A stretch of DNA of 64,000 nt from positions 1 through 64,000 of the forward strand of contig CANEFS010000003.1 of NCBI GenBank assembly GCA_947426865.1, given 5' to 3'. The stretch is from an uncultured Coriobacteriaceae bacterium (GTDB lineage: Bacteria > Actinomycetota > Coriobacteriia > Coriobacteriales > Atopobiaceae). This document shows, in pieces, positions 1 to 64,000 of this stretch. A model generated the notes under the pieces. That model was not told the DNA's origin and did not search any database. It was given only the letters and a program-made list of their open reading frames with translations. How positions within the stretch are numbered: the stretch's first letter is position 1; every line of letters starts with the position of its first letter. The translations under genes were made by a program, and so were the position numbers.

Positions 1-94
1 GGGCGCCACCTGCGGTAACGCCCAAAACTAGACACACTTTTTGTCCTATAGCCCTGTTTTTGTATGCTGTGTGTTTTGCGCGCGTTAAAAATCT

Positions 95-3028
95 TTACAG
101 GCGACGAATCAATTCCGAGACAAGCGCGTTTGCCTGTGCGACTTGATTGGGGTCGACATTTTCAGGAACGTTTTGGTCGGTGTGAGCCAGCGCGGGGACT
201 TGCCCGGCGTCGGTGCCCATCAACGTCACAGAACGGAAGTTGTTGCGCATAGCAAAGGTTGCCTCGGTGTCGGCCCAACCTCTCCTCTCTTGAAGAAGGG
301 GCACATGAACGTCGCGAGAAATGCTCTTTAAGAAACGAAGCATGCGGCGGTCGGCCTTCTTTTTGGTTCCAAAACCTTCTTCCGTAAGCATCGTCAGTTC
401 TCCTGCACCAACTGCATCGATGTTGATAACGCAAGCGCCGCGAAGTTCTTTCTTGTGGCTTTCGAAGAAGTCTTTTGCACCCGCGTGATCAAGATTGGAA
501 GCACCTGTTGCAACAAACCAAATGTCATGGGCAACAAGATTGACGTAGTCCATGTCGAGGATGCTTTCTTCAAGCTCCGTCTGTTTCTCGGTACGTTCTT
601 CTTCTGTAAGGCCTGCGCGCTCATTTTCCGAAAGTGTTGCACCACCCTTCCAGAAGCCGCGTCCTTCGCACTTGCTGTTGTCAGGGAACGTGACATTGTC
701 TTCGTGAAGAACCTCAAGGTTCTCTATTGTTTCTTGGGGCAGGGGCGCCGCTTCAGCTGAAGAGAATGGGTCGCCCAAAACCGCGCTGTCCTGCGGGGAG
801 GTAGCCCCCGGAGCAACCGCGGGAGTTGCATGGGCTGTGGGGGTTTCGGGAGTTGCAGGGTTTGAAGGAGCGGCGGGCTCGGCCGGAGCAGCGGTTGGCG
901 CGCTCGTCGTATCGAACTCGTCGTCGGGAAAGTCGGAAGGGTCAATCGCTCCGGTTGGCTGAATCTGAAAATCATCCGAGAGGGGGTCGACGGTTGCAAC
1001 GGATGGATCAGGCAAATCGAAGAGCGCGGCGCGGCGCGCAACATTGCGATTGTCGGTAAGGGGCTCAAAGCTTGACGTTCCCCACATCGGATCTTCGACT
1101 TCTTGCTCGGGTTTGGGAGCATCTTGCAACTTTTCAGGCGGAAGAGCTGCGGTTTCGCTGGTTTTAGCCTCAAGCTTTCCCGCCTGCTTTTCTTCTTTCG
1201 CTTCTGCTTTCAGCTCTTTTTTCTCGAAAGCCTCAGCGTACGCCACATCATGCGCCTCATCTTTTTGCAGCCCCTTCTCGACTTTTTGAAGGGCGGCGGT
1301 CAGCTCCTTGTCCTGAGCAGCCGCTTGCTTTTGTTCATCTGTGGCAACTGCTGCCGCGATTTTTTCGGCATCGCCTTCAAGTTTCTCCGCAGCCTTTTCC
1401 TCGTGCGCAACCTCTTTATCAATTTCGTGCGCAAGATTTTGCTCCACTTTTTGCTCGGTGTTCGCTTCGCCTGTAATGTCGGTGGCGACGCGCTTTGCGT
1501 CACGGCGCACGCGGTAACTCTCACCATCGGCGGCCTTGTTCGCCTTGCCCGTCAAGTTGCCGAGAAGCTCGAGCGGGTTGGGAAGGTTTGCGAAAAATGC
1601 CTTAACGATGTCGAGCGGCGTTTGAGCAGTTTGTTCGCGGCGGCGAGCTCTGCGCTCTGCCGAAGTGGGGCCGGTAAAGACGTCAACCTCTTCATTAGCA
1701 ATCTGCTCTGCTGGCGTCTGGCCAACGCCGATGACCTCATCTGCCCCAAGCCAATCAGCGGGTTTTGCTGCAGGCTCGGGCTCTGCCAGCTCTTCGACGT
1801 ATTCAATCTCGCAATAGCTCGGGAGCATGCCAATCTTTTTCATGACCTCAGCGCCATGGCGAACCACGGGGTAGTTAATCTCTTCCGGAGCAGACTCTGG
1901 TTCAGTGGGTTTTTGCTCGTCGGGCGCTGGTGGAGCAACCGTTTCATTTGCAGCTGCGGCAGGCGTTGCATCGACAGCACCTGCGGCCGCTGCGCCTTCG
2001 GCGCCGGGAGCGGAAACCCCAGAGGGCGTCTCGGCGTCAACAGCAATCTCTGCGGTCACCGCAGCATCTTGAGCAGGGACTTCTTGACCAGCGGCGTCCG
2101 ATCCGGCAGCCCCCTCTTTCGCAGCGCCTTGAGAGCCGGCCGCCTGAATCGCGGGGTTGGTTTTCTCGGCCGCCTCATCCTTAGGAAGCACCGTATTCGA
2201 AACGTCGACGAAACCCTCAAGTCCCAGCTCGCGCGCTTCTTCTGCTTCCTTAGCGGCAACTTCCAACAGGGTCGCACGGCGCTCTGCACGCTTCGCAGGA
2301 TCTGAAACGCACACATCTTCGACGACGCCCAGGAGGGCCGCGACGCCAGCATTGTTGTCGTTTGCGGCGCCGGAAAGCGGCATAAATTTGGCAGCGACGT
2401 TGTTAATTCCCCAGATAAGAGCTGGCAGCGCGCAAATGATGGCGATGACCCAAAGGGTGCGCAAGAAGGGCTCGGGAAGCGCTACGAACAATTGCACAAT
2501 TGTGCAGCCGGTAGCGATGGCGGCTCCAAGCGGCGCAACGGAGAACAAAAGGGAGGAAAAACGCGCAATCGAGGGCTTGTAAAGAAGCTCCTCTTTGCCG
2601 GTGTCGTAGTGGGCCATAACCACGATGGGGCGAACGCCTCGACCGGAGTGAGGGCCGTAGCCCTTGTGGTGACCAATGACATTTTGCGAGCGAGCCACCG
2701 GAAGCGTGCGCGCGAGAAAATCTTTTCCCAGATAGCGCAAGAGCGGGAAAACAAAGCTAAGAGCGGCCAAAATGATGCCGAAGAGCGCCCAGAACAGGCC
2801 ACCGATGCCCGCAAATATGACGCCAACGAAAAAGATAAGGAACAAAATGCCGTAGACGAAGTTTATCTCGGAAGGAGCCGAGACGTCGTGCTTCTCGACC
2901 GACAAGCCTGCCTGCGAGCGCAGCACCGACTCAATCGCGACAGCGGCCTCCACCTCTTCTTGGCTGTTAGCTGGCGCAATCTCGATATGTTGGTTGAGGT
3001 ACGCCAGATACTCTTTGCTCATTGCCAT
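95..3028 (-). CDS. Membrane-anchored M28-like peptidase with large low-complexity insert
   Basis: The 977-residue product has two halves of an M28 zinc-peptidase fold separated by a very long insert. The first half holds the ligand motifs MAHYD (His140, Asp142) and AANDNNAG (Asp224). The last ~140 residues hold NIDAVGAG (Asp ligand) and AHTDQNVPENVD (His ligand). Where the family normally has GAEE(L)G, with the catalytic Glu and a Glu ligand, this protein reads GASNLDHAG, so the catalytic base is missing. Hydrophobic segments at about 57-95 and 155-210 suggest membrane anchoring. Residues ~270-820 are Ala/Glu/Lys/Pro-rich and probably disordered. The start is the ATG at 3028, with GGAGGG six bases upstream. 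The fold assignment is fairly secure. Peptidase activity is doubtful, and a binding or scaffold role is possible. Confidence 0.7.
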   Translation of the reverse strand: MAMSKEYLAYLNQHIEIAPANSQEEVEAAVAIESVLRSQAGLSVEKHDVSAPSEINFVYGILFLIFFVGVIFAGIGGLFWALFGIILAALSFVFPLLRYLGKDFLARTLPVARSQNVIGHHKGYGPHSGRGVRPIVVMAHYDTGKEELLYKPSIARFSSLLFSVAPLGAAIATGCTIVQLFVALPEPFLRTLWVIAIICALPALIWGINNVAAKFMPLSGAANDNNAGVAALLGVVEDVCVSDPAKRAERRATLLEVAAKEAEEARELGLEGFVDVSNTVLPKDEAAEKTNPAIQAAGSQGAAKEGAAGSDAAGQEVPAQDAAVTAEIAVDAETPSGVSAPGAEGAAAAGAVDATPAAAANETVAPPAPDEQKPTEPESAPEEINYPVVRHGAEVMKKIGMLPSYCEIEYVEELAEPEPAAKPADWLGADEVIGVGQTPAEQIANEEVDVFTGPTSAERRARRREQTAQTPLDIVKAFFANLPNPLELLGNLTGKANKAADGESYRVRRDAKRVATDITGEANTEQKVEQNLAHEIDKEVAHEEKAAEKLEGDAEKIAAAVATDEQKQAAAQDKELTAALQKVEKGLQKDEAHDVAYAEAFEKKELKAEAKEEKQAGKLEAKTSETAALPPEKLQDAPKPEQEVEDPMWGTSSFEPLTDNRNVARRAALFDLPDPSVATVDPLSDDFQIQPTGAIDPSDFPDDEFDTTSAPTAAPAEPAAPSNPATPETPTAHATPAVAPGATSPQDSAVLGDPFSSAEAAPLPQETIENLEVLHEDNVTFPDNSKCEGRGFWKGGATLSENERAGLTEEERTEKQTELEESILDMDYVNLVAHDIWFVATGASNLDHAGAKDFFESHKKELRGACVINIDAVGAGELTMLTEEGFGTKKKADRRMLRFLKSISRDVHVPLLQERRGWADTEATFAMRNNFRSVTLMGTDAGQVPALAHTDQNVPENVDPNQVAQANALVSELIRRL

Positions 3029-3385
3029 GGAAAACCCTCCGGGTATTTGATGTGCAAAACTACTAATTTAACAAACGTACATTTGGTCAAAATTTAGCTA
3101 AGCAAAAGTATAGCGTTAATCCTGGGAAATTACAGAATTATTGACCATCTTATTGAGCGGCGCCCTGTGGAGGATTTATTGATGACGTGTGGGTTGCTTT
3201 TTGGTTGTCTTGCGGGGATCTGTGGAGGTTCGAGAAAGAAATTTGCTCTCGTTACCTGCCGAGAAGGGCCTGTGGAAGGTGCTTTCGTTGCTTGATCGGC
3301 CGAGAAAGGCGCCTGAGCTGCGACGTGCCTGCGTTGTTGCGCGGCGGCGTGTCGGCGTTTTGGCTCGTCGGCGTGTCGGCGCGCG
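3029..3385. other. Intergenic region, no gene seen
   Basis: This stretch lies between the exonuclease/helicase gene and the M28-like gene, both on the minus strand. The part next to the M28-like start is A+T-rich and contains TATACT on the minus strand, near 3105, as a possible -10 box without a good -35. The distal part is G+C-rich, contains two copies of GGCGTGTCGGCG about 23 bp apart, and has two CCGAGAA motifs (3259, 3300). Reading frames here lack coding character. Confidence 0.4.
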
Positions 3386-6349
3386 CTAGCGCTCGTGCGA
3401 TTTGCGCCAAAGTGCAATATAGTCGCCGATATTTTGCACCGAGATATCCGACTGCGTTTTGCTCGGCATCGATACGCGGAAGAACTGGCCGTATTGCTTG
3501 GAGAGGATGCGCTCATCGCACATGACAAGAATGCCGGTGTCGTTGGCGGAGCGAATGAGACGACCTGCCGCTTGTTTCACGGTTAACACCGCATCGGGCA
3601 AACAGTAGCGAAACCATGACCGTCTGTCCCGCGCTTCTCTCTCCTTTATCAGCGGTTCGTTAGGATTTGCGAAAGGCAGTTTGGGAATAACGACGCAGCG
3701 AAGCGTGTCTCCGCGCGCGTCAATCCCTTCCCAGAACGACTTGAGCGCAAAAAGCGACATCTTTTTGTTGTCCAAAAAGCGTTTCTGTACGCGCCAAGGA
3801 CTTTCTCGGCGTGATTGTTGTTCGAGCTCAAGCCCTATTTCTTCCAGGCGCGGTGCGAGCTTTTCAAAAACCGCCTCCATGTCGCGGCGATTCGTAAAAA
3901 GCGTAAGCGTCGAGCCGTCCATCGCCTGATGGATGTTGAAAAGAACGTCGGCAAGTTTGCTGTGGTAGCCGCCGTCAGCGTGCGAAGGCATGTCGTTTGC
4001 GAATAAAACCGCCATCTGCTCGTCGAAATCGAAGGTGGAAGAGAGCTGGACGTTTCGGGCGGCCTCGCGCGACAGGGCCGTGAGCCCCACCTCCTCGTCG
4101 AAGTGCGCGAAATCGGCGCCCACCGCAATCGTTGCCGAGCAATACATCACGCTCAGTGTGTTTGGATAGAAATTTTCCGCAAACGCCGCGCCCACATCGA
4201 TGGGTTGCGCTATCAGTTTCTCGTCGCCGCGCCGCCCCTTGCCCGTCCGCCCAAAAATCGAATAAACGTACGCGTCATTCGTGCCGTCCAAAATGAGCTC
4301 CAAGGCAAGCGACTGTTCAAGCAGCACGCGCGTCGCGTCCGTAAGCATTGCATCGGGGTGCTCCAGCGTGTCGTTGGCAAGTTGTGCGGCCTCACCCAGC
4401 GTTTTTGTCGCCGTTTTCAGCAGGTCGAGAAAGACCGAGCCCTTTTCGAAAAGCTCTGCCCAGGCCGCTGTCTCACGTGTGTTCTGGCCAATCCAGAGGT
4501 TGATATCGGCGTACCCTCCGTTTTTTTGCCCGCCGAGAAAATCCCCGACGACGTCGAAAAATTCCGTGGACGCAATCATGGCGCGGTCCAGCTCGTGAGT
4601 CGCCTTGGTGAGAAGGCCCATGACCGTTGTCGCGGCTTCTGAGCCTTTGAGCTGCACCATTAAGGCGTGGATGGCGCCGGTGCGAAGACCGCCCAAGTGC
4701 TCGAAAGCGCTTCGAACAGAGGGGGCCGAGACCTCGCGCGCCCACTGGCGCCTGGCCTCACCCGGAAACGAGTGCGCCTCATCTACGACCCAGTGCGCGA
4801 TGGGCGGCAAGATGTTTCCGTCGGTTGCAATGTCGCGCAATAAAAGCGCGTGGTTCGTCGCCACAATATCTGCCGAGGCAGCGCGCCTGCGGGCGTCGTG
4901 CAAAGGACAGCCTTCCAAAAAGTAGGGGCAATCTTTGCGCTGGCACTCTTCTGAGGTGGAAGAAACGAATGTTTTAGGAACGTTTCGCCAGCGAATTCCC
5001 AGGCTATCAAGGTCGCCTTCGGGCGCTTGGCAGGTGTTTGCCATGATGACAGCGAGAGCGTTGAGCTGGTCGACGGCAGCAATGTCGATGCTATTCTCGA
5101 CAAATTCAAGGGGCAGCGTCCCCGAAAGCGCGCGCTCCACTTTGCGAAGACACGGATAGTGGTCGTAGCCCTTCAGGCTCGTAAAGCGCAGTTTTTCCGT
5201 CTGGAAAAGCGGTTCGGTTTGGGCAAGCGCGTCGGCAAGCGCAGGCAATTCTTGGCCCATGAGCTGGTCTGTGAGAGCGATGGATTTCGTAGCCACCCCG
5301 CACGTCACATTGTTCTCGCGCGCATAGATTGCAAGGGGCAAGAGATACGCGATGGATTTTCCGACGCCCGTACCCGCCTCGACGGCGAGGTTCTCCTCGT
5401 TGTTGAGCGCGCGGACGACAGCCTTGGCCATCTTGATCTGCTCCGAGCGCGGTTCGTAGTCGCTATACATTTTTCCGACGGTGCCTTCAGCCGAGAAGGA
5501 CTCTTCGATGTTGGTATCGGAAAGCTGTTTGAGCGCTTCTTCCTTTTCGCGCACATCATCCCGGGGCGCCGCCGCTTTACTTTTCATAATCTTTGAGCGT
5601 GCGTCGCGCAGAGAAAAGGGCGTTTTAGCCGCAGTGTTTTGGGTCCCGGAGACTTCGGCGTGCAGATGCGCGAAAATGTAGCGATAGGGCCAAGTGACCT
5701 CGGGGTGCATGTGGGCAAGCGTCGAGAGGAAGCCAGGCTCAAAGTGGGAGAGCGCAACGAGCATTACGCGCCAGAGGCCCACGAGCGCCTCAACATCGTC
5801 CATCGCGCGATGGCTTACTGAGTCCAGCTGAAACGCCTCTGCCAAAACGGAGAGCGCGTGACTCTTCAGGCGCGGCAGCGCAATACGCGACAAGGCTAAA
5901 GAATCAATCCAGATGTCCGACACCTTCGTGCCGCCAGGAACTTTTTCAATAAACGTGCGGTCGAAGGTGGCGTTGTGCGCGACAACGGGCGAGCCTGACG
6001 TGAACTCTGCAAGAGCCGAAACGGCCTCTTCTGCGCTGGGGGCGTCCCGTACGTCTTCGTTTGTGATGGAGGTAAGCTCGGTTATTTCTGCAGGTATTGC
6101 CTTTGGTGACTTCACGAACGTTTTGAACGTGTCAACAATTTCGCGGCCAGAGATGCGCGCGGCCGCAATCTCAATGAGCGCATCGTTTTTGAACGAGAGG
6201 CCCGTCGTTTCCGTGTCGAGAATAACAAGGTCTTCTTCGAGAAGCCCGAATGAGCGCGTCTTGGTCTCTTGCGCGAAGGCGCGATAGAGCTGTTTGATTT
6301 TCTCGGGCGTTCCCAAGGAAAAGAGATTTTCGAGTTTGTCGTTTGGCAT
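3386..6349 (-). CDS. dinG: DEDDh 3'-5' exonuclease / DinG-type helicase fusion
   Basis: The 987-residue protein starts with a DnaQ-like exonuclease domain: ILDTETTGL gives the Asp45/Glu47 metal ligands, and AHNATFDRTF and HRAMDDVEA follow. A DinG/XPD-type superfamily 2 helicase comes next. Walker A is AGTGVGKS at about 325-332, and VVDEAHSFP is the DEAH box. The cysteines of the stretch CQRKDCPYFLEGC, plus one upstream near YPCLRK, look like the Fe-S cluster ligands of XPD-like helicases. This fusion is the usual Gram-positive DinG form, in which the exonuclease may be the main activity. It probably acts in repair or in resolving unusual DNA structures. The gene is followed on the same strand by the M28-like gene after 357 bp; ddl lies 37 bp upstream, so co-transcription with ddl is likely. 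Confidence 0.9.
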   Translation of the reverse strand: MPNDKLENLFSLGTPEKIKQLYRAFAQETKTRSFGLLEEDLVILDTETTGLSFKNDALIEIAAARISGREIVDTFKTFVKSPKAIPAEITELTSITNEDVRDAPSAEEAVSALAEFTSGSPVVAHNATFDRTFIEKVPGGTKVSDIWIDSLALSRIALPRLKSHALSVLAEAFQLDSVSHRAMDDVEALVGLWRVMLVALSHFEPGFLSTLAHMHPEVTWPYRYIFAHLHAEVSGTQNTAAKTPFSLRDARSKIMKSKAAAPRDDVREKEEALKQLSDTNIEESFSAEGTVGKMYSDYEPRSEQIKMAKAVVRALNNEENLAVEAGTGVGKSIAYLLPLAIYARENNVTCGVATKSIALTDQLMGQELPALADALAQTEPLFQTEKLRFTSLKGYDHYPCLRKVERALSGTLPLEFVENSIDIAAVDQLNALAVIMANTCQAPEGDLDSLGIRWRNVPKTFVSSTSEECQRKDCPYFLEGCPLHDARRRAASADIVATNHALLLRDIATDGNILPPIAHWVVDEAHSFPGEARRQWAREVSAPSVRSAFEHLGGLRTGAIHALMVQLKGSEAATTVMGLLTKATHELDRAMIASTEFFDVVGDFLGGQKNGGYADINLWIGQNTRETAAWAELFEKGSVFLDLLKTATKTLGEAAQLANDTLEHPDAMLTDATRVLLEQSLALELILDGTNDAYVYSIFGRTGKGRRGDEKLIAQPIDVGAAFAENFYPNTLSVMYCSATIAVGADFAHFDEEVGLTALSREAARNVQLSSTFDFDEQMAVLFANDMPSHADGGYHSKLADVLFNIHQAMDGSTLTLFTNRRDMEAVFEKLAPRLEEIGLELEQQSRRESPWRVQKRFLDNKKMSLFALKSFWEGIDARGDTLRCVVIPKLPFANPNEPLIKEREARDRRSWFRYCLPDAVLTVKQAAGRLIRSANDTGILVMCDERILSKQYGQFFRVSMPSKTQSDISVQNIGDYIALWRKSHER

Positions 6350-6386
6350 GGTGTTTGGTTGATGGGTTGCACTTTCTCAGGCGAAA

Positions 6387-7487
6387 TTATTTCGTTTCAC
6401 ACGCGGCTTGTTTCACGAAAAACGTACAGAGAGCTGGGAAATCAATGCCATCTCTTTTGGCCGAGTCCGGAAGGAGCGACGTCTCAGTCATCCCCGGAAT
6501 CGTGTTCGTCTCCAACAAATAAGGAACGCCTTTTTTGTCCACAATGAAGTCCGAACGCGAGCAGCCCGAGCAACCCAGTGCCTCATGCGCGGTTACTGCC
6601 GCCTCTTGCGCGCGACGGTAAACGTCTTTTTCAAGGCGCGCAGGGATGATGTGGTGAAGCTCGCTCGGCTCATATTTTGTGGTGAGGTCGTAGAACTCAG
6701 AGTCGGTGACAATTTCGATGATGGGAAGGGCGCGTGCCGTCGGCGTTGCCTGGTCGCCCTGGGTTGCCTGGGTTGCCTGAGGCCCTCCTGCCCCCTTCCC
6801 TTCGCCGCCTTTCCCCAAAACAGGAACGGAAATTTCTACGCCTTCAATTGCCTCTTCGACAAGCGCAACATCGCCTTTCGTAAGCGCAAGCTCGATGGCA
6901 GCTTTAAGTTGCGTGCCGCCCTGCTCTTTGTCGGAGGCGGCCACTTTGGTGATTCCGTAGGAAGAACCGTTATTCGCGGGCTTTACAAAAAGCGGCCACG
7001 TGAAGTCCGCAAGCGCCCGCGTGTCTGCGCTTTCAAGCAGACCTCCCAAAAAATCAAACTTTGCGCCGGGTTTCTCGGAAGCTTTTTTAACCGCTTCAAA
7101 CTCATCGCGCGAAACAGAAACAGAGGCAGGAACATCGAGGTCAGCGGCCTTAAAAACAGCTTTTGCGCGCGCCTTGTCCGAGGCCAGCGCATTTGCCAGA
7201 ACGCCAGAGAACGTGTAGGGAATGTGAAGAATTTCGAGAAGCCCTTGGATGCAACCGTCCTCGCCAAAAGGACCGTGCATCGCGATGAAGGCGACGTCGA
7301 AGGCGCCCTCGGTGAGCTGGGTGAGAAAGTGATTATCGGCAACGTCAAGCATGACGACGTTTCCAAAGCCCGCCTTCTTGAGCGCCTGGCAACAAGCGGT
7401 GGCCGAATCGTGCGAAATTTCTCGTTCGTCCGACCAGCCTCCCCAAAGGAGTGCAATCTTTTTTTGCAAAAGCGCCTGATCTGCCAT
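6387..7487 (-). CDS. ddl: D-alanine--D-alanine ligase
   Basis: This ATP-grasp enzyme joins two D-alanines for the peptidoglycan pentapeptide in the cytoplasm. The N-terminus, LLWGGWSDEREISHDSA, is the Ddl opening motif. FVKPANNGSSYGITKV is the ATP-binding lysine/glycine-loop region, and ETNTIPGMTETSLLP is the C-terminal Mg/D-Ala site. Length is 366 residues, slightly above the family norm. The extra length is a Gly/Gln/Ala/Thr-rich insert at roughly residues 225-250, just before the ARALPIIEIV strand. The gene ends 37 bp before the helicase start. The start ATG at 7487 is preceded by GGAGGCTTC. The identification is secure; the insert's role is unknown. Confidence 0.93.
   Translation of the reverse strand: MADQALLQKKIALLWGGWSDEREISHDSATACCQALKKAGFGNVVMLDVADNHFLTQLTEGAFDVAFIAMHGPFGEDGCIQGLLEILHIPYTFSGVLANALASDKARAKAVFKAADLDVPASVSVSRDEFEAVKKASEKPGAKFDFLGGLLESADTRALADFTWPLFVKPANNGSSYGITKVAASDKEQGGTQLKAAIELALTKGDVALVEEAIEGVEISVPVLGKGGEGKGAGGPQATQATQGDQATPTARALPIIEIVTDSEFYDLTTKYEPSELHHIIPARLEKDVYRRAQEAAVTAHEALGCSGCSRSDFIVDKKGVPYLLETNTIPGMTETSLLPDSAKRDGIDFPALCTFFVKQAACETK
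6410..6423 (+). other. Degenerate parS-like site (12/14 match)
   Basis: GTTTCACGAAAAAC matches the ParB target GTTTCACGTGAAAC at 12 of 14 positions. It lies inside the end of ddl, about 4 kb from the perfect site in rsmG. Two central bases differ, so binding may be weak or absent, and a match of this quality can arise by chance. Confidence 0.2.
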
Positions 7488-7644
7488 GAAGCCTCCAGAA
7501 GTGTTCCGCGTGTTATTGCAAATTTAATAGCGGGTTTGCGCATTCGTGCGTTCGCAAATTTAATCGCCAAATTGTTAGGCTATAGTATCACTTTAACAAC
7601 AGAGTTGAGGGACGCGTGCGTCCAGAACGTCGATTGGTAAGATT

Positions 7645-8721
7645 GTGGTAAACCTGTCAAATGCCTCGGAAAGAACTCGCGCTTCAAAGCAGAACTCCCG
7701 GCTCACGCCTATCGAAACCGTTTCACAAGACGAGCTTCAAGAGGTATTGAAGGGCTGGGGAGAGCCGTCTTTTCGCGTAAAACAGATTTGGGATTGGGTC
7801 CACAAAAAGCACGCCTTCTCCTTTGACGAGATGACAAACGTTTCAAAAAGCCTCCGAGAAAAGCTTGCACAAAATTTCGACCTTTACGCTCCTGTTGAGC
7901 GCGCGGCAGAAACTTCCGTCGACGACACGCACAAATATCTTCTTGAATATCCCGATGGCACGCGCGTGGAGTGTGTGGGAATGCCCTACGCGAAGCGCTA
8001 TAGCGCTTGCCTTTCAACGCAGGCGGGGTGCGCGATGAAGTGTGCGTTTTGCGCAACGGGCAAAGGCGGCTTTAAGCGAAACCTTACCTCTCTTGAAATC
8101 ACGCAACAGGCAGCCTTTATAGAGCGCGCAACAAACAAAGCGATAACCTCCGTTGTTCTTATGGGCCAAGGCGAGCCGTTTTTGAACTACGACAACACGC
8201 TATCTGCGATGCGAGAGCTTAACGATCCCGATTCGCTTGGCATTGGAGCGCGCCACATTACCGTCTCAACGGCCGGCATAATCCCTGGTATCGCGCGCTT
8301 TTCTCAAGAACCCGAGCAGTTTGGGTTGGCGGTGTCGCTGCACTCGGCTCTACAAGAAACGAGGAATGCGCTTATGCCCGGTGTCAGAAAATACACGCTT
8401 CCGCACCTCTTCGATGCACTCCAACTCTACGTCAAGAAAACCAATCGGCGCGTCACGTATGAGTATTTGATGATTGCAGGCGTGAACGATACGGAAGCAT
8501 CTCTCGATGCGTTAATTGATTTTTGCGCGGGCACACTTTGCCATGTTAACCTGATTGCGCTCAATCCCGTTTCTGACTCTCCTTTTGCGCCTTCTTCAAA
8601 AAGCAGAATGAATGAGTTTGTGCAAAAGCTCACGCACGCAGGAATTCAAACGACGATTCGCCATTCTAAAGGCAAAGATATCGATGCGGCCTGCGGGCAA
8701 CTGTCGCAAGCAAAGTCTTAA
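7645..8721 (+). CDS. rlmN: 23S rRNA (adenine-2503-C2)/tRNA A37 methyltransferase RlmN
   Basis: This is a radical-SAM enzyme that methylates C2 of A2503 in 23S rRNA and A37 in some tRNAs. The cluster motif CAMKCAFCATGKGG (CxxxCxxC) is present, followed by the glycine-rich SAM-binding stretch VVLMGQGEPFLNYD. RHITVSTAGIIPGI, LAVSLHSAL and PVSDSPF are also typical of RlmN. The 358-residue length fits the family. The start is a GTG at 7645, and an in-frame alternative inside the first 30 codons cannot be excluded. It is divergent from ddl and convergent with parB. Confidence 0.94.
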   Translation: MVNLSNASERTRASKQNSRLTPIETVSQDELQEVLKGWGEPSFRVKQIWDWVHKKHAFSFDEMTNVSKSLREKLAQNFDLYAPVERAAETSVDDTHKYLLEYPDGTRVECVGMPYAKRYSACLSTQAGCAMKCAFCATGKGGFKRNLTSLEITQQAAFIERATNKAITSVVLMGQGEPFLNYDNTLSAMRELNDPDSLGIGARHITVSTAGIIPGIARFSQEPEQFGLAVSLHSALQETRNALMPGVRKYTLPHLFDALQLYVKKTNRRVTYEYLMIAGVNDTEASLDALIDFCAGTLCHVNLIALNPVSDSPFAPSSKSRMNEFVQKLTHAGIQTTIRHSKGKDIDAACGQLSQAKS

Positions 8722-8743
8722 AAAAAGAGAGCGTTGTCTCTTA
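8721..8743 (-). terminator. Intrinsic terminator of the parAB operon
   Basis: On the minus strand, AAGAGA-CAACGC-TCTCTT forms a 6-bp hairpin followed by a run of Ts. It lies about 75 bp beyond the parB stop. A second inverted repeat, TCCGAG (8752-8757)/CTCGGA (8776-8781), lies between parB and this hairpin. On the plus strand the same element would end rlmN transcripts less well. Confidence 0.5.
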
Positions 8744-8817
8744 AAAAAATCTCCGAGAACGTCCTACAACGCCTCCTCGGAAAGCTCTTAAAATGCCCTG
8801 AAAAACGCTTTTGTCCC

Positions 8818-9696
8818 CTAGCCAATTTTTGAAAGAAGTCTTTTGAGCTCTTTGCTGTCAGCAAAGTGAATAGTGATGCTACCTGGGCCTTTGTCGGCTT
8901 TTTGCATAACGCTCACACGCGTGTCGAGAATATCAGAAAGCGCACTTTCTGCCGTTTTAGCTTCCTGCGTCTTCCTTCCCCGAGAAGAGCCTGACCCCGC
9001 TTTGGGCGTCACGTCGCTCTCGTCGTCGGGGGCAAGTCCTTTTTCTCCCCGCACCAAATCTTCTGCATCTCGCACAGAAAGCTTCTCCTCAATAATGAGG
9101 CGCGCAATACGGTTTTGCTCCCTTTTGCTCTCAAGCATCAGAAGCGCACGGGCATGTCCGGAAGAAAGTTGGCCCTTCTCGAGAAATGCTTGAATCTCTT
9201 GCGGAAGATCCATAAGGCGCAATGCGTTTGCGATTGCAGAGCGCGATTTCGAAACGATCTCGGCAACCTGAGCTTGCGTCAGACCTTGTTGGTCCATAAG
9301 CGTTTTGTAGCTCAAGGCCTCCTCGAGCGGATTCAGGTCTGCGCGCTGAAGGTTTTCTATAAGGGCAAGGGAGAAAATTTCATCGTCTGCCACTTCTTGC
9401 ACAAGCGCGGGAACGCTCTTAAGGCCTGCGCGCTTTGAAGCTTGATAGCGCCTCTCACCTGCGACAATCTCATATCCTGTGCCCTTGGGACGAACAAGGA
9501 GCGGCTGCAGAACACCGTGCTGCTTGATCGAGTTGGTGAGCTCTTCCAAGTCCTCCTCGTCGAAGTGTTGGCGCGGCTGTCCTTTATGCGGAACGATGGC
9601 GGAAACGGCAATCATCGTTGCATTCGTCTCGGCCGCCTCGTTAATGGTTTCTGAAACAAGAGCCGAAAGACCCTTTCCTAATTTTTTTCTAGCCAC
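8818..9696 (-). CDS. parB: Chromosome-partitioning protein ParB
   Basis: This CTP-dependent DNA clamp loads at parS and spreads to recruit SMC. Characteristic motifs are IVPHKGQPRQHFDEEDLEEL, the CTP-binding box LVRPKGTGYEIVAGERRYQA (GERR), LIENLQRADLNPLEEA, and the helix-turn-helix stretch LTQAQVAEIVSKSRSAIANALRL. A basic/Ser-Gly-rich linker leads to a short C-terminal dimerisation domain. At 292 residues it matches chromosomal ParB/Spo0J. It overlaps parA by 8 bp, so the two are translationally coupled. A perfect parS lies 1 kb away in rsmG. Confidence 0.95.
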   Translation of the reverse strand: MARKKLGKGLSALVSETINEAAETNATMIAVSAIVPHKGQPRQHFDEEDLEELTNSIKQHGVLQPLLVRPKGTGYEIVAGERRYQASKRAGLKSVPALVQEVADDEIFSLALIENLQRADLNPLEEALSYKTLMDQQGLTQAQVAEIVSKSRSAIANALRLMDLPQEIQAFLEKGQLSSGHARALLMLESKREQNRIARLIIEEKLSVRDAEDLVRGEKGLAPDDESDVTPKAGSGSSRGRKTQEAKTAESALSDILDTRVSVMQKADKGPGSITIHFADSKELKRLLSKIG

Positions 9697-10525
9697 GATT
9701 CAATACCTCCCTGGCAAGTTTTCTATAAGCACGGGCCCCTTTGCTGTGAGGAGCGTAAACGGTAACAGGTTCTCCGTAAGAGGGCGCCTCGGCAAGTTTC
9801 ACCTGACGAGGAATGAGAGTTTTAAAAACTTTGTTTCCAAAAAACTCACGCGTCTCGTTAGCAACCGAGCGCGACAAAGACGTTCTCGCATCGTACATGG
9901 TGAGCAAAACACCCTCAATCTGAAGGTCCGGATTGTTCGTCGCTTGCACCAGTTTTGTGGTCTCCAAAAGCTTTGCAACACCCTCTAAGGCGTAGTATTC
10001 ACACTGCAAGGGAATCAGCTCTCCCGTGGCTGCTACCAGGGCATTTAGCGTAAGAAGGCCAAGTGATGGGGGACAGTCAATAAGGACATAGTCGAAGTAT
10101 TTAGCGACCGGTTTGAGCTTTCTTTTAAGAACGGTCTCCCGTTGCTTTTTGCGAACAAGCTCAATCTCTGCTCCGGCAAGTTGAAGCGTTGCAGGAACGA
10201 TATAAACGTCGGGAATGTCTGTCGGCAGAATTGCCGCCTTGAACGCCTTGCGGCCCATGAGGCTTTTGTAGATGTCAGCCTCTAGGTCGTTTTTGTCAAT
10301 GCCGAAGCCGCTGGTGGTGTTTCCCTGTGGGTCAAGGTCAATAACGAGAACGGCTGCGCCTTCTTCAGCAAGTGCTGAGGCGAGGTTTATTGCCGTTGTT
10401 GACTTTCCCACGCCGCCCTTTTGGTTGATAACGGCCAGTATGTGGGTCTCGTTATCGTGCAAGAGTCTATTAATTAAAGAAAGATCCAAGATGCCTCCTG
10501 AGACTGATATATTGGGGGCATCCAT
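9689..10525 (-). CDS. parA: Chromosome-partitioning ATPase ParA (Soj)
   Basis: This deviant-Walker ATPase acts with ParB in origin segregation and, in Bacillus, in DnaA control. KGGVGKST is the deviant Walker A, VLVIDLDPQGNTTSGFG the A'-motif, and YDYVLIDCPPSLGLLT-like residues form Walker B. Length is 278 residues from the ATG at 10525, which has no Shine-Dalgarno. A TTG at 10489 is preceded by AGGAGG four bases upstream and would give a 266-residue protein closer to the family norm, so this internal TTG may be the true start. It lies 11 bp downstream of rsmG and overlaps parB. Confidence 0.94.
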   Translation of the reverse strand: MDAPNISVSGGILDLSLINRLLHDNETHILAVINQKGGVGKSTTAINLASALAEEGAAVLVIDLDPQGNTTSGFGIDKNDLEADIYKSLMGRKAFKAAILPTDIPDVYIVPATLQLAGAEIELVRKKQRETVLKRKLKPVAKYFDYVLIDCPPSLGLLTLNALVAATGELIPLQCEYYALEGVAKLLETTKLVQATNNPDLQIEGVLLTMYDARTSLSRSVANETREFFGNKVFKTLIPRQVKLAEAPSYGEPVTVYAPHSKGARAYRKLAREVLNRG

Positions 10526-10536
10526 TCTAGCGCAAA

Positions 10537-11289
10537 TTAAGATGAAGGAAGAGTCGAGAGAGGTCTTTTTTGCGCCATCCCTGCTTTCCTCGGGAGTTTA
10601 ATCTTGGGTTGGTAAGCTTTTTGATATATGAATAATTCTCGATGACCCATTCCCTCAGGCAACTCAAATGTTTCACGTGAAACATGTTCCATGCCTGCTT
10701 TAGGAGCCGCTATCTTAGCTGCTTCTAGTTCTTCTGAGCGAGGGTGAGCTTTTGACGCGATTAAAAAACCGCCAGGCGAGAGAAGAGGCGAAGCATACTC
10801 AAGGAGGATCTCGAGAGGAGCGAGGGCGCGCGCCAGAGCCACGGAGAAGGGCGCCTGCTTTTCTCGTGCTTTATCCTCAATCCTTTTGCCTTCTGCCTTT
10901 ATCTGTGGTGAAAGCCCTAGTTTTTCAAGCATTTCTTGTACGGCGGCCGCCTTCTTGGATACAGAATCAAGCAAAACCCCCGATTCTCCCGTGGCTATCC
11001 CAAAAGGTACACCTGGAAAGCCCCCGCCGGTTCCCATGTCAACAAATCTGACTTTTTCTTCAAAGAGCCCTTCTTCTTGAAGACCCTGAAAACAATTTAC
11101 AAAGAGCAGAGAATCTAAAAGGTGAAGATAAACCCCTTCTTGTATATCCGTGATGCACGTGAGATTTAAGTTCTCGTTCTCCTTATTCACAAGTTCAAGG
11201 TATTGAAGGAGAAGGTCTGCCTGCTGAAAGGCGAGGGAGATATCGTAGTTTGCAGCTGCGCGCTGCAAGGATTCCTTTAAAACATCCAT
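10537..11289 (-). CDS. rsmG: 16S rRNA (guanine-527-N7)-methyltransferase RsmG
   Basis: This SAM-dependent enzyme methylates N7 of G527 in 16S rRNA. The motifs VRFVDMGTGGGFPGVPFGI (SAM loop) and LLDSVSKKAAAVQEML are diagnostic, as is SVALARALAPLEILLEYASP. The 250-residue length is slightly above E. coli RsmG; the extra length is a basic C-terminal tail. The parS element overlaps the codons for HVSRETF. The position directly upstream of parA is the classic gidB-parA-parB order. Confidence 0.93.
   Translation of the reverse strand: MDVLKESLQRAAANYDISLAFQQADLLLQYLELVNKENENLNLTCITDIQEGVYLHLLDSLLFVNCFQGLQEEGLFEEKVRFVDMGTGGGFPGVPFGIATGESGVLLDSVSKKAAAVQEMLEKLGLSPQIKAEGKRIEDKAREKQAPFSVALARALAPLEILLEYASPLLSPGGFLIASKAHPRSEELEAAKIAAPKAGMEHVSRETFELPEGMGHRELFIYQKAYQPKIKLPRKAGMAQKRPLSTLPSS
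10669..10684 (+). other. parS: Perfect parS centromere site
   Basis: TGTTTCACGTGAAACA is a perfect 16-bp palindrome identical to the widely conserved ParB-binding consensus. It lies inside rsmG, about 5 kb from dnaA. It should nucleate ParB next to the origin. Confidence 0.93.
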
Positions 11290-11421
11290 ATCTTTTCTTT
11301 TCTCTTTCTTTTGAAGGCTTTCTAACCGCTCTCTTGGGTCTCATACCGTTTTAGCGGACCCTTTCGGCTCTTTTCGACGTATTGAAGCGCCACCCTGACG
11401 CTCTTTTCCCCGTTTATGAAT

Positions 11422-11456
11422 CCGCCAAAAACCCCCGAAACGGGAATTTTTGGCGG
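11422..11456 (-). terminator. Hairpin in the jag-rsmG gap
   Basis: CCGCCAAAAA (11422-11431) pairs with TTTTTGGCGG (11447-11456), with an inner CCCG/CGGG stem and a GAAA-like loop. It lies in the 250-bp gap after jag. There is no T-run beyond the stem, so it may be a weak terminator or processing hairpin that separates the rpmH-jag transcript from rsmG-parA-parB. A second small repeat, GGGTC/GACCC, lies at 11336-11361. Confidence 0.45.
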
Positions 11457-11539
11457 CGCTTGTTTCTATCCTATTTTAAGCGAGAACTTACACTATTTGC
11501 ACTCTTGCGTCTAAATGCGTTCTTTTGTGTGTGTACAGG

Positions 11540-12553
11540 CTATTCGGCACTTTCCTCGGTTACGTCTTCTGCAACTTCTGTCTCGGAAACCCCATCTTGA
11601 GTCTCGAGCATGGGGAATGTTTCTACCGCACCCTCTTCTTCAGCGACATCTGGCGCCGAAACTGCAATTTCACCTTCCGCCTCAGAAGCTTCTTCGAAGC
11701 CTTTTGCGGGCTTTTTAAAGTTTATCACGACAAAACGGTAGGGGTCTTCACCTTTAGAATAGGTTTCAAGCTCATCGTCGTCCCTGAGCGCCATGTGAAC
11801 CAAGCGACGCTCGTAGGCGTTCATGGGCTTCAGGCTCACGGATTTACCGCGCTCCTTCGCGCGACGGGCGGCTTTTTGAGCAATGTCTGCAACGATGTTT
11901 TTGTGGCGTTCCCTATATCCTTCAATATCAACAACCACGGGATATCTAAAGCCAATACGCTTTGCCACGTAAGAGCTCACAACTTGCTGCAAAGAGGAGA
12001 GGGTGTGTCCGTGGCGCCCAATCAAAATAGCCAGATCCCCTCCGTTTATCTCGAGGATAAGCTCTCCGTCGTCGCCTTCATACTCGTCAATGGTGGATTT
12101 CGTCTCTCCAAAGCACGCCAGAATTTGGCGGAGGTAGCTCACGGCAAGATTAGCAATCTTGTCGATGTCCTGCTCGGTAAGAGCCTCTCCTGCTTCGTGG
12201 CGGCTTCGCATATCGAGAAGATCTGCGGTTTGCTCGACGTTTACAACACCCGTAAAGCCGTCTTCAGAAAGTGTTTCTGTGGCATCTACCACAGCACTAT
12301 CGTCTTCAGCGGTTTGCTCGACCGTCTCGCGAGAAACCTCATCAATGAACTGCTTTGTGGGGCTCTCGAGCGCGGGCTCGGCTTCTGTGGGCTGGCCATA
12401 CTCAAGCCCTGCCGCTTCAGCAGTCTCTAGTTTTTCCTCTGCGGCCTCGGTGTTCTCCGAGGCCTCATCGGCAACCTCAACGGCGCTTGCGGCCGCCGCA
12501 GTCTCTTCGACTTCATTGTTATCCGTCAAAAACTTGTTTTCTTCCGTTGTCAT
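11540..12553 (-). CDS. jag: Jag/KhpB-type RNA-binding protein (KH-R3H)
   Basis: The product is probably the KH-R3H RNA-binding protein found beside yidC in Gram-positive bacteria, where KhpB/EloR affects cell elongation. The KH-II domain has the GRHGHTLSSLQ loop (GxxG). The R3H domain includes YRERHKNIVADIAQKAA and MNAYERRLVHMAL. At 337 residues it is longer than usual. The N-terminal ~130 residues and C-terminal ~60 residues are strongly acidic and Ala/Glu/Val-rich. The Jag-N domain is not evident. It lies 56 bp downstream of yidC in the rpmH operon. Confidence 0.9.
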   Translation of the reverse strand: MTTEENKFLTDNNEVEETAAAASAVEVADEASENTEAAEEKLETAEAAGLEYGQPTEAEPALESPTKQFIDEVSRETVEQTAEDDSAVVDATETLSEDGFTGVVNVEQTADLLDMRSRHEAGEALTEQDIDKIANLAVSYLRQILACFGETKSTIDEYEGDDGELILEINGGDLAILIGRHGHTLSSLQQVVSSYVAKRIGFRYPVVVDIEGYRERHKNIVADIAQKAARRAKERGKSVSLKPMNAYERRLVHMALRDDDELETYSKGEDPYRFVVINFKKPAKGFEEASEAEGEIAVSAPDVAEEEGAVETFPMLETQDGVSETEVAEDVTEESAE

Positions 12554-12609
12554 CTTGATCTCTCCTTAATTGACAATGTCGCAAAAGACGCTTTGTGCGC
12601 CAAACTGTT

Positions 12610-13380
12610 TTACTTACCTTTTTTCGTAGGACGCTTTTTCTTCTCTTTTCTTACGACGTTTACCTCAATGGGTTTGTTCTTCATGCGCTCCTCTTCTTCG
12701 CGTTTAAATTTATCCATTAAGCGTTTTGTAATGAGTTGTTGCTGGGCCACGCCCCAGAGCGCAGAGGTGTTGTAGTAGAGCAAAACACCGGCAGGAACTC
12801 CCCAACCAAACCAGACCATGAGCAACGCCATACCGATTCCCATGACGAGGGTGGAGGATTGTTGCTGGCCGGGATTGGAGCGCGTATTAAGCCACATGGG
12901 CAGAAACGTTAGAACACCAAACGCCAGGTCAAACAGAATATAAACCCATGCAGCAGCAACTCCTCCTGCTTCAAACATCTGGGCAGCAGAGTCGCCTAGG
13001 TGCGGGAAAATTCCGTAGAAGCACGCGTTCGGGTCGATAGTAGAAACGCTTTTTAGAACGTTAAAGAGCGCAATAAAAACGGGCATCTGAATGATGACCG
13101 GAAGGCATCCTCCAAGAGGGTTGAAATTATTTTCAGAATAAATCTTTCTGAGCTCTTCTTGCTGTCTCTTTGGGTCGTCTTGGTAGAGCTTTTGAATCTC
13201 TTGGAGCCTCGGCTGCAAAATCTGCATCTTCGCCGTAGACTTTGTGGACTTGAAGGTAAGGGGGGTCAAAATAAGACGGATAATCACCGTCAAAATGATG
13301 ATTGCCAAACCCCAATCGCCACAAAATCCCTCGATGGCTTTAAGAATTTGAGTAATAAAATCTACAAACATCTCCCACAT
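12610..13380 (-). CDS. yidC: Membrane protein insertase YidC/Oxa1
   Basis: This is the insertase for Sec-dependent and Sec-independent membrane proteins. The 256-residue form lacks the large periplasmic domain of Gram-negative YidC, as in Gram-positives. Seen features are the first membrane helix with the conserved Arg (ILTVIIRLILTPLTF), the cytoplasmic hairpin (MQILQPRLQEIQKLYQDD), and then FNPLGGCLPVIIQMPVF, WVYILFDLAFGVLTFLP and VPAGVLLYYNTSALWGVAQQ. The C-terminal tail is Lys-rich. No signal-peptide lipobox is seen at the chosen start. It sits between yidD and jag. Confidence 0.95.
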   Translation of the reverse strand: MWEMFVDFITQILKAIEGFCGDWGLAIIILTVIIRLILTPLTFKSTKSTAKMQILQPRLQEIQKLYQDDPKRQQEELRKIYSENNFNPLGGCLPVIIQMPVFIALFNVLKSVSTIDPNACFYGIFPHLGDSAAQMFEAGGVAAAWVYILFDLAFGVLTFLPMWLNTRSNPGQQQSSTLVMGIGMALLMVWFGWGVPAGVLLYYNTSALWGVAQQQLITKRLMDKFKREEEERMKNKPIEVNVVRKEKKKRPTKKGK

Positions 13381-13464
13381 GATTTATCCCATCAACCGTT
13401 TCTTTAAATTGCTTTCTTTAAAAATTGCTTTTTGAAACTACTTCTTTCAATTACTTTCCGTCGT

Positions 13465-13860
13465 TTAAAACTTTCTTAAAATTCTTTGTCTCCCCTTACC
13501 TGTGCCGGACTCCGTTATCTTTTTTTGCGCGACTTTTCTCGAGCCAAACACAAACACCACTTCGGGCACAGGATCGTATCCGCCTTTATGGAAAGGATGA
13601 CAACGCAAAATTCTTCTCACCGCCAAATATGATCCTGCAAGAGCTCCGTGCTTTTGGATGGCCTCGAGCGCATACTGCGAGCATGTGGGCTCATAAATAC
13701 AGCAACGCGAGAAAAGGGGAGAGATGAATTTTTGATAGAAGCGAATGGCGCCTGCAAAAAGTACAACAAGAGGATTGCGCGGCGCTCCCTTTTTGTCCCG
13801 GGCCTTCTTTTCGTCCCAAGAAAAGCTCGTGCAACTTGTATGACTAGTTTTTTCTGCCAT
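13465..13860 (-). CDS. yidD: Membrane protein insertion efficiency factor YidD
   Basis: The family core [20 protein letters not shown] followed by [32 protein letters not shown] is complete, with the three conserved cysteines. YidD is a small membrane-associated protein that helps YidC-dependent insertion. At 131 residues it has an extra basic C-terminal tail and ~35 extra N-terminal residues. The start overlaps the end of rnpA by 17 bp, which is common in this operon. A shorter start nearer [10 protein letters not shown] is possible. Confidence 0.92.
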
Positions 13861-14185
13861 GTCTTTTCTTGTCCGCGTACTCTTTTAGGGCGCACTCTAT
13901 CTCTTCTCGAATGCTTGCCGGTTTTGCATGAATCGTTTTTGGCGTTGCAAAAAAGATAATGTCACAGGATTCTTGCACGCAAGAAGTGCCGCGCACTGCC
14001 TCGCGCAAGAGGCGCTTACAACGGTTCCTATACACCGCGTTGCCGAGCCTTTTTGCTGCAACGAAGGCGTATTGAGGTTCTCCTGCGTCTTTAGAAAAAT
14101 ACGAAATTGAGACGAGGGATCGCTTGATGCGCGTCCCCTTTTTGAAAGCCCTCTCGAATTCCCTTCTCTTTTTAAGGGAAAGCAT
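13844..14185 (-). CDS. rnpA: Ribonuclease P protein component
   Basis: The protein subunit of RNase P helps the RNA subunit mature tRNA 5' ends. The RNR signature is present as [18 protein letters not shown], and the N-terminus [16 protein letters not shown] is typical. Length is 113 residues. Its ATG overlaps the rpmH stop codon by one base (TAATG), which implies coupled translation. It overlaps yidD downstream. Confidence 0.95.
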
Positions 14186-14319
14186 TAGACCGTTAGGCGC
14201 TTACGTCCTTTTGCGCGACGACGGGCCAAAACTGCACGACCGCCTTTAGTGGCCATCCGGGAACGGAAGCCATGACATTTGGCTCTTTTGCGTTTGTTCG
14301 GTTGGTACGTTCTTTTCAT
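14185..14319 (-). CDS. rpmH: 50S ribosomal protein L34
   Basis: A 44-codon gene encodes the canonical L34 sequence, beginning [20 protein letters not shown] and ending GRKRLTV. The ATG is at 14319, preceded on the minus strand by AGGAGAAAAAA. It is the first gene of the rpmH-rnpA-yidD-yidC-jag operon. It marks the edge of the origin region and diverges from the gene before dnaA. Confidence 0.97.
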
Positions 14320-14418
14320 TTTTTTCTCCTGCTATATAACCCACAGCAAAAGCTCTATCTCATCATTTTTATCGAGAAGAGCCTCCGCTGGACTACTCAA
14401 TCAAATGAAGGACTGTAA

Positions 14419-14447
14419 ATTGTAGGGGTTTTTCCGCATTTTGTCCA
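14419..14447 (-). promoter_or_regulatory. Sigma-70-type promoter of the rpmH operon
   Basis: On the minus strand TGGACA (14447-14442) and TACAAT (14424-14419) are separated by exactly 17 bp. The -10 box lies about 100 bp upstream of the rpmH start. Spacing and match are good for a housekeeping promoter. Confidence 0.7.
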
Positions 14448-14612
14448 AACTTTTAACAAAGAAAACATCTCGCGAACCCTTTTAGAGCTCCTTTGACTTC
14501 CCTTGTAAGTTCCTCCCAACCTTTTTCCTCTTCTCATTTCTTCCGAGAGAAACTTTCACACCGTTATCAATTTCTTTGGAGTTTTTGCTTTCTTGCAATT
14601 TTATTTCATCAG

Positions 14613-14632
14613 TTTTCAACAGCTTTTCTACA
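14613..14632 (+). other. DnaA-box-like nonamers, left origin segment
   Basis: TTTTCAACA (14613-14621) and TTTTCTACA (14624-14632) lie 2 bp apart in an A+T-rich stretch. They differ by two bases each from the classic TTATCCACA box. TTTTCAACA recurs at 15648 (minus), 15698 and 17630, always outside genes. They are candidate DnaA sites of a bipartite origin around dnaA. Confidence 0.45.
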
Positions 14633-14761
14633 AATGTTAAAAACTTTCTTTCAAGAAACTTTTTTCTGTTTTTCTTACTTTTTTGTTCAAAAGTTTTGAA
14701 AAATGAAGTAAAGTAAATTCCCTTTCGAAGAACCTTTCTTTTTTAAAAATGAGGAGTTTTT

Positions 14762-15628
14762 GTGGTAGAAGTTGCAAACACAAACGAAAAGAGGCGCGCA
14801 AAAAGCGCCAGCGCGACAAGCCACACATCTTTGCAACCGGCCTGTTCTTGCCGTATCGCTTTATACGACGATCCAACCTCCTCACCTCAAGTTATCGAGG
14901 TATCGCCGCAGGAAACGAAGGTTTATCTCGACGAAGTAACGCAAAAAACGATATCGGCGCTTCGCGAATTCAATTCAGAAATCCCTTTCATGGTGGTGCG
15001 CGAGTGTGTTGAAAACCTTATCCACGCTCACTTTCAAACGCCCACCATCTCCATTTTGAACAAGGGAAAGATGATTCGTTTTTCCGATCAAGGCCCCGGT
15101 ATCCAGAAAAAAGAGGAGGCGCTGGAGTTCGGCACGACCACAGCCACAGAAGAAATGAAGGCCTACATCCGAGGCGTGGGCTCTGGGCTTCCTATCGCAT
15201 CTCAGTACATGCAAGACAAGGGCGGCTACCTCTCGATTGAAGACAATTTGAACGCCGGTTGCGTTATTACTTTGGGTTTTTCCGAGAAAACCCCCTCAGA
15301 GAACACGGAGACCCCCACAAAAACACAGCAAACAACACATGACAACACCGAAGAAAGCATCCAACCGAAAACTTACCAAAACACCCAAAACGAATACGAC
15401 ACAAATTCTTATCAGCTTCACGAAAAAGAAAAACAAGCCATTCTTCTTTGTATGACGCGTGAAAAAATTGGACCCACCGACCTTGCCAACCTTTTTGGGC
15501 ACTCTCTTTCAACCTGGACAAGGACCCTTCAATATCTAGTAGATGAGGGACTTCTTAAAAAACCCTCCCACCAGCAGAAATATTTCTTAACCACACTTGG
15601 CAAGAAATATGCAACCCACTATATATAG
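14762..15628 (+). CDS. GHKL ATPase domain fused to winged-helix DNA-binding domain
   Basis: The 288-residue protein has a GHKL/HATPase_c domain like that of anti-sigma kinases. The N box is RECVENLIHAH, G1 is FSDQGPGIQ, and G2 is RGVGSGLPIASQYM. No histidine phosphoacceptor domain is seen. After a Thr/Asn/Gln-rich linker (about residues 175-215), the C-terminus (KQAILLCMTREKIGPTDLAN, then TRTLQYLVDEGLLKK) reads as a winged helix-turn-helix. The start is a GTG at 14762 after TGAGGAG-like bases. It sits alone between rpmH and dnaA, inside the probable origin. By context it may be a regulator of transcription or of replication initiation; no specific function can be assigned. Confidence 0.75.
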   Translation: MVEVANTNEKRRAKSASATSHTSLQPACSCRIALYDDPTSSPQVIEVSPQETKVYLDEVTQKTISALREFNSEIPFMVVRECVENLIHAHFQTPTISILNKGKMIRFSDQGPGIQKKEEALEFGTTTATEEMKAYIRGVGSGLPIASQYMQDKGGYLSIEDNLNAGCVITLGFSEKTPSENTETPTKTQQTTHDNTEESIQPKTYQNTQNEYDTNSYQLHEKEKQAILLCMTREKIGPTDLANLFGHSLSTWTRTLQYLVDEGLLKKPSHQQKYFLTTLGKKYATHYI

Positions 15629-15647
15629 TAGGGTTAAAAAATCATTT

Positions 15648-15706
15648 TGTTGAAAACTCGACGAAGTTTTCCACATTTTAACGAATTCTTTTTAAAGTTT
15701 TCAACA
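15648..15706 (+). other. oriC: DnaA-box-like cluster and A+T-rich region upstream of dnaA
   Basis: The 223-bp gap before dnaA holds TGTTGAAAA (15648-15656, minus-strand box), TTTTCCACA (15667-15675, one mismatch to the classic box) and TTTTCAACA (15698-15706) within 60 bp. They are surrounded by T/A-rich sequence that could unwind. This is the best single candidate for the origin core and for DnaA autoregulation. The exact limits cannot be set by eye. Confidence 0.55.
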
Positions 15707-15851
15707 TTTTTTCAGAAATCTCACCAACCTTTTTATTTTTTGTGTGTACAATGAGTCCCCCTTTTAGAGGTTATAAACACTCTTCGATCGAATTTCTGCC
15801 TCTAAATCCAAATTAAATTAAATTACTTACCACGCTTTTGGGGGATGTTAG

Positions 15852-17441
15852 ATGACGGTACCTGCAACTTCAGAAGAGATGCTTCTTTGGGAAGATGCCT
15901 TTGATATCTTGAGTTCTCAAGATCTATCCGAGCAGCTTCTTAGCATGCTTAAAGCCTGTAATCCACAGGAAATTTTTGAGAATACCTTGGTAGTTGAGGC
16001 TCCTTCTGGTTTTGCGCAACATATTATTGAGGGAGAGGCTGAAATAATTGAGGGTGCTCTTTCAAAAGCCGCATTTCAACCTCTTCACTTAGAAGTTATT
16101 TACAAACCCCGCCAAGAAAAAGAAGTAAAAGAAACTCAAAACGACCAAATAAAAAATACAACTCAAACCTCGCAAAAAACTAGCTCCATACAAAAAAAGG
16201 AAACACAAAATACAAATCAGGCAAAAGCAGAGAAAAAAAAGGGAGTGGAAAAAACAAAAACTTCCATTTCTTTTCAAGAACTCTCTTCTCTTCCTTCTTT
16301 AAATAAGAAAAACTCAGCACAAAGCTCCTCACAAAAAACTACGCAAGTAAAAAGGGTTAAAAATCCTCTCGTTGAAGAGGTTTCCGAATACGACGCTCTT
16401 CTCACTTTTGACACGTTCGTAGAGGCTGACGAGAATCGTTTTGCCCTCCAAGCCGCAAAGCAAGTTGCAAACGGCATTTCTCAACAATTCAATCCGCTGT
16501 TTATTCATGGATCTTCAGGGCTTGGAAAAACACATCTTTTGCGAGCAATTCAAAACTACATTGGCACTAACGACTCGGAACGCCAATGCTTATATCGTAT
16601 TGCTAGTGATTTTATTTCCGACTACACAAACGCTATGAAGGAAAATAAAAAGCGCGACGACAATGTAGTCGGAGAAAACCTCAAACAGAATTATCACAAC
16701 ATCGATGTTTTGATTTTAGATGATATTCAAAATATTAGAAAAGCCCAGCATACAATGGATTTTTTCTTTGAGACGTTTGAATATCTCGTCAGTCAAGGAA
16801 AGCAAATTGTCCTCGCTGCAGATGAGCCACCTTCAAACCTTGGTATGCCAGAGCGTATTGAATCGCGTATAGGTTCGGGGTTGTCCGTCTCGATTGAAAC
16901 ACCAACGCTTGAATTTAAGCGCGTCCTTGTGACTACTTTCTACGATCGTTTTAAAAAGGAAGGTGCCACAGGAACGCTCACAGAAGATGATTTAATCTAC
17001 ATTGCCGAGCAATCCGGTGGAAATATTCGCACGATTCGCGCATTCGTTCAAGAGTGTCTTTTTAAAGCATCGCAATACGAAGCACTCGGAGAAGAGATTA
17101 CCCAAACCGACATTGCAAAGTGTGCAAGTGAGCGCTGGCAAAAAGAAGGCCGCATCATCACAATTGATGACGTGCAAAAATTCATTCAAAAACAATTCAA
17201 TATTTCTCGAGCTGACCTTATCGGCTCAAAAAGAAATGCGGAGCTTAAGCTTCCTCGCCACATTGCGATATGGTTATCTCGAGAAGTGACTGACCAAACG
17301 TTAGAAGAAATCGGAAAACACTTTGGTGGAAGAAGCCATGCAACCATTAAGCACTCGATTGCTTGGGTAGAAGAGACCTCGGAAAATGATCGCGTTTTAT
17401 ACGATCGCTTGCAATATTTAAGAGAACGCATCGGCGGATAA
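15852..17441 (+). CDS. dnaA: Chromosomal replication initiator DnaA
   Basis: This AAA+ initiator binds DnaA boxes and unwinds the origin. Walker A is IHGSSGLGKTHLLRAI, Walker B is VLILDDIQNIRK, and the sensor region is ESRIGSGLSVSIETPTLE. Domain IV has the DNA-binding signature GGRSHATIKHSI. At 529 residues it is longer than most, because domain II (about residues 90-170) is an expanded Lys/Thr/Gln/Ser-rich linker. The ATG at 15852 follows GGGGGATG. The gene is markedly A+T-rich compared with dnaK or clpB. It is followed by dnaN after a 303-bp gap. Confidence 0.96.
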   Translation: MTVPATSEEMLLWEDAFDILSSQDLSEQLLSMLKACNPQEIFENTLVVEAPSGFAQHIIEGEAEIIEGALSKAAFQPLHLEVIYKPRQEKEVKETQNDQIKNTTQTSQKTSSIQKKETQNTNQAKAEKKKGVEKTKTSISFQELSSLPSLNKKNSAQSSSQKTTQVKRVKNPLVEEVSEYDALLTFDTFVEADENRFALQAAKQVANGISQQFNPLFIHGSSGLGKTHLLRAIQNYIGTNDSERQCLYRIASDFISDYTNAMKENKKRDDNVVGENLKQNYHNIDVLILDDIQNIRKAQHTMDFFFETFEYLVSQGKQIVLAADEPPSNLGMPERIESRIGSGLSVSIETPTLEFKRVLVTTFYDRFKKEGATGTLTEDDLIYIAEQSGGNIRTIRAFVQECLFKASQYEALGEEITQTDIAKCASERWQKEGRIITIDDVQKFIQKQFNISRADLIGSKRNAELKLPRHIAIWLSREVTDQTLEEIGKHFGGRSHATIKHSIAWVEETSENDRVLYDRLQYLRERIGG

Positions 17442-17744
17442 AAGCTTCATAGATAGAATTCGCAGGTAGAAAATTAAAAAGAAAGTAGCCACAGATAAAA
17501 CAAGGGAAAAACGCGGAATAAAAGATTTTTGAACAAGTTGTTTAAAAGGGTGTTAATTTATTGTTGGAAAGGTTGTAAGTTAGTAAAAGGAAGAAAGAAG
17601 AATATTGGCAATGTTAAAAACATCATCGGTTTTCAACAAGTTTTGACAAGTAACTTTCTTTGTTTATGCGGAGTATGAGAAGTTATAAACAATTCAACAT
17701 GCTCTACTACTATAACTAGCTTATATATTATTTAAGGAGTAGTA
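17442..17744. other. dnaA-dnaN intergenic region
   Basis: This A+T-rich 303-bp gap contains a DnaA-box-like TTTTCAACA at 17630-17638 and a related TTGTTGGAAA at about 17561. GTTATAAACA at about 17682 also occurs upstream of dnaA, at about 15769. AAGGAG near 17733 is the dnaN ribosome site. It may be the right part of a bipartite origin. No gene is seen. Confidence 0.45.
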
Positions 17745-18854
17745 ATGAAATTAAACGTAAGCCAATCTTCGTTGCTGAAAGCCCTCTCTATTGTTAGTAA
17801 AGGAGCAGGACTTTCTTCTACTATCCCTGTTTTAAATAGCGTAAAAATAACGGCTCAAGGGGCAGATCTTGAATTTCAAACAACAGATTTAAATGTCGCG
17901 ATAAAACACGTCGTGCCTGCAAACATCGAGGAAGAAGGCAGCGTTCTTGTCAGCCTTAAAACCCTGCAAGCAATTGCAAAAACGCTTCCAGATGCCTCAG
18001 TTACTCTCGAGACAAACGAAAACGGCGTAATTCTCGCTTGTGCGCAATCAGTCTTTTCTCTACTCACTTTAAACGTTGATGAATTCCCGGCGTTTCCAGA
18101 GTATGAGATTGAAAATTCCGTTTCGCTCTCAGCAGATCTTCTTAATAAAATGGTTGAGCGCACTTACAAAATCACCTCTAAAGATGTCGCGCGCCCTATC
18201 TTAAACGGCATTCTCTTTACCGTGGATAACAACACCGTGCGCCTCGTTGCGGTGGATTCGCACCGTTTGGCAGTTTGCGACACGAATGTTGAAACATCAT
18301 CTCTGACCCAAGAATTTTCACTCGTTGTTCCCGGCCAAGCTTTCCATGATGTTTTATCTATCGCACAAACAACCGATAACGTCACCCTCGGCGCCACCGA
18401 TTCGCAAATCGTCTTTTCCTTCGCAAATACCGTCTTTATTTCAAGAAAAATTGAAGGAAACTTTCCTAATTACAAACAACTTCTCCCGCAAACTTCTAAA
18501 ACATCTCTTGATTTTCCCCTCGAAGAATTTTCAGAAGCGCTGCGCCGCGTGAGTTCGATTGTTTCTCAAAATCCCTCTGTGCGTTTTGAGGTTAACACAG
18601 AAGGAAATCTCGTCACGCTCTCTACCGCGGATAAAGAGGCAGGAAAAGCCACGGAAAAAATTTCAATTAACATCTCTGGCGACTCCGTTACCATTGCGCT
18701 TAATAACCACTACGTCACTGATGGCATTGCGCCGCTTCTCTCGGAAAAAGAAGAAAAAATCACTCTTGAGCTGCAAGATTCCACACAACCTGCCATCTTC
18801 AAGTCGTTTGGAAAGATTAACTACCTTTATCTTTTGATGCCTATTAGGATTTAG
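17745..18854 (+). CDS. dnaN: DNA polymerase III beta sliding clamp
   Basis: This is the ring-shaped processivity clamp of the replicative polymerase. The 369-residue length and three-fold repeated clamp fold fit: KLNVSQSSLLKALSIVSKG at the start, VDSHRLAVC in the middle domain and the C-terminal LYLLMPIRI closely match the family. The ATG follows AAGGAGTAGT. recF starts 1 bp after the stop, so the two are coupled. Confidence 0.96.
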   Translation: MKLNVSQSSLLKALSIVSKGAGLSSTIPVLNSVKITAQGADLEFQTTDLNVAIKHVVPANIEEEGSVLVSLKTLQAIAKTLPDASVTLETNENGVILACAQSVFSLLTLNVDEFPAFPEYEIENSVSLSADLLNKMVERTYKITSKDVARPILNGILFTVDNNTVRLVAVDSHRLAVCDTNVETSSLTQEFSLVVPGQAFHDVLSIAQTTDNVTLGATDSQIVFSFANTVFISRKIEGNFPNYKQLLPQTSKTSLDFPLEEFSEALRRVSSIVSQNPSVRFEVNTEGNLVTLSTADKEAGKATEKISINISGDSVTIALNNHYVTDGIAPLLSEKEEKITLELQDSTQPAIFKSFGKINYLYLLMPIRI

Positions 18855-18855
18855 T

Positions 18856-19962
18856 ATGGGTTTGAAAATTGAAACCCTCTCCCTCAAAAATTGGCGTAAC
18901 ATCGAAGATAAGTTAATTCACTTCAATAAAAATCTCACTGTTTTGCTGGGGTCTAACGCCTCAGGAAAAACCAACACGCTCGAAGCTATTCAACTTCTTT
19001 CGTCTGGCGCGACGTTTTCCCATACGCACACAAATCACCTGCTTCAAAAAGGCAAGCGTGAAGGAAAAATCGAGGCCACCTACACCGGAGACAAAAGAAA
19101 AATAACGCTTGCATGCTTACTTACAGAAGAGGGGAAAAGCGTCAAAAAACAGTTTTTTAAAAACGGCAAGAAAAAAGCGCAAAACCACCCTCAAGGCACG
19201 CTTCCCACTATTTTGTTCACCCCCGACCACTTAAGTCTCATTAAAGACTCGGCGCACGTTCGCCGAGACGAGCTTAACCATTTCTGCTCACAAGTTTCAC
19301 CGCAATACCATGAGGTTTTAAAAACATACAACCGCGCTCTAGAACAGCGCAATAAACTCTTAAAAGACCCCACTCTTGAGAAAACCATGTTAAGCGTTTG
19401 GGATGAAGCGCTCTCACTAGGTGGTGCGACGCTTTTTCAAGCCCGCGCTCAAATCATCGCGCACCTCATGCCTTATATCGAAAAGGCTTACCATGCATTT
19501 TCGCCGGCAGAAAAGCTGTCCATTCTCTACAAACCCGCTCTTCCAAACATCGGTATTTTTTCCGAGAAAACCAACAAAAAAGAAATTCGAGAACTCTTTT
19601 TGGCCGCTTTGCAAAATTCGTTTCCCGAAGATCTCCGCAACGGATTTACCACCTTCGGTCCCCAAAAAGACGACGTTGTGTTTATGTTGAATGACAAGGA
19701 GGCCCGCGCGTTTGCCTCACAGGGACAACAACGATCGCTTGTTCTTGCCTGGAAGCTCGCGCTTGTCCAATATACAGAGGATTTTTTCCAACAGATTCCC
19801 CTTCTTCTTTTAGATGATGTGATGAGTGAGCTTGATGAAGAGCGACGCGAGGCAATGACGACGTTTTTGCGAAAGGATATTCAAACGGTTATAACCACAA
19901 CGCACTTAGGCTATTTTTCTGAAAAGACGCTCGAGGAAGCCGATATAATTTCTTATCCCTAA
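18856..19962 (+). CDS. recF: DNA repair ATPase RecF
   Basis: This SMC-like ABC ATPase helps load RecA at single-strand gaps. Walker A is LLGSNASGKTNTLEAI, the signature is FASQGQQRSLVLAWKLA, and Walker B is LLLLDDVMSELDEERRE. Length is 368 residues. It is immediately downstream of dnaN (1-bp gap), the standard order. Confidence 0.95.
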   Translation: MGLKIETLSLKNWRNIEDKLIHFNKNLTVLLGSNASGKTNTLEAIQLLSSGATFSHTHTNHLLQKGKREGKIEATYTGDKRKITLACLLTEEGKSVKKQFFKNGKKKAQNHPQGTLPTILFTPDHLSLIKDSAHVRRDELNHFCSQVSPQYHEVLKTYNRALEQRNKLLKDPTLEKTMLSVWDEALSLGGATLFQARAQIIAHLMPYIEKAYHAFSPAEKLSILYKPALPNIGIFSEKTNKKEIRELFLAALQNSFPEDLRNGFTTFGPQKDDVVFMLNDKEARAFASQGQQRSLVLAWKLALVQYTEDFFQQIPLLLLDDVMSELDEERREAMTTFLRKDIQTVITTTHLGYFSEKTLEEADIISYP

Positions 19963-19994
19963 CAAACAAAAACAAACGAGAAAAGCAAATATCA

Positions 19995-20612
19995 ATGGAG
20001 CTGCGTGATAAAAAAGAAATGAGCATTAAGGATTTGGTGGCGCGCCAAACCGATGCTCTTGGCACCCTTCAATCAAAAAAGCTGAAAGGGCAAAAAAGCG
20101 CAGGTTTTGTTTGGAATCAAATCTGTGGAGAAATAGGCAGAAAACACACAATAGGTCTCTTTTTAGAAGAGTCCAAACAAAAGACGGGACAAATTACACC
20201 CGCCCCTAAAGAAAACAACCTTCCCATCCTTCACGTCTATCTTGACTCTCACGCCCTCATTCAAGATTTCTCAACTGACTTGCCCGTTTACCAAGCAAAA
20301 ATGGCACAAGCCGGTCTCCCTGTTAAAAAGATTGTTTTTCAACTTTCAAAAAAAGCAGGACAAACAAGGCGTGTAAATGTAGAGGAACATCAGTTGTCGG
20401 CGACAAATACAAGATCTAACACTCAACCAATAAACCCTCAAGAGGAAAAAATTCCGTTGAGCGAGCTCCCTCAACTCACCCCAGAAGACGCAAAAAAAAT
20501 CCAGAAAACAATCAAGCACTTGCCACCAGAACTTCAAAAGACAGCAGTGTCTGCCATGTCCTCATCGATGCGGCGAGAAAATTATCGCAAAAACCAAAAA
20601 AATCCCGCCTAA
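19995..20612 (+). CDS. DUF721/DciA-like protein
   Basis: The 205-residue protein sits directly after recF, where Actinomycetota usually encode a DUF721 (DciA-like) protein, a predicted partner of the replicative helicase DnaB. The region VWNQICGEIGRKHT followed by ILHVYLDSHALIQDFS matches the family pattern of a KH-like fold. The C-terminal ~80 residues are Lys/Pro/Gln-rich and probably flexible. Sequence evidence is modest and the assignment rests partly on position. The gyrase genes that often follow here are absent. Confidence 0.65.
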   Translation: MELRDKKEMSIKDLVARQTDALGTLQSKKLKGQKSAGFVWNQICGEIGRKHTIGLFLEESKQKTGQITPAPKENNLPILHVYLDSHALIQDFSTDLPVYQAKMAQAGLPVKKIVFQLSKKAGQTRRVNVEEHQLSATNTRSNTQPINPQEEKIPLSELPQLTPEDAKKIQKTIKHLPPELQKTAVSAMSSSMRRENYRKNQKNPA

Positions 20613-20718
20613 ACTCGCAACAAAAAAATACTCGGCACATCTGCGAAAAGAAAAAGACGGCCACCAAGGGTGCCTTAAAAATCACGAAACAAAAGCGCGC
20701 ACGACACGCGCCGCAAAA

Positions 20719-22107
20719 CTAACCCAAGTCAATCTTTTTCTTAAAAACGCGCATAGCGACTAGGTAGTAGACGATTCCGGCCACAATCCAAATCCACCCA
20801 AGAAGTGCAACGCGAAAATCAATAGAGAAGAAAATCGCTCCCGTTACAAGCGCCCCGCATAACGGCAAAACTAGAGAGCGCACCAACGAAAGCTTCTCTT
20901 TCTTCTTAAAGAAGCAGTACCAAAGAACGGCAATGTTTAACAGACAGTAGGTTGCAAGAGCTCCAAAGTTAGAAAGTTTCGCAACTTCGGTCATACCAAA
21001 TTGGATAAGCAAGAAAAGCATGGCAAGAGAAAGAACGTTGACGAAAATCGTGGCCGAGGTCGGCACATTCGTTTTAGGATTCACCTTTCCAAGAATCTTT
21101 GGCAGCGCGCCGGAGTGCGACATGACAGAAATCACACGTGCGATAGAGACGGTACCGGCAAGGCTCGTAAAGACACCCAAAGCAAGTGCGTTAGCAACCG
21201 CGCAAACCACACCGTACCAGCCCCAACCAATACGATTAGCAAGCTCATAAAAGCCCGTGTCGGGATGCTGACTCATCAGTTCGTGCTGGCTCAGGGCACC
21301 ATCGGCGGCCCCTTTGCAATCGATGCAGCTCGAGATATAGCAAAGCCCCACAAACATAATTCCTAAAATAACCACGATGATAAGCATCGCTTTAGCTGGG
21401 CCTTTTTTAGGATTGAGTGCCTCTTCTGTAAGCGTTGCGACGCAACCAAACCCTACAAAACTCATCGCGCAAAGGCTGACGCCATTCATCATTCCGTTGA
21501 AATTAAACGCCGCGGGATTTAAAAAATTCGAGAACGAAAAATCAGACGTCTCGGGATGCTGCACAATGTAGGCAATACCAAGCACGATAAAGCCTGCAAA
21601 CACAACAAGCTCGCCGACAAGCGCCACAAGGTCGATACGCACAATATTTTTAATGGAGCGCATAGAAACGATCGCCACAAAAGCAAGAAAAAGCAAGCAC
21701 CATGCCCAAACAGGCACCGCACTCACGAATTGGTTGAGCGCCTGCCCGGCTTGAATAAACATCAAATCAGGCGTAATGAGGTATTGCATGAGCATGAGCC
21801 AGCCCGCGACAAAACCAACCGCAGGAGCAATCGCTCGACTGCAATACGTATAGATTGAACCCGAGCTCGGGAAGAGCGGAATCATCACCGCAAACGAAAA
21901 GACGGTGAAGAACATGCTGATAAATCCAAATAAATAGGGAAGGGCTGGCATGCCTCCGCTCGCGTTATAAACGGACGCATAGATAGCGAACGGCGCAATA
22001 GGCACCATCTGGATAAGTCCATAGGTAACCATATTGCGGACGCTCAGTTTGTGAGCCGCAGCCGTTGCTGTCTTTTTAACGGGCGCCTTTGTTTTTTCGT
22101 TTGCCAT
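20719..22107 (-). CDS. APC-family amino-acid permease
   Basis: This is a 462-residue integral membrane transporter with about 12 hydrophobic helices. The first helix region reads VTYGLIQMVPIAPFAIYASVY; further on, EEALNPKKGPAKAMLI matches the E-x-x-NPxKxxPKA segment of APC permeases. The substrate cannot be read from sequence. It starts 14 bp after the stop of the second permease on the same strand, so the two are probably one transcript with pepC upstream. An alanine/cation-type permease of arginine or putrescine systems is equally possible. Confidence 0.8.
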   Translation of the reverse strand: MANEKTKAPVKKTATAAAHKLSVRNMVTYGLIQMVPIAPFAIYASVYNASGGMPALPYLFGFISMFFTVFSFAVMIPLFPSSGSIYTYCSRAIAPAVGFVAGWLMLMQYLITPDLMFIQAGQALNQFVSAVPVWAWCLLFLAFVAIVSMRSIKNIVRIDLVALVGELVVFAGFIVLGIAYIVQHPETSDFSFSNFLNPAAFNFNGMMNGVSLCAMSFVGFGCVATLTEEALNPKKGPAKAMLIIVVILGIMFVGLCYISSCIDCKGAADGALSQHELMSQHPDTGFYELANRIGWGWYGVVCAVANALALGVFTSLAGTVSIARVISVMSHSGALPKILGKVNPKTNVPTSATIFVNVLSLAMLFLLIQFGMTEVAKLSNFGALATYCLLNIAVLWYCFFKKKEKLSLVRSLVLPLCGALVTGAIFFSIDFRVALLGWIWIVAGIVYYLVAMRVFKKKIDLG

Positions 22108-22121
22108 CGTAGATCCGCCTT

Positions 22122-24050
22122 TTATTTCGCATCGCTAGAGGTGGTCTCATTCGATTTTTTTTCAGATTTCCGAGAAGTGTTTTCTGCGGAAGCTACCTCT
22201 TTTGTTTGGGCGCCTCCTTCAGTGGACCCAGTTTCCTCTTTCGTTGTGCCTTTCGAGTCCTCGGCAACGGCCTTAGTCGCATCAACTGCAGGAGTTGCAG
22301 GAGCTGTTGCAGTAGGCGCAAGTTTTGCAGGCTCGGGGTCGTCAGCACTAAGCTTTTTCGCTCCTTCAGTTACTTCAGGGGTGAGCTTAATTTGTTCATT
22401 CGGGTTCCAAAGCTTCTTAATAGGCAGACCCATGGGGTCCTGTCCTTCAGAAAGAAGAGAAGTCGGAACGTTAGAGGTAACTTTTTCAGGCTTTTTAAGG
22501 CCTTCAATCTGCCAAGTGAAGGGAGCAAATTGGTTTTGAGGATCTGCCCAGTTGCGCTTCTTTGACAAGCGATAAAGCACGAAGCAGATGATGAGTACGG
22601 CTGCAATGATGCCAAGGATTGTTCCTACATATATGAAAGGACTTCCGATGTCGTCAGATTCAATTTGTGCAGGCGGAATAATAGCAAGAGCAATACCGAA
22701 CACACAGGCCGCCAGACCGACGCCGGCAACAAGGTAAGCACCCAGAGTGCCACCAGGAACCTTAAAGCCACGAGGACGGTTCGGCTGGTCGTGGCGCAAT
22801 TTCAAGAACGACACGAACATCAAGACGTAATAGAGCATGTAGAGAATCGTGATGGATTGCGTAATCAAAATGACGAAACCTTGAATGTTAGGAATGAGGA
22901 AGAACAAGAAGGCAACGGCAGTCATGAAAGCCATTTGCAAATACATAAGCTTGGAAGGCATACCGTGCTTGTTGTTTGACTGGAGCTGAGGAGGCAGAAA
23001 ACCAGAGCGCCCTGCTTGTCCCAACATATAAGAAGGACCTGCCATGTTGGTTACGAGCGAGGCGATGGAAGCACCAAGGCCAGCCCACGCAAAGAGCACG
23101 TAGACCCAACCAATACCGATGGTTTCACCCAAAATCTTATAAGTCTGGAAAAGTCCGTAGACAAGGTTCATTTGCGATTCAGGAGTAACGATAGCGATTA
23201 CCAAAGTACCTGCGATAAAGATGAAAAGAGTAAGAACCATGCAGATAAAAATCGATTTCGTAAACTCTTTTTGCGGGTTTTTCAACTGCTTAATATGTGC
23301 CGCATTCATATCGATTCCGGCAAAACTAAAGAAGACACCGGCGGCCAAAGACAGAGTTGCCAAATTAAATCCATTTGAAAAAGGATTGAAGGCTTCCGGA
23401 GTCACCGTGACATTTGATTGATGTCCTGTTGCAAGATAGACAATGCACATAATTACCATAAAAGCGAGCGGGATAAAGGTACCAATCAAAACACCATATT
23501 TTGTAAGGCGGGCAAACGCCTTGACGCCTTTCGTAGAAATCCAGGTAAGAAGCCAATAAAACGCAAGCCAACCAATCATGAAGATAATCTGAAGCGTTCC
23601 ATGATCGCCGGTGTTTACAAAGTTCTTTGCCCATTCCCAATCAGGTGTATAGAAGCCCATGGTGGTCGATGCCGTTGCGACACCAGAACCAAAGTTAATA
23701 GAGGTTTGAAACCAAAGGACCAGCAAGCACGCAAAAGCCAAACCTGGGCCCAACGCCTCACCGACCCACCTAAAAATACCGCCTCGCTGAGACCAGCCGC
23801 TGGCAAGTTCTGCTGCCACCAGACCGGTTGGCAGGAAGAAGACGATAGCGCCGATAATAAAGAGGGTGATGGAAGAGAGGCCGTAGTAGGCTTGCTGAAC
23901 ATCGTTGGCAACAGAGCCAATGATGGTGACATTCATCATGACGAGTGCCATGAGGGTAATGTAGCCGGTTGACTTCGAACTTGAAACCGGTGCTTTTGTC
24001 ACTGCGTCGGCATGCCCCTTCGCTTTCTTTAAATGTGATGGATTAAACAT
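22122..24050 (-). CDS. APC-family antiporter-like permease with long C-terminal tail
   Basis: The 642-residue protein has about 12 membrane helices in the first ~490 residues. Its opening (GYITLMALVMMNVTIIGSVA, then FFLPTGLVAAELASGW) resembles the GadC/YjeM glutamate:GABA-type antiporter group of the APC superfamily. The last ~140 residues are soluble, first basic/aromatic and then a low-complexity Ala/Glu/Thr/Ser tail. No decarboxylase lies beside it, so acid resistance is only a guess. It lies between pepC (114 bp upstream) and the other permease (14 bp downstream). Confidence 0.78.
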   Translation of the reverse strand: MFNPSHLKKAKGHADAVTKAPVSSSKSTGYITLMALVMMNVTIIGSVANDVQQAYYGLSSITLFIIGAIVFFLPTGLVAAELASGWSQRGGIFRWVGEALGPGLAFACLLVLWFQTSINFGSGVATASTTMGFYTPDWEWAKNFVNTGDHGTLQIIFMIGWLAFYWLLTWISTKGVKAFARLTKYGVLIGTFIPLAFMVIMCIVYLATGHQSNVTVTPEAFNPFSNGFNLATLSLAAGVFFSFAGIDMNAAHIKQLKNPQKEFTKSIFICMVLTLFIFIAGTLVIAIVTPESQMNLVYGLFQTYKILGETIGIGWVYVLFAWAGLGASIASLVTNMAGPSYMLGQAGRSGFLPPQLQSNNKHGMPSKLMYLQMAFMTAVAFLFFLIPNIQGFVILITQSITILYMLYYVLMFVSFLKLRHDQPNRPRGFKVPGGTLGAYLVAGVGLAACVFGIALAIIPPAQIESDDIGSPFIYVGTILGIIAAVLIICFVLYRLSKKRNWADPQNQFAPFTWQIEGLKKPEKVTSNVPTSLLSEGQDPMGLPIKKLWNPNEQIKLTPEVTEGAKKLSADDPEPAKLAPTATAPATPAVDATKAVAEDSKGTTKEETGSTEGGAQTKEVASAENTSRKSEKKSNETTSSDAK

Positions 24051-24164
24051 AGAGAGTTCCTCTCTTCCTTTTTTGCTAGCTCGTATTACTCGTTAGCTTT
24101 TTCTCTTTTTTTGTTAGTTTTTCCTCTTGCTAGCTTTTTGCTCTTATCGAGCTCTCTGCCTTAA

Positions 24165-25526
24165 CTAGCCCTCAACGGGGTTGAAGATGTTCCAGTAAGG
24201 CAAGATAACGGGCTCTTTGTCCAAGCCGCCGCGATACTTGTCAGAAATAAGACCTTTTCTGACCGCAACCTCAAACATGTATTGATCAAACCAAGCATCG
24301 TCCATGACGAAGTAGCCGCCGTGTCCAACAGGCTTACCGTGCGCTTCTGCACCCCAGCTGTTCTCAACTTTCCAGCGGACAGGTTTTCCGTTCTCGTCAA
24401 GGTCAACACCGGCAAGCGTCATAGCGTGGGTCGGGCCACTGATGCGCGTGACGTAGCGCTCTTCTTTTGTAAGATCCAAATCGATGTCGAACATCTTGTT
24501 GTAGTCGTAAAGATCAAGAGACAAGATGCCTTTTTGGAAGTCGGAGAGTTGCGTGACATCGCAACCGAACCAAACAGGCTCGCCTTGTTTAAGCTGCTCG
24601 ATAGCGACGCGCTTAAGCTCTTCCATAGGAACGTTTAGATAGCGGTTAGGTTGTCCGGCGATAATCTCGTTAGAATCTTGAACACCAAACGAGCTGCCAT
24701 AAGGAACCATCTTTTCAGGAATATTGCAAACACCTACGTAATCCTCAAGGTTAATAGAGACGTATTTCTTGGTGAATTCCTGTGGGGTCAGAGCAAAGTC
24801 AGCATGGTATTTGCCATCTTTGTCGCGATACTCAAAGTCAAACGTCTGAGGAGGCTCACCCACCGCAACAGACAGCACACGATAGACTTCCGTGAGCATT
24901 TCTTTCTGGCGAGCTTCAAGTTTCTCTCTCGACGCGTCATCATGGACAAGCGAGCGCAGCTCCAGCGCGTCCTTGCGCAAAAGCTTCGTCAAAATGTCGT
25001 TTAACTTGGCCGTATTATTGGTGCAATACGTCTCGGGCATAGCACTATGTGGCACCACGCCGTACTTTTTAACCAAATCAATCATCATGGGGAAGTCGCC
25101 GCCGTCTTGCATGGCGTTATTGAGAAGCCAGATAACCTCGGCATCTTGCAACTCGGCGTTGGCCGTCTGAATAATGCGAGACAAGAACCAGTTCGCGCGC
25201 TCCAGCTTGTTATAAAAAGCGTTGTAAGCCTGAGCCAGCTCGAAACTTCCCTTGGGCAACTTCAAATTCTTTTCAATGTGCCAGCGAAGCGTGTTCAGCG
25301 TTGCAAACATCCAACAACGTCCACTTTGTTGCTGGTTTGCAGGCGCCTCAGAATCGACGTCAATCGCAAAATGGAATTGGTCGGTGGTGTAAAGAGAAGT
25401 ATCTTCTGCCGCCGTGGCAATGCCAACATTTTGAACCGCACGCGAGATAACCTGCTGCGTCTCCTTGTCTTTATAGTCTTTTTTCATTTCCTCTAAATCT
25501 TTTTCGTGAATGTCCATTTCACTCAA
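24165..25526 (-). CDS. pepC: Aminopeptidase C (bleomycin-hydrolase family, C1B)
   Basis: This cytoplasmic papain-like cysteine aminopeptidase trims peptides from the N-terminus. The catalytic triad is visible: Cys71 in QSGRCWMFA, His377 in GPTHAMTL, and Asn389 in KVENSWG. The 453-residue length is right for PepC, which forms hexamers with a central chamber. It is the first gene of a probable pepC-permease-permease operon, so peptide cleavage and amino-acid transport are co-encoded. Confidence 0.94.
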   Translation of the reverse strand: MSEMDIHEKDLEEMKKDYKDKETQQVISRAVQNVGIATAAEDTSLYTTDQFHFAIDVDSEAPANQQQSGRCWMFATLNTLRWHIEKNLKLPKGSFELAQAYNAFYNKLERANWFLSRIIQTANAELQDAEVIWLLNNAMQDGGDFPMMIDLVKKYGVVPHSAMPETYCTNNTAKLNDILTKLLRKDALELRSLVHDDASREKLEARQKEMLTEVYRVLSVAVGEPPQTFDFEYRDKDGKYHADFALTPQEFTKKYVSINLEDYVGVCNIPEKMVPYGSSFGVQDSNEIIAGQPNRYLNVPMEELKRVAIEQLKQGEPVWFGCDVTQLSDFQKGILSLDLYDYNKMFDIDLDLTKEERYVTRISGPTHAMTLAGVDLDENGKPVRWKVENSWGAEAHGKPVGHGGYFVMDDAWFDQYMFEVAVRKGLISDKYRGGLDKEPVILPYWNIFNPVEG

Positions 25527-25693
25527 CTCCTTTTTGCGAGACTCCTACGCCTGCGTTTGTTTGTTATTGGTTCTTGTCAAACTTTCTGGTTGAATCTTCC
25601 GAGCAGCCCTTTAAGCTGCAACTTTTCCTCAACCTTCTTTAGTATGCTCAAAATCCGCGCAGCTTATACAGTTGTTCGCTTTCTTATGCCTCG

Positions 25694-27094
25694 CTAGCCT
25701 AAAATCCACGGCTGGCTTGGGCGCGACTTGGTGTAGCCCTTTTGCCAAGCCCAAAGCGGGTGTTCTTCGAAGAACGCATCGGCGTCGAACTCGGCGCCAT
25801 CCGCGCGCCCAATGCGGTGCCAGAAGCGCAGGTTTTTAATGTCTTCTGTGTCAGCGCATTTGCCATCGCACGATCCCGCCGGATAAAAAGGCACGTTCCA
25901 AACAGCCTTGGGATCGTCGGCAAAATACTGCGGGTCCACGTCGTAGTGCGAGCAAATGCAGCGACTTGACGGATTCTCGTAACCCAAATAAACGTCGTAG
26001 GTGTCCTCGAGCATCCGCTGTCCAATCTCGCGCGTAATCTGCCCGTTGTATTTGTTAAGAAGTTCCATCCAACGTTGGCGACGAGCGCCGGTTTGCTGAC
26101 GCGGATCGTTGAAGCCGTTATCGATGCATTCAAGATTGCGGATGCGAGGATCAAAAACAGCGTTGCAGCCGAAGAAGTATCCATCCCTGGTGCGCTCAAG
26201 GTTCTGGTATTTGAGACCTTGCTCAAAGCGCGCAACCTCGCCGGTATTGGTATCGGTAATGAGCCATGCGTTGGCGTAACCGCCGTTATTTCCATCCTGC
26301 ATAATCTCGACGAACGAATCGATGTCGTCAGCGTATTGCACAGCACGGCGCGCACGCACGTACTCAGGCACACCGCTGTTGTCGTAGCCCATAAAACCTG
26401 CAAGCGTCGTCTCGGTCACAGCGAGGCCAGCGTCGGTGACGTTATAGTCAGTCATTGAGCTGATGCATCCTGGCATCGTCTGCATCACGACACGATGCCC
26501 TTTATCAGGGGTGATGTCGTTGTAGATATTGAAATACTGGCCGCTCCAAAACTCGTCGAAGGACTCGTGGCCAATCACAGGCTTGCCGTCTTTCGTGGCA
26601 GAGCCCGTTGCTACAAACGCCGAGCAGTGCGAGCTTTTATGCGTCGGCACGCGCTCCGGAGCGTTGTCGTAGTTCTGGACGTTCAGTGGCCACCAGTAGC
26701 CACTTATCTCCATCCAATCGTTCCAGCCAAGAACGTCATCGAAGCCAAGAGGATACCCCGCCGCGGTCGAGCCGTCAGCAATGCCCTGAATCTCTTGCGT
26801 ATATTCCTCGCCCAGTTTGTCTTTGTGAAGTTTGACCGCCTGCTCCACAAAGTAGGTGTATTCGACGCCAAAACTCTGCATTGTCATATAGGTGTAGACG
26901 CGAATAGCGTCGGCTAGTTCTTCGGCAACGTGATAGCCGTGTTGAAAGCCAACCTCGTAGGGACTGCCTTTGCAGGTGAGGTGAAGCCAACCCGCTTCCT
27001 CCTTACAAGAACTCTTGCTAAGAATTCCCTCTTGTTCTACTGTCAGCTTCACGTTTTGCGCCTGTTTCTGTTGGCAGCCTTGTTGCTTATCCAT
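25694..27094 (-). CDS. C45-like acyltransferase/peptidase (AAT family)
   Basis: The protein belongs to the Ntn-hydrolase group related to acyl-CoA:6-aminopenicillanate acyltransferase (C45). The N-terminal LTCKGSPYEVGFQHGYHVAEEL matches the G-x-x-G-x-Q-x-G region. The probable nucleophile is Cys157 in SSHCSAFVATG, the point of autocleavage in relatives. GYANAWLITDTNTGE and GGxN-like stretches follow. The chosen start is ATG 27094, preceded by AAAGGAG at good distance; an upstream in-frame ATG at 27217 adds 41 residues without a ribosome site. The length is then 466 residues. The substrate is unknown; peptide or amide hydrolysis fits the neighbouring pepC and permeases. Confidence 0.72.
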   Translation of the reverse strand: MDKQQGCQQKQAQNVKLTVEQEGILSKSSCKEEAGWLHLTCKGSPYEVGFQHGYHVAEELADAIRVYTYMTMQSFGVEYTYFVEQAVKLHKDKLGEEYTQEIQGIADGSTAAGYPLGFDDVLGWNDWMEISGYWWPLNVQNYDNAPERVPTHKSSHCSAFVATGSATKDGKPVIGHESFDEFWSGQYFNIYNDITPDKGHRVVMQTMPGCISSMTDYNVTDAGLAVTETTLAGFMGYDNSGVPEYVRARRAVQYADDIDSFVEIMQDGNNGGYANAWLITDTNTGEVARFEQGLKYQNLERTRDGYFFGCNAVFDPRIRNLECIDNGFNDPRQQTGARRQRWMELLNKYNGQITREIGQRMLEDTYDVYLGYENPSSRCICSHYDVDPQYFADDPKAVWNVPFYPAGSCDGKCADTEDIKNLRFWHRIGRADGAEFDADAFFEEHPLWAWQKGYTKSRPSQPWILG

Positions 27095-27481
27095 AATGCG
27101 CACTCCTTTTTCCTTCTCAGTTTCTCCTGCAATGCAGCAGGTATATGTGTTTCCGCTCTGGTTCGTACCCAGAAGCACCTCCTGTATTGCAGAAGAATTG
27201 TGAAGATGCGCGCACAAAGATGCATAAAGACGAAGTCAATAAGAAAAAAATTCCAATGAAACCGCAATATTTTAGGGCAGCAAACCGATACCAAACAATC
27301 GATGGCATAGCCTCTCTTTTCCGAGAAAATACCAGAACACAGAGGCTGTGACGATTAATGAAAAAGCGCGCTTGTACTATACTTATAAGCTGCGAAATGC
27401 TCTGTCACCTGCGCCTCTTTCGCCCGGACGTTCTTGTTCGCGTACAGGAAGGTGCAGCGCAAAAGAGCAGACTTTTAAAGT
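27095..27481. other. Divergent intergenic region
   Basis: This 387-bp region separates the minus-strand C45-like gene from the plus-strand membrane gene. It contains TATACT at 27378-27383 as a possible plus-strand -10 box with a poor -35, and one CCGAGAAA copy at 27321. Short frames here have no coding character. No RNA gene is recognised. Confidence 0.35.
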
Positions 27482-28079
27482 ATGGCTAAATCAACCAGTG
27501 CCGTCTTCGTCCCCAAGGCAAAAACGAGAATAAAGACTACCTTATTGCGCCTGGCAATATCGTTTTCCCTTTGTCATGTTGGCGCTTTGTTTGATTGCGG
27601 GCTCGGCGGGCGACTTTGCACTCTCGACTTCCGTTTACAATCCCGCCAATCTGTATGCACAGTTCATCGCGACGCTTGGCATGTTTCCTTTCCCGCTGGC
27701 TTTCTCGGCCGCAGGCGTTTTGTTTTTCTGCGCGTGCGACAGAAAGCGCGTCCCTTCCTTCGTCTTTTATCTCTGCTTTGGAATCGCTCTCAATGCTGCT
27801 GCCCTCTTGGTGATGGGCTCGGAGTTCTGGTCGAACCTGGGCGTGTTCATGCAGCAAGGACAAGAAGTTCCGCTTTATGCGACGGGCCCTGTTTTCTTCG
27901 CTTGCATATCTGCGCTGCCTATTTGTATTTTCGATTTGTGGCTTTTCCGCATCTGTGAAGGCATCGAGAAAAAACGTATCCTTCGTGTCCCTTGGTTTAT
28001 CTACTTTGCCGTCACCGTTTTTCTTATCGGAATCTATCTCTTCTTTAAAAACGGGCTTCCCGAGAAAAACTTGAAGTAG
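27482..28079 (+). pseudogene. Frameshifted multi-pass membrane protein
   Basis: Two overlapping frames together read as one protein. The first frame begins MAKSTSAVFVPKAKTRIKTT at 27482 and runs into a hydrophobic helix (LRLAISFS). The second frame, open from before 27576, continues the helix as MLALCLIAGSAGDF and runs to 28079. A one-base insertion in the T/C run near 27564-27571 would explain the break. The joined product is ~198 residues with about five membrane helices and a C-terminal PEKNLK. GDFALSTSVYNPANLYAQF vaguely resembles the N-terminus of PAP2-type membrane phosphatases, but the PAP2 catalytic motifs are absent. If not broken, translation could start at the ATG 27576. Confidence 0.5.
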
Positions 28080-28189
28080 GTTTGAATTAGGTTAAGATTA
28101 AAAGACGTTCATAACTGACACCGCTATTGACCTCAATAACATTGAAAGCGTTAGCGAAGATATTGCTGGTTGAGCAAAGCTAGCCCAAG

Positions 28190-28966
28190 ATGGAAAAAGC
28201 AAAAACGAAAAAGATAAAGCCAAGTGTAGCTCGCACGCGCAGAGCTTCTTCAAAAGGCGCTGTGGGCAAAGCGACTTCCCAGACGTCGGCCACAGGCAAG
28301 CAAAAGATTGCTGTCTTCGATTTCGACGGCACGCTCGTCAATGGCCAGTCCGGCACGGAGTTTGCTAAGTTTCTCTTTTTCCATCACTATATTGGTCTCT
28401 GGACTGTCAGTCGCATCATTTGGTGGGGTCTTCGCTACACCCTCCATTTGCCTCACGACCAAGATGCGGTGCGCAAGATTTTTATCAAAGGCATCTCCAA
28501 GCGCTATTCAAAAAAGCAAGTGAAAGAAATGATGCGCGAGTTTCATGACGAGCGTCTCGTGAAGCGCTATCGCTCTGCTGCCTTTCGCCAGATCCAGCAA
28601 ATGAAGGACGCGGGTTGCGTTTGTCTTCTCGCGAGTGCAACGTTTGATGGTGTGGCAGAAGTCGCCGCCGAGTACGCCGGTCTGGACGGGTTCGTTTCGA
28701 CGACACTTGCTGAAGATGAGTGCGGCCACTACACCGGCCAGGTGGCGGGAGAGGTTGCCGAAGGCCCCGCAAAATTAAAGGCCATTCAAAAATGGTGCGA
28801 TGAGCATTTTGGGAACGGCAATTGGGCTATTGATTACGCCTTTGGTGATCACCATTCCGACCGAGAAGTGCTTGAGGCAGCTCTCCATCCCGTGGCAGTC
28901 AATCCCGGTTCCGTCCTGAAGTCGAGCGCGAAAAAGCGCGGCTGGCCTATCGTGGAGTGGCGCTAA
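28190..28966 (+). CDS. HAD-IB family phosphatase (SerB-like)
   Basis: The 258-residue protein carries HAD motif I as AVFDFDGTLVNGQS (nucleophile Asp), motif II as CLLASATFDGV, and motif III/IV as the basic region before AIDYAFGDHHSDREVL. This is the HAD-IB subfamily that includes phosphoserine phosphatase and CicA-like enzymes. The N-terminal 40 residues are Lys/Arg/Ser-rich. The substrate is unknown. mutY-like starts 1 bp after the stop, so the pair is co-translated. Confidence 0.85.
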   Translation: MEKAKTKKIKPSVARTRRASSKGAVGKATSQTSATGKQKIAVFDFDGTLVNGQSGTEFAKFLFFHHYIGLWTVSRIIWWGLRYTLHLPHDQDAVRKIFIKGISKRYSKKQVKEMMREFHDERLVKRYRSAAFRQIQQMKDAGCVCLLASATFDGVAEVAAEYAGLDGFVSTTLAEDECGHYTGQVAGEVAEGPAKLKAIQKWCDEHFGNGNWAIDYAFGDHHSDREVLEAALHPVAVNPGSVLKSSAKKRGWPIVEWR

Positions 28967-28967
28967 G

Positions 28968-29933
28968 GTGGCAGACAGTTCTTCCTCGCAACTCTGTCCG
29001 TCGCCTTCCGCAAACATCCTCTCAACCTTTAAAAAGAAAGTTTGGAGGGAAGGGGCGTCTCTTTATCGCGATTTTCCCTGGCGCCGCACGACCGACCCCT
29101 ATCGCGTTTTTCTTTCCGAAGTCATGCTTCAACAAACACAAGTCCAGCGCGTGCAAAAGTATTGGGACACGTGGCTTAATCGCTTTCCTGTCGTTGACGC
29201 TCTCGCAGAAGCACCGTTGTCGGAGGTCCTTTTCGCTTGGCAAGGCATGGGCTACAACCGCCGCGCCATCGCCCTTCAAAAAGCTGTCCAACAAATCATG
29301 CGCGAATACAACGGAACCTTTCCTCAAACCGTTGAGGAGCTCGTGAAGCTCCCCGGCGTGGGGCCTGCAACCGCCGCCGGGCTTCTCGCCTTCGCCTTCA
29401 ACAAGCCGGCCGTCTATCTTGAGACGAACGTGCGCGCCGTTTTCATCCACGAGCTTTTTCCGGGAGCCGTCAACATTCCCGACAAGGAACTCGTCCCTCT
29501 CATCGAGAAAACCTGCCCGGGCTTTGAATCAGCCAATCAACCTTATTCGGAGAAGGACGGACCGCGCGCCTGGTACTACGCGCTTCTTGATTATGGCGCG
29601 TATTTGAAAAAGAACTTCCCCAATCCGTCGCGGCGCTCGAAGATGAACGTGAAGCAGTCAACGTTTGAGGGGTCAAGAAGACAGAAGCGCGCAGAGCTCA
29701 TTCGGCTCCTTTTAGAGGACAAAGAGTTTGCGTCTGTAGAATGTGGACCGATGACGGACAATTCTGCGGAAGGTGGACTGACGACGGATGAGTTGGCGCA
29801 GATGCTTTCGGCGCACGAACAAAAAGAGGGCCGCCCCGCCGTGGAGGCGACCCTCACGCAATCGATTCTTGAAGACTTAGAGGCTGAAGGATTTTGCTCT
29901 TTTCAAAACGAGCGCTGGATCATCGCCTCTTAA
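28968..29933 (+). CDS. HhH-GPD base-excision glycosylase, MutY-like without Fe-S cluster
   Basis: This 321-residue protein is related to MutY/endonuclease III, which remove mispaired or damaged bases. The adenine-glycosylase opening DFPWRRTTDPYRVFLSEVML with LQQTQVQRV is present, and the hairpin-helix-hairpin is LPGVGPATAAGLLAF. The motif that holds the catalytic Asp in MutY (LDGNVKRV) reads YLETNVRAVF here. The four C-terminal cysteines of the [4Fe-4S] cluster are absent; instead the sequence reads YYALLDYGAYLKKNFPNPSR. This pattern is seen in a separate clade of annotated A/G-specific glycosylases. The MutY NUDIX-like C-terminal domain is missing. The start is a GTG 1 bp after the HAD gene. 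The substrate base is uncertain. Confidence 0.82.
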   Translation: MADSSSSQLCPSPSANILSTFKKKVWREGASLYRDFPWRRTTDPYRVFLSEVMLQQTQVQRVQKYWDTWLNRFPVVDALAEAPLSEVLFAWQGMGYNRRAIALQKAVQQIMREYNGTFPQTVEELVKLPGVGPATAAGLLAFAFNKPAVYLETNVRAVFIHELFPGAVNIPDKELVPLIEKTCPGFESANQPYSEKDGPRAWYYALLDYGAYLKKNFPNPSRRSKMNVKQSTFEGSRRQKRAELIRLLLEDKEFASVECGPMTDNSAEGGLTTDELAQMLSAHEQKEGRPAVEATLTQSILEDLEAEGFCSFQNERWIIAS

Positions 29934-29951
29934 TTTCTTCTCCGCTCACGT

Positions 29952-31514
29952 TTAGTGATCCGACATATCGAAGCGGTTCAGCATAAGCATCGAGCGGTTG
30001 TAAAGCGCGCCCCCAAGCAGCTTTTGCATGCCGTCGTTTGCAATCTTGCAAAGAGCGGTGTTTACCTCTTCCAGGGTTTTCTCGGAAACAGATTTAGAAT
30101 CATCAATCTTGGCAATGTGATTCAGACCGGTAGCAATCATGCTTTCAGAAAACGTGTTGATGTCATCCACGTTCTTGTAGAACTCGGGATCGGCGAGGCC
30201 TGCAACCATGCGCACTTGCCAATAGAACGTGTGCGTGTCGATATCCAGCGGCGTTTTCATGTACAAGGGAAGTTTCGAGACGCTCGTAAACAGGGGAATA
30301 AATGTCGAGAAAGGCATGCTCGACATCGCAATCCACATGATACCGCGCGTTGCGCGTGGCACGTTGGGGCGCACTTGCAAAAGCGCGCAGAACGAGGTGC
30401 GGTTGATGCCGATCGGACGGAACAAGCGGCGCGTCTCGTTGGAACCTTGTGAGCCGTACGGGTCGTACTTGGTGTTTTGATAGTGCGAACTCATCACGGT
30501 GCGCACGTCTTCGACGGTGATGCGTGCTTCAGGAACGCGGCACCAGGGAAGGTCGGGGCTTTGCGCGCTGAATTCAGGCTCTGCCGAGAAGTAATCGGAC
30601 GACGGATTCAAAATGGACATGCCGTACCAGACGCGCGGGGTGTTGTAGACGCGGTCGCGCCACGTGTTGGACCCGAACGTCTTGCGCGGATTGAAGACGG
30701 CAGGAATGCCCTTGAACATCGCAGGCTTTTTTGCAGCTTTCCCGCGCCCACCCGCTTTCATTTTTACACTGGGCGCCACATCGCCTTTTGCATCTTCTGC
30801 ACCAATGGCGGGCACAAGATGATTCTTCTTCATCCAGTCAACAAGGTCGGCCGAGCACATAAAGTTCTTCTCGGCACCGTAGGCATCCTTTAAATCGAAG
30901 TAGTCAAGCGAGAGCTGGTTGGCGATAAGGGCGTAGGTGTCGTCGGGGAGGCGGCGGGCAATCCAATGGTGGCCACCGAGCGTTTCAATCCACCAGATTT
31001 CGTCTTCGTCGGCAAAGCCAACGCCGTTCGACTCATACGTGCCGTACTGCTCCAGCAATTTGCCCATGCGCTGAACGCCCTCGCGCGCGCTTTTGATGTA
31101 GGGCAAAAGGAGGTTCACGTAATCTTCCTCGCCAATGCCGCCGGGAACTGCCTTCACCGAGCCGTGCGCAGGAACGTATTCGACGAGCGGATCTGCGCCC
31201 AAGACCGCGGCGTTTGTGGTAATTGTTTCCGTTGCGGTCATGGCAACGCCTGCGTCGTTAATGCCGGCTTCACCCCAGATGCCTTCGGAGCGCTTCTCTG
31301 CACGCGGCGAATAGGTGCAGCGAATGCCTTTGCTGGGGAGCTTGACCTCGCAGTGTGAGATGACGCTCTTGTAAACCTTTGGAAGCTTCGAGGGCTCGAG
31401 GACCTCGATAGCAACAGGATCAAAATGCCCATCCTCGGCGTCGTCGGTTCTGGCCATCAACGTTGAACCGTCGTAGCTCGCATTTTTTCCAATGAGAATC
31501 GTTGTGCAACCCAT
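29952..31514 (-). CDS. C69 family dipeptidase
   Basis: This is an Ntn-hydrolase dipeptidase of the PepD/C69 family. The N-terminus MGCTTILIGKNASYDGSTLM is the family hallmark, with the nucleophile Cys3 exposed after processing. EGIWGEAGINDAGVAMTATE, then DPLVEYVP and EIWWIETLGGHHWIARR, are also typical. The start ATG at 31514 is preceded by AGAGGAGAAAAC and places the Cys correctly; an upstream in-frame ATG at 31673 would bury it. Length is 520 residues, with a Lys/Gly/Ala-rich insert near residue 265. It is divergent from araA. Together with pepC and the C45-like enzyme it points to peptide use. Confidence 0.93.
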   Translation of the reverse strand: MGCTTILIGKNASYDGSTLMARTDDAEDGHFDPVAIEVLEPSKLPKVYKSVISHCEVKLPSKGIRCTYSPRAEKRSEGIWGEAGINDAGVAMTATETITTNAAVLGADPLVEYVPAHGSVKAVPGGIGEEDYVNLLLPYIKSAREGVQRMGKLLEQYGTYESNGVGFADEDEIWWIETLGGHHWIARRLPDDTYALIANQLSLDYFDLKDAYGAEKNFMCSADLVDWMKKNHLVPAIGAEDAKGDVAPSVKMKAGGRGKAAKKPAMFKGIPAVFNPRKTFGSNTWRDRVYNTPRVWYGMSILNPSSDYFSAEPEFSAQSPDLPWCRVPEARITVEDVRTVMSSHYQNTKYDPYGSQGSNETRRLFRPIGINRTSFCALLQVRPNVPRATRGIMWIAMSSMPFSTFIPLFTSVSKLPLYMKTPLDIDTHTFYWQVRMVAGLADPEFYKNVDDINTFSESMIATGLNHIAKIDDSKSVSEKTLEEVNTALCKIANDGMQKLLGGALYNRSMLMLNRFDMSDH

Positions 31515-32003
31515 GTTTTCTCCTCTGCACGTTTTAAACGTGTCGTTTTGCGCCGCTTGGTTTTGCAGCGCTCGTGCCCTTGTGAAGTCCCCGCTTTTGC
31601 GCGCGAGTTTTTCGCTTCGCACGTTTGCTGGCTTCACAAGGAGCGTTTTTCTTGCCCCTTCTTTATACTCCATTTTGCCAATCTATAACTTTCTAAAGGC
31701 GCGAATTATGTGAGCGGCGCCTCAGATTGTGCTTCCCCGTGCCGAGAAACCCTTGCGAATTAGCCTCCATTTGCGTTGGCGAGAAAAGCTGGCCGAGCGC
31801 ACCTTTCTTGCCGTGCCGGGGAAGACGGGCGGCGAGCGCTCATTCCGCCCTGCCAAAAAGCCCTCCTCGGCCTTCCCGCGAGTTCTTCTCGACCATTCGC
31901 CAGAACTTCAAAAATGAGCCTTTGTCTCGGCTCGCATTTCTTCTATCATAGGACAGGTTATTCGTTCGAATCACCATGGTTGTACAGTTTTAAGGAGGCA
32001 GGT
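31515..32003. promoter_or_regulatory. C69-araA divergent control region
   Basis: This 489-bp region serves two divergent genes. Toward araA, TTGTCT (31922-31927) and TATCAT (31944-31949) with 16-bp spacing form a plausible promoter. The 12-bp perfect palindrome ATTCGTTCGAAT (31960-31971) lies just downstream of the -10 and is a candidate repressor operator. AAGGAGG (31992-31998) is the araA ribosome site and fixes the araA start. The rest (31674-31920) has no recognisable gene. Confidence 0.45.
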
Positions 32004-33500
32004 ATGCTTGAAATCAAACCCTACAAATTCTATTTCTGTCCTTGCACACAAGATCTTTACGGCGACGAAGTTCTCAAACACGTTGCCGAGCACTCGAAAG
32101 AGATTGTGGGTCACCTGAACGAAGCGGAAGAGATTCCCTACGAGGTGGTTTTGAAGCCCAACTTGCTGACTGACGACGTCATTCAAGCAACCTTCGCAGA
32201 GGCGAACGCCGACCCCAATTGCGCCGGTATCATCACCTTCGCTCATACCTTCTCGCCTTCTAAATCCTACATTCACGGACTGCGCCATTTGCAAAAACCG
32301 CTCTGCCAGTTCGCCACGCAATACAACGAAGAGATTCCGTACAAAGAAATCGACATGGATTTCATGAACGAGAATCAAGCTGCCCACGGCGAGCGTGAAT
32401 TCGGCCACATTTTCGCGCGCATGCGCCTTGAGCACAAAGTTATTTTTGGTTACTGGAAGGACAAAGAAGTTCTCAACGAATTAGGTAGCTGGATGCGCGT
32501 GGCAGTAGGCTACAACGAAAGCCAAAACATTCGCGTCGCTCGCTTTGCCGACACGATGAGAAACGTGGCCGTCACAGACGGCGACAAGGTAGAAGCAGAG
32601 CAAGTCTTTGGCTGGACGGTTGATGCTTGGCCTATCAACGAAGTAGTGCCTTTCGTCGACGCCGTCTCTCCCAAAGAGACCGCCGACCTCACCGACGAAT
32701 ACTACGACCTCTACTCCATCATTGACGACGGGCGTGATGCGAAAGAGTTCCGTCGCCTCGTGGAAGTGCAAGCCGCACAAGAAATCGGCATCGAGCGCTT
32801 CCTGGAGGAACACAACTACAATGCCTTCTCGGATCACTTCGATGATTTGGGCGGCTTGAAGCAGCTTCCCTCTCTCTCCATCCAGCGCCTCATGGCCAAA
32901 GGCTACGGCTTCGGTGCCGAGGGCGATTGGAAGACGCCTGCCATGGTTCGCCTCATGAAGATTATGACGGCGGGTCAAAAAGGCGCGAAGGGCTCGGCCT
33001 TCATGGAGGACTATACCTACAATCTCGTGCCTGGCAAAGAGGGCATCCTCGAGTCGCACATGGCAGAAGTTGATCCCAGCGTCTCGGAGGGAAAGATTGC
33101 GCTTCGTGCAACACCTCTTTCCATGGGCAATCGAGAAGATCCTGTCCGCTTGGTATTCACTGCGCAAACCGGCCCCGGCATCGCCACGTCCATGATTGAC
33201 CTTGGCGACCGCTTCCGCCTTATCGTTCAAGACGTCGAGTGCAAGAAGGTCGGCCACCAGATGCCGAAGCTTCCCACTGGCACCGTTTTCTGGGCGCCCA
33301 AGCCCAATCTGAAGATTGGAACGGAGGCCTGGATCTATGCGGGTGGTGCGCACCACACAGCCTTCTCCTACGACTTGAGCGCCCAACAAATGCAAGACTG
33401 GGCAGACCTCATGGGCATCGAGTGCGCCATCATCGACGAGAACACCACGATTCGCAACTTCAAAAACGAACTGCGCGTGAACGACGTCGTCTATCGCTAG
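32004..33500 (+). CDS. araA: L-arabinose isomerase
   Basis: The product converts L-arabinose to L-ribulose. Family motifs are GIITFAHTFSPSKSYIHGL, MDFMNENQAAHGEREFGHI (metal/active-site region), HYN-like AFSDHFDDLGGLKQLPSL, and the C-terminal WIYAGGAHHTAFSYDL with the catalytic His pair. The start ATG at 32004 follows AAGGAGG and gives 498 residues, almost the E. coli length of 500. araB and araD follow in order but behind a strong terminator. No arabinose transporter or AraR/AraC regulator is in the window. Confidence 0.93.
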   Translation: MLEIKPYKFYFCPCTQDLYGDEVLKHVAEHSKEIVGHLNEAEEIPYEVVLKPNLLTDDVIQATFAEANADPNCAGIITFAHTFSPSKSYIHGLRHLQKPLCQFATQYNEEIPYKEIDMDFMNENQAAHGEREFGHIFARMRLEHKVIFGYWKDKEVLNELGSWMRVAVGYNESQNIRVARFADTMRNVAVTDGDKVEAEQVFGWTVDAWPINEVVPFVDAVSPKETADLTDEYYDLYSIIDDGRDAKEFRRLVEVQAAQEIGIERFLEEHNYNAFSDHFDDLGGLKQLPSLSIQRLMAKGYGFGAEGDWKTPAMVRLMKIMTAGQKGAKGSAFMEDYTYNLVPGKEGILESHMAEVDPSVSEGKIALRATPLSMGNREDPVRLVFTAQTGPGIATSMIDLGDRFRLIVQDVECKKVGHQMPKLPTGTVFWAPKPNLKIGTEAWIYAGGAHHTAFSYDLSAQQMQDWADLMGIECAIIDENTTIRNFKNELRVNDVVYR

Positions 33501-33584
33501 GCCGCCGAGAAGAGCAACGCAAAAAACCGTTTTCGCTTTTCGTTTGCCTTGAGCTTGCTGATGCACACGTGCTTTAAGAGCTTT

Positions 33585-33619
33585 AAGAAAATGTGGTGAA
33601 CCCCACCACATTTTCTTTT
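33585..33619 (+). terminator. Strong hairpin between araA and araB
   Basis: A perfect 14-bp stem, AAGAAAATGTGGTG (33585-33598) with CACCACATTTTCTT (33604-33617), has a 5-nt loop and is followed by TT. It lies 85 bp after araA and 75 bp before araB. It would reduce read-through or protect the araA mRNA end, so araB-araD may be expressed at a lower level or from their own promoter. Confidence 0.8.
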
Positions 33620-33692
33620 GTTTTGCGCGCCGTCTGAGGACTTAAAAATCGTTTTTATATAGGAGAGAATTTTTAAAACAGAGAGAGGCGTT

Positions 33693-35330
33693 ATGGCTGA
33701 ATTAGAAATCGCAAAAGAAATTATTGCAAACGGGAAAACCGCCCTGGGCATCGAATTTGGCTCGACCCGCATCAAGGCGGTCCTTATCGATGAGGCAGGC
33801 AACACACTTGCCGTTGGAACCTACGATTGGGAAAACGAGTTGCAAGACGGTCTTTGGACTTATGCACAAACCGATATTTTTGCCGGCTTAAAAGCTTGCT
33901 ACGCATCCCTCAAAACGGACGTGCAAGAAAAGTTTGGCGTGACGCTGACCACGATTGGCGCCATGGGAATTTCTGCCATGATGCACGGCTACCTTGCGTT
34001 CAACAAGGAAGGCGACCTTCTCGTTCCTTTCCGCACATGGCGAAACACCAACACCACAAAAGCCGCCCACGCTCTCACAGAACTTTTCTCCTTCCACATC
34101 CCCGAGCGCTGGAGCATTGCCCATCTCTACCAAGCCATGCTCGATCAAGAACCGCACATTAATCAAGTCGCCTCCATTACCACCCTTGCCGGCTACGTTT
34201 CACGCGAGCTGACAGGCGAGAACATCCTCAGCGTAGGCGACGCTTCCGGCATGTTCCCCGTGCGCCGCGATGCAAACAACACGCCCATCTACGACCCCTC
34301 CTTCGTTACACTTTTTGACGAGACGCCTGAGGCCCAAGAACTGGATATGCATGTCGCAGAACTTTTGCCCAAGATTCGCGTGGCGGGTCAGACGGCAGGC
34401 AAGCTGACCGAGAAGGGCGCGGCTCTTCTCGACGACGATGGCGACCTGCAAGCGGGAATTCCTGTGGCGCCAGCAGAGGGAGACGCGGGCACCGGCATGA
34501 TTGCAACGAACTCGGTTGCGCCGCGCACCGGAAACGTTTCGGCCGGCACGAGTGTCTTCTCGATGACGGTCATGGACAAGCCGCTTCCCAACCCTAAGCT
34601 GAACGAGATCGATATTGTGGCGACTCCTTCCGGAGATCCGGTGGCCATGGTCCACTGCAACAATTGCACCTCGGACCTGAATGCGTGGATGGATCTTTTC
34701 TCCTCCTACAACGAGCTCATGGGCGTGACGCTCGACACGGGGGCGCTCTTCACGAAGCTTTTCAATGCTGCCCTTCTGGCCGAGAAAGACGCAGGCGGCC
34801 TCTGCACCGTTCCGTTCGTCTCGGGCGAGCCCATCATGGCAGACGAGGCGGGACGCCCGCTCTTCGCGCGCGAGCCCACGGCGAAGATGTCGATTGCCGA
34901 CTTTATGCGCGCGCAGATTATGAGTTGCTTTGGTGCGCTCAAAGTTGGAAACGACATCCTGCTTGAGCAAGGAGTGATGGTGGACGTTCTCTACGGACAC
35001 GGCGGCATTTTCAAGACGCCCCTTGTCGCTCAATCGATTCTTGCCGCCGCTATGCAAACCGCTATCACCGTTTATGAGACGGCGGGTGAGGGCGGCGCAT
35101 GGGGAGAGGCACTTGCCGCTCTCTACATGCTTCAAAAGCAATCCGGTCAAAGCGCTTCCAACGCGGCGCCCGCGACGCAAACGCTTGGCCAATGGCTCGA
35201 GGCGACGGTCTTCTCGAAAATTAAGGGCGAGACTGTCCAGCCCGACACGAAAGACATCGAGGGATTCAATCGCTACATCGACGTGTTCAAGCAACTTAAC
35301 GCAGCCGAGAAGACCCTCGTCAACAAATAG
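33693..35330 (+). CDS. araB: FGGY-family sugar kinase, probably L-ribulokinase
   Basis: This 545-residue FGGY kinase has the N-terminal phosphate loop TALGIEFGSTRIKAVLID. The second domain has the ATP-site glycines (GNVSAGTSVFSM) and a C-terminal GHGGIFKTPLVAQSIL. Position between araA and araD makes L-ribulose the most likely substrate, giving L-ribulose-5-phosphate. By sequence alone, xylulokinase- or fuculokinase-like activity cannot be excluded, and it is not the classic E. coli AraB type. The ATG follows GAGAGAGG. araD starts 17 bp after its stop. Confidence 0.85.
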   Translation: MAELEIAKEIIANGKTALGIEFGSTRIKAVLIDEAGNTLAVGTYDWENELQDGLWTYAQTDIFAGLKACYASLKTDVQEKFGVTLTTIGAMGISAMMHGYLAFNKEGDLLVPFRTWRNTNTTKAAHALTELFSFHIPERWSIAHLYQAMLDQEPHINQVASITTLAGYVSRELTGENILSVGDASGMFPVRRDANNTPIYDPSFVTLFDETPEAQELDMHVAELLPKIRVAGQTAGKLTEKGAALLDDDGDLQAGIPVAPAEGDAGTGMIATNSVAPRTGNVSAGTSVFSMTVMDKPLPNPKLNEIDIVATPSGDPVAMVHCNNCTSDLNAWMDLFSSYNELMGVTLDTGALFTKLFNAALLAEKDAGGLCTVPFVSGEPIMADEAGRPLFAREPTAKMSIADFMRAQIMSCFGALKVGNDILLEQGVMVDVLYGHGGIFKTPLVAQSILAAAMQTAITVYETAGEGGAWGEALAALYMLQKQSGQSASNAAPATQTLGQWLEATVFSKIKGETVQPDTKDIEGFNRYIDVFKQLNAAEKTLVNK

Positions 35331-35347
35331 GCATCCGGAGGTATTCG

Positions 35348-36046
35348 ATGTTAGAGAAATTACGCGAAGAAGTTTATAAAGCAAACATTGCGCTTCCCAC
35401 CCACGGGCTCGTGGTGTTCACGTGGGGAAACGCTTCCGGCTTCGACCCCGACTCCGACCTCTTTGTTATCAAGCCTTCCGGCGTGGCCTACGAGGAGCTC
35501 ACTCCTTCCAATCTCGTGGTATGTGACTTGGACGGAAATGTTGTTGAAGGGGATCTCAACCCCTCGTCCGATACTCCCACCCACGCCGTTCTCTATAAGG
35601 CTTGGGGCGACCGGATTCAAGGGGTGGTGCACACGCACTCATCTTGGGCGACCTCTTGGGCGCAAGCGGGAAAATCGATTCCGTGTTACGGCACCACGCA
35701 AGCCGATTATTTCTATGGCGACATTCCCTGCATGCGCTCGCTTTCCCAAACCGAGATTGAAGGCGCCTATGAGGCAGAGACAGGCAACGTTATCGTTGAT
35801 GGTTTTGCCGAGAAAAACCTCAACCCTCTCTCTATTCCAGGTTGCCTCATCAGAAACCATGGCGTCTTTAGTTGGGGAACCAACTCCAATGAAGCCGCCT
35901 ATCATGCCGTCGTTATGGAAGAGTGCGCAAAGATGGCGCTGCATACAGAACAGATCAATCCGGATGTAAAGCCTGCGCCTCAGTTTCTTATCGACAAACA
36001 CTACGAGCGCAAGCATGGTAAAAACGCCTACTACGGCCAGAAATAA
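35348..36046 (+). CDS. araD: L-ribulose-5-phosphate 4-epimerase
   Basis: This class II aldolase-like zinc enzyme converts L-ribulose-5-phosphate to D-xylulose-5-phosphate. THGLVVFTWGNASG, VVHTHSSWATSWAQ (zinc His pair) and CLIRNHGVFSWG (third His) are visible. The length of 232 residues matches AraD (231 in E. coli). The start follows GGAGGTATTCG. It completes an araA-araB-araD set that feeds the pentose phosphate or phosphoketolase pathway. Confidence 0.92.
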   Translation: MLEKLREEVYKANIALPTHGLVVFTWGNASGFDPDSDLFVIKPSGVAYEELTPSNLVVCDLDGNVVEGDLNPSSDTPTHAVLYKAWGDRIQGVVHTHSSWATSWAQAGKSIPCYGTTQADYFYGDIPCMRSLSQTEIEGAYEAETGNVIVDGFAEKNLNPLSIPGCLIRNHGVFSWGTNSNEAAYHAVVMEECAKMALHTEQINPDVKPAPQFLIDKHYERKHGKNAYYGQK

Positions 36047-36173
36047 AAATTTAAAACAAAAAGAAGTTTTGCTACAATCATTGCGACCAGTAACAGCGTC
36101 ACGAGATGCAACAATTAATACGAGCGAAAGGAAAGAAATAAGCTCTTATAAAACATTGCAACTTACAAAAAAC

Positions 36174-37944
36174 ATGAGCTGCAAAGAGTCTTCTCGAACA
36201 GTCCCTTCATCGAAAACGCAACGTTCAGCACGTACTTTTAAAGAGACCTTAAAGCTTTCGCTCGTCTTTTTTATTAGCTTTTGCTTCGTTCTCCAAACAA
36301 ACATTGCCAAACCTTTGGCAGAAACAATCTAGGACATCTCTGAGAGCCTCGCCGGTGTTGTCGAGGAAGATTTTCAGGATGAAATTTCCCATCAACTTTC
36401 ACAAACGCTCGCAAGTTCTGCCGAAGAGCTTCCGCAAGAAACAACGCCCCAGACCAATGCAGCGACGATTTCTTATAATCTGGACGACGAAAACACTCAC
36501 CATCGAGGCAGCCGGAGCTACAGCAGATGCTCCTGCTACTCTTCCTCTTGACGACACCCCAACGTGGATTCTCAATTTCACGGTTGCATCGGGAATACAA
36601 GCTGGCAATCTTCCCGAAATAAAAACGGTTCAAATTAAAGGACATATTCAAATTGCAGAAACCGCACAAAACGGTTTCGCCCCTTCCAATGGCAGCGGAT
36701 GGGAAAGCCTTAAACATTTTGTTGTCGTAAAAGATGGCGACAGTAGTCTCACCTTTGCACAAAACGCAAAGTGCAAAACCATGTTTGGCCTCCTCCCTGA
36801 TGACGGGAGTGCAGTCGTCGCGCCTTTAGAAACGGTTGAGGGAAACATTTCCTTTAACAACGTCAGAGATTCCTCGGGCCTGTTTGCAAATTGCGTGAAC
36901 CTTCAAGAGCTGCCCGACTCTTTCGATGTTCCTAATTCGGAAGACTGCGACTACATGTTCCAACATTGCGAAAAACTCCAAGCGCTTCCTTCATTCACGG
37001 CCGCTGGAGCCCAGGGCGCGTCCTGTGCGTTTGATGGATGTCAAGCGCTCAAAGAACTTCCCTCCTTAGCTGCAAACGGCCTTGGTCAAGCAGTAGGAAT
37101 GTTTCGAAAATGTGTGGCTTTAGAATCCTTGCCAGAGGACTTTAATCCAAAAGACCTAATCTCAACAGCTATGATGTTTATGGGTTGCTCGTCGTTGAAA
37201 ACCATTACGCTTTCCAAATTGGAAAACCTGCAATATGTTTATCTGATGTTTTGTGGTTGTTCCAAATTAACGGACATCTCGACCCTTTCTTCTTGGAAGG
37301 TAGACGTAGTAAACCTTGATGGCATGGGGTTTATCGGCATGTTTGCTGGCTGCACTTCTTTGCCAGACGTATCTCCTCTCGCTGCTTGGGAGATTGATGA
37401 GACGAACAATATGGAAGTTGACTTTGGTGAGGGCCTTGTCCTTACAGGGCTTACAGGCATGTGTGGGACGCTTAATAAAGAAGTCGCGAACATGTTTATC
37501 GAAAGAGAGGACCAGAAGTACCAAAGCGATCTTCCTGCCCCCTCCCTGATTACTAAAATGAGTTTTGGTGAAGGTTGGGGAAAAATGAACAGCAAAGCGC
37601 TCCTGTCTATGAACGTTTGGCAACCCACAGAAGAAGCACTCAATCTTCAAGCAGCGGGAGAGAGTCTTCCATGGTATTGCGAAGATAAACCTGAACAAGG
37701 TCCCTACGAAACAACAAACGTACTTTTTAGTGCTTTTGATCAGGATGGCGGTTGGACTCAAGGTACCTGGGTAGCTCAAGCGAACCCAGAACCTGACGTG
37801 AATCCTTCTGGAAACGATGGCGCAGGAGCTCTGCCAGCTACAGGAGATCTTCTCGGCTTCGGCTCTTTCTTCGTGGCAGGCATTCTTCTGCTTGGCGCTC
37901 GCCTCACCATAGCGAAGGGATGCAAGAAGGGCTGGGAAATCTAG
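36174..37944 (+). pseudogene. Broken BspA/DUF285-type LPxTG surface protein
   Basis: The gene reads in pieces. The first frame gives a signal peptide (KLSLVFFISFCFVLQTNIA then KPLAETI), a TAG stop at 36330-36332, and then continues as DISESLAGVVEEDF in the same frame. Near 36490-36493, in an AAAA run, the frame shifts by one base to a long frame beginning TLTIEAAG and running to 37944. That part holds leucine-rich DUF285/BspA-type repeats (MF-x-x-C-x-x-L-x-x-LP pattern, about eight copies) and ends with LPATGDLLGFGSFFV plus a basic tail, a sortase signal. An intact version would be a ~590-residue wall-anchored protein. Two separate lesions suggest a pseudogene or sequencing error. No sortase is nearby. 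Confidence 0.72.
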
Positions 37945-38187
37945 CGCAGAAGGGCAATCTCAGAAAGAACCGTTCAGCGAGAAGCTTTTCTCGATAAGAC
38001 GTGCGCGGCAAAAAACGGGGATTGAAACGCTATCATAGAGGGAGCACCAAACGGTACAAAACGTTGCTCTCGCACCTCTATCGTACTCGCAACTTTCAAA
38101 CACATTGCCGATAGGGGCGCCGCTTTAGAACGAGTTTAAGACTCGCTTTTAGGGAGAGCGCCTTGCGGCATATCAGAAAGGATTGCC
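37945..38187. other. Region upstream of galK
   Basis: This 243-bp gap follows the broken surface-protein gene. CGAGT (38131-38135) and ACTCG (38141-38145) followed by CTTTT form a small hairpin. AAAGGATT before 38188 is the galK ribosome site. A promoter is expected here, and TATCAT near 38034 could be a -10 box, but no good -35 is seen. Confidence 0.35.
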
Positions 38188-39483
38188 ATGCAAGCTTTTT
38201 CCAAGGTTCAAGAAGAACTCGTCAACCCAAGCCAAGGCACGCTAGATGCGATTGAGGCCATCTACGGTCCGCGTGAGGACAAGCAGAAAGTGCTCGCGAG
38301 CTATCAGGAAGTTTTGGATGGCCTGGTGAAGGAGTTTCCTGAGGTGAAAGAGCACCCGGTTGGTCTCTATACCGCTGCGGGACGTACTGAGATTGGCGGA
38401 AATCACACCGACCATCAACTGGGATGCGTTTTGGCCGCCTCGATTAATCTGGAGTCGATTGCTGCAGCCTCTCCTAATAACCTCGACAAGATTCGCGTTT
38501 ACTCCGAGGGCTACGGCCGCCTAGAGGTAAATCTCTCCGACTTGAATCCGCAAGATGATGAGAAGGAAACGACACCAGCGCTGCTTCGCGGCTTCGCTGC
38601 TGTGCTGAAGGAGGCGGGCTACGATGTGGGCGGCTTCGATGCCTATATCAAGTCGAACGTGCTTTCCGGCTCGGGTCTTTCTTCGTCAGCTTCGTTTGAG
38701 TCGCTGATTGGCTCTATCTATAACGACCTGTATTGCGGAGGCGCTCTTGATCCTGAGACGATTGCGAAGGACGGTCAAAAAGTCGAGAATGTCTTCTTTG
38801 GAAAGCCTTGTGGCTTGATGGATCAGATGGCGTGCTCTGTTGGTTCTGCGGTCGCTATCGACTTCAAAGACAAGGACCATCCCGTTGTGCGTAAGGTGGA
38901 TATCGACTTCGACGAGGCCGGATACCACCTCGTTATTTGCGACACGCTTTCAAGCCACGGCGATCTCTCCTCTGCCTACGCCTCCATCCCTGAGGAGATG
39001 GGCGAGATTGCTTCTTACTTTGACCAAAAGACCCTTCGCGGCATTACGGAAGAGCAGCTGCTTGAAAACGCCAATGCCCTGCGCGTGCAATTTTCAGATC
39101 GCGCGTTTTTGCGCGCCCTTCATTTCGTTCGCGACAACGAGCGTGCGCAAAAAGAAGCTGAATTTCTTGAGAAGGGCGATGTCGATGGCTTCTTAAAAAC
39201 GGTGCAGGAGTCGGGCAATTCCTCCATTAAGTACTTGCAAAACATTGCGACCTTCGACGATCCCACCGACCAGAAAGTGGCCGCAAGCCTTGCGATTGCT
39301 CAGATGATTTTGGGCGCCGAAGGGGCGGTGCGTGTCCACGGTGGCGGCTTTGCTGGAACGATTCAGGCTTTCGTGCCGCACAAGATGCTCTCCACGTTTG
39401 TTGAGAAGATGGACGCCGCACACGGCGGAGAGGTCTGCCACGTTCTCTCTATTCGTCCCGTGGGAACGGCGACCTTCATTTAG
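38188..39483 (+). CDS. galK: Galactokinase
   Basis: This GHMP kinase phosphorylates galactose at C1, the first step of the Leloir pathway. GRTEIGGNHTDHQLG (about residues 65-79) is a variant of the galactokinase signature, and SGSGLSSSASFESLIG is the ATP loop. VHGGGFAGTIQAFVP is the third GHMP motif. At 431 residues it belongs to the longer galactokinase subgroup seen in Clostridia and Actinomycetota. It opens a gal operon that is interrupted by an NRPS-like gene 68 bp downstream. Confidence 0.93.
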   Translation: MQAFSKVQEELVNPSQGTLDAIEAIYGPREDKQKVLASYQEVLDGLVKEFPEVKEHPVGLYTAAGRTEIGGNHTDHQLGCVLAASINLESIAAASPNNLDKIRVYSEGYGRLEVNLSDLNPQDDEKETTPALLRGFAAVLKEAGYDVGGFDAYIKSNVLSGSGLSSSASFESLIGSIYNDLYCGGALDPETIAKDGQKVENVFFGKPCGLMDQMACSVGSAVAIDFKDKDHPVVRKVDIDFDEAGYHLVICDTLSSHGDLSSAYASIPEEMGEIASYFDQKTLRGITEEQLLENANALRVQFSDRAFLRALHFVRDNERAQKEAEFLEKGDVDGFLKTVQESGNSSIKYLQNIATFDDPTDQKVAASLAIAQMILGAEGAVRVHGGGFAGTIQAFVPHKMLSTFVEKMDAAHGGEVCHVLSIRPVGTATFI

Positions 39484-39551
39484 GTCTGGTTTTTATTGAA
39501 GTTATGCGCCACATTGAAGATACGAGAGCTTTAAGAAATTAGAGATTAAAG

Positions 39552-42500
39552 ATGGCCGAGAAAACCGTTCCCTCTGTTTTTGCGGAGGTAGTCTCTGCAA
39601 ATCCCGATGCTCTTGCCGTTATTTCGGCTGAAGAGAAAATTACGTATGGTGAACTTGATGCGCGCGCGAATCGTATCGCTCTCAATTTGATGAAGCATGG
39701 CGTCATACCGGGCGATGGAGTGGCCTTTTCTATGAAGCGGTGCGTGAATGCGATAGCTTTGATGCTAGGTATTTTAAAGGTGGGCGCCATCATGATTCCC
39801 ATTGATGCGTCGTATCCCTTTTTGCGCATCGATTTCATTTTGGACGACAGCTTCGCCAAACTCTACGTTGTCGATGATTTTTTCGACGAATTGTTGGCAC
39901 CTATTGATGAGAATGCGGAAGACGAAGGACTTTCCAACGCAATTGCAATGGGTGCGATACCACACACTGAGGAAGGCTGCTATTGCCTCTATACCTCAGG
40001 ATCCACCGGGCAGCCCAAAGGTGTTCTTGTTCCTCAGAGAGGCATTCTGAACCTCGTTCTTAACACATCCGTTTACGAAGGTTTTGACGAGATTTTCCGC
40101 ATTGGTTTCTCTACAACTTTTACGTTTGATGTGGCGATGCAAGAAATTTTCACAACACTTTTAAATGGACGAACTGGCGTGATTTTGCCAGAGCGCAGAA
40201 ATACTCCTGTCGACGAAATTGCGCATCAGATAGTGAGCGACAAGGTGGATATGCTCTTCTCGACGCCAACATACTTTTCAGCGCTTACAAATAAGGAGAG
40301 CAACGCCCTCACACTTTTGAATCAATTGAAGTTGGTTTGCTTGGCAGGTGAGAAATTCTTCCTTAACGAAACGGTTCAGCATTTGCGCAAAGACGGTGCT
40401 ATTAGAACGCGCTTCGACAATCAATACGGTCCTGTTGAACTCTCCGTTATTTCGGCGACACGTCACATGAAAGACGATGATTTTACCTCTATTGGCTCGG
40501 CTATTCCCAATATGAAGGCCTACATTTTGAGCGAGGATGGAAATGTTTGTGCGCCGGGCGTGAAAGGTGAGCTGGTCTTTGCCGGCAAAGGGGTGGCGCT
40601 CGGTTACCTGAATCATCCGGAGCTTACAGAAACGCGCTTTGTCGAGAATCCCGCAGAGCCTGGAATTATCTACAAAACGGGCGACGTTGCTTATTTCGGT
40701 GAGGATGGCGAGATTCACTACGTTGGCCGCAACGATTTTCAGGTAAAGCTTCGTGGCCAGCGCATCGAGCTTGAAGAGATTGAAAGCGTCCTTTTGAAAA
40801 ATGAAGGCGTTAAAAATGCTGCTGTGGTAGTGCAAGAATTCGGGGGCAAGCAAATACTTTGCGCCTTTTATGAGACGCGAGAAGCACCTGCTTCAGAGGA
40901 GGATTTTCGCGCGAGAATCCACAGGCATCTTAAAGCCGCCCTTCCTATTTATATGGTGCCCGATCGCTTTTACCGCCTCGAGGCGCTGCCTACCCTGACA
41001 AGTGGAAAGGTTGATCGTAATACTCTTGCAACCATGAAGATGGAAGAAGCCGCGGAAGAAAAAAATCGCACGTTTGAGCCGCCCGCGAATGAACTTGAGC
41101 AAACGATTGTGCAGCTCATGAAAGGCGTGCTGGAGCAAGAGAGTCTCGGTGTTGATGAGGACTTCTTCGATTTAGGCGCCGATAGCTTAAACATCATCGA
41201 GTTCGTCGCCGAGCTCAAGGGTGAAGGAATTCTTGTAGGCATCCAAGATGTTTTCGATGCCCGCAACGCCCGAGCCTTGGGCGAAGTTATTGAACAGGCG
41301 GATCGATCCTCCCAAAAGAAGAAGCATGTGCCTCACCCTTCTTCTCAGAAGGTCATCCCCGAACAGGCCTCAGATTTCTCTTCGTCCGAGAAAGATAAAC
41401 GAAGTGCGAGCGATACCCCTCTCTTACGTACGGCGACCGACGCTTCCGAGGATACAGAATTCGCGGCCGTACTTCACGAGTTTCTTACAGAAAATAAAGC
41501 CTTGCTTGAAAACGAAGACGCTCCTTTGCCCGGCAATGAAAATGCTGCATTGTCCAAGTGTGCCTGTGCGGTCCCATCGGATGAGAGCAAGCAAAAAAAA
41601 TCTCCCGTCCTTTTCTTAACAGGCGCGACAGGTTTTCTCGGCGCCCATGTATTGCATGAACTGATTGAGCGCACTTCCGCGACGATTTATTGTTTGGTGC
41701 GCGCCACCTCTCACGATGAGGCGACCGAGCGAGTTCGCGGCCGCTACAGTTTCTATTTCAATTCGCCCATCACAATCGAGCGCGCCAAGGATTTTGAACA
41801 ATCAGAGAATAGAGGGACCCGCCCCCACGTTCATGTCCTCCACGGAAACTTGGAAAAAAAGAATTTTGGCCTGGACGAGAAAACGGTTAAAGCGCTTCAG
41901 GAAAGAATCGATTGCATTATTAATTGCTCTGCGAACGTGAGTTATTACGGAAATCTCGCATCGTTCGAAAAAATTAATACGGAACCCATCACGAATTTTG
42001 TTCGCCTCGCACGCGGTTCCTCCAAGCACATTCACCTGCTACACATCTCAACAGTGAGCGTGGCTGGCAGTGGTTTCTCGGAAGAGAAGAAAGAGCAGAG
42101 AGAATCTGGGGCTGACGAAGAAAAGAAAGGGACGCAAGAGATTGCCGCTCCGATTTTTACCGAGGAGCATTTTTTTGTCAATCAAGCTTTCCGCAGCGCT
42201 TATGCGCGCTCAAAGTTTGAGGCCGAGAAAATCCTTCTTCAAGAAATGATCGGAGGATTCGATGCTACTATTGTTCGCTTGGGTAATTTGCTACATCGAA
42301 CAAGCGATGCCCAGTTCCAACCAAACATTAACAACAACTCCTTCATGCGTCACGTACAAGCCCTGGCTGCTGTCGGAATTTTCCCTACGTCCTTCAAAAA
42401 TTTGCAAATTGAGATGAGTCCAATTGACAAAGTTGCTGAAGCCGTCACCTCTCTGGGCGTTGTGCACGGCCTAGCTACCGAAAAAAATAAGGCGCGCGTT

Positions 42501-42848
42501 TTAAATTTAACGAACCCTGATACTATTTCCGGCTCCCTTTTGATAGAAGCGCTTCGCAAGCACGGTTTTAAGATGGAAGAGAAATCAGAGGCAGAGTTTA
42601 GAGTAAACCTCATGCAGTTGCAGGAAACACCTCGTCTGCGCGGGCAGGCTGCTTATCTTTTGGGAGGGATTTCGAAGGAGGGGGCCTACAGTCTGGACCC
42701 CGACAATCCCACGTCTTCTCACGCGACAACGCAATACATGAAAAAGCAAGGCTTTACCTGGAATCTTGCAAGTGAAAAATACGTTGACGATGTCATTAAT
42801 AATTTAGTTGAAATAGGATTTTTAGACCCTCACGAAAAAGGTCGTTAA
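39552..42848 (+). CDS. NRPS-like adenylation-carrier-thioester-reductase protein
   Basis: The 1098-residue protein has A-T-R architecture. The adenylation domain (1-~500) shows A3 YTSGSTGQPKGVLVPQRG, A4/A5 TFDVAMQEIF and NQYGPVE, A7 YKTGD, A8 GRNDFQVKLRGQRIELEEIE and A10 LTSGKVDRN (Lys486). The carrier domain has LGADSLN with Ser545 for phosphopantetheine. A Ser/Glu-rich linker (~580-685) leads to an NAD(P)H reductase domain with GATGFLGAH at 691 and YARSK (Tyr884/Lys888). There is no condensation domain. Lys2 and carboxylic-acid reductases share this layout: they activate an acid, tether it and release an aldehyde. It lies between galK and galT in the same direction (gaps 68 and 36 bp). The product is unknown, and no phosphopantetheinyl transferase is in the window. 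Confidence 0.9.
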   Translation: MAEKTVPSVFAEVVSANPDALAVISAEEKITYGELDARANRIALNLMKHGVIPGDGVAFSMKRCVNAIALMLGILKVGAIMIPIDASYPFLRIDFILDDSFAKLYVVDDFFDELLAPIDENAEDEGLSNAIAMGAIPHTEEGCYCLYTSGSTGQPKGVLVPQRGILNLVLNTSVYEGFDEIFRIGFSTTFTFDVAMQEIFTTLLNGRTGVILPERRNTPVDEIAHQIVSDKVDMLFSTPTYFSALTNKESNALTLLNQLKLVCLAGEKFFLNETVQHLRKDGAIRTRFDNQYGPVELSVISATRHMKDDDFTSIGSAIPNMKAYILSEDGNVCAPGVKGELVFAGKGVALGYLNHPELTETRFVENPAEPGIIYKTGDVAYFGEDGEIHYVGRNDFQVKLRGQRIELEEIESVLLKNEGVKNAAVVVQEFGGKQILCAFYETREAPASEEDFRARIHRHLKAALPIYMVPDRFYRLEALPTLTSGKVDRNTLATMKMEEAAEEKNRTFEPPANELEQTIVQLMKGVLEQESLGVDEDFFDLGADSLNIIEFVAELKGEGILVGIQDVFDARNARALGEVIEQADRSSQKKKHVPHPSSQKVIPEQASDFSSSEKDKRSASDTPLLRTATDASEDTEFAAVLHEFLTENKALLENEDAPLPGNENAALSKCACAVPSDESKQKKSPVLFLTGATGFLGAHVLHELIERTSATIYCLVRATSHDEATERVRGRYSFYFNSPITIERAKDFEQSENRGTRPHVHVLHGNLEKKNFGLDEKTVKALQERIDCIINCSANVSYYGNLASFEKINTEPITNFVRLARGSSKHIHLLHISTVSVAGSGFSEEKKEQRESGADEEKKGTQEIAAPIFTEEHFFVNQAFRSAYARSKFEAEKILLQEMIGGFDATIVRLGNLLHRTSDAQFQPNINNNSFMRHVQALAAVGIFPTSFKNLQIEMSPIDKVAEAVTSLGVVHGLATEKNKARVLNLTNPDTISGSLLIEALRKHGFKMEEKSEAEFRVNLMQLQETPRLRGQAAYLLGGISKEGAYSLDPDNPTSSHATTQYMKKQGFTWNLASEKYVDDVINNLVEIGFLDPHEKGR

Positions 42849-42884
42849 AACTTAACCCGCAACAAACTAAGAAGGGGAGACGAA

Positions 42885-44450
42885 ATGGGCGAGGAGAAAG
42901 AAATGACAGAGACTCAAAACGCGTCTACGGAAACGTTTGCGCACAGGCAGACTGCACCCGTTGCACCGCCTTTGCTTTCTGCGCAAGAGGCGCTCGTTGC
43001 ACTCGTGAACCATGCTGTTGCCGCCTCTCTCATCGACGAGCAAGACGTCATCTGGGCAACGAATCAAATCGCGCACCTTATCGGTTTTGAGGAAGCGCCT
43101 GCGCTCGACGAGGCCTCTCTCGAAAAGATTGAGCTTCCCGAGGACGGCTACTCCACGTTGCCCGAAGGCTACACGCTCCAAGGGATTCTCGACATCTTGA
43201 CGAAGGCTGCGGTGGAAAATGGCGTGATTGAACAGGGGAGTGTCTCGGCCGACCTTCTCGACACAAAAATCACGAGCGTCTTCACGCTTCCGCCTTCTAA
43301 AATTTTCGAGAAGTTCTGTAAGCTCTATCTGCAAAGCCCCAGCGATGCAACTGATTGGTTCTTCCAGTTTTGCAAAGACATCAACTACGTGCGCCAGGAC
43401 CGCCTGAATCAGAATCTCTCGTGGCAGACGGAGACACCTTACGGGCCGCTCGACATCACCATCAATCTTTCGAAGCCCGAGAAGGACCCGAAGGCGATTG
43501 CTGCCGCACTGAAAAGCGATAAGATTGAGTTTCCCAAGTGCATGCTTTGCCTGGAAAACGAAGGCTATGCTGGGCGCATGGACTATCCCGCGCGGGACAA
43601 TTTGCGCATCATTCCGCTGGAGCTTCTCGGCGAGAAGTGGGGCTTTCAATACTCGCCCTACGGCTACTTTAACGAGCACTGCATTTTGCTCTGCACCGAG
43701 CACCGTCCGATGAAAATTAATTTCGACGCGTTTCGTCGTCTGTTAGAAATTGTGACGCGATTCCCCACGTACTTTGTGGGCTCCAACGCCGATCTTCCTG
43801 TCGTGGGAGGATCGATTCTCACGCACGATCATTATCAGGGCGGAAAATACATCTTCCCCATGGATCGCGCTGAGGCAAAAGATGACCCGCGCGCAACCTT
43901 TTTCTTCGAAGGCTTTCCCGATATCAAGGCCGAATACATCAAGTGGCCTATGTCGACGATTCGCCTCTCCGGGTTGGATAAAGAGCGTGTCGCAGAGCTT
44001 GCTGCCGCTATTTTGAACGCGTGGCGTGGCTACTCGGATGAGGAGGCGGGTATTGTTGCCTCTTCCGAGAACCCCGAGACTCACGAGATGGAGCCGCACA
44101 ATACCATAACCTCCATCGCGCGAAACGAAGACGGTACGTACATCATGAATCTCGTGCTTCGCTGCAACATCACGTCCGACGAGTTCCCGCTGGGCGTCTT
44201 CCATCCCCACCCCGAATATCATCACGTGAAAAAAGAGAACATCGGCCTGATTGAGGTCATGGGTTTGGCCATTTTGCCGCCGCGTCTTAAAGAAGAAGTC
44301 GAGAAAGGCTCTCTCACACGCGATGAAATTGGAGAGATCTTCAGTCATGTTCTAGAAGACGCGGGCGTCTATAAAGACACGCCAGAAGGAAACGACCAAT
44401 TCTTCCGTTTTGTTGAAGCTGTCAACGAGAAATTGAAGGAAGAAGAGTAG
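42885..44450 (+). CDS. galT: Class II UDP-glucose--hexose-1-phosphate uridylyltransferase
   Basis: The enzyme swaps UMP between UDP-glucose and galactose-1-phosphate. This is the class II GalT family, not the E. coli type. Seen are NEGYAGRMDYPARDNLRIIP, VVGGSILTHDHYQGG and GVFHPHPEYHHVKKENIGLI. Length is 521 residues. Two starts are possible: ATG 42885 after AAGGGGAG, or ATG 42903 after GAGGAGAAAG. It follows the A-T-R gene by 36 bp and precedes galM. No galE is in the window, so epimerisation of UDP-galactose must be encoded elsewhere. Confidence 0.94.
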   Translation: MGEEKEMTETQNASTETFAHRQTAPVAPPLLSAQEALVALVNHAVAASLIDEQDVIWATNQIAHLIGFEEAPALDEASLEKIELPEDGYSTLPEGYTLQGILDILTKAAVENGVIEQGSVSADLLDTKITSVFTLPPSKIFEKFCKLYLQSPSDATDWFFQFCKDINYVRQDRLNQNLSWQTETPYGPLDITINLSKPEKDPKAIAAALKSDKIEFPKCMLCLENEGYAGRMDYPARDNLRIIPLELLGEKWGFQYSPYGYFNEHCILLCTEHRPMKINFDAFRRLLEIVTRFPTYFVGSNADLPVVGGSILTHDHYQGGKYIFPMDRAEAKDDPRATFFFEGFPDIKAEYIKWPMSTIRLSGLDKERVAELAAAILNAWRGYSDEEAGIVASSENPETHEMEPHNTITSIARNEDGTYIMNLVLRCNITSDEFPLGVFHPHPEYHHVKKENIGLIEVMGLAILPPRLKEEVEKGSLTRDEIGEIFSHVLEDAGVYKDTPEGNDQFFRFVEAVNEKLKEEE

Positions 44451-44495
44451 TCAAAGCCGCAAGACAACGTATTAATGAAAAAGGAAAGGACGCCA

Positions 44496-45611
44496 ATGCA
44501 AGTCACAAAAAAATTATTTGGAAAAATTGAGAGTGGACCTGAGCTGGGAAAAGAAGTTGAAATCTACACGCTCTCAAACGACAACGGCATGGAGGCCAAT
44601 ATCCTCACCTACGGTGCCACCATCCAGTCGCTCTCGCTGAACGGAAAAGACGTTGCCCTTGGCTACGACAACCTCAAAGGCTATCTTGAGAACGAGGGAT
44701 GTCTGGGTGCGACGATTGGGCGCGTAGCAAACCGCATCAAGGATGGAAAATTCACGCTGAACGGCAAGGACTATCAGCTGGCCCTCAACAATGGAGGCAA
44801 TACGTTGCACGGTGGAAACGTTGGCTTCCACGAGCGCGTTTTCACGCCAACGGTTGACTCGAAGGGGCTGCATCTCACCTACATCAGCCCGGCTGGCGAG
44901 GAGGGCTTTCCCGGCGAGGTCGTCTTTGTCGTCACCTATTGTTTGGACGACGACAACACGCTCCACATGGACTACAACGCCACCACAACAGCCGACACGC
45001 CCTTCCAAGTCACGAATCACTCCTACTTCAACTTAGATCTGCCGGACTTTGCCGCGTCACAAACAGCGGCTGCCGAGAAAACCACGGCCGAGGAGCTAAG
45101 CATCCTCAAGCACGAGCTTCAAATTGAGGCGGATGCCTACGATAAAAACGATGAGACGAGTGTGGCAAAACCTTCAGAGCGCACGGCTTTAACAGACGAT
45201 GCTATCTTTGATTTTAGAAGCCCAAAGAAGATTGGAATCGACATCAGAAAAGAGTCGCAGCAACTTGGGTGGGCAAAAGGCTACGACCATGCTTTCGTGT
45301 TGCGCAAGACAGGTGGGACTGTGACAGATGCCACTCACAAGAAGAATGAAGAGGCGGCAACGCTTACGAACGGAAAGCTTACGCTCAAAATCTTTACCAC
45401 AATGGGATACCTCCACGTCTACACAGGAAACTATCTTGATATGGAAGGCAAACAAGGCATCTATTACGGAGAGAACGCGGGCGTTGCTTTAGAGGCCGAG
45501 CACGAGCCCAACGCAATTAACGCAGAAGACGTGGCAACGCGTGAGAAGGCCATCATCACGCCCTCAAAGCCCCTCAACGAAACGATTTCCTTCCAGCTCT
45601 TAGAAAACTAA
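44496..45611 (+). CDS. galM: Aldose 1-epimerase (mutarotase)
   Basis: This enzyme interconverts alpha and beta galactose so that GalK can use it. NEGCLGATIGRVANRIKDGKF, LHGGNVGFHERVF (His) and TNHSYFNLD (second His) are typical, and the C-terminal region has GVALEAEHEPNAIN (catalytic Glu). The start ATG 44496 follows AAGGAAAGGA; an ATG seven codons upstream lacks a ribosome site. Length is 371 residues. It is the last gene of the gal operon and ends before a clear terminator. Confidence 0.93.
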   Translation: MQVTKKLFGKIESGPELGKEVEIYTLSNDNGMEANILTYGATIQSLSLNGKDVALGYDNLKGYLENEGCLGATIGRVANRIKDGKFTLNGKDYQLALNNGGNTLHGGNVGFHERVFTPTVDSKGLHLTYISPAGEEGFPGEVVFVVTYCLDDDNTLHMDYNATTTADTPFQVTNHSYFNLDLPDFAASQTAAAEKTTAEELSILKHELQIEADAYDKNDETSVAKPSERTALTDDAIFDFRSPKKIGIDIRKESQQLGWAKGYDHAFVLRKTGGTVTDATHKKNEEAATLTNGKLTLKIFTTMGYLHVYTGNYLDMEGKQGIYYGENAGVALEAEHEPNAINAEDVATREKAIITPSKPLNETISFQLLEN

Positions 45612-45698
45612 ACGCTCTGCAATCGGGCGCTCTGCAAGCGGGCGGTCCTTTTAAAGAGTACTCTTCTAGTCGCTTAAACAACCTCCGATTTTTAAAAA

Positions 45699-45728
45699 AA
45701 AGACCTGGGAAATTCCAGGTCTTTTTTA
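45699..45728. terminator. Bidirectional terminator between galM and the symporter
   Basis: AAGACCTGG (45701-45709) and CCAGGTCTT (45716-45724) form a 9-bp stem with a 6-nt loop. It is flanked by an A-run on the left and a T-run on the right, so it can end transcripts from both directions. It separates the convergent galM and GPH symporter genes. Confidence 0.9.
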
Positions 45729-45753
45729 TTCTCAGCGTTTCAGCTTAGAGACT

Positions 45754-47313
45754 TTACGATTTCTTCTTTTTCTTCGCGGGTTTCTCGGCCTTGGAAGCTT
45801 TCTCATTAAGAGCAATATTGGCTTCTAAGTGCTCACCCCAGGTCTCTTCAAGCTGTGCCACGATATCGGCATGCATTTTCTCTGTCAGTTTAATCTTCAG
45901 AGCAAAGACAACCATGGCAAGAACAAGAATAACTGCGGGGACAAGAAGCATAAGGATCTTAAAGAGGGACCCATCGCTCGCCGTTACGGTTTCTGCGGTG
46001 GCATCGTTAGTCATGCCGCAGGCGATAACGATAATACCTACCAAACCGGTCGAGACGGCTCCTCCGAACTTATCGGCCAAAGGGCGCAAGGAAAGCGCGA
46101 CAGACTCGTCGCGGTGACCAAGCTTCAACTGACCGTACTCGATGGAGTCGGTAATAATCATGAGGGCAATCAAGAAGACCATTGGCTGAGGCGCAACGAA
46201 AAGAATTCCTCCGATAAGAGCCAGGACAAAGCCAAGCGTCGCTCCGCTTCCCAGAATGTCGGGAACAGGAATTCCTAGTACACACAAGCCTGCAATCATC
46301 ACGATAACCGACGCAAAGAAAAGCGGTTTTCTCGTAAAGATGCGAGACAGTATCGGGAAGAGTGCGACCGACCCCAGGCTGATGAAGATGTTAAGAAGCA
46401 TCAACAATGAGTAGCCGTATTCGTTTCCCAAAATGTACGTGTAGTAATAAAGCAGCAAAGCATTCACAAGAAGGAAACCCGTGCAATAAATCAGATACGA
46501 GATAAAAATCCAAAGCAGCTGATCGTTTTTGAACAGCACCTTGAAAACGCCGCCCAGTTTCGTGTCTTGGGCGTTCTCGCGGATGGTGTCAGCCACCTCA
46601 CGCGTTCCTAAGCCAACACAAAGAGCAGAGATGGCATTGATAATACAAACGAGAGCCGCGAAGACGAACCAACCGGTTGCATCTCCGTTTTCGGCCGTTT
46701 GAGTTACCGAGAAGAACAAAACGATGGGCATAACAACCGCACCTGTCAGGTTCTGGCCAACGCCCGAACCAAAACGGGCAAGCGTTGCGTTTTTCTCGCG
46801 TTCACGACTGTCGAGGGACAACGCCGGAAGCATCGACCAGAAAGCGACGTCGTTGAAAGAGAATGAGACGTCCATCGTGATGTAGAGTGCCGCAAAAATG
46901 ACGAGGTAGAGCTCGGGATTCTCGTGGCTCAAATCCCCCAGCGTCGAGAAGAGCGCCAGAAGCGCAAGAGAGGCAACCGAGCCGCCCACAACAATCCAAG
47001 GTCGAAAATGTCCCCAACGCGTTTTCGTACGGTCAATGATGTTGCCGATGAACGGGTCGATGAAAAGTTCAACAATACGAAGCCCCATGATGATCGTGGT
47101 GGCTGCACCAATCCAAACGACATCATCGCTGCCACCCGAACGATTGAAGAGGATCTTTGTGATGAACATGATGAGGTAGGTGGACATTGCGGCGTAAAAA
47201 ACGTCGTGCCCAAAAGCCCCAAACATGTAAGATGCGCGAGAAACAATTTTATTAACAGGCTTCTCGAGTGGCTGTTGATTGGGCCGCGCAGCAGAAGTAT
47301 TTGTCTCTGCCAT
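45754..47313 (-). CDS. GPH-family sugar:cation symporter
   Basis: The 519-residue protein has about 12 membrane helices and GPH signatures: VELFIDPFIGNIIDRTKTRWGHFRPWIV near the loop between helices 2 and 3, and SLRPLADKFGGAVSTGLVG later. This family moves melibiose, lactose, pentosides and related sugars with H+ or Na+. Position next to gal and ara genes suggests galactoside, galactose or arabinose uptake, but the substrate cannot be fixed. The cytoplasmic C-terminus is Lys-rich. It is convergent with galM and lies 41 bp after the ferredoxin gene. Confidence 0.87.
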   Translation of the reverse strand: MAETNTSAARPNQQPLEKPVNKIVSRASYMFGAFGHDVFYAAMSTYLIMFITKILFNRSGGSDDVVWIGAATTIIMGLRIVELFIDPFIGNIIDRTKTRWGHFRPWIVVGGSVASLALLALFSTLGDLSHENPELYLVIFAALYITMDVSFSFNDVAFWSMLPALSLDSREREKNATLARFGSGVGQNLTGAVVMPIVLFFSVTQTAENGDATGWFVFAALVCIINAISALCVGLGTREVADTIRENAQDTKLGGVFKVLFKNDQLLWIFISYLIYCTGFLLVNALLLYYYTYILGNEYGYSLLMLLNIFISLGSVALFPILSRIFTRKPLFFASVIVMIAGLCVLGIPVPDILGSGATLGFVLALIGGILFVAPQPMVFLIALMIITDSIEYGQLKLGHRDESVALSLRPLADKFGGAVSTGLVGIIVIACGMTNDATAETVTASDGSLFKILMLLVPAVILVLAMVVFALKIKLTEKMHADIVAQLEETWGEHLEANIALNEKASKAEKPAKKKKKS

Positions 47314-47354
47314 ACCGATCCTTTCTGTTTAGATTTTTATAAGGCTTGCGCAGA

Positions 47355-47543
47355 TTAGTCTTCCGCAATCTCGGTGATTGCGCCGGTGGGGCAAGCTTCC
47401 ATGCATTGTCCGCAGGCAATGCAGTTCTCCGCGTTTACGACCTCGGCCGCGCTGTCGCCCAGCTCAAGAACGTCGCAAGGACAAGTGTCCACGCATACTC
47501 CGCAACTCACACATTCATCTGAAACAATAACTGGATGTGCCAT
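47355..47543 (-). CDS. 2[4Fe-4S] ferredoxin
   Basis: This 62-residue electron carrier has two complete cluster motifs, CVSCGVCVDTCPCD and CIACGQCMEACPTG. The ATG follows AAGGAG. It is typical of anaerobes, where such ferredoxins serve pyruvate:ferredoxin oxidoreductase and hydrogenases. It sits upstream of the symporter gene on the same strand; a functional link is not obvious. Confidence 0.95.
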   Translation of the reverse strand: MAHPVIVSDECVSCGVCVDTCPCDVLELGDSAAEVVNAENCIACGQCMEACPTGAITEIAED

Positions 47544-47780
47544 TTTTTCTCCTTCTTTAGAGAGGTTTTTACTACTCTTGCGAGTTTAGCCATCTTGCGC
47601 TCGTTTGCAAGGCTTTTCCAGCGATTTTTTGGTAAGGGGCAATGCTGGATTATCTTCGCGTCGCATGAGGTTTATTGATTGCGCAAAAGGGCTATCTCGT
47701 TTGTGCTGTATTAGACAGAAAGGGGCGAGGTAGGGACCGCGGACGATAAGCTTGGGACAACAACGAGAAAAAAGAGAGTG

Positions 47781-47809
47781 TTGACAAAATACTGAGAAGA
47801 GTATATGTT
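47781..47809 (+). promoter_or_regulatory. Promoter of the dnaK operon
   Basis: TTGACA (47781-47786) is a perfect -35 box. TATGTT (47804-47809) follows after 17 bp as -10. It lies just upstream of the HAIR-like repeat. Confidence 0.7.
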
Positions 47810-47825
47810 ACACAGGCTTAAAAAA

Positions 47826-47846
47826 TCTGAGTCGTTCTCACTTAAA
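47826..47846 (+). promoter_or_regulatory. HAIR-like HspR operator
   Basis: TCTGAGT-7 bp-ACTTAAA matches the actinobacterial HAIR consensus (CTTGAGT-N7-ACTCAAG) at 5 of 7 bases in each arm with the correct spacer. It lies between a -10 box and a second TATAAT and upstream of dnaK. An HspR gene is encoded in the same cluster, so autoregulation is likely. Confidence 0.6.
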
Positions 47847-48021
47847 TTTTATAAATTGTTGTGTATAATACTTTACGCAATGGGAATAAACGAAAAGCGA
47901 CGAAAGTTTAAGCCTGCATACGAAACACGAAATACAAAAACGCAACAGAAACAAAAAGCACAAAACACGAACACGAAGCACAAGACACGAAAAACGAAAC
48001 CTACTTATACAAGAGCTATAA

Positions 48022-49965
<1,944 letters not shown>

Positions 49966-49985
49966 TCGGCCTCGATAGTGATTGC

Positions 49986-50026
49986 AAGAGCCGCGCTTCT
50001 GGAGATGGGAGTAGCGGCTCTTCTTC
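49986..50026 (+). terminator. Hairpin after dnaK
   Basis: AAGAGCCGC (49986-49994) pairs with GCGGCTCTT (50014-50022) around a 19-nt loop, followed by CTTC. It lies 20 bp after dnaK and before grpE and may give partial termination, leaving more dnaK than grpE mRNA. The next 90 bp have two CCGAGAAA copies (50053, 50086); the second forms CCGAG-AAA-CTCGG. Confidence 0.55.
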
Positions 50027-50114
50027 ACTCTTTTCTCCTTATAAAAGCATTACCGAGAAACACGCGTTGAAAAAGAGAACTATTGCCGAGAAACTCGGTT
50101 GAGAAGGAAATGAA

Positions 50115-50972
50115 ATGTCGAACAAGAAGAACAGAAATCAGGGCTTTGGTAGCCACGGCGCAGGGCACGCGCCCGGCGCGCATAGTGCACGCGGTGCCCA
50201 CTCCGCGCACGGCGCGCACGACGGCCGTCACTCAGACTTCGATGAGCAACAAGTGCAAGACCGTGCCAAAGAGCTCGAAGAGCAAGACGAGATTGAAAGC
50301 TACGAAGGAGACGACGAGCTCTACTCCGACCTTGTTGATGCTGCCCTTAAAGCGGGCGAGCAAGCAGCCGCTGAGGATTTCAAAAACGACGCGGAAGCCC
50401 TTCGCAAAGAAAACGAGCGCCTTTCCAAAGAGCTAGGTGACGCGCAAGAGCTTGCAAACTCTGCTGGCGTTAAGGTGCAAGAGGCAAACGACCGCGCCGC
50501 TCGTGTGCAGGCGGACTGGGAAAACTTCCGCAAACGCATGGCAACAGAGCGCTTAGAAGAGAAGAAGCGCGCCACCGAGCACCTCATCGAGAAGCTGCTT
50601 CCTGCCATCGACGACCTTGAACGCGCTATAGAGCACACCCAAAACGCTGACAACGCCAATGGCTCCCTTAAAGAGTTTGCCGCCGGCGTAGCAGCGGTCC
50701 ACAGCAAGATTTTGGACACGCTGCGCAGCGAGGGTGTCTCGGTCATCGATTCCAAGGGAACGCCTTTCGACCCCACGCGTGAGCAAGCCGTTGGCAACGT
50801 CGAAGATGCAACGGTCCCCGACGAGTCCGTGGCAGAGGTTCTTCGCAAGGGCTACGAAGTTTCTGGAAAAGTGATTCGCCCTGCCATGGTGACCGTCACT
50901 CACGGAGGCCCTTCTCGAGAATCGCAAAGCGAGTCGCAAGACGATCTTCAAAACGAAACAGATGAGGCCTAA
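50115..50972 (+). CDS. grpE: Nucleotide exchange factor GrpE with His-rich N-terminus
   Basis: GrpE releases ADP from DnaK. The coiled-coil region and [17 protein letters not shown], then [18 protein letters not shown] and [20 protein letters not shown], are typical. Length is 285 residues, above the usual ~200. The extra part is N-terminal, with a segment of Gly/Ala/His repeats ([20 protein letters not shown]), ten His in ~40 residues, followed by an acidic region. The ATG follows AAGGAAATGAA. The His-rich part could bind metal ions but no function is known. Confidence 0.95.
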
Positions 50973-50983
50973 AGGATTCGCGT

Positions 50984-51982
50984 ATGGCAAAGAAGAATTT
51001 CTACGAAGTGCTGGGCGTTAAGCGTGACGCCTCGGACGCCGAGATCAAAAAGGCGTTCAGGAAGCTTGCGCAAAAGCACCACCCCGACGCCGGCGGAGAC
51101 GAAAAGGTCTTCAAGGAGATCTCGGAGGCCTACGAGACGCTGTCGAATCCGCAAAAGCGCAAGGAATACGACCAGATTTTGATGTTTGGCGGCATTCCGG
51201 GCGCTGACTTTGGCGGAGACGGCGGTCGCGGGCGCACCTACACCTATACCAATATGGGAGACATGGGCGAAGGCTTCTCCGGCTTCGACTTCTCCGACAT
51301 TTTTGGAGGGGCAGCAGGAGCGGGCTCCCCTGATGGCGCAGGCGGCTTTGGTGGTTTCGACTTCTCTGACATCTTTGGAGGAACTGCAGGGGCGCGCCGC
51401 CGCGGTCCGTCCAAGGGCGGCGACCTCTCGATGTCCATTAATGTCACAGCCAAAGAGGCTCTTGACGGCCTGGAGCAGAAAGTGACTTACCGCATTCCTA
51501 GCACGGGCGAGGAGCAAACGCTCACTGTGAAAATTCCGGCTGGAGCGGTAAATGGCGGCAAGCTTCGCTACAAGAAGCGCGGCGAGTACGGCATTGACGG
51601 CGCTCCTCGCGGCGACCTTATCATCACCACGAACGTCGCCGAGCATCGCCTGTTTAAGCGCGATGGCGCCGACATTCGCATGGAAGTACCCATCTCAATT
51701 TACGAGGCTACTCTCGGCGCGACGATTGACATCCCAACGCCGGCCGGGAAGACGGTGCGCCTGAAGATTCCAAAGGGCACGCCGGACGGCAAGGTGTTCC
51801 GCTTTAAGGACATGGGGGCGCCAAACGTCAAGCGTAAGGGCACAAAAGGGGCGCTCTACGTGAGCGTCAAAGTGCAGGTGCCCAAGACCTTGAGCAAAGA
51901 GGAACGCGAGTTTCTCGAGAAGGCTCAATCGGCCGACACGCACGATGTGCGCAAGAACTTGAAAAAAGATGCGCTGCTGTAG
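50984..51982 (+). CDS. dnaJ: J-domain co-chaperone DnaJ/CbpA type (no zinc finger)
   Basis: The J domain carries the HPD motif in [13 protein letters not shown] and starts [21 protein letters not shown] Gly/Phe-rich segment follows, with two copies of a GF[11 protein letters not shown] unit. The cysteine-rich zinc finger of classical DnaJ is absent, so the C-terminal substrate domains follow directly ([18 protein letters not shown]). Length is 332 residues, like class B/CbpA proteins. It stimulates the DnaK ATPase. It is placed between grpE and hspR as in actinobacteria. Confidence 0.93.
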
Positions 51983-52019
51983 CGCGTACTCTCGGCGGCA
52001 AAATGTGCCTTTACACTGG

Positions 52020-52136
52020 CCGAGAAAACCGGGCGCGAAAAAGCGCAACATGACGGACGCGCAATAGAACGAGCGCGCAACAGAATGAGTGCGCGCAATG
52101 AAAAAAGGCGCAACAAAAGAAAGTAAGGGATTGCAA
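52020..52136 (+). other. dnaJ-hspR leader with five GCGCAA hexamers
   Basis: The gap before hspR is T-poor and contains GCGCAA at 52043, 52059, 52075, 52093 and 52108, spaced about 16 bp apart, some as GCGCGCAA. A CCGAGAAA copy begins it. It does not read as a protein gene. It could be a leader of low secondary structure. Confidence 0.4.
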
Positions 52137-52580
52137 ATGAAGCGAAAGAAAACGCAGAAGAAAACGGAAACGCCGATGAGCTCGGACACGCCACTTTACA
52201 TGATTTCCGTTGCGGCTGAGCTTGCCGGCATGCATCCGCAGACGCTTCGTGTTTATGAGCAGAAGGGTTTGGTTAACCCTGGACGCTCCTCGGGAAACAC
52301 GCGTATGTATTCCCAAGACGACATCGAGCGCTTGAACCTTATCGCTGAGCTGACGAGGGAAGGCATTAACCTTGCCGGCGTCATGCGCATCCTTGATCTT
52401 ATGGAGCGCCAGCTCAACATGGACCAGGAAATCGAGGCGATGATGAAGAAGATGCGCCGCCTGGAAAACGAGGCTCACGAGCTTCGCATGCAGCGCAAAA
52501 TCTACGACCTTGTCCCTTACGAAGAACAAGATCCTAAAGAAATATTTTGCGCTCTTCTCGGAAAGAAGCTGGGAGAGTAG
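52137..52580 (+). CDS. hspR: Heat-shock repressor HspR (MerR family)
   Basis: The MerR-type winged helix reads YMISVAAELAGMHPQTLRVY then EQKGLVNPGRSSGNTRMYSQ, the HspR hallmark (MHPQTLR). A coiled-coil from about residue 85 mediates dimerisation. HspR represses dnaK and clpB through HAIR elements and needs DnaK as corepressor in Streptomyces. The start is taken at 52137 behind AAGGGATTGC; ATG 52089 or 52176 is possible. Length is about 147 residues. A HAIR-like element lies upstream of dnaK. Confidence 0.92.
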   Translation: MKRKKTQKKTETPMSSDTPLYMISVAAELAGMHPQTLRVYEQKGLVNPGRSSGNTRMYSQDDIERLNLIAELTREGINLAGVMRILDLMERQLNMDQEIEAMMKKMRRLENEAHELRMQRKIYDLVPYEEQDPKEIFCALLGKKLGE

Positions 52581-52688
52581 AACGAACCGCACCACTTGCG
52601 CGCAGCGAAAACGCAGCAAAAACGCACCACTCACGTGAACTAAAAAAAGTAAACCGAACAAGTAAAACGAAAAAGCAAAGAGGGAAAA
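52581..52688 (+). other. T-poor leader of clpB
   Basis: This 108-bp leader is A/C/G-rich with few Ts and contains CGCAGC elements like those before hpt (about 52601 and 52612). AAGAGGG at 52679-52685 is the ribosome site. No extra promoter is obvious, so clpB may be co-transcribed with hspR. Confidence 0.4.
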
Positions 52689-55445
52689 ATGAGAGTTGAC
52701 AAATTAGCTGTTACCGCCGCTGAGGCATTGCAAACAGCCATGGGCATTGCAACGGACGCAGACGCTAACGCTGTGGAACCGGTGCACTTGCTAAAGGCAT
52801 TGCTTGTCTCGGGCGAGAAAAACTTAGATTCAATCGTAGAAAAAATTGGCGCGTCGCCGCTGAGCCTTGAGCACGAAGCCGACGACGCAATCGCAAAGGA
52901 GCCGAAGGTCTCGGGCCAGGGACTGTCGCAGATGGGCCTTAGCCGTGCGACCGACAAGGTCTTCAACGATGCCGAGAAGCGCGCCACGAAAATGGGCGAC
53001 TCCTACGTCACCACCGAGCACCTGCTCGCAGCGCTTGCCGACGACAAAACAACCGCTGGCCAAATCCTGAACGCAGCAGGCATCACGAGCAAGCGCGTGG
53101 AAGAAACGTACAACGACCTGCGCGGAGACGACCGCGTCACGAGCGCCGACTCCAAGCCGGAGTTCGATGCGCTTGAACGCTATGGCAGAAATGTCACAGA
53201 ACTTGCGCGCATGGGTAAACTCGATCCTGTGATTGGCCGCGTTGAAGAGATTCGCCGCACCATCCAAGTGTTGTCTCGGCGTACGAAGAACAACCCCGTT
53301 CTCATTGGTGAGCCGGGCGTTGGTAAGACCGCCATCGTGGAGGGACTTGCGGCGCGTATTGTCTCGGGCGATGTGCCGTCATCGCTGAAAAACAAGGACA
53401 TCGTCGAGCTCGACATGAGCGCACTCGTGGCAGGCGCCAAGTACCGCGGCGAGTTTGAGGAGCGCTTGAAGTCCGTCGTCAAGGAAGTCCAAAAATCCGA
53501 CGGCCAGGTCATCCTCTTCATCGACGAGCTCCACACCATCGTGGGCGCCGGTGCGACAGAAGGCTCGATGGATGCCGGAAACATTTTGAAGCCGGCGCTG
53601 GCCCGCGGGGAGTTGCGTGCAATAGGCGCGACCACCTTGGACGAGTACCGCAAATATATCGAGAAGGACGCCGCCCTTGCCCGCCGCTTCCAGACCGTTC
53701 TCGTTTCCGAGCCAACCGTCGAAGACACGATTTCAATCCTGCGTGGTCTGAAGGAAAAATACGAAATGCATCATGGCGTGCGCATTACCGATGCTGCTCT
53801 CGTTAGTGCCGCCGACCTTTCCAACCGCTACATCGCCGACCGTTTTTTGCCCGACAAGGCAATCGACTTGGTGGATGAAGCGGCAAGCCGCCTTCGCATG
53901 GAGCTAGACTCGATGCCAGCAGAGATTGATGCGGTCGACCGTCAGATGACGCAGATGCAGATCGAAGAGCAGGCTCTCATGAAGGAGGAAGACGAAGCCT
54001 CCAAAGAGCGCCTGGAGCAGCTGCGCAAAGAGATGAGCGCCACGCGCGAGAAGCTCGATGGCATGAAGGCCGCTTGGCAAAATGAAAAAGCGGTTATCGA
54101 TAAGGTCCAAGACTTGAAGCGCCAGCTGGACGAAGCCCACGTGGCAGAGGAGAAGGCGACGCGCGAAGGCGACCTTGGCAAAGCCTCAGAGATTCGCTAC
54201 GCAACCCTTCCTCAGCTGCAGCGTGACCTGGACGAGGCCGTGGCCGCTCTGGAAGACAAGCAAGACGAAGGCATGTTGAAAGAGGAAGTCACCACCGGAG
54301 AAATTGCAGAGGTCGTCTCTAGCTGGACCGGCGTTCCTGTTACCAAGATGATGCAGGGCGAGATAGACAAGTTGAAAAATCTCGAGGACGAGCTGCACAA
54401 GCGCGTTATCGGACAAGACGCCGCCGTTGACGCCGTTGCTAGCGCCGTGCGCAGAAGCCGCGCCGGACTCGCCGACCCCAACCGTCCCCTGGGCTCCTTC
54501 TTCTTCCTGGGCCCTACCGGCGTGGGTAAAACGGAGCTGGCCAAAGCCCTGGCAGAGTACCTCTTCGATGACGAGCACGCGCTCGTTCGTATCGACATGA
54601 GTGAATATATGGAGAAGTTCTCAGTCCAGCGCCTTATTGGTGCACCTCCGGGATACGTTGGCTACGACGAAGGCGGTCAGTTGACAGAAGCCGTGCGTCG
54701 CCGTCCCTACAGCGTGATTCTTCTCGACGAGATGGAAAAAGCGCACCCGGACGTCTTCAATATCTTGCTGCAAGTTTTGGACGACGGACGTCTGACCGAC
54801 GGCCAGGGTCGCGTGGTGTCGTTCAAGAACACTATCATTATCATGACGAGCAACGTGGGCTCGGAGTTTATCGCCTCCGCCACCGCCATTGAGCACCCCG
54901 AGCAGGTCGAAAAGCAGGTGAACGAGGCCTTGCGCGCCACGTTTAAGCCGGAGTTTTTGAACCGAATCGACGACGTGGTGGTCTTCCACGCCCTCATGCT
55001 CGACGACATCGAGAAAATCGTCGACATTCAACTCCGCAGCCTCCGTGAGCGCCTGGACAACAACCGCATCTCCCTGGAGATGACGCCGTCGGCCATTCAA
55101 GCGCTGGCCCTCGAGGGTCTCGACCCTCTCTACGGCGCGCGTCCCCTGAAGCGCCTCATCCAGCGCCAGGTCGTTGACAACGTGGCCACGCTCCTTATCG
55201 ACGGGGCGATTGGCGAGGGCGACACCGTCCGCGTTGATGTGAACGACAAAAACGAGTTCTATGCCGAGAAAACCTCGCGCAAAACAGCTGCTGAGAAAAG
55301 CTCTGGCAAGAAGCGCGCGAGCGCTAAAGGCGCTCAAGCCGCTGAGGCTGCCGAAGCTGCCGAAGCCACAGAGGTTTCCTCGACACCTTCTATGGATGCA
55401 GAGACGGTTGAGGGAGAGGCAATCGAACCTGACTCAATCGATTAG
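52689..55445 (+). CDS. clpB: ATP-dependent disaggregase ClpB
   Basis: This Hsp100 protein extracts proteins from aggregates with DnaK. The N domain is followed by ATPase 1 with [15 protein letters not shown] (about 207-221), the middle coiled coil ([20 protein letters not shown] region) and ATPase 2 with [20 protein letters not shown]. The length is 918 residues. About 45 residues at the C-terminus are an extra Ala/Glu/Lys/Ser-rich tail ([17 protein letters not shown]). It ends the heat-shock cluster. Confidence 0.96.
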
Positions 55446-55532
55446 CCGTAAGCGAAGAGCACAAGCCACGCGAGCGGCGCGCATAGCGCGACCGATGCAA
55501 AGAGTAGAAGCGGCGCAAACAACGCCCGGTAA

Positions 55533-56339
55533 TTAAAAAACGAAGCTCCAGACGACAACTAAAATAAGGAAAAGAACGCCCAGCGTCGCACCCATCATAA
55601 GGGGAAGCTTGCTGGGTTTTCCGTTATTGTCAGAAAAGATGGAGTGGTTGCCCTGAGGCACGCTCAGGTACTCACCGTATTTCAAATTTTTCACGAACGA
55701 GTCCGAGCGCTGACCGGGATTTCGAGAAATCGGACCAAGGTCGCTTTCGGGCATGTCGTAAGGCTCTTCGACATAAGTGCCTTCGCCGGAGAGGGCTGGT
55801 GTCAAAGAGTCTTCGGCAAACGAGGTCGCAGAAGCGTTCGCGTAGAAAGAGCGCTCGTCGTCAATGTCGTTGATGGGCGCCACAGTTCTTCTCGGCACGT
55901 TACGAGGAGCCGCGCTCGCGGGCTCTTCCATGTTTGTGGTTTCGGTATAGGGCATATAACCTGCAGGAATGCGAGCAGGTCTTCTTACGAGGACGGCAGC
56001 CTCGGGGGCGGGGCGGAGCGTTCCAATGGGCATCGCCGCAGCTCCCGTCGAGGTACCAAAGCCATCGCGGGCACCGTAGTCTCTCATGTGTTCGTAGGGA
56101 TGGCGCTGCGTGCGGTAGGCGTCCTCGCGCTCGTGTGGGCGCAGTTGAGGATTGAATTTTGGAGCGGGAGGCGGGAAAAGTTCGGGATATCTTTCGGGGG
56201 CAGAATAAGAAGCGGTCTCGTGAGCAAACGCTCGCACCGAGGAACGCGCTGGTAGTGAGGTTGTTTGGTCGAAGTGCCTTTGATCGTTTAAGTTGCGGAT
56301 GGACTCATCTTCACCGAGGTTTCCGTAAGGTGGTCTCAT
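55533..56339 (-). CDS. Conserved-looking single-pass membrane protein, unknown function
   Basis: The product is 268 residues with a Pro/Arg-rich, presumably disordered N-terminal ~215 residues and one C-terminal membrane helix (KLPLMMGATLGVLFLILVVV). The tail-anchored form places the bulk in the cytoplasm. No domain is recognised. The start ATG 56339 (MRPPYGNLGEDESIRN) is chosen because the segment upstream to 56726 does not look coding and tilS begins there on the other strand. It could be a cell-division or cell-wall accessory protein, but nothing in the sequence shows this. Confidence 0.6.
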   Translation of the reverse strand: MRPPYGNLGEDESIRNLNDQRHFDQTTSLPARSSVRAFAHETASYSAPERYPELFPPPAPKFNPQLRPHEREDAYRTQRHPYEHMRDYGARDGFGTSTGAAAMPIGTLRPAPEAAVLVRRPARIPAGYMPYTETTNMEEPASAAPRNVPRRTVAPINDIDDERSFYANASATSFAEDSLTPALSGEGTYVEEPYDMPESDLGPISRNPGQRSDSFVKNLKYGEYLSVPQGNHSIFSDNNGKPSKLPLMMGATLGVLFLILVVVWSFVF

Positions 56340-56492
56340 AACCTTTTTCTGCTGTATCCAATATGTTGAGGGTATTTTAGAGCAATCTACTATATACAGC
56401 AAGGACGAAAAGGAAAAAAATCCAGAAATGGCCGAGAAATTCCTTCGTGTTACGATTGATACGCGGCAAAACCCGCACAGGAGCAAAAATTT

Positions 56493-58004
56493 ATGACGAG
56501 TGTTGCAAACAGATATCGTGAGCAGGGCGAAGGCGCCTCTGCCTTTGCGCATCCCGCTCCTAACCGCGACCCCGAGGCGGCTTCTCCCGTTATCTTGATG
56601 GTCTCGGGAGGCGCCGATTCTAGCGCACTCCTTCTCATGGCAGCAACTGCCACGCTCAACATCGACGACGGGCGCGGCGATGCCCCCATCGCCAAAGAGC
56701 GTCTGCACGTTTTGCACATCAACCACGGCCTGCGCGACATGGAGGCAAAAGAGGACGAAGAGCTGGTCGAGCGCATGGCCGCCTCCCTGGGCATTCCGTG
56801 TACGGTTGTCTCGGTCGATGTCCCGGCTCTTGTGGCTAAAACGCCAGGGGAGTCGTTCGAAAGCGTCGCTCGAAACGTGCGCTACGACGAGGCGAACAAA
56901 TTAGCCAACAAGCTCTCAAAAGAGTTCGGAACTTCCAAAGGGGCAGCGCGCATTTTGACCGCCCACACCGCTGACGACCGCGCCGAAACCTTCTTCATCA
57001 ACGCTATTAAAGGGGCAGGACCTGCGGGTCTCTCGTCCATTCCTTTTCGCCGCAATCGCATTGTGCGCCCCCTCTTATATAAGACGCATAAGGAACTCTG
57101 CGACTACCTGCGTTTTCATAACCAGGTTTGGGCAGAGGACGCAACCAACGAGGATGTATCCTACCTAAGAAACTACGTACGCAAAAAAATTCTACCGGCG
57201 GCTAAGGAGAAAAACCCCCAGCTTGTCCAAGCCCTTTCCCAAACGTGTGACGTCTTAAACGACGAGGATATCTATCTGACGGGCGTGGCTGCCAAGGCGT
57301 ATCGGCGCGTTCTCAAAAGCGCGCAAGACGGCGTTCGCATCCTAGACGCGCAGAAGCTCGCCGCAACGGACATGGCGATTGCGCGCCGCATCGTGCGCCG
57401 AGCCCTTCTCGACTTGGAACCGGAAGCGCGTCTGGAGGCCCAGCACGTCAACGGAACTTTGAAGGCGGTCGCGCGCAATCACGGCTCGCTCACGGCGTCT
57501 TTTGGCATTCAGGCGAAGGTCGAAAACGGGACGCTTACCCTGAAGGCGCGTCGAGCCGACGATGCTCCCAAGACGTTCCACGCCGGCTGGCTCTCGATTC
57601 CAGGGCGCGTGAATCTGGGCGCGCACAGCATAACGGCCGAGGTTCTGGATCTCAATGCCGCAGACCGCCCGCTCGCGCTGGCTAAAGAAGTGGCCGAGAA
57701 ATCCTCAGGGGCTGCCGTTTTTCTCGATGCTGCAAAAGTTGAGCGCGCAGGGGCAAAGGAGCGGCTGTGGGTGGCACCGCCTTCCGCCGGCGAGGTACTT
57801 TGTCCTTACGGGATGCACGGCCAATCGAAGAAGCTTTCTCACCTGCTGGCAGAAGCGGGCGTTTTGAGGGAGAAGCGAGCGTTGGTGCCGGTGGTAAGCG
57901 TGGAGCCCTCGAAGGAGATTCTTTGGGTTGCCCCGATTCGCACGGACGAGCGCTTCTGCGTGGAGGCAAGTTCCAGGACGCTGCTCTTTTTGCGCTATCA
58001 ATGA
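56493..58004 (+). CDS. tilS: tRNA(Ile)-lysidine synthase TilS
   Basis: TilS modifies C34 of the CAU-anticodon tRNA(Ile) with lysine. The PP-loop is ILMVSGGADSSALLLMA. HINHGLRDMEAKEDEELVE and TAHTADDRAETFFIN are the other N-type motifs, and the TilS C-terminal LWVAPPSAGEVLCPYG region is present. At 503 residues it is long, due to an extended central region. AGGAG precedes the ATG at 9 bases. hpt and ftsH follow, the standard actinobacterial trio. Confidence 0.9.
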   Translation: MTSVANRYREQGEGASAFAHPAPNRDPEAASPVILMVSGGADSSALLLMAATATLNIDDGRGDAPIAKERLHVLHINHGLRDMEAKEDEELVERMAASLGIPCTVVSVDVPALVAKTPGESFESVARNVRYDEANKLANKLSKEFGTSKGAARILTAHTADDRAETFFINAIKGAGPAGLSSIPFRRNRIVRPLLYKTHKELCDYLRFHNQVWAEDATNEDVSYLRNYVRKKILPAAKEKNPQLVQALSQTCDVLNDEDIYLTGVAAKAYRRVLKSAQDGVRILDAQKLAATDMAIARRIVRRALLDLEPEARLEAQHVNGTLKAVARNHGSLTASFGIQAKVENGTLTLKARRADDAPKTFHAGWLSIPGRVNLGAHSITAEVLDLNAADRPLALAKEVAEKSSGAAVFLDAAKVERAGAKERLWVAPPSAGEVLCPYGMHGQSKKLSHLLAEAGVLREKRALVPVVSVEPSKEILWVAPIRTDERFCVEASSRTLLFLRYQ

Positions 58005-58164
58005 GGGCGCGAGTGGCGCAGGCGCTGAGAGCGTGCCTGTGACTAATGCTTTGGGCTTCTCGAACACTCTTCGCTCCTGCCCTGTATTAAAAAAGCGTCC
58101 AGTGTATTAAACTATCCCAACAGATAAAAATAGGAAAAACGGGCTGAGCGCAGAGCTGCAAAAT

Positions 58165-58260
58165 CGCAGCAGGCCAGAGACAGAAAAACGCAGCAAGCGA
58201 GAGCCGCAAAAACGCAGCAAACCAGAGACAGAAAACCACAGCAAGCCAGCACAACAAAAC
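58165..58260 (+). repeat. Four 24-bp tandem repeats upstream of hpt
   Basis: Four degenerate 24-bp units begin at 58165, 58189, 58213 and 58237, each starting CGCAGC (CACAGC in the last) and most containing CCAGAGACAGAAAA or a relative. The segment 58165-58272 contains no T. The frame of hpt is open through all of it, up to a TAA at 58108, with no ATG. If translated it would read RSKPETEK-like octapeptides. The opposite strand has a hydrophobic shadow frame. Confidence 0.75.
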
Positions 58261-58272
58261 GACGAAAAGGAC

Positions 58273-58854
58273 ATGAGCGTGGCATCGGAAACATCGGAAA
58301 TTACTTCACTTCACCCCGACATCGAAGAAGTCGTCTTTACCGAGGACCAAATCAAAGAGATTGTCGCAAAAATGGGTCGCCAGATTACCGCCGACTACCA
58401 GGGGAAATGCCCCCTCGTCGTCTGCGTTTTGAAGGGCGCCTCGATGTTCATGAGCGACCTCATTCGCCACATCAAACTGCCCATGGAAATCGATTTCATG
58501 GTCGTTTCAAGTTACGGCAATCAAACGACGAGCTCGGGGACGGTCCAGATTTTGAAGGACCTGGAAAGCGACATTTCCGGCCGAGACATCATCATCGTCG
58601 AAGACATTTTAGACACGGGTATCACTTTGTCCTACCTCATCGATAATTTCCAGACGAGAAAGCCGGCTTCGGTGCAAGTGGCCGCGTTTCTCGTGAAGGA
58701 CGTCACGGCTCCGCGCACGGCCGCGATTGAGCCCGCCTACGAAGGCGCTCACGTCGACGACCGTTTCATCGTCGGCTACGGTCTCGACTACGCCGAGCGT
58801 TTTCGCAATCTGCCCTACATCGGTGTCCTCAAGCCCGAGGTTTACACCGCCTAA
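58273..58854 (+). CDS. hpt: Hypoxanthine phosphoribosyltransferase
   Basis: This salvage enzyme makes IMP/GMP from hypoxanthine/guanine and PRPP. The PRPP motif is IIIVEDILDTGITLSYL. VVCVLKGASMFMSDLIR, SSYGNQTTSSG and DDRFIVGYGLDYAERFRNLP are family motifs. Length is 193 residues. The ATG at 58273 follows AAAAGGAC. It lies between tilS and ftsH. The frame continues open upstream into the tandem repeat, so a non-ATG start there cannot be fully excluded. Confidence 0.95.
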   Translation: MSVASETSEITSLHPDIEEVVFTEDQIKEIVAKMGRQITADYQGKCPLVVCVLKGASMFMSDLIRHIKLPMEIDFMVVSSYGNQTTSSGTVQILKDLESDISGRDIIIVEDILDTGITLSYLIDNFQTRKPASVQVAAFLVKDVTAPRTAAIEPAYEGAHVDDRFIVGYGLDYAERFRNLPYIGVLKPEVYTA

Positions 58855-58887
58855 CCTTGCCAAACCAAAACAGAGCCAAGGAGAACT

Positions 58888-61284
58888 ATGGCCCAAAAAA
58901 ACGAAAAGCCAACAGAAGCTCAAGAAGCCAAAGAGGCTCAAAAAGCTCAAGGCGCTGAGAAAGAGACGTCTCAGCAGGCCGAGAAAACTCCGGGCGAAAA
59001 AACCACGCCCAAAAAAGCCAAGCAAGAAGGCAAAAGCGCGGCTACAAAAGCCCCCGCGAAAAGGGTGCCCAATAAGGCCTCGGAGGACAAGGCCGACCAC
59101 AAGCCCGTCCATGAGCTGAATCAAATAAACCCGTCAAAACAGCACAATAAGCAATCGAAATCTTCGGCGCGTATCGCCCTTTTCTATCTGCTGATTATCG
59201 TCTTTGCAGGTGGCATGATTTTCTGGCAGACAGGCCTTGGGGGACAAAACCCCTTCACAGCAAGCTTGGTTAATAACGTCGCAAGCACGGCAACAACGAA
59301 TGCTTCAGGCCAAGCTGGCACAGACGCTTCCGGTCAGGCGGCAACGGACGGCACCGGCACAGGCACAGTCGCCGACGGCACCACCTCACAAGGCGCCGGC
59401 GACCAAGGGAGCCAAGACGGCGCCGCGACGACATCTTCAACGCCAGCACCTGCCAACAACCCCGAGCAACTCTCGACATCACAATTTGCAACCGCGGTCG
59501 AAGAAGGCCGCGTCAAAGACGTCACCTGGAAGCAGGAGGACGGCTCGCTTAGCGGAACGTATTGGCAGACGACCGACGAGATTGGAAACGACGCGCAGCT
59601 TTCGCATTTCACGTCGAACTACATCGGCGCTGATTCGCTTGAGCAGCTGATGCTTGCCCACCCCAACACCAACTTCAATATTGATACGGGAAACGATGCT
59701 CTGGGCTGGGATTTTTTCCTTTCTCTCGTTCCAACCCTCCTCTTGATTGGCGTCATGTTCTTCTTCATGCGCGGCATCGCTTCTCAAAATGCGAACGCCA
59801 TGAAGTTTGGAAATATGAACACGAAAGGCGCGAATGAGGAGCGCCCCAAGACGCGCTTTAGCGACGTCGCCGGCATCGATGAGGCGGTCGAGGAGATCCG
59901 CGAAGTCAAAGATTTTCTCACCGAACCCAAGCGCTTCGAGAAGATGGGCGCCAAGATTCCGCACGGCGTCTTGCTGATGGGTCCTCCGGGAACCGGTAAG
60001 ACACTTTTGGCCAAGGCTGTCGCGGGCGAGGCGAAAGTGCCGTTCTTCTCAATCTCAGGTTCCGACTTTGTCGAGATGTTCGTAGGTGTTGGCGCTAGCC
60101 GCGTGCGCGACCTCTTCAAACAGGCGAAGGCGCAGGCTCCTTCCATCATCTTCATCGACGAGATTGATGCGGTGGGCCGTCAGCGCGGAGCCGGCCTAGG
60201 CGGTGGCCACGACGAGCGTGAGCAAACCTTAAACGCCATGCTCGTGGAGATGGACGGTTTCGACGACAACGCCTCCGTCATCCTCATCGCCGCCACGAAC
60301 CGCCCGGACGTTTTGGATCCGGCGCTCCTTCGCCCCGGCCGCTTCGACCGCCAAATCACCGTTGACCGCCCCGACGTGGGAGGTCGCGAGAAAATCCTCG
60401 AGGTTCATGCAAAGGGCAAACCGCTTGCCAAAGAAGTCTCTTTTGAAGAGCTTGCCAAGCTGACCCCTGGCTTTACCGGTGCAGACCTCGCAAACCTCAT
60501 GAACGAGTCAGCGCTTCTGGCGGCTCGGCGCAACAAGAAAGAGATTACGCAGAGAGAAATCGAAGAGGCTATGGAGCGCGTCATCGCCGGCCCCGAGCGC
60601 AAGAGTCGCGTCATCAACGAAAAAGAGCGAAAAACGATTGCCTACCACGAGGCAGGACATGCCCTCATTGGCCACAAACTGGACAACGCCGACCCCGTCC
60701 ACAAAATCACTATCATCCCGCGCGGCCAGGCGCTGGGCTATACGCTGAGTCTGCCGGAGGAGGACAAGTTTCTTGAGTCGAAATCGGCCATGCTCGACCA
60801 GATTGCCGTTCTCATGGGCGGCCGCACCTCCGAGGAGCTCTTCTGCGACGACATCACCACCGGCGCTTCCAACGACATTGAACGCGCGACGAAGCTGGCC
60901 CGTCAGATGGTCACGCGCTACGGCATGAGCGAGGCTCTAGGCGCGCAGGTGTTTGGCCAGCCGCAACACGAGGTTTTTCTCGGCCGGGACTTGAACGATA
61001 AGCAGGATTATTCGCCAGAAACAGCCGAGAAAATCGACAAGGAAGTCGCGCGCATCATGGACGAGGCGCACGCTCGCGCGCGGACGATTCTGCAAGAGAA
61101 CAGCGCTCAGATGGACCAAATGGCCGCCGTGCTCCTTGAGCGCGAGACGGTGGATGGGGAAGTCGCCCGCGCCCTTCTCGACGGGAAATGGGACGAGTAC
61201 GTCAAAAAACATCCGAAGGAGAAGGAAAACATCGCTGACAGAGAGGGCAAGCGTGCCATAAAAAAAGAGACGCACCAAGCGTGA
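58888..61284 (+). CDS. ftsH: ATP-dependent zinc metalloprotease FtsH
   Basis: This membrane-anchored AAA+ protease degrades membrane and regulatory proteins. A cytosolic Ala/Lys/Glu-rich N-terminus (~90 residues) precedes the first helix ([20 protein letters not shown]). A Gly/Ala/Thr/Asp-rich stretch (about 130-195) lies in the extracytoplasmic loop. The second helix (~276-295) leads to AAA motifs GPPGTGKT (365-372) and [11 protein letters not shown], and [14 protein letters not shown]. The zinc site is HEAGH (587-591), with a third ligand in [10 protein letters not shown]. At 798 residues it is ~150 longer than E. coli FtsH because of both low-complexity parts. The start follows AAGGAG. Confidence 0.97.
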
Positions 61285-61298
61285 TAAAATAGGGAGCT

Positions 61299-62669
61299 AT
61301 GAATCCAGCAATTGTCATTCCTACCTACTGGACGGCGGACTCGAGTGCGGTTGAGTCCTACGATCACACGACTCCGGTAAGTGCGAAAGAGCCTGACCTT
61401 GCCCGCTGCCTTGATTCGCTCGAGCAGGTCAAGGGCGTTATGTGTACGTTCATCCTTTTGGTGGCGCCCCCCGGCGTGGAAGGCGCCGCTCGCAAACGTG
61501 TTGATGAGATAGCTGGCGCCCATCCCGGACTCAATCCTCTTGTTATTGGTCGAGAAGAAGCGCGCCCCATTCAAAATGCCGTGGTTAACTGCGCGCCGCG
61601 CCTCTCTGGTGAGGCTGTGGGACTTCGCGGCTACGGGGCCATTAAGAACATGGGCCTTCTGTGCTGCGCGGTCTTTGGTTACGATGTCGCGGTCTTTTTG
61701 GACGACGACGAGGTGGTCTTAAACGACCAGTTCCTCATTGATGCCGTATACGGCTTAGGCCAGCTCACGAAGCAAAATCTTCCCGTTGTTGCCAAAACCG
61801 GCTACTGGGTGGACAAGGAAGGTAACTACCTTTCGAAAGGAAATCCCAGCCCAACCGGTAAGAAAACATGGGAAGACAAGTACTGGAATAAGTCAGATGA
61901 CTTTAACGACTGGATGCGCCACGCTTTGGCGACCACGCGCATTTCTCGGTCGAATACGATGTATGGCGGTTGCATGTCGATTCATGCAGAAGCGTTCTCA
62001 CGCGTAGGCTTTGACCCCTACATCACGCGCGGCGAGGACCTAGACTACCTCTTTAACCTGCGCCTTTACGGGATGGATGTCTGGTTCGACAATCATTGGC
62101 GCGTGCTCCACTTGCCGCCTGCCACGCCCGACCCCGCCAACCGCTTCCGCCAAAATATTTATCGCTGGATGTATGAGCGAGAAAAGCTGGGATATGCCTC
62201 GGCCAAGATTGACCTGAAGCAGGTGACGCCGCAATCGCTCATGCCCTACCCGGGGCGTTTTTTGACCTCCGACCTGGAGAGCAACATTCGCCGTACGGCG
62301 CTTTTCCGTGCACTCAAGTACCAAAATCGCAAAGAATATTTCCAGATTTTCATCCGTGGCGTTGATGAGGCGCGCGTCTACGCCCAGCGCTACGTCGAGG
62401 ACTACCTCACGTTCCAGTCGTTCTGGCCGGGCATCGTCTCCACGCTTTGGGAGAGTCGCCCGCTGGAAGAGTATATCTACGAGCACGGCTTCCCTGAGGC
62501 GCTAAAGCAGGAAAATCCGTATCAGACATCAGTCGAGCAACCCTCGGAGCCGCTGCCGCCGGTGGGAGATCCTGACGTTGCGCCTGCCGCACCCGCCGCG
62601 CAAGGTGCGCCAACAGCTGACCTTAACCCGGCAGCCGCCCCCGACGGAACCCCCACCGACCACGCGTAG
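61299..62669 (+). CDS. GT-A glycosyltransferase, family-2-like
   Basis: The 456-residue protein has a GT-A fold pattern: an N-terminal PAIVIPTYW strand, the metal-binding acidic motif VFLDDDEVVL (about 133-142) and TRGEDLDYLFNLRLYG as the acceptor/catalytic region. It lacks membrane helices. The last ~50 residues are Pro/Ala-rich. The donor and acceptor sugars are unknown. It may work on a cell-surface polysaccharide or glycolipid. It starts 14 bp after ftsH (AGGGAG ribosome site) and precedes the sensor kinase. Confidence 0.72.
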   Translation: MNPAIVIPTYWTADSSAVESYDHTTPVSAKEPDLARCLDSLEQVKGVMCTFILLVAPPGVEGAARKRVDEIAGAHPGLNPLVIGREEARPIQNAVVNCAPRLSGEAVGLRGYGAIKNMGLLCCAVFGYDVAVFLDDDEVVLNDQFLIDAVYGLGQLTKQNLPVVAKTGYWVDKEGNYLSKGNPSPTGKKTWEDKYWNKSDDFNDWMRHALATTRISRSNTMYGGCMSIHAEAFSRVGFDPYITRGEDLDYLFNLRLYGMDVWFDNHWRVLHLPPATPDPANRFRQNIYRWMYEREKLGYASAKIDLKQVTPQSLMPYPGRFLTSDLESNIRRTALFRALKYQNRKEYFQIFIRGVDEARVYAQRYVEDYLTFQSFWPGIVSTLWESRPLEEYIYEHGFPEALKQENPYQTSVEQPSEPLPPVGDPDVAPAAPAAQGAPTADLNPAAAPDGTPTDHA

Positions 62670-62693
62670 CCAAGTCCTGACAAAACAAATCCC

Positions 62694-64000
62694 ATGAACG
62701 CGAAAGAACTTCTTGGAAGATGGAAGCTGCAAAGGCAGACGGGCGTCGCGAAGATTGACGAGACCGTTGCCGTCGCCACCATCCCCGAGGAGAGCAACAT
62801 CAAACGCCCGCGCGTGCGCGGCGTTCGCTACAGGGCGCTCCTCGTCCTCTTTGTATTTTTGGTTGTCGTCTCGTCAATCATTCTTATCGTCGGTTTCGCG
62901 CGCAACAGCCACATTGTGGGATTCACAGGCGCAATCGGCCTGGGCGCAACGAGTGTGGCCTTCCTGATTCTGCGCCGCTATCCCGACGCCTTGAGAACCG
63001 TCGCCCTCGAGTCGCTCTTCCGCACGTTCTCTTACATCTCGGTTTCGGTGCAGAACGGCTTCAGCCAGAAAGAATGCCAGAAAATCTGCAACCTGCTTCT
63101 GGACGAGAGTGGCGCACTTGCCGTTTCAATTACCGATACCGAGAAAATCATGGGGTTCTCGGGACTTTACGCTGACGAGGTGCCGCCTGGCTCTCCCATC
63201 GCGACGCAGGCCACGAAGGCGATTTTGGGCTCGGAGAGTCTGAAGGGGTTCTCGCACAAAATTGAAAACTTCCCCGCTGAGCTTATTTATTTGGAAACCG
63301 ATCGCGACGAGCGTTTCCCGCTTTTGGGTACGGCCTCGATTGTCGTGCCGCTTAAACGAGGCGATGAGATTGTGGGAACACTGAAGTTCTATTACAAAAA
63401 TGCGCGCGCCATCACCGACAAGCAATACATTTTGGCCGCCGGTTTTGGCGAAATTATGTCCAACCTTCTTGCGGCCTTCTCACTGGAGGAGCAAACGCGC
63501 CTGGCTGCTCAAGCGGAATTGAAGGCGCTCCAGTCGCAGATTAACCCCCATTTTCTTTTCAACACACTGAATACTATTGCGGCCTTCACCCGCATGCACC
63601 CCGAGCGCGCTCGCGACCTTTTGCGCGAATTCGCCGTCTTCTTCCGCTCCACGCTGGACTCATCTGAGACCGACATCACGCTGGAAAAAGAGATTGAGCA
63701 GACGAAGCGCTACCTTAAATTTGAGCTGGCACGCTTTGGTGACGACAGCATTCTTGAGACGGTCCACATCGACGAGGCGTTGCGCGAACTGGAGGTCCCC
63801 GCCTTCATCGTTCAGCCACTCGTCGAAAATGCTGTGCGCCATGCGAGAAAAGAGGAAGAGCCGCTGGCAATTGAGATCTCTGTTGCGGTCGATGGGGAAG
63901 ATGTGCTCATTAGCGTCGTTGATGACGGGATAGGCATAGCACCCGAGCGCGTGCAGGAGCTTCTCGCAAGCATCAATCAAGAAACGGCGCCCACGAAAGA
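62694..64000 (+). CDS. LytS/YehU-type sensor histidine kinase, 3' truncated
   Basis: The frame is open from ATG 62694 to the window end. Two adjacent membrane helices lie at about residues 48-66 and 70-85. A GAF-like sensory domain follows (LTVSITDTEK-type strands, VPLKRGDEIVGTLKFYYKNA). The His_kinase domain has QSQINPHFLFNTLN with the phosphoacceptor His, and the GHKL domain has PLVENAVRHA and VVDDGIGIAPERV. This type usually pairs with a LytTR-type regulator. The C-terminal residues lie beyond the window. There is no clear ribosome site, so the true start may differ. Confidence 0.9.
   Translation, partial: MNAKELLGRWKLQRQTGVAKIDETVAVATIPEESNIKRPRVRGVRYRALLVLFVFLVVVSSIILIVGFARNSHIVGFTGAIGLGATSVAFLILRRYPDALRTVALESLFRTFSYISVSVQNGFSQKECQKICNLLLDESGALAVSITDTEKIMGFSGLYADEVPPGSPIATQATKAILGSESLKGFSHKIENFPAELIYLETDRDERFPLLGTASIVVPLKRGDEIVGTLKFYYKNARAITDKQYILAAGFGEIMSNLLAAFSLEEQTRLAAQAELKALQSQINPHFLFNTLNTIAAFTRMHPERARDLLREFAVFFRSTLDSSETDITLEKEIEQTKRYLKFELARFGDDSILETVHIDEALRELEVPAFIVQPLVENAVRHARKEEEPLAIEISVAVDGEDVLISVVDDGIGIAPERVQELLASINQETAPTK

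Follow-up and report, generated by a model that had tools for sequence, protein, structure and literature searches.

A conserved GHKL ATPase–winged-helix gene between rpmH and dnaA in Coriobacteriia and other Actinomycetota, a candidate regulator at the chromosomal origin

The window analysed here, a stretch of 64 kb, carries at 14762–15628 (+) a gene for a protein of 288 aa, which combines a GHKL ATPase domain with a C-terminal winged helix (hereafter the GHKL gene and the GHKL protein). The reading frame, taken from the ORF list and backed by orthologs, starts with GTG, and GAGGAG at 14751–14756 precedes this start. As the marker map shows, the gene lies between rpmH, its divergent neighbour at 14185–14319 (−), and dnaA, located on the same strand at 15852–17441 (+). 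The latter encodes 529 aa and was identified from the ORF list, Pfam and locus comparison. The spacer between rpmH and the GHKL gene covers 14320–14761 and that between the GHKL gene and dnaA covers 15629–15851. The original prediction had placed a GHKL ATPase–winged-helix gene between rpmH and dnaA, and both the domain assignment, on the ORF, the HATPase_c match, the winged-helix matches of orthologs and an AlphaFold2 model, and the position were confirmed. Further downstream, an ORF of 205 aa follows recF at 19995–20612 (+); it had no Pfam match at E ≤ 0.01 and could be DciA, judged by its place, which for dciA is described in PMC5109545.

Residues 77–173 of the window protein (14990–15280, +) matched the Pfam domain HATPase_c above the cut-off (32.8 bits, E = 1.1e-7), and PF02518 was matched in all 35 orthologs in the Pfam search, which places the protein in the GHKL/HATPase_c superfamily. 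The motifs of the ATP site are an N box with E81, N85 and H88, a G1 box D109-x-G-P-G113 and a G2 box G138-x-G-x-G142. Among 123 sequences, Asn85, His88, Asp109, Gly111, Gly113, Gly138 and Gly142 were present in all 123, and Glu81 and Gly140 in 122. Because the ATP site is conserved, nucleotide binding by the GHKL protein is likely.

The winged helix comprises residues 222–286 (15425–15619, +). The C-terminal 65 residues of the window protein alone gave weak winged-helix matches in Pfam, with HVO_A0261_N at E = 3.7e-6 falling short of the cut-off, while in the ortholog set HVO_A0261_N was matched in 27 and HTH_IclR in 26 of the 35 proteins at E ≤ 0.01. AlphaFold2 modelled residues 221–287 as three helices, a strand and a last helix, with 10-residue mean pLDDT values of 76–91; the whole-model pLDDT was 56.1 and the GHKL part was poor because the alignment held only 6 sequences. 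The family matches of the orthologs and the local model show that a winged-helix domain is present, and the protein probably binds DNA through it. Mean identity among the 123 orthologous sequences was 52% in the ATPase domain and 38% in the winged helix, whose presumed recognition-helix region depends on the lineage (TWSREL, TAYRDL, SSTYVTL). A low-complexity linker joins the two domains and is far longer in some relatives. At the N-terminus, most orthologs of the window's family carry a conserved short motif (M..DFYPFVE) and other families carry MKSFF or MKAFY; the window protein is without it. It is possible that this is a linear motif for a partner.

The window's own genome, a draft assembly of 1.04 Mb in 29 contigs, had no match at E ≤ 1e-3 apart from the GHKL gene itself. 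Within the class Coriobacteriia, 271 of the 296 sampled genomes matched at E ≤ 1e-3; a profile of 35 sequences failed to confirm seven weak ones among these, with E values of about 1e-4 to 1e-3, so that strong matches remain in 264 of 296. The profile check covered the 7 weak matches and 20 of the 25 non-matching class genomes, and returned 0 of 27 at 1e-10. A profile search of Actinomycetota at E ≤ 1e-15 was positive in 157 of 396 sampled genomes, 119 of them outside Coriobacteriia, in 21 families. Beyond Actinomycetota the distribution was sampled by a single peptide-pattern scan of genome contigs, and its five matches were all records of Olsenella, Atopobiaceae or Coriobacteriaceae, Olsenella itself belonging to Atopobiaceae (Coriobacteriales, Coriobacteriia). 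The gene is thus kept in many deep-branching Actinomycetota, a broader range than the original prediction supposed. A local insertion in this genome was ruled out by the wide occurrence of orthologs at a nearly fixed place. A phage or plasmid origin was also rejected, as there was no plasmid match and no relative among viral contigs.

The surroundings of the gene were read for 123 distinct sequences, 85 from the class and 38 from the 119 genomes outside it. The order rpmH (−), GHKL gene (+), dnaA (+) was complete in 102 of the 123. In nine, dnaA was downstream without rpmH in the locus; in eight of these the contig or the fetched stretch ends there, and in L108 the space was present yet rpmH was not found. 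Seven had rpmH upstream on a contig that ends ahead of dnaA. A further three had dnaA 10, 43 and 63 bp downstream, though partial gene alignments led to their being flagged as far. In L107 the contig stops 220 bp past the GHKL gene and rpmH was not seen. In one genome (L049:3406-5805) the intact GHKL–dnaA pair is inverted as a block, with rpmH on one side and dnaN on the other. The survey of position suggested along with the original prediction therefore found no relative with the gene in an unrelated place: in none of the 123 sequences was it seen away from both rpmH and dnaA, L107, at its contig end, showing neither.

Outside the window's family, the GHKL gene mostly either overlaps dnaA or stops no more than 50 bp from it, and co-transcription is therefore likely at these loci. 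The spacer measures 56–330 bp in the window's family and 223 bp in the window; all spacer lengths are approximate because the start codons of the relatives and of dnaA were set by a simple rule, which also gave L089 a spurious spacer of length 0. In most relatives a dnaA operon probably starts with the GHKL gene. Distances between GHKL proteins correlated with those of the neighbours YidC (r = 0.906, 91 loci), Jag (0.84, 70 loci), DnaN (0.783, 49 loci) and DnaA (0.776, 113 loci), as expected for inheritance together with the neighbourhood.

Thirty-two of the 296 class genomes were without the GHKL gene, namely the 25 non-matching genomes and the 7 with unconfirmed weak matches. When 20 of these 32 were checked, 13 were also without a dnaA match in the assembly, one had a contig that starts within dnaA, and six (L123–L128) had rpmH, DnaA boxes and dnaA with no trace of the GHKL gene. 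Frequent loss as a reading of the 32 of 296 was set aside, given the 13 assemblies without dnaA and the one cut contig. Since the six genomes keep the neighbours without the gene, it can be lost and is not needed everywhere, and these genomes count against an essential role. As natural knock-outs they offer a useful comparison. Among 20 negatives checked from the wider phylum, 19 have dnaA with no GHKL gene within about 1.5 kb on each side.

These comparisons bear on two other explanations of the gene. Gene order at oriC changes slowly, so that position says little about function, and the GHKL gene might be a conserved neighbour that is irrelevant to the mechanism; the rpmH–rnpA–yidC and dnaA–dnaN–recF orders were themselves conserved throughout the mapped loci. 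However, six genomes dropped the gene and kept its neighbours, yet it persists with an intact ATP site in the 264 class genomes with strong matches, and we judge an irrelevant neighbour the least probable explanation of those weighed here. Alternatively, the protein may regulate other genes or processes, such as the cell cycle, repair or the envelope, with its seat in the dnaA operon tying its dose to replication and its winged helix acting elsewhere. The winged helix does resemble those of ordinary transcription regulators (IclR, MarR, Csa3-like), and the loss of the GHKL gene in some genomes with dnaA fits as well. The tie to dnaA, however, holds across the 21 families outside the class and is tighter than a trans-acting gene requires, and a regulator of other genes is unlikely, though the most probable of the alternatives.

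DnaA-box-like sites were found on both sides of the gene, as originally predicted: at 14613–14621 and 14624–14632 in the spacer towards rpmH, which is the probable main oriC box region, and at 15648–15656 (−), 15667–15675 (+) and 15698–15706 (+) in the spacer towards dnaA. Near the locus, TTTTCNACA has sites at 14613, 14624, 15007 (inside the gene), 15648, 15667, 15698 and 17630. The whole 64 kb holds 9 sites against 3.9 expected, a modest enrichment in that 4 of 100 shuffles reach 9. Boxes on both sides are a trait of the window's family, for which 30 loci were kept as non-redundant. In these, TTTTCNACA occurred 47 times in 11.1 kb upstream of the gene (4.24/kb), 35 times in 3.5 kb of GHKL–dnaA spacers (9.96/kb), 10 times in 29.9 kb of the gene (0.33/kb), and 4 times in 45.7 kb of dnaA and beyond (0.09/kb). 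The classical DnaA box TTWTNCACA, counted with some duplicate loci included, was found 115 times in 47.4 kb of rpmH–GHKL spacers (2.43/kb), directly ahead of the gene, 12 times in 87.1 kb of the GHKL gene (0.14/kb) and 4 times in 6.9 kb of GHKL–dnaA spacers (0.58/kb). A common 9-mer, TTTTCAACA, was present in 19 of the 30 non-redundant loci of the window's family (0.3 expected) and in 7 of 9 loci of another family of the same order (0.2 expected). GC skew within the window did not show a distinct reversal at the locus, so the assignment of the origin rests on the boxes and the gene order.

Across these 30 loci, the window's family has a shifted form of the DnaA-box-like repeat, TTTTC(A/T)ACA. 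Its DnaA proteins carry GR(S/T/K)HAT in the recognition helix, as opposed to GRDHTT or GRDHST, in 20 of 20 readable loci (L169–L183 are among the family; L181 was unreadable). Shifted boxes also occur in a second family of the order, yet its 2 readable loci keep GRDHST, and a strict tie of the recognition helix to the box type is weakened for this reason.

The GHKL protein might also act as an orisome factor and not as a transcription factor, binding the box region or DnaA and aiding or blocking DnaA assembly or unwinding. In favour of such a role, the gene adjoins the box cluster across the examined families, and in the window's family boxes flank it on either side, but it has been lost where the boxes stay, and we regard an orisome factor as improbable.

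Promoters and operators were searched in the same loci. A promoter-like site directed towards rpmH (TGGACA, 17, TACAAT) was located by a promoter scan at 14419–14447 (−). Near-consensus promoters (TTGACA, 16–18, TATAAT or TACAAT) facing rpmH were present in 74 of 82 non-redundant spacers (4.6 expected), in stark contrast to those facing the GHKL gene, which were present in 11 of 82 (4.8 expected). Hence there was no hint that rpmH needs the GHKL protein as a regulator. Promoters facing dnaA between the GHKL gene and dnaA were seen at 2 of 82 loci (0.7 expected). A consensus promoter facing dnaA was likewise missing from 19 of 20 spacers in genomes without the GHKL gene. The lack of a consensus operon promoter was dropped as a sign of regulation, because it is common to genomes without the gene and is uninformative. 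A k-mer enrichment search of the loci gave no convincing operator other than DnaA boxes; the enriched words were DnaA-box-like sequences, ribosome-binding sites, the rpmH promoter and a few that were unplaced.

The two domains, the intact ATP site, the inheritance together with the neighbours and the nearly fixed place between the box cluster and dnaA were all observed at this locus and its relatives, the place holding across much of Actinomycetota. From these features we propose, with a probability of roughly 0.55, that the GHKL protein is an ATP-binding and DNA-binding regulator whose gene normally leads the dnaA operon at the origin of the chromosome. Position and anatomy make dnaA and oriC the leading candidate target, although location alone is no proof. 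The original interpretation, a protein that could sense nucleotide state and act on dnaA, rpmH or the origin, is reasonable and is supported in part. Binding or hydrolysis of ATP by the GHKL domain would alter dimerisation, and the flexible linker would then bring the winged helix to a site in the neighbouring oriC or operon promoter. The GHKL protein could in this way tune its own transcription and that of dnaA, and perhaps the loading of DnaA on the boxes, with the result that initiation would be coupled to the nucleotide state. More tentatively, and at somewhat less than even odds, the protein may represent a new class of replication-initiation regulator, in which a GHKL ATP switch is combined with a winged helix in a leader of the dnaA operon, ancient in Actinomycetota, that conveys the nucleotide state to initiation. 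DnaA regulation is mainly understood in E. coli and B. subtilis, and we know of no DnaA regulator for bacteria carrying the GHKL gene. A gene that sits beside oriC, has kept its ATP site intact and probably encodes a DNA-binding domain makes a concrete candidate for a missing regulator and, if the proposal is true, would link nucleotide state to initiation where this gap exists.

The GHKL protein was compared with known families. Among the models listed, no NCBIfam model matched the window protein above its cut-off, and searches of the open literature, including for the 3lmm-type family, gave nothing recognisably on this gene, although such absence is not proof that it is unpublished. The best solved relatives by profile were a PhiH1-repressor-like protein, sporulation kinase B, Csa3 and MutL, each matching one domain at E values of 1e-4 to 1e-3. 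MutL was matched over about 50 residues around the N box with 22 bits against a cut-off of 180, far short of the full N-terminal ATPase module and the C-terminal dimerisation/endonuclease domain that mark MutL. Sporulation kinase B, a sensor histidine kinase, shares HATPase_c and gave the best single-domain profile match (2e-4), but proteins of the window type are without a HisKA or phospho-acceptor domain and without a sensor part; no DHp/HisKA match was found with Pfam in 35 members at E ≤ 0.01.

SpoIIAB/RsbW and RsbT have one GHKL domain of similar size, and the anti-sigma F model was weakly matched in 11 of the 35 orthologs (E ≤ 0.01). We also take the DQGPGI and GVGSGLP segments of the GHKL protein to resemble RsbT. 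The protein might accordingly be a serine/threonine kinase of this kind that phosphorylates a partner, its winged helix serving as an address tag. SpoIIAB, RsbW and RsbT are not known to carry a winged helix and are encoded with sigma-factor genes. In contrast, the GHKL gene is flanked by rpmH and dnaA, and genes for sigma factors, anti-anti-sigma factors or STAS proteins were not beside it in the marker maps. The anti-sigma SpoIIAB/RsbW models did not match the window protein at E ≤ 0.01, and none of the models listed reached its cut-off. The catalytic Glu of GyrB, MutL and Hsp90 also lies four residues N-terminal to Asn, as Glu81 does before Asn85, and E81 fits hydrolysis equally well as transfer. 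We consider a kinase quite improbable.

Csa3/CasR proteins likewise join a nucleotide-binding sensor domain to a C-terminal winged helix, the winged helix being the matching part, but their sensor is a CARF domain in place of GHKL, and no CRISPR context was seen in the mapped loci. The top Foldseek match was 3lmm (DIP2311; E = 4e-6, TM 0.38, rmsd 11), and the Foldseek ranks are weak evidence because the GHKL part of the searched model was poor. DIP2311 is a GHKL and winged-helix protein whose relatives have the arrangement AlbA_2–HATPase_c_4–winged helix (COG2865), and it resembles the window protein in having a GHKL fold followed by a winged helix. It differs in that AlbA_2 and HATPase_c_4 were unmatched in all 35 orthologs (E ≤ 0.01), which sets the GHKL protein apart from the COG2865 type. 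No curated family covers the GHKL protein. The view that HATPase and winged helix are an unusual combination has to be qualified, since DIP2311 appears to share the pairing, albeit on the strength of a weak model. If the regulator reading is right, the GHKL protein would share its point of action with Hda, YabA, SirA, Soj and DiaA/HobA, none of which, to our knowledge, is a GHKL protein.

Follow-up and report, generated by a model that had tools for sequence, protein, structure and literature searches.

Stand-alone proteins that join an adenylation (A), a carrier (T) and a thioester reductase (R) domain without a condensation (C) domain are known as minimal nonribosomal peptide synthetases (NRPSs) of the ATRed type, and release their substrate as an amino-aldehyde (PMC7586950). 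ATRed of Xenorhabdus indica is a single A-T-R protein of this kind with reductive release, its substrate being phenylalanine and its aldehyde dimerizing to a pyrazine (PMC7586950). AsaC of Aspergillus is likewise a stand-alone A-T-R enzyme, but it is fungal and makes pyrazinones from leucine and isoleucine within a dedicated cluster (PMC10512218). The C-minus NRPS for livipeptin in Streptomyces lividans, also one of the Actinomycetota, has the same A-T-R layout, but works with an L/F-transferase partner and has a predicted arginine substrate (PMC10548850). The layout is also that of Lys2 (aminoadipate reductase) and of the carboxylic acid reductases. We found no stand-alone A-T-R enzyme releasing prolinal or prolinol in open-licence papers. 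The locus described here lies in a 64,000-nucleotide stretch (the window) of an uncultured Coriobacteriaceae bacterium of the family Atopobiaceae and encodes an A-T-R protein that, judged by its domains, is a stand-alone minimal NRPS of this already known kind, with a proline-like pocket code where the livipeptin NRPS has a predicted arginine substrate, and with a galactose operon around it, which ATRed of X. indica lacks.

The gene order, all on the forward strand, is galK, the A-T-R gene, galT and galM (Table 1). Gaps of 68 bp to galK and 36 bp to galT, as had been given in the preliminary description of this DNA, are confirmed by the ORF coordinates, and the flanking genes by protein-model matches. 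The host genome (1.04 Mb in 29 contigs, 94% complete) is the sole member of its genus in our genome set. Since dnaA at 15852 places the window near the replication origin, and its surroundings on the 67 kb contig are those of an ordinary chromosome, it is unlikely that the A-T-R gene owes its place to a contaminant contig or a misjoin.

Table 1. Features of the A-T-R gene and its surroundings in the window
Feature	Coordinates	Strand	Evidence
galK, galactokinase	38188..39483	+	NCBIfam galactokinase models, best E 8.6e-47
Weak terminator-like hairpin and T tract over galK stop codon	39471..39486	+	-7.0 kcal/mol, z -1.6
A-T-R minimal NRPS gene (predicted)	39552..42848	+	ATG start, 1098 aa
Adenylation domain, residues 10-486	39579..41009	+	Pfam AMP-binding 3.6e-59 (residues 10-353) and AMP-binding_C (409-486); pocket code DVQFCAQVIK (proline-like)
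Carrier (T) domain, residues 518-579, Ser545 in ACP-like LGADSL	41103..41288	+	Pfam PP-binding 4.7e-10 (residues 518-579)
NAD(P)H thioester reductase domain, residues 686-1098	41607..42845	+	Pfam NAD_binding_4 (PF07993) 3.2e-44 (residues 689-965); catalytic residues
galT, UDP-glucose--hexose-1-phosphate uridylyltransferase	42885..44450	+	E 2.8e-183
galM, galactose-1-epimerase	44475..45611	+	E 2.4e-76
GPH-family sugar:cation symporter, convergent with gal genes	45754..47313	-	E 1.3e-126

The Pfam matches and the invariant residues uphold the domain reading made earlier, namely an A domain, a carrier with Ser545, an NAD(P)H reductase and no C domain. The core A motifs are present by inspection, the reductase loop GATGFLG occupies residues 691-697, and Ser545, T834, Y884 and K888 are invariant in an alignment of 31 sequences. 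The A domain passes the model of the amino-acid-activating subfamily (TIGR01733, 335.5 bits against a cut-off of 317.4), and the R domain passes PF07993 and scores 172.1 bits (E 2e-50) with the thioester-reductase model TIGR01746, below its cut-off of 213.35. From these domains and catalytic residues, an enzyme releasing a reduced amino acid is predicted, in line with the preliminary description. The comparison made there with Lys2 and the carboxylic acid reductases stands for the A-T-R layout but not for family membership, since TIGR03443 (L-aminoadipate-semialdehyde dehydrogenase) gives 201.7 bits against a cut-off of 1030.1, and NF041592 (carboxylic acid reductase) 120 bits against 1300. 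An AlphaFold model built from the 31 aligned sequences has a mean pLDDT of 79 (a single-sequence model, at pLDDT 33, was unusable); in structure it most closely matches adenylation and initiation modules of NRPSs (LgrA, CytC1, GrsA). Because the protein has changed at 11 of 125 conserved columns, inside the range of 1-17 seen in its relatives, the gene does not appear to be decaying; with no stops, and with conserved residues retained as in intact relatives, we rejected a decaying pseudogene.

The pocket code of the A domain (Table 1) agrees at about 7 of 10 positions with the proline Stachelhaus code DVQxxAHVVK. The A4 region, FDVAMQEIFTTLLNG, is similar to that of GrsB1 and TycB1, FDVCYQEIFSTLLSG, the motif FDVxxQEIFxTLLxG being common to all three. 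GrsB1 and TycB1 activate proline. Pocket-region identity to GrsB1 is 27%, which is not above that to Val or Gly domains, so that L-proline, the most likely substrate, is predicted with no more than moderate strength. Among the Pro codes in the literature are DVQFVSQVMK (PMC9113097) as well as DVQFIAHVXK and DVQYIAHVTK (PMC2866473), and three or four of the ten positions, one of which (278) changes between F and L with the alignment used, are unlike the known Pro codes. Such differences would suit the same enzyme and mechanism acting on a hydrophobic amino acid or on a cyclic imino acid other than proline, which we regard as quite possible though short of an even chance, the agreement of D235, V236, Q239, A301, V330 and K517 with Pro-type domains speaking against it. 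With L-proline as substrate, the product would most likely be L-prolinal or prolinol. To our knowledge, prolinal, a secondary amine, cannot give a pyrazine in the manner of ATRed.

The carrier motif LGADSL is ACP-like and not the usual NRPS GGxS; among the 75 relatives with a readable motif, 74 had GGxS, one had GAVS and none had ADS. Two carriers were detected in the host genome, the fatty-acid ACP (AADSL) and that of the A-T-R protein (GADSL). The preliminary description had pointed to a phosphopantetheinyl transferase gene elsewhere in the genome as something to look for, and AcpS (179 aa) was the only one found. The Sfp-type N-terminal domain was not found in the host assembly; of the 140 family genomes 16 have it, each from a genus with NRPSs. 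Because the host genome is 94% complete, a transferase of the Sfp type could have gone unseen. The ACP-like motif fits arming of the carrier by AcpS. It may also be that AcpS does not serve this carrier; the carrier might then never be modified and the protein be idle, the gene being a recent passenger not yet lost. That no Sfp-type transferase was found, where 16 other genomes of the family have one, favors such an idle protein, as does a weak ribosome site, but the lack of stops, the retention of conserved residues as well as in relatives and the similarity of the motif to that of the AcpS-served ACP all count against it, and we think it rather unlikely. A more elaborate conjecture strikes us as improbable, namely that in this genome of roughly 1 Mb, lacking an Sfp-type transferase, the carrier of a proline-specific, single-module reductase shifted to an ACP-like motif for arming by AcpS, and that galactose supply governs the output of the enzyme.

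The A-T-R protein could also be one half of a split system, requiring a condensation domain or a tRNA-dependent transferase in trans and yielding a peptide aldehyde. Livipeptin relies on a transferase partner (PMC10548850), and the nearest free-standing A-T-R protein, the clostridial L073, has in its vicinity an A-T-C protein encoded on its own as well as an Sfp-type transferase. However, in the 94% complete host genome we detected neither a C domain nor an L/F-transferase (PF03588), and the ACP was the sole carrier besides that of the A-T-R protein; moreover, this protein begins at its A domain, with no N-terminal docking extension. A split system is a reading that we hold to be highly improbable, and membership in the livipeptin type of C-minus NRPS was rejected for want of the PF03588 partner in this assembly.

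As for the origin of the gene, the closest sequence kin are AusA-like aldehyde-releasing NRPS termination modules of gut Clostridia (L096, L065 and L073), at 31-34% identity over the whole module. Unlike the host protein, L096 and L065 are portions of longer NRPS proteins; L073 stands on its own, yet with a C-domain protein and a transferase of the Sfp type close by. In trees, the A-T-R protein joins these three (SH-aLRT 89-92, a weak grouping) on a long branch of 1.5-2.4, and AU tests rejected its placement with either of two NRPS module sets from Atopobiaceae (p 9e-6 and 2.6e-5). Clostridial kinship is also suggested by the carrier residues FFDLGxDSLxxIEFV...QxVFD, which the host and clostridial proteins have in common. 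Searches of 140 genomes of the family, 397 of the order and 396 of the phylum gave no full-length relative with more than about 34% identity; in the family genomes, the best other matches were about 31-33% identical and mostly modules of multimodular NRPSs. A plasmid search gave matches of 28-37% only, none over 80% of the query. GC3 of the gene is 0.507 versus 0.616-0.646 for galK, galT and galM, which is inside the spread of the window's genes. No flanking repeats resembling transposon ends or a target-site duplication were seen, but this is no obstacle, since gain of a single gene needs no mobile-element ends. The best reading is thus a single-gene acquisition into the galK-galT junction, the donor probably being a clostridial NRPS termination module.

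Whether the galactose context has a meaning can be judged from the relatives. We compared 49 gal loci from Atopobiaceae genomes other than the host; galK and galT adjoin directly, in either order, in 46 of them (22 genera), and the remaining three have no galK inside the flank examined. The A-T-R gene is in the junction of none of the 49, all of other genera. The preliminary description had held that its absence from between galK and galT in close relatives would speak against a tie to galactose use, and among these other genera the galK, A-T-R gene, galT order is indeed not conserved. Its view that the neighborhood excludes simple horizontal acquisition does not hold either, given a junction lacking the gene in all relatives examined and nearest kin that are clostridial. 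Near 80 related loci, found by a contig scan with an R-domain alignment (a single-protein scan, whose patterns fell in variable linkers, gave 0), there was no galK, galT, galM or symporter (0/80). A purposeful role, with an amino-aldehyde or amino-alcohol made under galactose either for signaling or for attachment to a sugar, would agree with the strand common to the gal genes, the small gaps and the intact reading frame. Against it stand the junctions without the gene in all other Atopobiaceae genera examined, the 80 related loci and the lack of a partner gene in the operon, so that such a role appears unlikely. Unusual as the position of the gene is, the evidence speaks more for a passenger that was inserted than for a metabolic tie to galactose, and of the earlier suggestions hitch-hiking on the gal promoter is preferred to a product made on purpose when galactose is used.

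Strand and spacing make it plausible that the A-T-R gene is co-transcribed with the gal genes, and the link with galactose is probably co-transcription only. The statement that no terminator intervenes is unproven: a weak hairpin and T tract overlap the end of galK (Table 1), but terminator-like sites in the region are at chance level (18 observed, 15.0 expected by chance, sd 4.2). The ribosome site of the A-T-R gene, at -2.9 kcal/mol, is weaker than those of galK (-4.7) and galT (-7.6) and, together with the hairpin, argues for low expression. Just upstream of galK, at 38130-38155, another hairpin is followed by a T run (z -0.8, not stronger than shuffled) and is a possible terminator or attenuator. 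No Rfam elements were found in 37000-48100.

Put together, an ATRed-type enzyme with proline as its likely substrate, a carrier armed by AcpS, gain as a single gene and co-transcription form the explanation that we prefer, although taken as a whole we would believe and doubt it about equally. The sequences themselves show the domains, the catalytic residues, the gene content of the host assembly and the lack of the gene in relatives, whereas substrate, arming of the carrier, product, co-transcription and donor are inferred. The A domain would use ATP to activate one amino acid, most likely L-proline. The carrier, with a phosphopantetheine arm that AcpS probably supplies, would hold this amino acid in thioester linkage. 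The R domain would then use NAD(P)H to release the amino-aldehyde, or the amino-alcohol upon a second reduction; galactose would not be a substrate. If active, the enzyme would constitute a one-gene natural-product pathway in an Atopobiaceae genome of roughly 1 Mb, and it would make it possible to test whether AcpS by itself can serve an NRPS carrier. Chance insertion most likely explains the gal context, which would nonetheless put the gene under a sugar-controlled promoter.

Some further observations concern the loci compared and the rest of the window. The clostridial split NRPS L073 (63-10037) reads, in row, A-T-C, SIR2_2-like, separate A-T-R, AMP ligase and Sfp-type transferase, and the SIR2-like gene is thus situated between the two NRPS halves. 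Four R-terminated NRPSs from the archaeon Methanobrevibacter (L098, L103, L107 and L141) have proline-like pocket codes of the DVQ type. In the window, arabinose genes lie upstream of the gal operon (araA at 31776, a kinase at 33693 and araD at 35348), and between the two stands a gene at 36304-37944 for a DUF285/BspA-like surface protein with a C-terminal LPATG-type anchor. Further upstream, at 20719-31673, two amino-acid permeases are clustered with several peptidase-type genes (C1-like, C69, phospholipase B-like), which suggests a peptide-using lifestyle.
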